A program made the position numbers and the translations under genes. From assembly GCA_021783515.1 (NCBI GenBank), contig JAJXTV010000035.1, positions 1 through 34,235 of the forward strand: a DNA stretch of 34,235 nucleotides. Reading direction: 5' to 3'. Of this stretch, positions 1 to 34,235 are shown piece by piece. This DNA is from Nitrospirota bacterium. GTDB taxonomy: Bacteria > Nitrospirota > Thermodesulfovibrionia > Thermodesulfovibrionales > UBA6898. The notes under the pieces are model-generated. The model was given only the letters and a program-made list of their open reading frames with translations, was not told the DNA's origin and did not search any database. The stretch's first letter is position 1, and every line of letters begins with the position of its first letter.

Positions 1-536
1 ATTGAAACCATCCTCACCGGCAGCAATGCAGGAGTACGGTTGTCGCACCCCGCGCGGGTGCGTGGATTGAAACCTGATTCATGGCGATCCGAGGCGGCAG
101 AGGACCTAGTCGCACCCCGCGCGGGTGCGTGGATTGAAACATAAAATTCGAGCGTGACAAGACGACGCGCGTGCGTCGCACCCCGCGCGGGTGCGTGGAT
201 TGAAACCGGGTCACCTTGCCATAAAGCGCCTTCGCATCGGTCGCACCCCGCGCGGGTGCGTGGATTGAAACCTCATACACCGTGTCCTCGTGCTTTCCCG
301 TGGCCTGTCGCACCCCGCGCGGGTGCGTGGATTGAAACATAACGTCGCCGGCCGCCGCCGCCCAGTCAGCCCGTCGCACCCCGCGCGGGTGCGTGGATTG
401 AAACTTATAGCCGAAAAGAAGGTGCTGTGTCGTGTTCACGTCGCACCCCGCGCGGGTGCGTGGATTGAAACCATAAAAAACCTCCAACTGAAATGTATTT
501 CTCGGTCGCACCCCGCGCGGGTGCGTGGATTGAAAC
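1..536 (+). CRISPR. CRISPR array, type I-C-like, leader-distal part
   Basis: Eight complete 32-bp repeats start at 42, 109, 175, 240, 307, 373, 440 and 505, and the last 8 bases of a ninth occupy 1-8. Each begins GTCGCACCCC and ends GGATTGAAAC, with an internal GC-rich palindrome (GCACCC/GGGTGC). All eight read identically. The eight spacers are 33-35 bp and unique. The ATTGAAAC 3' end is the known type I-C handle, so crRNA transcription is on the + strand and the leader and probable cas genes lie before the window. The array ends at 536 with an intact repeat, and no degenerate copy follows. Confidence 0.97.
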
Positions 537-586
537 GAGTTTATCCTGCGTTGCTTTATGCTGTTAATGAACGCAGATAATTGCGA

Positions 587-618
587 CCGAAGCGACGTTC
601 ACAATCGCCGCGCTTCGG
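587..618. repeat. Inverted repeat just after the CRISPR array
   Basis: CCGAAGCG (587-594) and CGCTTCGG (611-618) form a perfect 8-bp stem around a 16-nt loop. No T-run follows, so it is not a standard intrinsic terminator. It could still slow transcription leaving the array. The rest of 537-787 holds only the promoter and leader of the next gene. Confidence 0.4.
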
Positions 619-625
619 AAATATC

Positions 626-654
626 TTGATCTCAATCGCCCCTATCAGTATTAT
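626..654 (+). promoter_or_regulatory. Sigma-70-like promoter for the DUF2207 gene
   Basis: TTGATC (626-631) and TATTAT (649-654) are separated by 17 bp. Transcription would start near 661, leaving a leader of about 125 nt before the start codon at 788. Confidence 0.5.
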
Positions 655-787
655 TGTCAGTGATGAAGCCGGTCGGACGCATTGGGGTGTTCGCCCCTCT
701 CTTTGCCCTGGGCATCCACGCTAGAACGGTGGATTGCTCATGGAACGGGACAATAAGGGCGCTCGTGAAGGGGAAAAGGATATGTCC

Positions 788-3115
788 ATGAAGAAGAATG
801 TTTTCGCGGTCCTCTGTGTCATCTGGCTGCTAATCCCTTCGCACCTGCGCGCCGACGACCTCTGCCGGGTCGACCTCCGTTCCCTCAGCAAGACCTCGGG
901 CGCTCCCGGCGACACCTTCGCGATGTACGGCGTCTGGGGGGAGACGCAGGGAAGCAAAACACCGTCGATCAACAAAGGTGTTCGTCATTCTCTGGAAGTC
1001 CTCTCCTGGACCGATTCGGCGATCACGGTCAGGATACCCCCGGACCTTCCGGGAGGACTCTATAAGGTCGGCGTCTACTGCAATAATCCTCCCCATTGGC
1101 AGGGCAGCGGCTGGATGGACTTCACGGTGCATGGCGGGGGCCGCGCCGGAATCGGAAACGCGCAAAAGCAGGGGCTTCCCGCCGCGCGACAAGCCGCGGA
1201 CTCCCCGCCGCCGATACCCGCTGCCAGGAGTGAAGCGGCGACTGACTCACCTTCTCCCCGGGGCGAAAGGATACTCTCCTTCAGGTCGGACATCACCGTC
1301 CGTCAGGATTCGACGATGACCGTTCGGGAGACGATCACGGTCAGGGCGGAAGGGAACAAGATCAAGCGCGGCATCTACCGGGATTTCCCGACCACCTACC
1401 GTGACAACCGCGGGAACCGCTACACCGTAGGCTTCTCGGTCGAAAGCGTGCTCAGGGACGGGAGACCGGAGCCCCATCACGAGGAGTCTGTCTCTAACGG
1501 GAAAAGAGTCTATATCGGGGAAAAGAACACATATCTGGGCAGGGGCGTATATGTCTATACCCTCGCCTACCGGACCGACCGTCAGCTCGGCTTCTTCCCC
1601 GACCACGACGAGCTCTACTGGAACGTCACCGGAAACGGCTGGGACTTCCCGATCGACGAAGCGTCGGCCTCGGTCGCGCTGCCCGGCGGAGCCGGCGGGA
1701 AGGGCCTGTCTTTGGAAGGCTACACCGGCCCTCAGGGCGCGAAGGGAAGGGACTACAGCGCGGGGGTCGATGGATCGGGAATCGCGCGGTTTGAGGCGAC
1801 AAGACCGCTGGGTCCGCGCGAAGGACTTACCATCGTCGTCTCCTGGCCGAAAGGCTTCATCCATGAGCCGGGCATGAAGGAAAAAGCGGACTGGTTCCTC
1901 CGTGATAATCCGGGCAGGGTCCTCGCGGTCTTCGGCCTTATCGCAATCCTGATCTATTATCTCGTCGTCTGGACGATGGCGGGGAAAGACCCGGATGCCG
2001 GGACGGTCGTCGTCCGCTATGCGCCCCCTTCCGGGATGTCGCCTGCGGTCATGAGGTACATTACGAAGATGGGCTACGACGACCGCACGCTCGCCTCGGC
2101 GGTAATCGACATGGCGGTGAAGGGGCGCATCACCATCAGGGAAGACGACGGCACATTCACCCTGAAGATGAAAGAAGGGGAAGGAGAGCCCCTCTCGCCC
2201 GAAGAAGAACAGGTGCGAAAGGACCTCCTCGGCAGCGAGCGGGAGATCACCCTTAAGAATATACACCATGAGAAGATCAGCGCCGCGATAAAGGCGCTCA
2301 GGGATTCCCTCGCCCAAAAGTACGAGAAGATATATTTCATCACGAACAGGGGCTACTTCTGCGCCGGAATGTCCCTCACAGTCGTCATGCTGGTCCTCTC
2401 GGGCATATTTGAGGCGTCATCCGGCGGAAAGGTCCCGGTATTCCTCTTCATCTGCGTATGGCTTTCGATCTGGTCCGTCGCCGTCGCGGCCCTTGTGAGC
2501 CAGATTTTCGTGAAATGGCGGCACGCGATCAGAAACCGCGGGTCCAGGGTCCTGGATGCCGGCGGCGCACTGTTTCTCACCCTCTTCGCCCTGCCCTTCA
2601 TCGCGGGAGAGATCTTCGGCATATCCATCCTGGGATATGCGACATCCGTTACGACGATCATCTTCCTCCTCCTCGCGGGGCTCACGAACTATACCTTCTA
2701 TCATCTGCTGAAGGCGCCGACGAGGGCGGGCAGAAGACTTCTCGATGCGATCGACGGCTTCAGGCTATTTCTGAACGCAACCGAAAAGGACCGGCTCAAC
2801 ATGTTCAACCCCCCGCACCGGACGCCTGAACTTTTCGAGCGCTTTCTTCCGTATGCCCTGGCCCTCGGCGTCGAGCAGCGGTGGTCCGAGCAATTTTCTG
2901 ACGTGCTCGCCTCCTCCGGAAAAGAAGACACATATTCCCCCGCATGGTTTTCCGGCACGTCCCTTTTGGGGATGACCTCAGGTGATTTTGTATCTTCCCT
3001 CGGCGACTCCTTTTCAGGGGCGATATCGTCTTCTTCAGCCGCGCCGGGTTCAAGTTCAGGCGGGGGAGGAGGCGGCTCTTCGGGAGGAGGCGGAGGCGGA
3101 GGCGGGGGCTGGTAG
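788..3115 (+). CDS. DUF2207 family exported membrane protein
   Basis: A 775-residue protein of unknown function (DUF2207, the family of E. coli YciQ). It opens with a signal peptide (MKKN, then a hydrophobic stretch to about residue 20). A roughly 90-residue beta-rich region containing one CR and one CNNPP segment follows and looks like an added IPT/TIG-like domain. The DUF2207 core comes next (about 165-365; motifs [21 protein letters not shown]), then a membrane segment near 395-415, a cytoplasmic winged-helix-like stretch ([20 protein letters not shown]), two or more further membrane segments at about 535-640, and a Gly/Ser tail ending in GGGW. In-frame ATGs exist at 740, 782 and 788. I chose 788 because AAAAGGA (774-780) sits 7 nt upstream, the usual Shine-Dalgarno distance. 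The Gly-rich tail is common in this family. Function is not known. Confidence 0.85.
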
Positions 3116-3158
3116 AGCCGTGCCCGGAGGCGGCTCTTATTACGGCCTTGCTCGCTCG

Positions 3159-3188
3159 TTGACAGTCGGGTCGTCAGCCGTATACAAT
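3159..3188 (+). promoter_or_regulatory. Promoter giving a leaderless response-regulator mRNA
   Basis: TTGACA (3159-3164), an 18-bp spacer and TACAAT (3183-3188) are followed by only six bases before the ATG at 3195. The predicted transcription start is therefore at the start codon itself. No ribosome binding site precedes that ATG. Confidence 0.6.
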
Positions 3189-3194
3189 GCAGGT

Positions 3195-3776
3195 ATGACA
3201 ATCCGACAGAAGGTCCTCCTCGTCGAGGACTCGAAGGCCGTGCAGCAGATCTACCGGAACAAACTTACCCTCGAGCATTTCCAGGTGATTACCGCGGACA
3301 ACGGGATGGAGGCGATCAAGGCCCTCTCTTCTGAGAGGCCGGACATCATCCTCCTCGACCTGATGATGCCGGTGATGGACGGCTACAAGGTGCTTCAGGT
3401 CGTCAAGACCGACCCGAAACTCTCACCCATCCCCGTCCTCGTCTTCTCGGCCAAGGGACAGCCCGAGGAAGTCGAAAAGGCGCTGAACCTCGGAGCGGCG
3501 GGATATATCGTCAAGGCGACGACAAAGATCAACGATGTGATCGACCAGATCAAGACGACGATAAGCCGAAAGCCCGTTGTGCAGGAAGTGACCCGCTATG
3601 AAGTAGGGATCCGGACAGACGCCTACGACGCCAAAAGACTCGCGGAGGACTTCAAGTTCGGCAATTTCACCTGCCCCGCCTGCGCGGCGGAGATGGTGCT
3701 CAGCCTCATCCCGGACTTCTCGCACGACACTCCCTGGTTTTCGGCAAAGTTCCTCTGTCCGAAATGCCGGGTCTGA
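3195..3776 (+). CDS. Response regulator with C-terminal zinc-ribbon-like tail
   Basis: A 193-residue protein. Residues 6-125 are a CheY-like receiver: acidic pair E11/D12, phospho-acceptor D55 in LLDLMMP, S85 and K107 in the expected places. The remaining 70 residues carry two Cys pairs, CPAC at 160-163 and CPKC at 188-191, the second three residues from the end. This looks like a metal-binding ribbon and not a DNA-binding domain. The open frame extends further upstream, but the match to receivers begins at this ATG and a strong promoter ends 6 bp before it. It lies convergent to the chemosensory operon, so it may be a stand-alone output protein for it (inference). No DNA-binding domain is seen. 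Confidence 0.85.
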   Translation: MTIRQKVLLVEDSKAVQQIYRNKLTLEHFQVITADNGMEAIKALSSERPDIILLDLMMPVMDGYKVLQVVKTDPKLSPIPVLVFSAKGQPEEVEKALNLGAAGYIVKATTKINDVIDQIKTTISRKPVVQEVTRYEVGIRTDAYDAKRLAEDFKFGNFTCPACAAEMVLSLIPDFSHDTPWFSAKFLCPKCRV

Positions 3777-3862
3777 AACTGCCGGATTTCCCGCACCCCT
3801 CCCCTTTACAGCGCGGCGCGGCGACGTGCGCAGGCGGCGGATTATCAGATTTTTCACGAGGG

Positions 3863-3884
3863 ATAAACGCGCGCTTCAGCGCGC
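3863..3884 (-). terminator. Possible terminator at the end of the chemosensory operon
   Basis: GCGCGC (3884-3879 on the minus strand), loop TGAA, GCGCGC (3874-3869), then GTTTAT. The last cheY stop codon lies in the loop. The stem is strong but the T-run is short, so termination may be partial. The rest of 3777-3868 shows nothing else. Confidence 0.4.
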
Positions 3885-4244
3885 CAGATAGGTATTAACG
3901 AGCTTGATCAGTTCCTGGGTCTGGATCGGCTTGGGGAGATAGGCGTTCGCCCCGATCGAAAGCGCCCTTTTCCTGTCTTCCTCCGCCCCCTCGGTCGTCA
4001 CGATGATGACCGGGATGGCCTTGTAGGCGGGGTTGCCCCTCACGAGGCTCACGAGTTTGAGGCCGTCCATGACCGGCATATTAATGTCCGCCAGTATGAG
4101 ATCGATCTTCTCGGAGGAAAGTTTCTTCAGCGCGTCCACCCCGTCGGTCGCCTCTATCACATGGGAATTCGGTATCCTCTTGATCGCGAAACTGATAAGC
4201 TGCCTCATTGTCGGAGAATCTTCAACAACGAGTATGTTGGGCAT
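3876..4244 (-). CDS. cheY: CheY-like single-domain response regulator (operon end)
   Basis: A 122-residue single receiver domain that should accept phosphate from CheA. E8/D9 form the acidic pocket, D53 (ADINMP) is the phosphorylation site, T83/T84 the switch Ser/Thr and K105 the conserved lysine. It is last in the chemosensory operon, 14 bp after the coiled-coil GAF gene. It resembles the other CheY of the operon (17988-18356) but differs at many positions, so the two probably divide roles, for example one output regulator and one phosphate sink (inference). Confidence 0.9.
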   Translation of the reverse strand: MPNILVVEDSPTMRQLISFAIKRIPNSHVIEATDGVDALKKLSSEKIDLILADINMPVMDGLKLVSLVRGNPAYKAIPVIIVTTEGAEEDRKRALSIGANAYLPKPIQTQELIKLVNTYLAR

Positions 4245-4258
4245 AGCGCTGTCTCCCC

Positions 4259-5080
4259 TTATTTCCTCGGCTTCTCTTTGAGAAGGTCGAGGAAACTCTG
4301 TATAGTAGTAAGCTTCCGTTCCGACTGCGTGTAGAGCCTCGACGAAAATATCGCCGTCGCCGCGTGGCCCGCAAGCAGATTGAAGAGCTCGTAGTCGACG
4401 TTCGTAAAGCCATCCTTCTGCGTCAGGAGCTTGTAGATCGAGATGACGCCGATGACGTGCTCCTTGATCTTCAGCGGGATGCAGACGATCGGCTCGAGCG
4501 GATTCAACTCCCCCATTCCGGCCAGATCCTCGGAAAAGAAACTTTCTCCCTCCTTTGCAACGGACCCGATCCTTCCCTGACCTATCTTCACCTTCGGAGC
4601 GTCGGAGACCGCCATCCCCTCGGCGCTCACCGGCACCATCTCGTTCGTCTTTTCGTCGATCAGCAGGATCGCAAACTTCTCGGCGCCGATGAGGTTGATG
4701 ATGATCTCGAGCACGATCCTGAGGACCTCGGAAAAATCGAGCGTGGAATGAAGCTGATAACTGGCGACATAGAGGTTGGCAAGGTTGTTGTTTTCCTCTT
4801 CGACCTCGATATACTTGGAGGCGAAGTCCTTGTTCTCCTCTTCGACCTGGCGGAACCGCTCCTTGAGGGAGTTCAGCTCCTCTTCCATCAGGGCGATGCG
4901 GTCTTCGTAGACCTTGATCCTCGCCTCGTCGCCCGAGCGCTGGATCGATTCCTCCATCTGGGCGATCCGGTACCGCAGCTTCTCATTCTCCTTCAGGAGC
5001 TCTTTTGTGAACTCCTCCCCCTTCTTGAACATCTGGAGGAATTCGTCAGCCTTGCCCACAAAGCCGGTCTCTTTTTCCAC
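4259..5080 (-). CDS. Coiled-coil GAF domain protein
   Basis: A 273-residue cytoplasmic protein. Residues 15-105 are a long charged heptad-type coiled coil (KELLKENEKLRYRIAQMEES and following). About 110-255 form a GAF domain that begins YVASYQLHSTLDFSEVLRIV and has the usual core LIGAEKFAILLID and PLKIKEHVIGVISIY. No kinase, cyclase or methyltransferase domain is attached. The gene starts with GTG sharing one base with the cheB stop codon (TAGTG), with AGGGAG upstream, so it is translated together with cheB. It may sense a small molecule or redox state and pass this to the receptor array or to CheY. The ligand cannot be told from sequence. Confidence 0.85.
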   Translation of the reverse strand: MEKETGFVGKADEFLQMFKKGEEFTKELLKENEKLRYRIAQMEESIQRSGDEARIKVYEDRIALMEEELNSLKERFRQVEEENKDFASKYIEVEEENNNLANLYVASYQLHSTLDFSEVLRIVLEIIINLIGAEKFAILLIDEKTNEMVPVSAEGMAVSDAPKVKIGQGRIGSVAKEGESFFSEDLAGMGELNPLEPIVCIPLKIKEHVIGVISIYKLLTQKDGFTNVDYELFNLLAGHAATAIFSSRLYTQSERKLTTIQSFLDLLKEKPRK

Positions 5081-6150
5081 TAACGCTTCTCCCTGTTCAC
5101 CGAGTAGCTTACTACCCGAATTATTTCAGCCGGGATATCCGATATCGGCAACACGCTCTCGACCGCCCCCGCCTTTATCGCCTCCGCAGGCATACCGAAA
5201 ACCACCGCGCTCTCTTCCGACTCTGCTATAGTATACCCGCCTTGTCCTTTTATTTCCACCATTCCGTGGGCGCCGTCGTTGCCCATTCCGGTCAGCAGCA
5301 CGCCCATCGCGTTCGCTCCGAACATCTCGGCGGCAGACTTCATCATATGATCGACCGAAGGCACGTATTTGTCGGTGAGACTCCCTTCTTTCAGCGTCAC
5401 CGCGGTCCTGGCCCCCTTGCGCCTCAGGCCCAGATGATACCCGCCGGGACAGATGAGGACGGTGCCCGGCTCGACAGGATCGTTGTCGGCGGCCTCTTTG
5501 ATCCGGATCTGCGCAAGCTTGTTGAGCCGCTCGGAAAGGGGACCGGTGAACCCCCTCGGCATATGCTGGCTCACGATGATCCCGGCGGGGAAGTCGGCGG
5601 GAAGCCTTGTCAGAATGATCTGGAGCGCCGCCGGCCCTCCGGTCGACGAGCCGACCGCCACCACCTGCACCGATTCCTGCCCGGATTCTCCCGCCGGCTC
5701 GAAAGCCTCTTCCCTTTCGAGATCGAGCAACTCGAGGTTCTTGCTGAGAATATCGAGCCTGATCTCCTTGATGCCCCTTATCTTCCGCAGCAGGTCTTTT
5801 TCGATGCTCTGCAGTTCGAGCGAGGCCCGTTTCGTCGGTTTTGCGATAAAGTCCACCGCGCCGAGTTCGAGCGCCTTGAAGACGGTCTTCGAGTCGTGGT
5901 GAGAGCTGACCATGATGACCGGGGTCGGCCGCTCCCGCATAAGCCAGCGGAGAAAGCTGAACCCGTCCATTTCGGGCATCTCGAAATCGAGGGTGATAAT
6001 GTCGGGCTTCAGCCTCAGGGTTTTCGCCATGGCGTCGATGCCGTCTGCCGCGATGCCGACGACGACCAGACTCGAATCCTGTTCGATAATCTTCTTCATT
6101 AACTGCCTGGTATAGGCAGAATCGTCTACTATCAGTACCTTCGTGCTCAC
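5080..6150 (-). CDS. cheB: CheB protein-glutamate methylesterase/deamidase
   Basis: A 356-residue adaptation enzyme that removes receptor methyl groups and deamidates Gln when phosphorylated by CheA. The N-terminal receiver (1-125) has D10, phospho-acceptor D55 (TLDFEMPEMDG) and K104. A linker of about 35 residues leads to the methylesterase domain (162-350), with the catalytic triad S169 in VGSSTGGP, H196 in QHMPRGF and D292 in GMGNDGA. I start at GTG 6150 because GGGAG lies about 9 nt upstream and the protein then opens STKVLIVDDS, as in the family. A TTG at 6168 would add six residues. It follows cheR by 25 bp. Confidence 0.95.
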   Translation of the reverse strand: MSTKVLIVDDSAYTRQLMKKIIEQDSSLVVVGIAADGIDAMAKTLRLKPDIITLDFEMPEMDGFSFLRWLMRERPTPVIMVSSHHDSKTVFKALELGAVDFIAKPTKRASLELQSIEKDLLRKIRGIKEIRLDILSKNLELLDLEREEAFEPAGESGQESVQVVAVGSSTGGPAALQIILTRLPADFPAGIIVSQHMPRGFTGPLSERLNKLAQIRIKEAADNDPVEPGTVLICPGGYHLGLRRKGARTAVTLKEGSLTDKYVPSVDHMMKSAAEMFGANAMGVLLTGMGNDGAHGMVEIKGQGGYTIAESEESAVVFGMPAEAIKAGAVESVLPISDIPAEIIRVVSYSVNREKR

Positions 6151-6175
6151 GTGATCAACTCCCGGCAATTATGGT

Positions 6176-7051
6176 TTAAGATGAGAATTTCACATTCAGG
6201 CCTTTACCCTCAGGCTTCTGATAGACCATGTCGTTTTTAAAATGCTTCAGGGTAAAGGCGGTAGAAATATTGATCAACGACTCCGCATGGCCGAGGAGCA
6301 GATACCCCCCGTCCACGAGCCTGTCATAAAAATTCCCGATGACCTTCTTTCTGGAAGGGCCGTCGAAATATATTAATACATTTCTGCAAAAGATAACATC
6401 CATTTTCCCGAGAAACCTCGTTTTAAAAGGATCGAGGAGGTTGAGATAGCTGAAGGTGACGTATTTCTTGATGCCGTCGGATATCCGGAACGAGCCGTCT
6501 TCTTCGGTAAAATACTTGGTGACGAAATAGGGGTCCGCCGTCCGGAAGGAGTTCTTGCGGTAGATCCCCTTCCGCGCGGTCTGCAGCACCCTCTGGTTGA
6601 TGTCGCTGCCGTAGATCTCGATGTCCCACCCGGTGAAACTCCCCTTCTCGTTGATAAGCATCGCAAGGGTATAGGGTTCCTCTCCCGTGGAGCAGCCGGC
6701 TGACCAGATCCGCAGGGACCTGCTCTCCCGGTTCTTTTCCCTGAGCTCCTCCAGAATCTCCTCGCTGAAGGCCTTCAGCTGGTTCTGCTCCCGGAAGAAG
6801 TAGGTCTCATTCACCGTAAGGACGTCGATGATCGCGGCGAGTTCGTCCTCGTAGTTCTTGTCGTACCGTATGAAGCGGTAGTAGTCCCTGAAATCGTTGA
6901 GCTGATGGTTCCGTATTCTCCGCGAAAGCCTCTTTTCCAATAGATACTTCGATGCATCATCGAAGTAGAGGCCGCAGTAATCCCGGATGATGTCGCGTAT
7001 GAGCCTGAATACATCCTCTGAAAGAGGAATGATATCTTCTTTTTCAAACAC
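6176..7051 (-). CDS. cheR: CheR chemoreceptor methyltransferase
   Basis: A 291-residue SAM-dependent glutamate O-methyltransferase that methylates chemoreceptors. The N-terminal helical domain (about 10-85) includes GLYFDDASKYLLEKRLSRR. The catalytic part has NETYFFRE, the SAM-binding motif WSAGCSTGEEPYTLAM, GSDIN and the FCRNVLIYF motif. The open frame extends upstream to 7219, but that extension is not CheR-like. GTG at 7051 gives a normal length, has GAGGAG 7 nt upstream and overlaps the end of the HEAT gene by 8 bp, so I chose it. Confidence 0.95.
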   Translation of the reverse strand: MFEKEDIIPLSEDVFRLIRDIIRDYCGLYFDDASKYLLEKRLSRRIRNHQLNDFRDYYRFIRYDKNYEDELAAIIDVLTVNETYFFREQNQLKAFSEEILEELREKNRESRSLRIWSAGCSTGEEPYTLAMLINEKGSFTGWDIEIYGSDINQRVLQTARKGIYRKNSFRTADPYFVTKYFTEEDGSFRISDGIKKYVTFSYLNLLDPFKTRFLGKMDVIFCRNVLIYFDGPSRKKVIGNFYDRLVDGGYLLLGHAESLINISTAFTLKHFKNDMVYQKPEGKGLNVKFSS

Positions 7052-9017
7052 GCAGGATCTCCTCGACGGCCTTTCGTACGGTAGCGTCTTCTTCTGTATC
7101 GAGGAGTCGTTCGAGCTCCTTCCTGGCCTGACCTTCGGCGGTTTTCCCGAGCGTCCTGACCGCCGCGATACGTGTCGCCCAGTCAGGGTCGCGGAGAAAC
7201 GGCACCAGCGTGGTTTCAACCCCGGAGAACCGTGACAGCCCGATGATCGCGGTCCTCCTGATCTCGTCGTCCTCAGACCCGAGCATGCTCAGGATCGCGT
7301 CCCGCGCGTCGTTGCTTTCAATACCGCTCATCGACTCAATCGAGGCGGCGACCACAAAGCCGTTACGGTCCGACAGCAGCCCGGTCAGGGTCTTCACGGC
7401 GCCGGCGTCGCCGAGCACGCCGAGCGCCTTCGCCGCCGCCACCCTCACCGCATCGTCGGGGTCCGAGCTGAGGATCGAGAGCGATTCCAGCACCCCCGGA
7501 CCTCCGATCGCCCCGAGGCTGAGTCCGGCGGATATCCGTATGTCGGGGCTCTCATCGGTCAACGCATAGGAAAGGTACCGCACCGCGTCTTCGCTGCCGA
7601 TCGCCGACAGGGCCGCCACCACCGCCTTTCTCACCCTGACGTTGTCGTCCTTGAGCGCAAAGCCGAGCTCCTCCACCGTCCCGGCGGCCCCGATCTCGCC
7701 CAAAAGGAGGGCGGTATTTCTCCTCATCACCGGGCTTGCGTCCCTGAGAGAAGACGCCGCATCGTCGGGGTCGAGGAAGTCCCTGAGATTTGCGAGCGCC
7801 TCTACGGCTGCCTCCTGGACGTCCTCGTAGGGGTCCGTGAGCAGCCCCCTCAGCTTGGCCATACAGCGCGGGTCCCCCAACAGAGATATGCTGACGGCCG
7901 CGGTCGACCTCACGTGGCCGTCCTCGTTGGCGAGCAGGCGGTCGAGAATATCGTAGTATACCGGCGAGACGACCCCCTGCGTCACCTCGCAGATAAAACG
8001 CAGCTGGTGCGCGTTGTCGGTATCGAAGAGCTTCAACAGGGACTCCGGCTTGTCCCTCCCGATATACACCAGGGCGTTCCTCACGTCCCCCGCGAACTCC
8101 TCTTCATGGGAGATGTCGAGAAGCGGTCCGTACGCAGCCTCGTCCTTCATCAGGCCGAGAAGCAGGATCGCCGAGATCCGCACTTCCCGCTTCGCAGACC
8201 AGGCATGGCCGATCAGCAGTTCCATCGCCTTGTCCCCCAGCAGCCTCCTCATCTCCGCGGTGATCACCTCCGCTCCGACGCCGTTGTGGTAAAACAGCTC
8301 GATCGTCTTGAGCGCCTGCTCCTGAATGTTGCGCGAGGGGTCCGACAGCAGGGGAACGACATGGGCCAGCGTCGATGCGTCAGAGAAGCGGCCGAGGGCC
8401 TTCAGCACCGGCTCCCTCAGGGGTTTGCGCGACAGCGCGGAAAGAAGATGGGGAAGCGCCTTCTTGTTCCCTATCCTCCCCAGGGCGTCTGCCGCGGGAT
8501 AGGCGACCCAGAGATCGCCCCCGTCGAGTATCTCTATGAGCGCGTCGACAACAGAAATCTCTCCCACCTTACCAAGGTGCTCCACCGCCGTGGCGCTGAC
8601 ATTTTCGTCCTCGTCCCTGATCGCCTCGAGCATGAGGGGCAATGACCTGCTGTCCCTCTGCTCCCCGAGGACGTCGATAATGAACTTCCGGACGTCTTTG
8701 TTGGGTGTCCTGAATGCCTCGATGAGATATGGCGTGGCCTTTCGCCCCAGCCGCGTCAACGCCTCTATCGCCGAGTTCCTCGCACCGGCGTTGTCGTCGA
8801 TAAAGAGCATCTGTATCAGGCCGGGGACATACTGTTCGACGCCGTAATCGCCGAACAGGATATCGACGGCGGTCTTCCTGACGCGCCAGCTCGCGTCCTC
8901 CATCGCCTTCAGGAGCAGGGGGATATAGGCCGGGTCCCTGCGTCCCTGAATGCTCTCGACCGCCTCCCTCCGCGTCTCTACGTTACCGTCGCTGATCCGC
9001 TTGCTCAGTTCCCGCAC
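7044..9017 (-). CDS. HEAT-repeat (PBS-lyase-type) scaffold protein
   Basis: A 657-residue protein built almost wholly of about 20 tandem HEAT-like repeats of roughly 31 residues, with recurring patterns such as VRKAVVAALSAIGSEDAVRYL and DDAVRVAAAKALGVLGDAGAV. There is no signal peptide, membrane segment or enzyme motif. Such solenoids act as protein-binding scaffolds. The GTG start at 9017 lies inside the preceding cheW (35-bp overlap) with GGGGAG upstream, and the gene overlaps cheR by 8 bp, so it is embedded between adaptation genes. It may organise the array, CheR/CheB or an output motor (inference). HEAT-repeat proteins are not a core chemotaxis component. Confidence 0.85.
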   Translation of the reverse strand: MRELSKRISDGNVETRREAVESIQGRRDPAYIPLLLKAMEDASWRVRKTAVDILFGDYGVEQYVPGLIQMLFIDDNAGARNSAIEALTRLGRKATPYLIEAFRTPNKDVRKFIIDVLGEQRDSRSLPLMLEAIRDEDENVSATAVEHLGKVGEISVVDALIEILDGGDLWVAYPAADALGRIGNKKALPHLLSALSRKPLREPVLKALGRFSDASTLAHVVPLLSDPSRNIQEQALKTIELFYHNGVGAEVITAEMRRLLGDKAMELLIGHAWSAKREVRISAILLLGLMKDEAAYGPLLDISHEEEFAGDVRNALVYIGRDKPESLLKLFDTDNAHQLRFICEVTQGVVSPVYYDILDRLLANEDGHVRSTAAVSISLLGDPRCMAKLRGLLTDPYEDVQEAAVEALANLRDFLDPDDAASSLRDASPVMRRNTALLLGEIGAAGTVEELGFALKDDNVRVRKAVVAALSAIGSEDAVRYLSYALTDESPDIRISAGLSLGAIGGPGVLESLSILSSDPDDAVRVAAAKALGVLGDAGAVKTLTGLLSDRNGFVVAASIESMSGIESNDARDAILSMLGSEDDEIRRTAIIGLSRFSGVETTLVPFLRDPDWATRIAAVRTLGKTAEGQARKELERLLDTEEDATVRKAVEEILRV

Positions 9018-9474
9018 CGCTCTCCCCTATCAGTTCCATCGATTGCTTCAGCATGATCTTCTCCTCGGAGGTAAGGAGGTTGTCGATATCCAGCAGGATG
9101 ACAATCATGTCGCCCTTCTTCCCCAGACCGGTGAGGTACTCGGTTTTAAACCCTTTGAATATCGACGGCGGACGCATCACTTCCCCTCCGGCAAAAGACA
9201 TGATCTCCCGGATCCCGTCGACGAGGAATCCCAGCTTCTCCTGTCCCGACCGAATGATGATGATCCTTTCCTTTTTCCCGGAAGGCTCTTTCCCGAACCG
9301 CGTCCTGAGGTCGATCAGGGGGATCACCGCGCCCCTGACGCTTATCACTCCCGCCACAAACGCCGGCAGGCCCGGCACCGTAAAAAACTTCTGAGGCTTT
9401 ATGATCTCGACGACGCGCTCGATCGCCACCCCGAATATCTCATCCGCTATATTGAAAACCGCGAACTTCTGCAT
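8983..9474 (-). CDS. cheW: CheW-like coupling protein (short form)
   Basis: A 163-residue protein, essentially one CheW domain (about 2-140) that couples receptors to CheA. Typical features are FNIADEIFGVAIERVVEII, VPGLPAFVAGVISVRGAVIP, LIDLRTRFG, IIIRSGQEKLGFLVDGI and a late LLDIDNLL strand. A short acidic/polar tail follows. The ATG immediately follows the TAA of the second chemoreceptor, so receptor and coupler are likely made in step. The operon has a second, longer CheW at 14462-15205. Confidence 0.93.
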   Translation of the reverse strand: MQKFAVFNIADEIFGVAIERVVEIIKPQKFFTVPGLPAFVAGVISVRGAVIPLIDLRTRFGKEPSGKKERIIIIRSGQEKLGFLVDGIREIMSFAGGEVMRPPSIFKGFKTEYLTGLGKKGDMIVILLDIDNLLTSEEKIMLKQSMELIGESGAGTEQADQRR

Positions 9475-11496
9475 TTATTTTACCTTGAAGACCTCCATCT
9501 CCTTTTTCAGCACCTCGATCTCCTCGAAGAGCGTCGTAAGGGAATAGGAAACCTCCTCCATGTCCTTCACCGTGGCGGACCCGATGTTGCTGATCTGCTC
9601 CATCGCCTGAATAGTGGAATCGTTCATCCTCTTTTGGTTGCCGACCGCTTCGCTTATCCTCGTGATCCCCTCGTTGGCCATCTCAAGGTTCTTCGAGATC
9701 CCCCTCGTCCCGATCGCCTGCTCCTCCGTGCCGCGCTTGCTGAGGTCGGCGACTTCTCTTACGTCCCCCACGCCGTCGAGGAGATAGCTCAGGGCGTTGT
9801 CCTGCTCGCGCGTCGATTTCGCCACGCTGTGCATCATCTTTCGTATGTCTTCGATCGCGGCGGTAATCTGCCTCAGCCCCAGCGACTGCTCTTCCGTGGC
9901 CCGCTCTATCGCCTTCGTCATCTCGGTCGAGTGCTCCGAGGCGGTCAGGATCTCTTTCAGCGCGTCTCCGACCTTGATCACGAGGCCGTTGCCGTCGTCC
10001 ACCTTGTTCCTCGCCGACTCGATCGACGACACGGCGTCCTTGATGTCGCGCTGAATCGTCTTGACGATGCCGCCTATCTCCCGGGTCGAGCTCGCGGTGC
10101 GCTCCGAGAGTCCCCGGATCTCGTCGGCCACGACCGAAAAACTCTTGCCGTATTCGCCCGCCTGCGCCGCGAGGATCGCCGCATTCAGGCTGAGCAGGTT
10201 CGTCTGCTCGGTCACGTCCTTGATGACGGACAGCACCTTCTCGATGTCCGACGAGCGGGCGCCGAGCCTCTGGACGATCTCGGAGGACCTCTTCACTTCA
10301 ACTGAGATATTGTCCATCCCCTCGACCGCATTGACGATCGAAAGCATGCCGACATCCGAGGTGATCTCATTGACCCTGCCGGCCATCTTTGACGATTCCC
10401 TGGCGTGCTCTTCCACCTCCCGGATGGAGGCGCCTATTTCCTCGACCGAGGCCGATGTGTCCTCCACCGCCGACAGCGCCTCGCCTGAATTTTTCGAAAT
10501 CGCCTTCGCCGTATGAGTCATCTGGGCCACCACCGAATAGGAATCTTCCGTGGCCTTGAAGAGCCTCTGGTTGTTCGAGGCGATCTCCTCCGCCGTGGCC
10601 TTCAGCTCGATCAGCGAAGAGACGTTTTCCGTCGACAGGCTCGCCAGCCGCTCGGCCCCGTCGCTTATCTCGGACTGCGCCTTATTGGCATGATGGATGG
10701 ATTTCATGATCTCCTTTACCGCATTGCCCTGCCGCTGAGAACCGGCGATCACATTCTTGTATGTCACGTCGACCTGCTTGATCGCCATCGAGACGTTCAC
10801 GGCCGTCGAGTTGAGCCTCGAAACGGTGAGGGAGAGCCGCTCGGCGAGAAATGCGATCCCCTTTGAGATGCTCCCGATCTCGTTTTCTCCGAGGTCCGGC
10901 ACATGGGTGGAAAGGTCGCCGAGCGTGATCTTTTCAACCGCGCGGTTGATTTCCGACACCGGCCTTTTGATATTGCGGTTGAAAAGGACCATCATGATCA
11001 CGCCGACGGAAAACAGCAAGATCAGCTGATAGAGAGAAATCGTCACGATATTTTCGAAAAGGGCGTTGTTGATCGACTTCGTCGAGTAATCGATCAAGAC
11101 CTCGCCGATCTTGGTGCCGGAGGAGACGATCGCCGTCCGGGAAGAAAGGCTCCGTGTGTAGAACGTGGCGAGAGAGGAGTTTTCCGAGTCCGCCGCTTTG
11201 GCTCGCTCGTTCACTATCTTTCCTTCTCTGCCGAGGATATGCACCGACGTGATATCGTCATCCTTCATGATCTCCTCGAGATAGGTATCCAGAACCGTGT
11301 AGTCGAAGTTCATGAGGGGGGCGACGCTCACGCCCGCGGCGATGGAACCCTCTCTCTTGATCCTGACTTCGAGGGAATCCAGCAGTGAGGCGCGTGTATA
11401 GAAGATCTGAATCACCGCGCCTATCGCCTGCCCTATCAAGAGGATTGCGAACAGCGCAGCCAGGAACTTTGCGGTGATGGATTTCCGAAATATCAT
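9475..11496 (-). CDS. Methyl-accepting chemotaxis protein (second receptor)
   Basis: A 673-residue transmembrane chemoreceptor. TM1 is about 11-31, a compact periplasmic sensor about 32-148 (resembling a PAS-like dCache/sCache fold but without a recognisable ligand motif), TM2 about 150-172, HAMP about 173-225, then a long signalling coiled coil. The hairpin tip at about 428-465 contains [20 protein letters not shown] and [15 protein letters not shown]. The common tip is LNAAIEAARAGE; here the Glu after NAAI is Leu and the Arg is Gln. I start at ATG 11496: the more upstream GTG 11571 has no ribosome site and adds a hydrophilic stretch, while 11496 is linked by ATGA to a 15-codon ORF that has a strong ribosome site. 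Confidence 0.93.
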   Translation of the reverse strand: MIFRKSITAKFLAALFAILLIGQAIGAVIQIFYTRASLLDSLEVRIKREGSIAAGVSVAPLMNFDYTVLDTYLEEIMKDDDITSVHILGREGKIVNERAKAADSENSSLATFYTRSLSSRTAIVSSGTKIGEVLIDYSTKSINNALFENIVTISLYQLILLFSVGVIMMVLFNRNIKRPVSEINRAVEKITLGDLSTHVPDLGENEIGSISKGIAFLAERLSLTVSRLNSTAVNVSMAIKQVDVTYKNVIAGSQRQGNAVKEIMKSIHHANKAQSEISDGAERLASLSTENVSSLIELKATAEEIASNNQRLFKATEDSYSVVAQMTHTAKAISKNSGEALSAVEDTSASVEEIGASIREVEEHARESSKMAGRVNEITSDVGMLSIVNAVEGMDNISVEVKRSSEIVQRLGARSSDIEKVLSVIKDVTEQTNLLSLNAAILAAQAGEYGKSFSVVADEIRGLSERTASSTREIGGIVKTIQRDIKDAVSSIESARNKVDDGNGLVIKVGDALKEILTASEHSTEMTKAIERATEEQSLGLRQITAAIEDIRKMMHSVAKSTREQDNALSYLLDGVGDVREVADLSKRGTEEQAIGTRGISKNLEMANEGITRISEAVGNQKRMNDSTIQAMEQISNIGSATVKDMEEVSYSLTTLFEEIEVLKKEMEVFKVK

Positions 11497-11540
11497 CTGA
11501 CCGGCACCGCCCGGACCGTTGTCGTCTTTATTCCTGCCAT
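11493..11540 (-). CDS. Possible 15-codon translational leader ORF
   Basis: ATG at 11540 opens 15 codons (MAGIKTTTVRAVPVR) ending in TGA at 11493. A near-perfect ribosome site, AAGGAGGGG, lies just upstream. The stop overlaps the ATG of the receptor gene as ATGA. The receptor ATG itself lacks a good ribosome site, which fits translation by coupling. It could instead be chance, with the receptor starting at the in-frame GTG 11571. Confidence 0.4.
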   Translation of the reverse strand: MAGIKTTTVRAVPVR

Positions 11541-11599
11541 AGCCCCTCCTTCTGTCTTCCTGCTCCGGCACGCAGCCGTCGTGGTCGCCAGGGTCGTCA

Positions 11600-14452
11600 T
11601 CAGATCAGCCCTATCTTCGACATCATGACCCTGACGTTGTCATAATCCTCATCGGCCGCCTCGAGGAAGCCGGTATAACTCTCGTTGATCGACTTCAGGA
11701 TCGCCGCGCCCTCGGGTGTGGCGTCGCTGACCCCTGCCAGGGCGTTCTTCAGTTCAGTAACGATCTGCGCATCGATCTCCTTCGAGACACAGATATTGAA
11801 CTCGGGGATGTCCTCGGAAAACTTTATCAGTTTCAGCCCCGAGTCCTTGAGTTTCTGCGCCGTCGACTCCATAATGCCGCCGGCGTCGAAATCTCCGGCC
11901 AGGATCGCCCTCGCAACGTCATCGTGATGACCGAGGTAGTTGTAATAGGCGAGGTCCTTGATGTCGATGCCGGCCTCAAGCAGCATCGCCCGGGGGACGA
12001 TATGACTCGACGTCGAATGAGGGTCCCCAAAGGCGAAGGAATGCCCCCTGATGTCTTCCACCTCATTGATCGGCCCGTCGCTTTTCGCCACGATAACGGC
12101 GTGCTGAAAGGGCTTCCCCTGCCGCAGGGCCTTGACGAGCACCCTGACGCCGTACTTCTTGTGCGCCTCGATATAGGTCGACGGCGTCATGAAGCAGAAT
12201 TGCGTAACGCCCTGCCCGATATCGCCGACCGCTCCCTGAAAGTCGACCGCGACCTTCAGATCGATCTTCTTCTTCAGCTTCCTCCCGAGATACTCGGCGA
12301 GAGGCGTGAATTTCTTGAACATCACGGCGGGAGACTCAAGCGGGACGATCCCCAGCCTGAGGAGGCCCGAGGACCCATCCTCCGAGAACTTGAACTTTTC
12401 CATCTCGAGCACGGTAAGTTCGGCGTCCTTGAGCAGGTCCTTCACCATCTGGTCGAGCTTGAAGGCGCGGTCCCTGTTCTCCCTGGGAAGGTCCTTGATC
12501 TTCTCGATTGCGTTCCATATCTGGCTCGAGCCTATCTTCTGCTCGTTGATCGCGCGCGAAATCTGCTGGCTCTTGTCCGACACGAGTTCCACCGCCTGGG
12601 AAATCTGCTTGCTGTTGAGCGACTGCTCATTCGTGGCGGTTTTCACATGCGTTGACACGTCCCTGATCTTCTCCGTCGCCTTCATGATCAGCTGGATGCC
12701 CCTGTTCTGCTCGGTCGTCGCCTTTGCGATCTGGCCGACCATGCTCAGGACCCGCTCCATCGCCGAGGAGACGAGGTTCGTGGCCTTCGCCTGTTCCGTC
12801 GTCGAATGCTCGATCGCGGCGGCCATCTCGGACGACCGCTTCGAGCTTTCTATGATCTTTCTGAGCGCGTCGGCGGCCTCGTTCGTGACCTTGAAGCCGG
12901 TCTCGACCGAGGTGAGCCCCTCGCCCATCGCGGTCACTGCGTCGCCGACCTCCTGCTGGACCGACTGGATCAGCACGGCGATCTCCTGGGTCGACGCGGA
13001 AGTCCTGTCCGCGAGGTCCTTTATTTCATCGGCCACGACCGAGAAGCCTTTCCCATGTTCCCCCGCTTGAGCGGCCAGAATAGCGGCGTTCAGGGCGAGC
13101 ATCGTCGTCTGGTCGGTGATCTCGTCGATCACGTTCAGTATCTTGCCGATCTCCTCCGACCTGCCGCCCAGGATCTTGATGTAATTCGCCGTCTTTTCAA
13201 CCGAGGACTTGATGTCCCTCATCCCCTGGATCGTCTTTTCGACCGAGATCATCCCGAAGGTGACCGCATCTTTCTTCACCTTGTCTGAGAGCATCGCCGA
13301 ATCCTTGGCGCGCTGCTCCACCTCCTTCACGGACGTCGAAATCTGGAGGATCGCCGACTGGGTGTCTTCCGCGGCCGTCGCGAGTTCGCTCGCGTTGGAC
13401 GCGACCTCCTTGATCGTCGCCGACAACTCCTCGATCGATGCCGAGGTGGACTCCACCGCGACCGACATGTCCTGTGTGCTGCCGGTGATCTGGGCGATGC
13501 TCGTCACCATCTCCTCCATCGAGGCCGCCGTCTCCTCCGCCGAAGCGGCAAGACCGTCGGTGCCGTCCGCGATCTCCGATATCACGGCGTTCAGTTCCTC
13601 GATCGACGAAGAGATGTTGCTGATCGCCTCGGTCTCGACCATGGTTCCCTCGACGACCTTCTTCGCCTCCCGTTCGACGTCCACGGCAACCCTCGTCACC
13701 CGCTTCGAGCCCTCTTTGATCCGCTGAAGGATCCCGGACATCGAAAGGAGCGAGTCGCGGATCGCGCCGGTAAACCTGCCGATCTCGTCGGAACTCCTAA
13801 CCTCAACCCTGAAGGACATATCTCCTTCCGAGAGCTTCGTCGCCGCGTCTTCGAGAGACTTCACCGGCACGATCACCATGCGGCGTATCATCATCCAGAG
13901 GATGAAGCTGAAGGCAAAGCAGGCGAGGATGGTCGCCAGGATCACGATGAGGATCAGCCTCTTGGCGTTGTCGTATTCCTTCGCGATCGAGATCGACGTC
14001 TTCACCGCGCCGAGCACCGCGGGATCGTTGGCGTGGCAGGTACGGCAGCGCTCGGTGTTTTCGAGCGGCTTGTAAAACGTGATCTGGGTGACACCCTGCA
14101 CCCTCTTGGGGGCCTTCGTCTGCGCGATCTCCCTCATTATCTCCGCCTCGGTCGGGGGCGAGCTCTTGTCAAAGGCCTGCCTTCCCTCGTAATTCAGCAG
14201 GGCGACCTCTTCCGCACCGCTTGCACCCTTCAATTCCGCCAGCAGCGACTTCGCAAGGTCGGCGCGCCCTTCGAGCATCGTCCGCTCCACGTCCTTTGCG
14301 ATGACCTTCGCGGTCGCCTCTGAGCTGGCCGCGGTAAGGCTGTAGAGACTCCTCTTTTCGATCGTCAGGACCATGAAACCCGCGGCGACGATACCGATCA
14401 GCAGCAGCACCACCACAAGTGCAAGAATTTTCAGCTCAAGTTTTTCGCGCAT
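11600..14452 (-). CDS. Chemoreceptor with periplasmic c-type heme motif and C-terminal PhnD-like binding domain
   Basis: A 950-residue receptor with an unusual layout. TM1 is about 8-30. The periplasmic sensor (31-165) carries the heme c attachment motif CRTCH at 136-140. TM2 is about 166-189 and HAMP 190-245. The signalling coiled coil (about 250-680) has its tip at 445-485 ([20 protein letters not shown]). Residues 695-950 form a PhnD-type periplasmic-binding-protein fold: [14 protein letters not shown], then [28 protein letters not shown] near 807-823 and FDAGGIMES. PhnD proteins normally bind phosphonate, phosphite or similar anions outside the cell. Here the domain follows the cytoplasmic signalling region, so it should face the cytoplasm. 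The gene starts at ATG with AAGGAGG overlapping the cheW stop. The sequence supports dual input (heme plus cytosolic ligand), but the ligand is unknown. Confidence 0.92.
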
Positions 14453-14461
14453 TCGTCCTCC

Positions 14462-15205
14462 TTATGTGAGCTCCACGTCCAGAGCGTCATAAGACCTGAT
14501 AATCGATATGAAGCGTTTTTCCCGTATTACCACGCCCTCGATAAACCTCAGTGCGTCCTCCGAAAGATGTCCCGGCGGATCGAGGACCATGCCTTCCTCG
14601 AACCTGACCACGCCCAAGACCCTGTGGATCGTGGCGCCGATCATGCCCTTGGGTCCGGACATGATCAGTATCTTCCCGTCCGCCTCCTTCGTCTGCGCTT
14701 CCGGTCCCGCGTCTTTCAGCCCAAGTCTCTTTCGCAGGTCGAGCACCGGTATGATCTTGCCGCGCAGCGACGTGATGCCCATCATGTAGTCCGGCATCGT
14801 CGGCACCTTCGTGATTCTCTGATGCCGTATGATCTCCTCCACCTCCGGTACCCTGAACGCGAATTCCTCGTTCGCGATGCTGAAAGTCAGGAGTTCGAGT
14901 ACGGCTCCGTCCTCGTCGGTTTCCGTCTCTCCCGAAAATCCCCGCTCACCCTGCTTGTCCACCGCGGGAGGAGGCGGAGGCGCTTCGCCCCCGCCGGGTG
15001 TCCCCTCCTTTTCTCCTTCGTACGGCTCCTCTCCGCCGGCGGACACGGCCTGCTCCTCCGGCCCTTCCTCCTTCTCCGCTTTCTCCCGCGCGGGAGAGGG
15101 GACGTTGGCGTCGGCGGGCGCTTCCCCGCGCGGAGGTCTGTCCTGCGAAGCCCTGTCGGCCTCCTCCTTTTCCTTCGCCTTTTTCCTAATTTTCGCGATA
15201 TCCAT
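14462..15205 (-). CDS. cheW: CheW-like coupling protein with long acidic/proline-rich N-terminus
   Basis: A 247-residue protein. Residues 1-103 are charged and low-complexity (Lys/Glu, then Gly/Pro with a run of five prolines) and likely disordered. About 104-247 is a CheW domain (LLTFSIANEEFAFRVPEVEE, MMGITSLRGKIIPVLDLRKR, GVVIREKRFISIIRSYDAL). It couples receptors to CheA. The long tail is unusual for CheW and could tether another partner, such as the AAA ATPase encoded just upstream. The ATG lies 20 bp inside the end of that ATPase gene, so the two are translated together. Confidence 0.92.
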   Translation of the reverse strand: MDIAKIRKKAKEKEEADRASQDRPPRGEAPADANVPSPAREKAEKEEGPEEQAVSAGGEEPYEGEKEGTPGGGEAPPPPPAVDKQGERGFSGETETDEDGAVLELLTFSIANEEFAFRVPEVEEIIRHQRITKVPTMPDYMMGITSLRGKIIPVLDLRKRLGLKDAGPEAQTKEADGKILIMSGPKGMIGATIHRVLGVVRFEEGMVLDPPGHLSEDALRFIEGVVIREKRFISIIRSYDALDVELT

Positions 15206-16004
15206 TAAGCCCGAGTTCCCTCACCGCGTCTTCGATCAGCGGCTCATCGATATAGGTAACCTCCCTCGAAAATCCGTCAAGGAGCGCAGAGGTGGCGATG
15301 CTGTTGATCACCCGCGGGACCCCTCCCGAATAACGGTGCAGGGCGGCCAGCGCCGAGTCGGTAAAAAGGACCTCTTCCCGCCCCGATGTCTTCAGTCTGA
15401 ACGCGACGTAGCCGCCGATCTCGGCCTGGGATATCGGGCCGAGGTGATAGAAAAGACCGATGCGCTGCCTGAGCGGCAGATAGGTCTTGTGGGCCAGGCG
15501 CCTCCTGAGATCGGTTTGTCCGACCAGCACGACGCTCAGGAGGTTCGTATAGTCGAGCTGGAAGTTGGTCAGCAGCCGGATCTCCTCGAATGTGTCTCTC
15601 GCAGGAATAAGCTGGGCCTCGTCGATGATGATGACATTGGTCAGCCCTGATTCGTGGTCGTGATACACCTTTTCATAGATCGCGTCCAGGAGATCGGCCT
15701 TGTACGCCGACGGGATGCTGATGTCCATCCGTTTCGCAATCGTCCGCAGGAACTGGGCCGGACTCAGCACGGGATTGATGATCGTGATCACCCGGCAGCG
15801 CTCGCCCAAAACGTCCATCAGCGCCCTCGTCAGCGTCGTCTTCCCGCAGCCCACCTCCCCGGTAAGCAGGATCATCTCCTTCTCCTCGACCGCGTACTGC
15901 AGCCTCGCAAGGGCCTCTTCGTGGCTCCGGCTGAGGAACAGGAATTTCGGGTCAGGCGTCTTGCTGAACGGTTTCGCGGTCAACCCGTAGAAATCCTCAA
16001 ACAT
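15186..16004 (-). CDS. ExeA/MshM-type AAA ATPase
   Basis: A 272-residue AAA ATPase of the ExeA/GspA/MshM group. It begins MFEDFYGLTAKPFSKTPDP, the hallmark N-terminus of that group. Walker A is GEVGCGKTT (49-57) and Walker B is NVIIIDEAQ (123-131). LSVVLVGQTDLRRRL follows as sensor 1, and a C-terminal lid includes RYSGGVPRVINSIA. Relatives help assemble secretin or pilus systems or position complexes in the envelope. There is no peptidoglycan-binding extension. The gene overlaps cheA by 8 bp and cheW by 20 bp, with AGGAG upstream of its ATG, so it belongs to the chemosensory module. A role in placing the array or driving pili is an inference. Confidence 0.9.
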   Translation of the reverse strand: MFEDFYGLTAKPFSKTPDPKFLFLSRSHEEALARLQYAVEEKEMILLTGEVGCGKTTLTRALMDVLGERCRVITIINPVLSPAQFLRTIAKRMDISIPSAYKADLLDAIYEKVYHDHESGLTNVIIIDEAQLIPARDTFEEIRLLTNFQLDYTNLLSVVLVGQTDLRRRLAHKTYLPLRQRIGLFYHLGPISQAEIGGYVAFRLKTSGREEVLFTDSALAALHRYSGGVPRVINSIATSALLDGFSREVTYIDEPLIEDAVRELGLNGYREN

Positions 16005-17991
16005 GTGCGGCTCCTCTCTGTTTGATGATCGATTCGTCGATGAGGGATTCGATATCGAGGACGAGTATCACCTCGTGCTTGCCGATCTCGGCGGCGCCGG
16101 CGAACCCCCGCAGTTTTTTCAGATATTCGCTGAGAGACTTGATCACGATCTCCTGCTGCCCGTAGAGTTCGTCGACGAGCAGTCCGACCTTTCTCTCCCC
16201 GAAACCGACGACGACGGCAAACGACCGGTCGCTCTCGCCCTCCGGGAGGGCGAAGAACCTGTTCACCCTGATCATCGGCAGCATCTCGCCCCTCAGGTAG
16301 AACACCTCTTTCCACTCGATCGTCTGGATCTCGCTATGCTCCACGATGAGCGTCTCGGACATCGACGTGAGGGGGACTGCAAACCGCTCCTCTCCCACCC
16401 TCACCACAAGCGCCTTGATGATCGCAAGCGTAATCGGCAGCGTAAGCATGAAGGTGGTCCCGACGTCCTTCTTCGTCTCGATCTCGGCAAACCCGCCGAG
16501 CATCGCCAGTTTCTCCTTCACCACGTCCATGCCGACACCCCTGCCGGAGACCTCGCTCACCACGTCCTTCGTGCTGAAACCGGGGGTAAAGATGAAATCG
16601 ATCGTCTCAGCCTCGGTCAGTTCCTCGTCCGCCCGGAGGAGCCCCTTTTCGACCGCCTTCTTCCTCACCTTTCCGATATCGATGCCGCCCCCGTCGTCCT
16701 TCAGCTCGATGACGACATGATTGCCCTTCTGGTAAGCCTTCAGGACGACCGTGCCCGATTCCCGCTTTCCCTTTGCCCTTCTCACGTCGGGCGGCTCGAT
16801 ACCGTGGTCGAGCGAGTTCCTCACCAGGTGCATGAGAGGATCGATGATCTCTTCGGCCAGGTATTTGTCGAGCTCAGTGTCCTCGCCGTACATGACGAGG
16901 TCTATCTGCTTGCCGATCTCCCGCGAATACCGCCTGACCACCTGCGCCAGCCTCGAGAAGATCTGCCCTATGGGGACCATCCTGATCTCGAGGACCTGGT
17001 CCTGGAGCTCCGCGAGCCTTCTTTCAAGCGTCTGGGTGATCTTATGGACGTCGTACACCAGCGAGGTGTGGCCGTGGGTCTCGGTCATCTCCGTCCCGAT
17101 CCTTCGTATTGCCTCCTTGGCGAGGCTCAGTTCCCCGATCGAATTGAGTATCCGGTCGAGCTTCTCGATATCCACCCTCACCGTCGTGGTCGTGCTCTTC
17201 AGATGCGTCTCGGGCTGGGCGCCCGCCTGGGCAGGCTGCGGGGGCGGAGCTGCCGGATGCGCCTCCTCACTCTGGGGTGCAACGAGCAGTTCCACGTCGT
17301 AGGGCAGGTCCTTCTTCACGTCGCCCAAAGATGCCGGGCTGCCAAACAGCAGATTGAAGCCGATCGACCCTTCCGGCACGTCCGTGGAAGTCGGCAGGGT
17401 CGAGATCAGTTCGCCCTTCGTCTTGATCACCTTCGTGAGGTCGGCGAGAGACGTATCGAACGTCTCGAGGGGAAACACCGCCTTCGCGAGATAGATCCCC
17501 TTGCCGGCCTTCACGTTTGCCTTGAGCCGGTGTTCCTCATATTCTGACAGCACCTTCATGATCGACTCGTCGACCCCGTGCCCGCCTGCCTCCGGCTGGC
17601 CGCCGCCTTTCAGGGACTCCCGGAACGATTCGATATCCCCGATAAATGCTGAGGAATCAGTCTCCTCGTCCGTCTGGCTCAGCTTGTCCACGATATCCTT
17701 GAGGATGTCGACGTTTCTGAAGAGAAAGCTGACAACCCTCCCGTCGACCTCGATCTTGCCGAGCCGCACGTCGTCCATGAGCGTTTCGAGGGCATGGCTG
17801 AGATTGGTGATCCCCTGGAGCCCGAAAAGCCCCGAGACGCCCTTGAGGGTATGCATCGCCCTGAAGAGGGCGTTAATCGTATCGGGATTAACTCCCGCCG
17901 AAAAGCTGTCCTGTATCTCGAGGATCAGCCGCTGAGACTCCTCGAGAAGTTCTTCGGCCTCTGCGATAAATTCCTTTTTCGAAGATTTCAT
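15997..17991 (-). CDS. cheA: CheA histidine kinase
   Basis: A 664-residue CheA. The P1 Hpt domain has phospho-acceptor H47 in AMHTLKGVSGLFG. About 140-240 is a middle domain in the P2 position that I do not recognise, followed by a Pro/Ala linker. P3 dimerisation is about 270-350. The P4 kinase has the N box HLVRNSLDHGIE (388-399), G1 DDGGGID (432-438), the F box FIFTPGFSTK and G2 SGRGVGMDVV. P5, the CheW-like regulatory domain, is about 525-660. It receives receptor signals through CheW and phosphorylates CheY and CheB. ATG overlaps the stop of the upstream cheY by ATGA, coupling the pair. No receiver domain is fused, unlike many type IV pilus (ChpA/PilL) CheAs. Confidence 0.96.
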   Translation of the reverse strand: MKSSKKEFIAEAEELLEESQRLILEIQDSFSAGVNPDTINALFRAMHTLKGVSGLFGLQGITNLSHALETLMDDVRLGKIEVDGRVVSFLFRNVDILKDIVDKLSQTDEETDSSAFIGDIESFRESLKGGGQPEAGGHGVDESIMKVLSEYEEHRLKANVKAGKGIYLAKAVFPLETFDTSLADLTKVIKTKGELISTLPTSTDVPEGSIGFNLLFGSPASLGDVKKDLPYDVELLVAPQSEEAHPAAPPPQPAQAGAQPETHLKSTTTTVRVDIEKLDRILNSIGELSLAKEAIRRIGTEMTETHGHTSLVYDVHKITQTLERRLAELQDQVLEIRMVPIGQIFSRLAQVVRRYSREIGKQIDLVMYGEDTELDKYLAEEIIDPLMHLVRNSLDHGIEPPDVRRAKGKRESGTVVLKAYQKGNHVVIELKDDGGGIDIGKVRKKAVEKGLLRADEELTEAETIDFIFTPGFSTKDVVSEVSGRGVGMDVVKEKLAMLGGFAEIETKKDVGTTFMLTLPITLAIIKALVVRVGEERFAVPLTSMSETLIVEHSEIQTIEWKEVFYLRGEMLPMIRVNRFFALPEGESDRSFAVVVGFGERKVGLLVDELYGQQEIVIKSLSEYLKKLRGFAGAAEIGKHEVILVLDIESLIDESIIKQRGAAHV

Positions 17992-18356
17992 GCGCCAATC
18001 GTCTTCTTTATGATTTCCTGCAGTTCGAACGACTTGAAGGGCTTGGTGACGTAAGCCGTCGCACCGAGCGCCATCCCCCTCTTCTTGTCTTCTTCGCTCC
18101 TTTCGGTGCTGACGATTACGATCGGGAGGTGGCTGAACCGCGGGTTGCTCCGTACGAAACTGATCAGTTCGAGCCCGTTGATGTCGGGCATATTGATGTC
18201 GGTGATGATGAGGTCATAGTCCTGCTGCGGGAGCATCTTGAGCGCCTCGAACCCGGAAGACGCCTCGACCGTATCAAACTCGCCGATTTCGTCTATTACC
18301 GCCCTGATGAGCGACCGCGTCGTGGCGGAATCTTCGACAATGAGTATGGTCTTCAT
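17988..18356 (-). CDS. cheY: CheY-like response regulator paired with CheA
   Basis: A 122-residue receiver domain. E8/D9, phospho-acceptor D53 (ITDINMPDING), S83/T84 and K105 are all present. The strong ribosome site GGGGGGAGG lies just before the ATG, and the stop overlaps the cheA start as ATGA, so this is the likely direct partner of CheA. A 141-bp gap separates it from the DUF4388 gene upstream, the longest gap inside the operon, and may hold an internal promoter. Confidence 0.92.
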   Translation of the reverse strand: MKTILIVEDSATTRSLIRAVIDEIGEFDTVEASSGFEALKMLPQQDYDLIITDINMPDINGLELISFVRSNPRFSHLPIVIVSTERSEEDKKRGMALGATAYVTKPFKSFELQEIIKKTIGA

Positions 18357-18497
18357 GAGACCTCCCCCCTAAGGCAACGGATACGGCGGCCGATTACGAT
18401 GACTTCAGTCTTGCCCTTGCGCACGTTCCTCGCCGTTTTCTGGTGTAAGCCCTCATCGTTTCCGTGTAAGATTTTATCAGATAACGAAAAAAAAATC

Positions 18498-19637
18498 TCA
18501 CCCGCCCTCGCCTCCGTCTTTTTTCGTTTCCATTTCCTGTATCCGCCGCTGCAGCAAGGATTTCTCGAGCGCAAGCCCGGCATGGCTGATGAAGATTTCG
18601 AGTCCTTCTGTCTCGGGGATCGCCTCGCCGGTCGAAAAGTTGTCGCAATAGAGAAAGGCAACCACCCGGCCCTCGGCGACGATAGGAAATATCGTCACCT
18701 CGGTAGGCCATACGCCCCCGAGTTCGTCCATCAGTCTGCGGGTAGTTTCGTCTTTTTCGAGCAGCCCCTTATACGGCCTCTGCTCGCCGACGACCCTTTT
18801 CAGGAACGGGCTTTGTTCCATGTCAAGCACCGTCTCCCGGACCTTCTCATCGGCCCTCTCGATCTCGAGCCCGAACTGGCCGAGGCCGACGACCTCGGTT
18901 TTGCCGACCATGAAGAGAACGCCCCGGTGAAAGATGTCGCTCGCGAACCTCAGAATCAGGAGCGTGATCTCGGAGGCGGAATTCGGGAACCTCAGTTCCT
19001 GGGTCAGCGCCTTCAGCGCGGAAATGTCCTTTCTTTCAACCGCCGGCGTCTCCCAGTCGTCATCCCATCCGCCTCCGCCCTCTTCCGTTTCTTCGGAAGA
19101 CAACTCTTCGGTCGAGATAAACGACGCCTGGGTGGATTCGTCCTGGACCCTGGCGCCTTCCATCAGCAGATACTCCGGGCTCAGCCCCCTCGACAACTCC
19201 CATCCGAGGTCCTCCATCCCGGTCTTTCCTTCCAGATCCAGGTCGTCGAGCTCAAACTGGAAATCGCCGTCCTCCCACATCAGGAGCCGGTAGATCACCC
19301 TCTCGATTCGCTTTTTTGCGGCCTTGTCGAGCACCTCGGCGCTTACCGCGCCGAAGTCGAAAAGTATCTCGGCGACCGACTTCGAGGGCAGCTTTTTTTT
19401 TACCTCCACCGCCATATTCAGCATGGTGTCTTTTACCAGCCCCGCTTCCATCAGGTTTGTCCCGAGCGTGCCTTCGAGGTCGTCGGTCTCTGCCCTGACG
19501 ACCATGCCGTTTTTAAAGACGATGATCGCCGTCCCCTTGGACCCGTTGACAATGAACGTTCCGGTCTTTCGCCCGACGCTGAGGATCTGAAAGATGTCGG
19601 AAATCGCGAGGTCTTCAAGTCTGCCGGCGAGACTCAT
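18498..19637 (-). CDS. DUF4388 (PATAN) protein with GAF-like C-terminus
   Basis: A 379-residue cytoplasmic protein. Residues 1-110 begin SLAGRLEDLAISDIFQILS and continue with KTGTFIVNGSKG and FKNGMVVRAE, the pattern of DUF4388/PATAN domains found with two-component and surface-motility regulators in Deltaproteobacteria and cyanobacteria. A helical part (KKRIERVIYRLLMWEDGDFQF) and an acidic linker follow. About 205-370 resembles a degenerate GAF domain (TIFPIVAEGRVVAFLYCDN). The ATG overlaps the stop of the small GlgC-like ORF by ATGA. It may bind another regulator or act as an output adaptor. The exact role is unknown. Confidence 0.85.
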   Translation of the reverse strand: MSLAGRLEDLAISDIFQILSVGRKTGTFIVNGSKGTAIIVFKNGMVVRAETDDLEGTLGTNLMEAGLVKDTMLNMAVEVKKKLPSKSVAEILFDFGAVSAEVLDKAAKKRIERVIYRLLMWEDGDFQFELDDLDLEGKTGMEDLGWELSRGLSPEYLLMEGARVQDESTQASFISTEELSSEETEEGGGGWDDDWETPAVERKDISALKALTQELRFPNSASEITLLILRFASDIFHRGVLFMVGKTEVVGLGQFGLEIERADEKVRETVLDMEQSPFLKRVVGEQRPYKGLLEKDETTRRLMDELGGVWPTEVTIFPIVAEGRVVAFLYCDNFSTGEAIPETEGLEIFISHAGLALEKSLLQRRIQEMETKKDGGEGG

Positions 19638-19900
19638 CGTATTGCCGCTCCCTCGGGGATCACCGCCACTCCGCCGGCCGCGGGAGCCCCATCGAGCGAA
19701 AAAGTCCTATATCCCGCCGACACGGCGTTCCTTCTTATATGGGAACTGATACAGTTCGAAAAGGTAAAATCGATGAGCCGGCACACCGCGGGGTTGGCCC
19801 TGCAGATCGTCAGGGGATGGGGCCTCTCGCCCTCGCCGCCGGCGAGTAACAGGGCAAGGACGCCGTCCCTCGCCTTCTCCCGTCTCAATCTCTCGATCAT
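19634..19900 (-). pseudogene. GlgC-like N-terminal remnant (ADP-glucose pyrophosphorylase fragment)
   Basis: An 88-residue ORF. Residues 14-60 match the start of glucose-1-phosphate adenylyltransferase: VLALLLAGGEGERPHPLT, then RANPAV and RLIDFTFSNCISSHIRR. The usual PFGG-containing segment between PAV and R-IDF is missing, and after SLDG the similarity stops, so about 80% of the enzyme is absent and catalysis is not expected. It is nevertheless an open frame whose stop overlaps the DUF4388 start by ATGA, and it is first behind the operon promoter. It is therefore either a decayed gene kept as a translated leader or a domesticated micro-protein. GAGG lies 12 nt before the ATG, so its ribosome site is weak. 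Confidence 0.6.
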
Positions 19901-19967
19901 CCGGGCCTATACCTCTTGCTGGAACTGGGAACACTGCTGCTCTTTTGCAAATCCCTCTCTCTCCGAT

Positions 19968-19995
19968 TTGCCGCCGGGCACGGACATTATATAAT
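19968..19995 (+). promoter_or_regulatory. Divergent + strand promoter candidate
   Basis: TTGCCG (19968-19973) and a perfect TATAAT (19990-19995), spacing 16, would start transcription near 20002 toward the UPF0047 gene. Its -10 box overlaps the start region of the opposing operon promoter. Confidence 0.4.
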
Positions 19996-19997
19996 GT
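19984..19997. promoter_or_regulatory. 14-bp palindrome at the chemosensory operon start site
   Basis: ACATTATATAATGT reads the same on both strands. It covers the predicted +1 of the minus-strand promoter and the -10 box of the plus-strand promoter. It is a candidate operator, though an AT-rich palindrome can arise simply from a -10 box. Confidence 0.35.
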
Positions 19998-20003
19998 TAG
20001 TGG

Positions 20004-20033
20004 AGTATATCAGGAAAAATCCAAGAGTGTCAA
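20004..20033 (-). promoter_or_regulatory. Promoter of the chemosensory operon
   Basis: On the minus strand TTGACA (20033-20028), an 18-bp spacer and TATACT (20009-20004) form a near-consensus sigma-70 promoter. Transcription would begin near 19997, about 97 nt before the first ORF. No sigma-54 or sigma-28 flagellar-type promoter was seen here. Confidence 0.6.
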
Positions 20034-20105
20034 CGAGTTAGAAAGGGGCGTAACAGATGGAAGGTTGCAACTCCGGCGGTATTTCGCGTACCATATTGTT
20101 CGGTC

Positions 20106-20531
20106 ATGGCAATTGTCTTTTCTGATACGATTTCGCTCTCCACAAAGGGGCTCGGGGACACGGCTGATATCACGGCTGGGGTGACGCGGATTGCGGAGGC
20201 GGCCGGCGCGAAAAACGGCGTCGTCGCGGTTTTTGCCCAGGGTTCAACCGCCTCGGTGACGACGATCGAATACGAGCCCGGGGTCGTCAACGACCTGAAA
20301 AAAACGCTCGAAAAAATAGTACCTGCGGGCGCTCCCTACGAACACGACAGGGCATGGGGAGACGGAAACGGGTTTTCCCACGTCAGGGCGGCCCTGATGA
20401 AACCTTCGCTGACGGTACCGCTTATAGACGGAAAGATGGCCCTCGGCACCTGGCAGCAGATCGTCTTCATCGATTTCGACAACAGACCGAGAGAGAGAAA
20501 CGTGATCGTGCAGGTGGTGGGGGTGGAGTAG
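20106..20531 (+). CDS. UPF0047 (YjbQ-type) protein
   Basis: A 141-residue protein of the UPF0047/YjbQ family (secondary thiamine-phosphate synthase enzyme family; physiological role unsettled). The conserved core is clear: WGDGNGFSHVRAALMKPS near 84-101, then GTWQQIVFIDFDNRPRER, and a single-domain length typical of the family. The ATG at 20106 has no ribosome site. TTGCAA (20065-20070), 18 bp and TACCAT (20089-20094) would start transcription within about 5 nt of it, so the mRNA may be almost leaderless. The methyltransferase follows after 4 bp and probably shares the transcript. Confidence 0.9.
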   Translation: MAIVFSDTISLSTKGLGDTADITAGVTRIAEAAGAKNGVVAVFAQGSTASVTTIEYEPGVVNDLKKTLEKIVPAGAPYEHDRAWGDGNGFSHVRAALMKPSLTVPLIDGKMALGTWQQIVFIDFDNRPRERNVIVQVVGVE

Positions 20532-20535
20532 CCCG

Positions 20536-21366
20536 ATGGACGCCGAATCCCGCAAGACAAAGATGATCGAAAGCTTCAATACCGTCTCGTCCGGTTACGA
20601 CAACCGTTCGCTCCGGTTTTTCTCGGAAAGCGCCAGACACATGGCCCGGTATCTGGATTCGCCGGACATCGGGCGCGTGGTAGACGTGGCGACCGGCACG
20701 GGAAATCTTGCTCTTGAGATCGCACGATCATATCCCGACAAACAGGTGACGGGGATCGATTTTTCGCCGGGCATGCTGGCGCAGGCACGGCTGAAAGCGG
20801 AGGCGGAAGGGATCGGGAACGCCGAATTCCTCGAAATGGACATGGACGCCATCGCGCTCCCCGACGGCCGGTTCGACGCGGCAGTATGCGCCTTCGGCAT
20901 CTTCTTTGCCGAGGACATGGCGGGCCAGTTGCGACATATCGCGAAAAAGGTAAAACCCGGCGGCATGGTCGTGATCTGCAGCTTCTACGAAGATTCCTTC
21001 CAGCCCCTTGTCGAACTTCTCTCGGCGAGACTCGAAAAGTACGGGATCGAGAGACCTTCGCTGAGATGGAAGCAGATCGCAACAGAAGAGAAGTGCCGCA
21101 CCCTTTTCCGCGACGCAGGCATGGAAAAAATACAGGTTGAACGGAAAGAGCTCGGGTATTTCCTGAAAGACAGTTCGCAGTGGTGGGACGTGGTCTGGAA
21201 CGCCGGTTTTCGCAGGCAGGTCGGACAGCTCGCTCCGGAGGATTTGAAGAGATTCACAGGAGAACACCTCGAGGAGATCGAAGGGCTGCGGACGCAGGAC
21301 GGCATATGGCTGAACGTGAACGTGCTGTATGCTTCCGGCGTCAGGCCTGCCGAGCGGATTATTTGA
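20536..21366 (+). CDS. Class I SAM-dependent methyltransferase (UbiE-like)
   Basis: A 276-residue methyltransferase. Motif I is VVDVATGTGNLALEIA (about 49-64), followed by the acidic residue in VTGIDFSPGMLAQAR, then motif II/III in FDAAVCAFGIFFAEDM and VKPGGMVVICSFY. This is the pattern of the UbiE/Coq5 and methyltransf_11 groups. The C-terminal third (WWDVVWNAGFRRQ) is longer than in UbiE, so the substrate is open. GGAG within the end of the preceding gene serves as ribosome site. Nothing nearby belongs to quinone synthesis. Confidence 0.88.
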   Translation: MDAESRKTKMIESFNTVSSGYDNRSLRFFSESARHMARYLDSPDIGRVVDVATGTGNLALEIARSYPDKQVTGIDFSPGMLAQARLKAEAEGIGNAEFLEMDMDAIALPDGRFDAAVCAFGIFFAEDMAGQLRHIAKKVKPGGMVVICSFYEDSFQPLVELLSARLEKYGIERPSLRWKQIATEEKCRTLFRDAGMEKIQVERKELGYFLKDSSQWWDVVWNAGFRRQVGQLAPEDLKRFTGEHLEEIEGLRTQDGIWLNVNVLYASGVRPAERII

Positions 21367-21581
21367 CCTTATCCTTGCAAACCGCCGGGGAGCGCGCCCC
21401 TCAAATCCTTCCTGATGCGATACGATTTGACGGAGCATGTGCCTCGAGGTTACAGGACTTCACGAAGAATGATATCCCCGCGGGGCCTGAGGCGCGGCTT
21501 CCGATGCGCTGAGGAATCGCTACGAAAGGCTTTTCGAGCCACTCCCCCCGCCTTTGCGGCGCTCTTTATGCAACTGGATAT

Positions 21582-21611
21582 TTGACAATCCTTCAGCAGG
21601 GCAAGTAATTT
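21582..21611 (+). promoter_or_regulatory. Promoter giving a leaderless hisH mRNA
   Basis: TTGACA (21582-21587), an 18-bp spacer and TAATTT (21606-21611) are followed by 7 bp to the hisH ATG at 21619, so the predicted start site falls on or beside the A of the ATG. No ribosome site precedes the ATG. The rest of the 252-bp gap (21367-21618) shows no gene. Confidence 0.5.
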
Positions 21612-21618
21612 AAAAGTT

Positions 21619-22230
21619 ATGATTGCAATAGTCGATTACGGGATGGGCAACCTCAGGTCCGTCGAAAAGGGCTTCAAGAAGGTCGGCATCGAGGCGAAGG
21701 TGACGTCGAGCGCAAAGGAGATCGACGACGCCTCGGCCGTTGTCCTGCCCGGCGTCGGCGCTTTCAGGGACTGCATCAGGAACCTTACCGATCTTTCGCT
21801 GACGGAGTCGATCGCCAAGGCGATACAGAAAGGCAAACCCTATCTCGGCATATGCCTCGGCCTGCAGGTGCTTTTCAGCGAGTCCGAGGAATTCGGCAGA
21901 TGCTCCGGGCTCGATGTCCTGCGGGGGAAGGTGGTTCGGTTCCAGATCAAGGAAAAAGTCCCTCACATGGGCTGGAACACCGTCAGCGTCGTAAAGAAAC
22001 CGCCCATCTTTTCCGACATCCCGGACAACGCATACTTTTATTTTGTCCACTCCTTTTACGTCGTCCCCGACGACAAAGAGGTCGCCGCCGGGACAACGGA
22101 TTACGGCATCACCTTCACCTCGATGGTCTGGAAGGACAATATCGTTGCGACCCAATTCCACCCCGAAAAGAGCCAGGAAATGGGGTTGAAGGTCCTTGCC
22201 GGATTCGGGCGGTTCGTGAAGAAGTCCTGA
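21619..22230 (+). CDS. hisH: HisH, glutamine amidotransferase subunit of IGP synthase
   Basis: A 203-residue class I glutamine amidotransferase that supplies ammonia to HisF for imidazole glycerol phosphate formation in histidine synthesis. Family features: IVDYGMGNLRSVEKGF at the N-terminus, LPGVGAFRDC, nucleophile C79 in YLGICLGLQ, PHMGWN, and the catalytic pair H181 and E183 in TQFHPEKSQ. Length is normal. No other his gene is adjacent. hisF could lie elsewhere, or this could be an amidotransferase paralogue (as in PseA/WbpX-type modification systems), but the sequence looks like true HisH. Confidence 0.92.
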   Translation: MIAIVDYGMGNLRSVEKGFKKVGIEAKVTSSAKEIDDASAVVLPGVGAFRDCIRNLTDLSLTESIAKAIQKGKPYLGICLGLQVLFSESEEFGRCSGLDVLRGKVVRFQIKEKVPHMGWNTVSVVKKPPIFSDIPDNAYFYFVHSFYVVPDDKEVAAGTTDYGITFTSMVWKDNIVATQFHPEKSQEMGLKVLAGFGRFVKKS

Positions 22231-22277
22231 AGGCAGATCAACCTGCGAAAGGCAGCGGGGATCGCGATTGCGTCAAA

Positions 22278-24971
22278 TCAGGGCTTCATCTTCCTGATCA
22301 CCTCTCCGAGCTTCCGTATCTCTTCTCCGTAGAGCGCCCAGTCGCCCTCCCTCTGTGCCTTCATGGCGCGGTCATAATGCTTGCGGGCCTGGGATGCCAG
22401 ATCAAGCCTCTCCGGCGAAGCGGACGGTAGTGCGACGGCTGTCGGCGCCGTCTCTTCCGAGACCCTCACCTCGCCGAAGATCCGGGAGAGGGCGGCATCG
22501 AGCGTCTCATCCATCGCGATCCGGTTTTCATAGGCGACGATCACCCTCTTGAGCTCGGGGATCTTGCCGTTTTCGGCCCTCAGATAGAGCGGCTGGACAT
22601 AGATGAGAGAGTTTTCAATCGGGATCACGAGAAGGTTCCCGAGGATCACCTGAGAGCCGCGCTGGTCCCACAGCGACAGCTGTCGGGAGATCTCCGTGTC
22701 CTGGTTGATCCTCGCCACGATCTGCTTCGGCCCATAGACGAGTCGGTCTTTCGGGAACCGGTAGACGATCATCTTTCCGTACTCCTCGCCGTCGCTCCGG
22801 GCTGCCATCCACGCGGCAAGGTTGTCCTTCTTCTTGGGGTTGAAGGGGAGCATGAGGATGAACTCCTCCCTTTTTTCGCCCGGGAGCTTCATGATCGTAT
22901 AGTAAGACTCCATCACCTCTTTGCCGTCTGCCCCGAGGGCCGGGATCTCCCACTGGTCCTCCCTGTTGTAGAAGATCTGGGGATCTTCCATGTGGTAGGT
23001 CGAGTATACGCGGGTCTGGATGTCGAAGATGTTCAGCGGATACCGGATATGGCGCCTCAGGTCGGCGGGCATCTCGGACAAAGGGTTCAGCACCCCCGGA
23101 AAGACCGACGCGATCGTCCTGATCAGCGGGTCTTTCGGGTCGGCAATGTAAAACCGCATTGTCCCGTCGTAGGCATCGAGCGTAATCTTCACCGAGTTCC
23201 GGACGTAATTTATCCCGCCGCCGACCGGCTGCGAATAAGGAAACCGGCTGCTCACCGTGTACCCGTCCACAATCCAGAAGAGCCTGCCGTCGTCGGAGAT
23301 TACCATGTAGGGGTCCGAGTCGATGGTCAGAAAAGGCATGACGGTCCGCACCCGCTCCTCGATCTTCCGGTGAAAGAGGACCCTGCTCTGCCCCGTGACG
23401 TCGTTCGAAAAAAGGAGTTTCATCGACCGGAAATAGGCGGCAAAAGCAAGTTTCTTCAGGAAGGAGTCCATCTTCACCCCGCGCGTGCCGCTATATTCGG
23501 CAAAGACGTTCTCCTCTCCGGAGGGATAATCGAACTCCTTGGACTTCGTGTTTACGATCACGTACTCGCTCGGGATCCTGCCGAAATAGATCTGGGGCCG
23601 GGTTACCTTTATCGTCCCGAGGGACGAGACCGGCGGGATGTCCTTGATAAAGAGCACCGGCAGCCCTTCCGGCGTCACCTGATTCACCGGGCCGAGCGTC
23701 AGCCCGTAGCCGTGGGTGAAGGTGAGCGTCTCGTTGATCCAGTTTCGGGTGGGGATGCTCTCGGTCGACAGCTCTCTCGGGGAGAGCATCGTCTGCCGGT
23801 ATTCTCCGTTGATCATATAACGGTCGTTGCCGACGGAAGTAAACTCGTAGTACGTGCGTATCTCCTGGATCTGGCTGAAGGTATCGAGCAGGGGCCGATG
23901 GTCCCAGAGACGGATGTTCTTGATCGTCGCGCTGTTGTTCCTGATATCGTCCCGGCTGAGGTCGGTGCCGCCGGAGATGTTGCGTTCCTCGACCGCATCG
24001 AGTCCGAATGCCTTTTTGGTGAAGGCGATATTATTCTTAATGTACGGGGTCTCCTTGACCAGTTCGTTCGGCGCCACCACGAATTTCTGGAGGATGCCCG
24101 GATAGACGGCATTTCCGACGAAAGAGACCGCGACATAGACGCCGACGCCGGCCAGCAGCACGGCGGTGCGCCTGAAAAAGATATTGGCCGTAAAGAGGGC
24201 CGCCAGCGCGAGGGCCAGCACGATCTGGGCCTTCATGAAAGGGATCACCGCATGCACGTCGGTGTACGTAGCGCCGGCCACGTGGCCGTGCGAGGACGAA
24301 AGGATCGCGTGCATCCCGATAAAGATCTTCCATGCCGTCACCGCGAGGACCATGCCGCCGAGAATCGAAAGATGGGCCGAGGCCGGCCGCTCTGCAACGA
24401 CCCCCCTCCGCGTGAAGAATATGGCAGCCTTGACGAAATAGATCAGGCAGACGGAGGCAATCGTCGCCCAGAGGACAACGGCGAGGACATTTGCGACGAT
24501 TTCCTGCGCAGGGAGAGAAAAGAGATAAAACGAGATGTCCTTCCCGAAAATGGGGTCTGTGTATCCGGCCGCTGCCTGATGGAAGTAGGAGAGGAAGCTC
24601 ATCCAGCTTCCGTTTAGCAGCGCGGCGGAAAAAAGCGCCGTCAGCACCGGAACAATTACCTTGATCCGTTCAATATGCCGTAGAAAATCGAACTGAGGCA
24701 TCGCAAGTCCGTGGAGGGGAGTCGCCGCCCTGCCCTTCATCGCCCGGAGCGCTAACCAGAGGTTCAAATAGGGGATGAAGAATCCTCCGACCAGGCCGCA
24801 GAGCGCAGACATCGCCTGGGCCTGAACCCTCGTGTTGAAGATCCCCGCCATCCCCACATCTTTAAACCAGAGCCAGTCGATATACAGGGAGAGGGATTCC
24901 GGAAGGAAGAGAAGGGCAAAGAGCAGGACGACAAAAAGAGAAACGAGACTCCCGAATGTCTTTTTCGGCAT
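22278..24971 (-). CDS. UPF0182 family large membrane protein
   Basis: An 897-residue protein of the UPF0182 (COG1615) family, function unknown. The N-terminal 300 residues hold about seven membrane segments (first SLFVVLLFALLFLPESL, then YIDWLWFKDVG, a family signature). A large, mostly soluble domain follows, containing DPYMVISDDGRLFWIVDGYT and NYVRNSVKITLDAYDGTMRF, both typical. A Gln/Lys-rich helical end follows (LASQARKHYDRAMKAQREGD). GGGAGG stands just before the ATG. It is convergent with hisH (47-bp gap, no clear terminator) and downstream of the cytochrome gene on the same strand. Confidence 0.93.
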   Translation of the reverse strand: MPKKTFGSLVSLFVVLLFALLFLPESLSLYIDWLWFKDVGMAGIFNTRVQAQAMSALCGLVGGFFIPYLNLWLALRAMKGRAATPLHGLAMPQFDFLRHIERIKVIVPVLTALFSAALLNGSWMSFLSYFHQAAAGYTDPIFGKDISFYLFSLPAQEIVANVLAVVLWATIASVCLIYFVKAAIFFTRRGVVAERPASAHLSILGGMVLAVTAWKIFIGMHAILSSSHGHVAGATYTDVHAVIPFMKAQIVLALALAALFTANIFFRRTAVLLAGVGVYVAVSFVGNAVYPGILQKFVVAPNELVKETPYIKNNIAFTKKAFGLDAVEERNISGGTDLSRDDIRNNSATIKNIRLWDHRPLLDTFSQIQEIRTYYEFTSVGNDRYMINGEYRQTMLSPRELSTESIPTRNWINETLTFTHGYGLTLGPVNQVTPEGLPVLFIKDIPPVSSLGTIKVTRPQIYFGRIPSEYVIVNTKSKEFDYPSGEENVFAEYSGTRGVKMDSFLKKLAFAAYFRSMKLLFSNDVTGQSRVLFHRKIEERVRTVMPFLTIDSDPYMVISDDGRLFWIVDGYTVSSRFPYSQPVGGGINYVRNSVKITLDAYDGTMRFYIADPKDPLIRTIASVFPGVLNPLSEMPADLRRHIRYPLNIFDIQTRVYSTYHMEDPQIFYNREDQWEIPALGADGKEVMESYYTIMKLPGEKREEFILMLPFNPKKKDNLAAWMAARSDGEEYGKMIVYRFPKDRLVYGPKQIVARINQDTEISRQLSLWDQRGSQVILGNLLVIPIENSLIYVQPLYLRAENGKIPELKRVIVAYENRIAMDETLDAALSRIFGEVRVSEETAPTAVALPSASPERLDLASQARKHYDRAMKAQREGDWALYGEEIRKLGEVIRKMKP

Positions 24972-25093
24972 AGACCTCCCTTTATCTGCTGCGGACCAGA
25001 GACGTGAAAGTTATCTTACCACGTATCGCCGGCTATAGGAAATGCGCCGGGATGGACCCATATCGCATACCGGCGGAAAAGGGCAGCGAACCC

Positions 25094-25420
25094 TTATCTG
25101 AAGGTCTTTATGATATAGTCGGCGATAAGCCCTGCCTTGTCGTCGGGAAGCGCCGCCGCCGACCAGGTGGTCATCCCCTTGCCCGGATGCCTCATCGTCC
25201 TTACGATGTCGGCCTTCGTCTTGATGCCGTGGGCCAGCAGATCTGCCTTCCTCAACGTCTTCTGGGGATTGATGATATTGCCTCCGTCTTCGTGACAAAG
25301 CGCGCAGTGCTCCTTGAAGAGCGCCTGCCCCGTCAACGGCGCCTTCGTTCCGGCGGTTCCCGCTGAAACAAACCCTCCTATCGCCATTACGGCGGTCACT
25401 GTCAGAATGATCTTCTTCAT
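25094..25420 (-). CDS. Small monoheme cytochrome c
   Basis: A 108-residue exported class I cytochrome c. The signal peptide is MKKIILTVTAVMAIGGFVSA. Heme is attached at CALCH (39-43), with the probable axial Met at M83 in PGKGMTTW. The size and pattern resemble cytochrome c6/c553 electron shuttles. The frame extends upstream, but ATG 25420 with GGAG 6 nt before it starts exactly at the signal peptide. It likely works in the periplasm, and its partner is unknown. Confidence 0.92.
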   Translation of the reverse strand: MKKIILTVTAVMAIGGFVSAGTAGTKAPLTGQALFKEHCALCHEDGGNIINPQKTLRKADLLAHGIKTKADIVRTMRHPGKGMTTWSAAALPDDKAGLIADYIIKTFR

Positions 25421-25468
25421 CGTCTGCTCCTTCGGATCGAATTTCCCACCGGATTCACGGCTCATTCC

Positions 25469-25496
25469 ATAATAACAGAAATCACGGGCGCGTCAA
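25469..25496 (-). promoter_or_regulatory. Promoter of the cytochrome c gene
   Basis: Minus-strand TTGACG (25496-25491), 16 bp, TATTAT (25474-25469). The start site would be near 25462, giving a leader of about 40 nt that contains the ribosome site. Confidence 0.55.
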
Positions 25497-25561
25497 TCAC
25501 CCCGGCATAAGAAAGTCTTGCTTTCGGCAACAACTGCATACTATCATTGAGAAGATCGCTC

Positions 25562-25963
25562 ATGGAAACAGAAGGACCGGTCGGGCCGGAGCTTACCGAC
25601 GAGCAGAAGGAACGGATCCTCTTGCTCATGCAAAAGATGATGGGCATGGGGATCTGCGCGGTCTACGGCAGGGAAGACGAGGGAATTCCCGACGCCGGCG
25701 TGGACTGCGCGTCACGGCTGAAAACGTGCAGGGCGGTCTGCTGCACGCTTCAATTCGCTCTCACAAAGGCGGAGGTGCAAAAGGGGCGTCTGAGGCATAA
25801 TCCTTCCCGCCCTTTTTTCATCGGGCAGGCCGAAGACGGCTACTGTCTGCACCTCGACCGGGATGCCATGCGATGCGCGGTCTGGTCGGACCGGCCTTTG
25901 CGATGCCGGAGATACGGCTGCAGGGAAGACCCCCATATCCCGGTCCCGTTCGAGCCCGCATGA
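25562..25963 (+). CDS. YkgJ-family Cys-cluster protein
   Basis: A 133-residue protein with eight cysteines at 49, 56, 60, 61, 95, 105, 115 and 120. The arrangement CRAVCC, then CLHLDRDAMRCAVWSDRPLRCRRYGC, is the CxxxCC zinc/iron-chelating domain of the YkgJ family, thought to bind a metal or Fe-S cluster. The first 45 residues are helical and specific to this protein. ATG 25562 is preferred; TTG 25547 would add five residues. TACTAT at 25539-25544 may be a -10 box, placing the start of transcription about 11 nt before the ATG. The molecular function is not established. Confidence 0.82.
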   Translation: METEGPVGPELTDEQKERILLLMQKMMGMGICAVYGREDEGIPDAGVDCASRLKTCRAVCCTLQFALTKAEVQKGRLRHNPSRPFFIGQAEDGYCLHLDRDAMRCAVWSDRPLRCRRYGCREDPHIPVPFEPA

Positions 25964-25996
25964 AGCAAGACGGGGCATCGTCACCCGCGAAAAGCT

Positions 25997-26026
25997 TTGA
26001 CTTCCCGGTCAAAAAAAAACTATGAT
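25997..26026 (+). promoter_or_regulatory. Promoter of the IPTL-CTERM protein gene, with inverted repeat
   Basis: TTGACT (25997-26002), 18 bp including nine As, TATGAT (26021-26026). Start near 26033. The -35 box is half of an inverted repeat, TTGAC-N6-GTCAA (25997-26012), a possible operator. Confidence 0.5.
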
Positions 26027-26058
26027 AGCGCATTCTAACTGATTTGCCTGGAGGGACT

Positions 26059-27141
26059 ATGCGTTATCGTTTCCTGATGATTGTGCTCATGATGGTAATG
26101 GCAGCCGCGACGAGGGTATCCGCCGATGTATACGTTTCAAACGCAAATGCGTCGATAACCGTATATGCGACAAACGCAACCGGCAACGCAGTTCCTGTCC
26201 GCACGATTGCCGGTGCTGCGACAAATCTCAATTCCCCTGAGGGGATCACGGTCGACACGGTGAACAACGAGCTGTACGTCGCCGATTTTTTCGGACAGGC
26301 GGTAAGGGTGTACGCGCTGAATGCAAACGGCAATGCCGCCCCGGTGCGGGAATTGATAAACGGACCGAATTCGAATATCGGCCAGCCCCGCATGGTTGCG
26401 GTCGATACGGTCAGCAATGAAATCTATGTGGCCACCATTCATAATGAAATTATCGTATTCCCCCGCACCGCCAGCGGAGACGCCGTGCCGATAAGGACGA
26501 TAAGCGGCGCGGCAACGCTCATCAAGAACCCCATCAGCATTTCTCTCGATATGGCAAACGATGAGCTGCTCGTAGACAGCTATGATGTCGGAGGACCGAG
26601 CGTTCCCGGCATTCTCGTCTTCAACAGAACCGACTCCGGCAATGTCGCGCCAAAACGCCTCATCTCAGGCGGCAACACCCAGATAGGGACATATACGAAC
26701 TACGTGCGGGTGGATGCGGTAAACAATGAAATATTCTCCCAAGGGGATGACGGGCTTGGGGTTGTCGTCTTTTCGCGCACGGCAAGCGGGAATATAGCCC
26801 CTCTCAGAAACCTCACCGGCGCCTCCACCGGCCTGCTTACCGCTGGCGGGCTGCTGCCCGACCTTGCCAATAATACTCTCATCGTGGCGGACACAAGTGG
26901 CAACAGCCTGCGGGTATATTCGCGGACGGCGACCGGCAATGTGGCCCCTCTTCTGACCGTTTCCGGCCCTGCAACCGGGCTTTTGTCGCCGTCGGGAATA
27001 GACATAGACTCCACAGGAGGATTTATCGTTTCTGCGGCAGCCCAAACGGTTCCCGCCATGAACAAATGGGGACTGATACTTTTCGTGCTGCTGGCGGGTC
27101 TTGGCGCCGCTTACCATGTGAGGCGGCGAAGAGCAAGATAA
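26059..27141 (+). CDS. Exported beta-propeller-like protein with IPTL-CTERM sorting tail
   Basis: A 360-residue secreted protein. The signal peptide is about 1-24 (ends VSADVYV). Six or seven tandem repeats of about 45-50 residues follow (pattern V-V-R-T-A-GN-P-R-I-G-T-L--P-GI--D--N-E), as in NHL/SMP-type beta propellers. Residues 330-360 form an IPTL-CTERM-like sorting signal: VPAMNKWGLILFVLLAG, then an Arg cluster RRRR. Such tails are processed by exosortase-type enzymes, and the mature protein is placed on the surface or in the extracellular matrix. GGAGGG lies 4 nt before ATG 26059. It stands alone between its own promoter and terminator. Ligand unknown. Confidence 0.85.
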   Translation: MRYRFLMIVLMMVMAAATRVSADVYVSNANASITVYATNATGNAVPVRTIAGAATNLNSPEGITVDTVNNELYVADFFGQAVRVYALNANGNAAPVRELINGPNSNIGQPRMVAVDTVSNEIYVATIHNEIIVFPRTASGDAVPIRTISGAATLIKNPISISLDMANDELLVDSYDVGGPSVPGILVFNRTDSGNVAPKRLISGGNTQIGTYTNYVRVDAVNNEIFSQGDDGLGVVVFSRTASGNIAPLRNLTGASTGLLTAGGLLPDLANNTLIVADTSGNSLRVYSRTATGNVAPLLTVSGPATGLLSPSGIDIDSTGGFIVSAAAQTVPAMNKWGLILFVLLAGLGAAYHVRRRRAR

Positions 27142-27160
27142 CGGAATCAAGGACGTTTCG

Positions 27161-27188
27161 GGCGAGGGCCTCCCCTCGCCTTTTTTTT
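27161..27188 (+). terminator. Strong intrinsic terminator
   Basis: GGCGAGGG (27161-27168), loop CCTC, CCCTCGCC (27173-27180), then eight Ts. It lies 20 bp after the IPTL-CTERM gene. Confidence 0.92.
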
Positions 27189-27244
27189 GGGAGGGAGGTC
27201 TTTACCCCGCCACCGACACTGCAACGTCAACTGCGGAAAACTTG

Positions 27245-27673
27245 CTATTCCTTCAGCCAGCGCTCCAGCAGGGGCTTCAACTCCTTGCTGAACTGGCCGA
27301 GGTCGAAGGCCTTCTGGAGAAACCAGTCGGCGCCGGCGGCGTATGATTCTTTCCTGTCCGCCTCCAGAGCGGAGTTGGTCACGACGATAACGCGCACCTT
27401 CTTCAGGCGATCATCGGAGCGGACCCTCCGCAGCATATCGATGCCGCTCATGCCGGGCATCTTGAGATCGAGGAATATGACCACGGGCAAATCTTCCATC
27501 CCTTTCAGCAGTTCAAGCGCCTCCTCCCCATTCGATGCGGTCTTCACCTTCACGCCGCTCAGGATCATCGACAGCGCCCTGCCGGTGATCTCGATCTCGT
27601 CGGGATTGTCATCGACGATCAGAATTGCGCGCTCTGAATTGTGGATTGCCCCCTGTGGATTTTTCGTCGCCAT
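27245..27673 (-). CDS. Single-domain response regulator (Rcp1-like)
   Basis: A 142-residue receiver. D21/D22, phospho-acceptor D69 in VIFLDLKMPGMSG, T99 and K121 in WFLQKAFD. The loop after the acidic pair (NPDEIEIT) and overall size match the Rcp1-type receivers that pair with PAS/GAF or phytochrome kinases. It lies 71 bp after the large hybrid kinase on the same strand, so it is probably that kinase's partner. No output domain is present. Confidence 0.9.
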   Translation of the reverse strand: MATKNPQGAIHNSERAILIVDDNPDEIEITGRALSMILSGVKVKTASNGEEALELLKGMEDLPVVIFLDLKMPGMSGIDMLRRVRSDDRLKKVRVIVVTNSALEADRKESYAAGADWFLQKAFDLGQFSKELKPLLERWLKE

Positions 27674-27744
27674 CTGCCGTTCGGTCTTCTTTTTTGCTAA
27701 TAGTCTATCCCAAAGAAAGCGGTTTGTATACTCTCTCCGCCCGC

Positions 27745-30700
27745 TCAGCCGAGGGTAAAATAGATCGTCGAGCCCTTTCCTTTTTCGCCCTCCGCCCAGA
27801 CCCTCCCCCCGTGGCGCTGAATAATGCGCTCCACGATGGTAAGACCGATGCCGGTGCCCTCGAACTCCCCTTCCGAATGGAGTCTCTGGAAAGGCCAGAA
27901 CATCTTCTCGGCATAGTCCGGATTGAAGCCGGCGCCGTTGTCCCTGACGTAATACACGGTCTCTCCGTCCCGCTCGACAGAACCCATCTCGATGCGCGCA
28001 CCGGCAGTCTTCGAGGTAAATTTCCAGGCATTGCCGAGGAGGTTCGAAAGGACAAGCCCGATCAAGCGCGGATCGGCGTGAGCGACGAGGCCGGCCTGGA
28101 TCTCGATGTCGACCGTCCTGCCGGGGTCTGCCTCCCGCATCTCGGCCACCAGGGCATCCGCCTTCCCGCTCATATCGACCTCCGCCCTCTCCATCTCCTG
28201 CCGCGAGATCTTCGAAAGGTGAAGGAGGTCGTCCATCAGTCTGTTCATCTTCACCGAGCTTTTCTGGATGCGGGATAGATACTCGAGCCCCTGAGAGTCA
28301 AGTTTCCCCGCGTAATCGTCACTCAGGATCCTGGCGAAGCCCGCCATCGACCGCAGCGGCGCGCGGAGATCGTGGGAGATCGAATAGATGAAGAATTCGA
28401 GCTCCATGTTGACCGTTTCGAGCTCGACGTTCCGCGCCGCCATAACCTCGCTCAGCGCAAGGACATCCGATTCGTTCCTCATACGGACCACGGCGACCGC
28501 CACCTGATCGGCAACCGCCCTCATTAATGAGAGATCCTCTTCGTTGAAGGTCTCCCGGGAACAGGTCCCGAACGAGAGAGTGCCGATCACCATCCCTCCC
28601 GGTCCGATAAGCGGATGACAGCAGTAGGCCTTTATCCCGTAGGACTTCACAGAGTCTGTCCGCTCGTCCGGAGTTGTCGGGATATGCTCCGCGACGATCC
28701 GCGCTCCCTCCCTAGCGACGCAGCCGCACACCGCGGAGCCCACGTCCAGCCATTCGATCCGTTTCGCCTCTTTTTCTGGTATGCCGGCCCAGGCGTTCAG
28801 ATGGAGCTTCCCGGCATCTTCATCCATAAGGAAATTGAAGAAGGCGTGGCAGTCGAGGTGCTCCATCACCTTTTTGCAGACCGACTCGACGACTTTCTGG
28901 GGCTCGGTGGACTGCAGGAGTTCGCCAGCCGTCGCCATCAGCAATTCGAAGCGGCCGAGGCTCCTCCTGAGCGCCTCCTCAGTCCGCTCGCGGTCGGTGA
29001 TGTCGTGCACCATCCCCCCGGACCTGATGATCCTGCCTGATGCGTCCCTGAAATGCTCGCATTTTTCATGGACATAACGCACTTCACCGGTGGATTTCTG
29101 CGCGACCCTGTGCTCCATTTCATAAGTATCCCGGCCTTCGCGGATCGACTCGGAATAGGCAGCGTCCACTGCGGCGCGATCGTCTGGATGAACCGCCTCG
29201 AGGAATGCTTCATAGGTCGCACCGAATTCCTGCGGCTCCATGCCGAAGATCCGGTAAACCTCGTCCGACCAAGTCAGCGTATTGTCGAGAAGATCAAGCT
29301 CCCAGCTCCCGAGATGAGCAATTTCCTGCGCCCTCTTCAACCTCTCCTCGCTTTCGCGCAGGGCCTGCTCCGTCTGTTTGCGATCGGTGATGTCTATGCA
29401 GGTGCCGACCCATTCCCGGACACTTCCGTCTTCCTTCAGCACGGGGATGCCGCGGGCCAGGAAGTGCCGATAGACCCCGTCGTGTCTGCGCAGACGATAT
29501 TCCACCTCGTACGTGCGCTTCTCCTTTACGGCCTCATTCCATTCCTGTACGGTATGGTCTACGTCATCAGGGTGAAGAGATTCCGCCCAGCCCCACCCCT
29601 TGATCTCATCGTATGTCTTGCCGGTATATTCCCTCCACGAAGGTAAATCTTCTATTACTTCTCCCTCTGCATTCGTCGTCCATCCCAACTGCCCCGTTAC
29701 TTCAATATAAGACCGGGAACGCTCCCCGCTTACCCGCAGCGCATCCTCGGCACGCTTGCGCTCGATGAGCTCCCAGGAAAAGTCGCCCAGCTGCGAAGCG
29801 ATCTCCACGTCCACCGCGTTATAGTCGAAGGACTTGTTGCCCACGCCGATGACCGCGACGATGCGGCTGCCCCGCATCAGGGGAATGACCATCTGCCGGA
29901 CAACCGGCGCATGGCCATGCGGCAGCCCCTTCCGGTGAGGCAGAGATGCGTAGTCGTTGTGGATGACCGGTCTCCGCTCCCGCACGCAATCCACCCATAC
30001 ACCCGCCTGAGATACAGGATAGTGGCTGCCCTTGCCCTCGGCAGTGCACATCTTCTGGAGAGTATTCGTCGACCAGTTCTGCAGGGATAGTGTTTCCTGG
30101 TCGGCCTCGACAAAGTGATAAAACCCGATTGTGCTCTGTGTCTGCGCCTCGATCTCATCAAGCGCCATGCGGAGCATGTCATTGGGGGAAATGTCCGTTG
30201 CGTAAAAAGTCTCTAGCATTCTCAGGCGCGCCCTCGCCACGCCCTCCGCCCGCTTCAGCCCGCTGATCTCGTACGCGTAGATCCGCACGACACCGAACTC
30301 CGAAGCGACATGAACGGTTTCTCCGTAAACCCTGTCCTTTACCGTTACCTCGCGATAGACCGAACTCTCCTGCCTTCCGGTGTTTCGCAGGATGGCGGCG
30401 ATGTCCTCCGGCAGAAAGACCTCCACGTCGTCCTTGTCCATTCCCTCGCTCTGCAGCAGACGTTTCGTAGCCGGGTTGGCGAAGGTGATCGTGCCCGAAA
30501 AGTCCACCTCGATCACCGGGTTAGGATTAAACCGGGGGAATGACGCCAGATGAATCGTCAGCTTCTCCGCCCGCTTGAGGTCCGAGACGTCCTGATACGT
30601 GATGACCGCGCCCTCGATGCGGTTGTCGGCAGTCCGGTACGGCAGTGCGGAGCGCACATACCAGGCGCCGCCGATTTCGATCTCTTTTCTGACCGGCACG

Positions 30701-33021
30701 AGATGGTCGATGACCGCACCGGCATCGGCGATGAGGTCCGGCCCGAGCCCCTCCTGAGACATGTCGGCGATCGACCTGCCGAGATCCGAAGGGATCAGCT
30801 TCAGCAGTCTTGACATCGCGGGGGTGAAGCGTTTCACCCTGAACTGGAGGTCGAGGAACAGAGTAGGAATGTTCGTGCCCGCCAGGAAGTTGCTCAGGTC
30901 GTTGTTCGTCTCCTCCTGCTCCTCGATCTTCGACTGCAGCTGGGCATTCACCGTGATCAGCTCTTCGTTGAGCGACTGGAGCTCTTCCCGCGAGGTCTCC
31001 AGCTCCTCGTTAGCCGCCTGAAACTCCTCGTTGGAAGACTGGAGCTCTTCATTGAGGCTCCTCAGCTGCTCGATATTGCTCTGCAGTTCCCGGCGGGTCG
31101 CGGAGAGCTCTCCTTCGAGTTGGCGGATTGCGCTGTCATCGCCTGCAGGCTCGGGGGCCTCCGCCTTTGCAGAGGCTCCCCGGCTTTCGAAAAAGACCAC
31201 CAGGAAGAGCGCCTCCTTCAATTTCGAAACGCGGATGCGGGTCCGCATCTTCTTTCCATTTTCGCCTGGGAAGGCCGCCTGTAGCGTGACCGCTGCCGCT
31301 TCCGCGCCGGCCCGGTAGAGGGCACCCCTCACCCTGTTTCCGAGATGATCAGGCAGGAGCTCAAGCAGGTTCTGCGAAGGGGCGCCGCGCGGTTGGCGCA
31401 GATACCGGTGAGTCGGGCCGCTAAGATAGAGGATCTCGCAATGCTGATCCACGGCAACCGCGGCCGGACCGACCTCTTCGAGCAGCGCCTGCTGCACAAC
31501 CTCCATAAGACTTTTCTGAGATTCAGGTGCCGACCGGGGAAAAGGGGTGGGAAGGCGCTCGGGGGCAAAGGGCGCCATGAGCGCGAGGCGGGACGGCCGT
31601 TCCGTTGCGAGCCTCTGGTAGATTCGGCATTTCTTATGGGGCAGAGACTTAAAGAGCGCACTTCTCCTGCCCGGCGTCTCGGCATTCCCGAGAAACAGAT
31701 ACCCTCCATCCCTGAGCGCATAATGGAACAGTGAAATGCATCTTTCCTGCGCCGCCGGCTCGAGGTAGATGAGAAGGTTGCGGCAGATGATCAGGTCGAG
31801 ACGGGAGAAAGGCGGATCGATGAGGAGGTCCTGTCTGGCAAAGACGACTGACTCCCGGACCTCCTTCGAGACGGCCGCCGACAATCCGTCTTCCTCCAAT
31901 GTGAAAAACTGTTTCATGTAATCAGGAGGCACATCGGCAGCGACGCTGGCCGGGTATTTTCCCTCTCTCGCCCTTTCGAGCGCGGGTTCGTTGATGTCGG
32001 TGGCGAATACCTGTATCTCCCGCTTCCGGCCGGCGAGATCGAACTCGCCGCGGAGCAGCATGGCGATAGAATAGGCCTCCTCGCCCGTAGCGCACGCAGG
32101 AGCCCAGACGCGCACCGGGAGGTCGTCGTCCGAGGCGGCGAGCTTCCGTATCACTCCGGTCCCGAGGGCCTTCCAGGCGAGCCGGTCGCGGAAGAAAGAG
32201 GTGACGCCGATCATGAGGTCCGAGGCGACACTGTCCGCTTCGGAGTCCTTCTCTGCCACCAGCGAAAGGTACTCGCTGACCGAAGATACCCCTTTCAGAT
32301 ACATCCGTCTTCTGATCCTCCTGCCGACAACGGTCTTTTTGTAGTGATGGAAGGTATGGCCCGTCTTTTCCCGTATCAGTCGGTACAGGGTCTCGAACTC
32401 GGCGGGCGCAAGATCGGTATCAGACGCCGCCGGACCTCCTTCCCCCAGTTTAAGTATCTCCCGGGCGATCTCCTCGGGCGGCAGGATGCCGTCGGCCCGG
32501 CCCGTGCCGATCGCCGCAAGCGGCATGCCGGTAAACCCGGCCGTCGAAGGGTCCTGTACGAATACGGTACCGCCTGCCGACCGGACCGCCTGTATGCCCC
32601 TTGCCCCGTCCGTCCCGGCGCCGGAGAAGACGACGCCGATCGCGCGCTCCCCCGCCTCTTCCGCAAGAGAAGCGAAGAACTCGTCTATCGGCAGATGAAA
32701 ATGGTCCTTGGCGGGAGCGGATACCTGGAACAAACCCTGCCCGATGCCGACGGCCTTTCCCGGAGGGCAGAGGTATATCTTTCCGGGAAGGAGCCGGAGC
32801 CTTTCGGCCACCTCGCAGATCTCGAGGTCGGGTCTTCTGGCGCTGAGGAGGCCGGGCAGAAGGCTCTTGTGCTTCGTCGAGAGATGCTGCATGAACACGA
32901 TGGCGAAGGAGAATTCCCTGGGGAGCGCGCCGATGAAGCATTCGAGGGCGTTCAGTCCTCCGGCGGATGCGCCTATGCCGACGACCGGAAAGGAGGCAGC
33001 GCCGCGCTTTTCGCCTGCCAT
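27745..33021 (-). CDS. CheB-CheR-PAS-GAF hybrid histidine kinase
   Basis: A 1758-residue signalling protein. Order: CheB methylesterase domain (about 10-190) with S19, H46 and D138 as triad; CheR methyltransferase domain (about 210-475) with VTSFFRD, WAPACATGEEAYSIAM and CRNLLIY; a PAS domain; a coiled coil (about 640-715) rich in LNEELQSSNEEF-like repeats; PAS domains; a GAF-like domain (TIGFYHFVEADQETLSLQNW); PAS/PAC repeats with IDITDRKQTEQAL-type ends; a second GAF; then HisKA with H1550 (SISHDLRAPLRS) and an ATPase domain with N, G1 DNGAGF and G2 GTGIGL. The CheB part lacks its usual receiver. Start 33021 (ATG, AGGAGA upstream) begins 14 residues after an alternative TTG at 33063. No membrane segment: a cytoplasmic sensor. 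Targets of its CheB/CheR halves are unknown. Confidence 0.93.
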   Translation of the reverse strand: MAGEKRGAASFPVVGIGASAGGLNALECFIGALPREFSFAIVFMQHLSTKHKSLLPGLLSARRPDLEICEVAERLRLLPGKIYLCPPGKAVGIGQGLFQVSAPAKDHFHLPIDEFFASLAEEAGERAIGVVFSGAGTDGARGIQAVRSAGGTVFVQDPSTAGFTGMPLAAIGTGRADGILPPEEIAREILKLGEGGPAASDTDLAPAEFETLYRLIREKTGHTFHHYKKTVVGRRIRRRMYLKGVSSVSEYLSLVAEKDSEADSVASDLMIGVTSFFRDRLAWKALGTGVIRKLAASDDDLPVRVWAPACATGEEAYSIAMLLRGEFDLAGRKREIQVFATDINEPALERAREGKYPASVAADVPPDYMKQFFTLEEDGLSAAVSKEVRESVVFARQDLLIDPPFSRLDLIICRNLLIYLEPAAQERCISLFHYALRDGGYLFLGNAETPGRRSALFKSLPHKKCRIYQRLATERPSRLALMAPFAPERLPTPFPRSAPESQKSLMEVVQQALLEEVGPAAVAVDQHCEILYLSGPTHRYLRQPRGAPSQNLLELLPDHLGNRVRGALYRAGAEAAAVTLQAAFPGENGKKMRTRIRVSKLKEALFLVVFFESRGASAKAEAPEPAGDDSAIRQLEGELSATRRELQSNIEQLRSLNEELQSSNEEFQAANEELETSREELQSLNEELITVNAQLQSKIEEQEETNNDLSNFLAGTNIPTLFLDLQFRVKRFTPAMSRLLKLIPSDLGRSIADMSQEGLGPDLIADAGAVIDHLVPVRKEIEIGGAWYVRSALPYRTADNRIEGAVITYQDVSDLKRAEKLTIHLASFPRFNPNPVIEVDFSGTITFANPATKRLLQSEGMDKDDVEVFLPEDIAAILRNTGRQESSVYREVTVKDRVYGETVHVASEFGVVRIYAYEISGLKRAEGVARARLRMLETFYATDISPNDMLRMALDEIEAQTQSTIGFYHFVEADQETLSLQNWSTNTLQKMCTAEGKGSHYPVSQAGVWVDCVRERRPVIHNDYASLPHRKGLPHGHAPVVRQMVIPLMRGSRIVAVIGVGNKSFDYNAVDVEIASQLGDFSWELIERKRAEDALRVSGERSRSYIEVTGQLGWTTNAEGEVIEDLPSWREYTGKTYDEIKGWGWAESLHPDDVDHTVQEWNEAVKEKRTYEVEYRLRRHDGVYRHFLARGIPVLKEDGSVREWVGTCIDITDRKQTEQALRESEERLKRAQEIAHLGSWELDLLDNTLTWSDEVYRIFGMEPQEFGATYEAFLEAVHPDDRAAVDAAYSESIREGRDTYEMEHRVAQKSTGEVRYVHEKCEHFRDASGRIIRSGGMVHDITDRERTEEALRRSLGRFELLMATAGELLQSTEPQKVVESVCKKVMEHLDCHAFFNFLMDEDAGKLHLNAWAGIPEKEAKRIEWLDVGSAVCGCVAREGARIVAEHIPTTPDERTDSVKSYGIKAYCCHPLIGPGGMVIGTLSFGTCSRETFNEEDLSLMRAVADQVAVAVVRMRNESDVLALSEVMAARNVELETVNMELEFFIYSISHDLRAPLRSMAGFARILSDDYAGKLDSQGLEYLSRIQKSSVKMNRLMDDLLHLSKISRQEMERAEVDMSGKADALVAEMREADPGRTVDIEIQAGLVAHADPRLIGLVLSNLLGNAWKFTSKTAGARIEMGSVERDGETVYYVRDNGAGFNPDYAEKMFWPFQRLHSEGEFEGTGIGLTIVERIIQRHGGRVWAEGEKGKGSTIYFTLG

Positions 33022-33111
33022 CAGAAGAACTCTCCTGCGGCACGACCGGAGAAGGGACAGCATTTTCGCACCCCGCGTGTCGCGGACTTCTCAGACGCGC
33101 ACATGTATTAC

Positions 33112-33141
33112 ATTCTATCACAGGGTGTTTGGGGCTGTCAC
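33112..33141 (-). promoter_or_regulatory. Promoter of the hybrid kinase gene
   Basis: Minus-strand GTGACA (33141-33136), 18 bp, TAGAAT (33117-33112). The start site would be near 33105, leaving a leader of about 85 nt. Confidence 0.45.
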
Positions 33142-33635
33142 GGAGGCGTCTTTTCGCAGGCGCCCGGAGGCGGGTGCGTTTCCGGACAATTCCAGCTGCT
33201 CCCAATTCATGCCCCTTTTGCCGCATAGCATGCACCCCCGTTTTGTATGGTCCATCGATTATTCCTCAAATCGCGTTTGTAACGGGCTGCCACTTCCCAA
33301 TCGCAACAAACGCATTTCGCGATCGCGGCGGTTTCCGCAGTCCATCCAGTACACGGCATCCCGCCTAATTTCAATGCAAGGGCAGCCTTTGACTGAGAGC
33401 CGATAGATCTTCCCGGCTGCAACTCTTGAAGAGTTTGTCCCGAAACACAGTTGCCTCAACGAAAGCGATCATTCTGAACCAACCTCAGCTAGCGAAGATT
33501 GCAGATTAGAAGCACTGACGCTTATTCGTACCTCTCATCCGGGAGAAAATGGTGTTGTGTGTTCATTTCCTTCCGAAAACCTCGCTGTGAAATAATGCAA
33601 TGTTTCAGTGCGCGAGCTCTAATCATAACTTGAGC
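33142..33635. other. Intergenic stretch without a supported gene
   Basis: About 500 bp between the kinase promoter and the riboswitch promoter. Base composition is visibly lower in GC than the preceding genes. Two short minus-strand frames (33207-33422 and 33259-33459) are Cys-containing but not recognisable and overlap each other. No tRNA, repeat or insertion-sequence end was seen. It may be decayed coding DNA. Confidence 0.4.
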
Positions 33636-33664
33636 TTGACACGATTCTCTTGTACGTGTTTAAA
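33636..33664 (+). promoter_or_regulatory. Promoter upstream of the riboswitch
   Basis: TTGACA (33636-33641), 17 bp, TTTAAA (33659-33664). The predicted start near 33671 falls just before the riboswitch-like structure. Confidence 0.5.
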
Positions 33665-33677
33665 TGCCTCAACCACC

Positions 33678-33754
33678 GAAAGGATAAGATCCGGGCAACC
33701 GGATGGCGCAAAGCAACCTGTCCCGTGAGGGATCGAGGGGCTGTCGAAGTGGAT
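33678..33754 (+). promoter_or_regulatory. Probable c-di-GMP-I (GEMM-like) riboswitch
   Basis: The order of parts matches the GEMM family: an AAGGATAAG strand, a hairpin ATCCGG-GCAA-CCGGAT (33689-33704) with a GNRA tetraloop, the hallmark GCGCAAAGC (33706-33714; consensus ACGCAAAGC), a second hairpin TCCC-GTGA-GGGA (33721-33732), and GCTGTCGAA (33740-33748; consensus GCUGCCGAA). An intrinsic terminator follows at once, as expected for an expression platform. The first G of GCGCAAAGC departs from consensus, and I could not run a covariance model. Confidence 0.65.
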
Positions 33755-33764
33755 GGGGAATTTG

Positions 33765-33794
33765 AGCTTACCTTTTCGGAGGTAGGCTTTTTTT
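33765..33794 (+). terminator. Riboswitch terminator (expression platform)
   Basis: AGCTTACC (33765-33772), an 8-nt loop, GGTAGGCT (33781-33788) with one G-U pair, then T7. It stands between the aptamer and the ATG at 33833, so it would control read-through. Confidence 0.75.
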
Positions 33795-33832
33795 ATTTGT
33801 GGGGATAAAAGATACCGGGAGGGTAATGGGGC

Positions 33833-34213
33833 ATGGGAGATCATCAATTCAGCCGTTCACTGAGAATCATATCCGCTGTAGTCTTATCTTTCTTTTGCTG
33901 GACATTCGCGGGCGGTGTGGATGTCGCCTATGCGATTAAAGACAGCTCTCAGCCGGCAGCTATCAGCAAGCAGCAAACCACAACTTCGCCGAACCACGGT
34001 GAGCAGATGGATGCAATGGCTGATGACGAGCCATGTGAGGCGATACCATCGGCATTACGAAAGCAGCGGTCATGTATGGCAGGGCAGGTACAAGAGCTTC
34101 ATGGTGCAAAACGAAGGTCATTTGCTGATGGTGTTGAGATATATCGAGGGCAATCCTGTACGCGCGAAGATGGTGTCTTCGGCCAAGGAATGGCGATGGT
34201 CTTCTCACAATGA
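33833..34213 (+). CDS. Signal-peptide ORF, apparently truncated by a transposase fragment
   Basis: The frame gives 126 residues. Residues 1-33 are a convincing signal peptide (SRSLRIISAVVLSFFCWTFAGG, cleavage near AYA), followed by a Ser/Gln-rich segment to about residue 55. GGGAGG lies 12 nt before the ATG. From about 34000 the DNA instead codes, in another frame, for a RAYT transposase, so the last 70 residues here are probably not a natural continuation. The original gene likely encoded a larger exported protein under c-di-GMP control. Its identity cannot be recovered from what remains. Confidence 0.55.
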   Translation: MGDHQFSRSLRIISAVVLSFFCWTFAGGVDVAYAIKDSSQPAAISKQQTTTSPNHGEQMDAMADDEPCEAIPSALRKQRSCMAGQVQELHGAKRRSFADGVEIYRGQSCTREDGVFGQGMAMVFSQ

Positions 34214-34235
34214 AGTACTGGGTGGGGAGAGGCGT
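33999..34235 (+). mobile_element. Partial REP-associated tyrosine transposase (RAYT, Y1_Tnp)
   Basis: Reading in the frame of ATG 34011, the DNA encodes RWMQWLMTSHVRRYHRHY, then SGHVWQGRYKSF, LRYIEGNPVRAKMVSSAKEW and RWSSHNEVLGG: the C-terminal half of RAYT/TnpA_REP proteins, with the second conserved region and the VRYIE-NPVRA block. The frame remains open at the window end. The N-terminal half with the HUH motif is absent, because the upstream DNA belongs to the signal-peptide ORF, so the copy is 5'-truncated and should be inactive. Confidence 0.8.

Follow-up and report, generated by a model that had tools for sequence, protein, structure and literature searches.

A chemoreceptor with a C-terminal Phosphonate-bd domain in a conserved che operon

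The window, that is, the whole 34,235-nucleotide stretch of contig JAJXTV010000035.1 analysed here, from a Nitrospirota bacterium, carries a che operon that includes a chemoreceptor gene (Table 1). From N- to C-terminus, the 950-aa product comprises a first transmembrane segment (TM1), a periplasmic c-heme sensor, a second transmembrane segment (TM2), a HAMP domain, a long MCP coiled coil and a Phosphonate-bd domain. An earlier note, made from the sequence alone, had described a CRTCH motif in the outer sensor and a PhnD-type fold past the coiled coil, and had proposed a domain search. Pfam confirmed both features, with the motif at residues 136-140, and all four matches exceed the curated cut-offs: Mcp40H-20_sensor (PF21563; residues 50-155, 43.6 bits against 27), HAMP, MCPsignal (PF00015; residues 401-569, 4e-44, 150.9 bits against 34.6) and Phosphonate-bd (PF12974; residues 700-937, E 6.5e-60, 202.9 bits against 27, covering the full profile 1-242).

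The protein has the hallmarks of an MCP, namely the MCPsignal hairpin with its conserved tip (86% mean identity), membrane anchoring, a HAMP domain and a location in a che operon with CheA, CheW, CheR and CheB. The C-terminal domain, placed after the MCP coil, lacks those of an ABC substrate-binding protein: it has no export signal and no partner permease or ATPase genes, its gene neighbours being che genes and an AAA ATPase. The order DUF4388-CheY-CheA-AAA-CheW-receptor-MCP-CheW-HEAT-CheR-CheB-GAF-CheY is largely retained across the phylum. The AAA_22 ATPase (15186-16004, -) shows a below-cut-off likeness to the XrtA-associated ATPase. Elsewhere in the window (27745-33063, -), a single hybrid protein of 1772 aa unites domains of the CheB, CheR, PAS, GAF and histidine kinase types.

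Table 1. Features of the receptor gene and of its operon (positions in the window).
Feature	Position	Strand	Basis
Chemoreceptor with C-terminal Phosphonate-bd domain	11600..14452	-	single 950-aa ORF, ATG start
TM1, ~residues 9-31	14360..14428	-	hydropathy; helix in AF2 model
Periplasmic heme-c sensor domain, residues 32-165 (PF21563, GSU0582/GSU0935 type)	13958..14359	-	Pfam, solved-structure matches
Met59, aligned with distal heme ligand Met60 of GSU0935	14276..14278	-	alignment, PMC8396549
C-R-T-C-H heme-c attachment motif, residues 136-140 (C136, C139, H140)	14033..14047	-	alignment
TM2, residues 166-188	13889..13957	-	hydropathy
HAMP domain, residues 189-240 (Pfam match 189-226)	13733..13888	-	Pfam
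Signalling coiled-coil hairpin, residues 241-655, conserved tip 431-500	12488..13732	-	Pfam, alignment, AF2 model
Linker, invariant P656 to residue 694; low-confidence stretch 685-695	12371..12487	-	alignment, AF2 model
C-terminal type II substrate-binding-protein domain (Phosphonate-bd, PtxB-like), residues 695-950	11603..12370	-	Pfam, alignment, AF2 model, fold comparison
S813-T814-S815, oxyanion-binding STS motif (Te_PtxB S130-T131-S132)	12008..12016	-	alignment; PMC5700983
H843, counterpart of Te_PtxB H160	11924..11926	-	alignment
E862, acidic, invariant 34/34	11867..11869	-	alignment
E884-F885-N886, cap position; PtxB Y208 -> F885	11795..11803	-	alignment
DUF4388 protein, conserved at operon head	18498..19637	-	ortholog operons
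CheY-like receiver	17988..18356	-	Pfam
CheA	15997..17991	-	Pfam
AAA_22 ATPase, between CheA and CheW, conserved in operon	15186..16004	-	Pfam
CheW	14462..15205	-	Pfam
Second MCP of operon, HAMP + MCPsignal, no Phosphonate-bd	9475..11571	-	Pfam
CheW-like protein	8983..9474	-	domain scan
HEAT-repeat protein, conserved in operon	7044..9017	-	Pfam, ortholog operons
CheR methyltransferase	6176..7219	-	Pfam
CheB, receiver + methylesterase	5080..6168	-	Pfam
GAF-domain protein	4259..5080	-	
CheY-like receiver	3876..4244	-	

The fusion is intact and its C-terminal domain is predicted to be cytoplasmic

That a frameshift or misassembly near residue 690 had fused two genes, a possibility raised in the earlier note, can be dismissed with near certainty. 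The identical junction occurs in dozens of independent assemblies, including the single-contig genomes G012 and G031; the 34 aligned sequences, drawn from many genomes and of similar length, share the same architecture, and the surrounding operon is conserved. A spurious extension is also countered by the AF2 model, with a pLDDT of ~90 over residues 700-950, and by the low dN/dS of the fused domain (0.065-0.107 against the window protein and 0.139 between two neighbours, in five of seven close comparisons, synonymous sites being saturated in the other two). The domain is under purifying selection. One ortholog shows the opposite of gene joining: in genome G005 (L036:6978-9851, +), an in-frame stop splits the gene into ORFs of 287 and 664 aa, reflecting either a pseudogene or a sequencing error. 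The fusion therefore stands.

Hydropathy revealed only two hydrophobic segments in the window protein (~9-31 and ~166-184). Past residue 230, no 19-residue window reached the threshold of 1.6 for a membrane segment, the best mean being 1.06 in the window protein and at most 1.43 in its orthologs. The third membrane segment that the earlier note had weighed against its own topology is thus absent from both. Together with the periplasmic chemistry of c-type heme, the two segments support the note's placement of the C-terminal Phosphonate-bd domain, which is predicted to be cytoplasmic. A lone hydrophobic window (1.71 at residue 850, inside the substrate-binding domain) occurs in a 934-aa homologue (L085, 6644-9448, -); its near relatives L084 and L086 lack it, and we judged it spurious.

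The outer sensor belongs to a known heme-c family

The outer sensor matches two heme-c sensors of solved structure, 3b47 and 3b42, and is a member of the already known Geobacter family of GSU0582 and GSU0935. H140 aligns with His144 of GSU0935, in which Met60 is the distal heme ligand (PMC8396549), and C136, C139, H140 and M59 are invariant in all 34 aligned sequences, so that the domain is predicted to be loaded with heme. A 2026 preprint groups the Mcp40H-20_sensor of GSU0582/GSU0935 with a sensor type named sCache_heme, which is enriched in Nitrospirota among others and which, in fusions with signalling modules, has properties of an NO sensor (PMC12889525).

The C-terminal domain is retained while the outer sensor is lost or exchanged

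The recurrence survey proposed in the earlier note showed that the architecture, encoded within a syntenic che operon, recurs in over 50 genomes of the phylum, the nearest named records being Nitrospirae MAGs. Most of 60 relatives, single-contig genomes among them, have the full-length protein, with identities ranging from 88% (same genus) to ~50% (other families of the order). Among 71 homologues, 50 combine the heme sensor with the substrate-binding domain, 11 carry a different outer sensor and eight have no outer domain, both groups with the substrate-binding domain; the remaining two are the gene split by a stop and a heme-bearing receptor devoid of the C-terminal domain. The sensorless homologues retain HAMP, MCPsignal and Phosphonate-bd. 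A tree built on the signalling coil (68 rows) implies about five losses and at least three replacements of the outer sensor, against a single loss of the substrate-binding domain. The single receptor without it (L060:8025-10124, +, genome G027) keeps HEAT, CheR and CheB in its operon; a CheW gene adjoins it, and the second MCP is missing too.

Because the sensor has been lost or swapped repeatedly while the substrate-binding domain was kept, the inner domain is, as far as the homologues indicate, the conserved part of the receptor and the heme sensor the exchangeable one. The receptor probably takes its main input through the inner domain. The earlier proposal of one receptor pairing heme outside with a ligand domain inside thus holds for the architecture, which is real, but the pairing is inconstant. 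That a metabolite or anion is read inside is plausible.

MCP/Phosphonate-bd fusions were not found in genomes sampled outside the phylum (398 from the phylum of an Alteromonas, 201 from that of an Anaerolineae MAG and eight from another phylum, Desulfobacterota lying outside the sample), in searches with the substrate-binding domain at thresholds that would miss more divergent fusions. Most matches were shorter than ~400 aa, and of the longer frames the three scanned, L093, L094 and L095, hold no MCP domain (L099 left out). Other arrangements also occur: two tandem Phosphonate-bd domains (L066:4093-5790, L067:2315-3982, L068:3479-5398 and L098:1891-3774, those checked having a hydrophobic segment at the N-terminus), two such domains joined to a DsbD-type membrane domain (L096:1338-3602, -) and a Bmp/PnrA-type binding domain joined to Phosphonate-bd (L094:1682-4087, -).

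A probable oxyanion pocket with a selectivity other than that of PtxB

Structure prediction, also suggested in the earlier note, gave a PtxB/PhnD-like fold with Z scores of 28-31. PtxB is closest (Z 30.7, 5o2j), followed by ArrX and PhnD (Z 28-30), over 246-255 aligned residues (VIA-align). The pTM of the model is 0.38, and the relative placement of its domains was, therefore, not taken as evidence.

The STS motif and histidine of the PtxB phosphite site are present (S813, T814, S815 and H843), whereas its tyrosine cap Y208 and aspartate partner D22 are replaced by F885 and L705; further replacements affect Y55 (F738) and Y100 (Q783, or His). S813, E862, E884 and F885 are buried pocket residues, E884 being invariant in 34 of 34 aligned sequences and F885 conserved in 33. 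STS, H843, E862, E884, F885 and N886 are retained in most of ~70 homologues, including those in which the outer sensor has been swapped or is absent. It looks as if the domain has a working oxyanion pocket with a selectivity other than that of PtxB. Not every homologue retains T814/S815 and H843, and the sensorless L061 has a clearly altered pocket; in some copies, binding may therefore be different or absent.

Two groups of ligands were considered. The nearest solved sequences and folds (PtxB, PhnD and HtxB) and the preserved STS-His motif would suit a sensor of phosphite, phosphonate or phosphate that reports cytoplasmic phosphorus status. We consider this quite unlikely, given the loss of the phosphite cap: the single change Y208F in Te_PtxB weakened phosphite binding by about three orders of magnitude (PMC5700983). 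Moreover, the relatives recovered in the structure comparison include, besides phosphite- and phosphonate-bound structures, sulfate- and arsenate-bound ones (ArrX), and in TtrS-type kinases Phosphonate-bd is proposed to sense tetrathionate/thiosulfate (PMC5408782).

The domain might instead sense a cytoplasmic sulfur oxyanion that belongs to dissimilatory sulfur metabolism, such as sulfite. Sulfite is similar to phosphite in size and shape. Among 254 near-complete genomes of the phylum sample, a dsrA match was present in 57 of 57 with the fusion compared to 66 of 197 without it, an association strongly confounded by phylogeny, much of it being accounted for by shared ancestry. Within the order, the figures were 43 of 43 and 49 of 55 (p 0.03), an effect that amounts to six genomes. 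The complete genome G027, whose ortholog L060 is the only one to have lost the substrate-binding domain, has no dsrA. On the other side, two genomes that did not pass the quality filter, G013 (86% complete) and G127 (74%), have the fusion without a dsrA match, which incompleteness may explain; in G293, a fusion genome, the match falls below the family cut-off; and the pocket offers no argument that favours sulfur specifically. The co-occurrence with dsrA is thus a hint toward a sulfur oxyanion, and this specific form of the oxyanion reading is tentative and, as it stands, rather doubtful.

Position of the inner domain, signalling and output

From the conserved tip (~residue 465) to the end of the coil at the invariant P656, the return arm spans ~190 residues, or ~280 Å of helix at 1.5 Å per residue, and the substrate-binding domain follows on a tether of ~40 residues. 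Therefore, by arithmetic on helix length alone, the domain should lie near the membrane-proximal HAMP base of the coil, away from CheA and CheW. Its location next to CheA/CheW, as formerly proposed, was not borne out.

The domain occupies the site where other receptors carry CheR/CheB tethers, the receptor's own C-terminus has no pentapeptide, and the HEAT protein accompanies the receptor in most complete operons. It could, then, have given up small-molecule sensing and serve, in place of the pentapeptide tether, as a scaffold on which operon proteins (HEAT-repeat, CheR or CheB, for example) dock. We find this unlikely: docking would not call for conserved buried pocket residues such as S813, E862, E884 and F885, and L060 lacks the domain although HEAT, CheR and CheB are encoded with it.

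We favour, with a probability of roughly two in three, a receptor with two inputs, of which the conserved one is an oxyanion in the cytoplasm. Outside, the c-type heme PAS/Cache-like sensor would respond to redox conditions or to a ligand of the heme (NO, for instance), and its signal would pass via TM2 and HAMP. Inside, the substrate-binding domain, tethered to the coil end, would bind a small oxyanion or a phospho- or sulfo-compound, and its closure on the ligand would shift the packing of the adjacent coil/HAMP region and, through it, alter how active CheA is at the far end of the coil. Of the two inputs to the che system, the inner domain would be the more conserved. Both ligand binding and the direction of signalling are inferred.

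As for the output, FliG_C found no match in the window's genome, which is 98.7% complete. Eleven further relatives, at least 90% complete, have the fusion (split by the stop in G005) and lack FliG, and in G005, G012 and G036 the only CheA match lies within the receptor's cluster. A flagellar output is, therefore, unlikely in these genomes, and we infer type IV pili as the likely target. PilT-family ATPases are present in the window's genome; as they occur in every genome searched, PilT was rejected as a marker discriminating the output. A broader scenario, in which a phylum-wide and often flagella-less lineage uses a core receptor with an interchangeable outer sensor to read a cytoplasmic sulfur oxyanion (e.g. 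sulfite) and steer type IV pilus motility by metabolic flux, is speculative, and we would give it little chance of being right in full.

Comparison with known systems

Substrate-binding folds of the Phosphonate-bd family typically lie outside the membrane. A conserved chemoreceptor with such a fold inside the cell would link a cytoplasmic metabolite directly to the chemosensory output. That the heme sensor was lost repeatedly and the inner domain retained amounts to a natural experiment on which input is decisive, and the isolated C-terminal domain is small and directly accessible to ligand tests.

We found no description of an MCP joined to a Phosphonate-bd domain in the literature searched, of which coverage was partial. 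The heme-c sensor and C-terminal sensor domains on chemoreceptors are already known. GSU0582 and GSU0935 of Geobacter sulfurreducens share the periplasmic PAS/Cache-like sensor with CXXCH and a distal Met, the two transmembrane segments, HAMP and MCP, but their published description includes no C-terminal substrate-binding domain. PtxB, PhnD and ArrX (PF12974) have the same fold and STS-His oxyanion motif, yet they are periplasmic transport or sensing proteins, whereas the domain described here is fused to an MCP, is predicted to be cytoplasmic, lacks the PtxB cap residues and has no ABC permease nearby. Histidine kinases of the TtrS/ThsS type also use Phosphonate-bd as a signalling input, albeit N-terminal, periplasmic and with a kinase output. 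Precedents for a second sensory region come from Desulfovibrio vulgaris and Azospirillum. DcrH carries a C-terminal hemerythrin and Tlp1 a C-terminal PilZ (PMC13401364), while DcrA pairs a periplasmic c-heme, as predicted for the window receptor, with a cytoplasmic PAS (PMC8396549); neither hemerythrin nor PAS is a substrate-binding fold. Azospirillum Tlp1/Aer, like the receptor described here, bears a C-terminal cytoplasmic ligand domain, although its PilZ binds c-di-GMP and has an unrelated fold.
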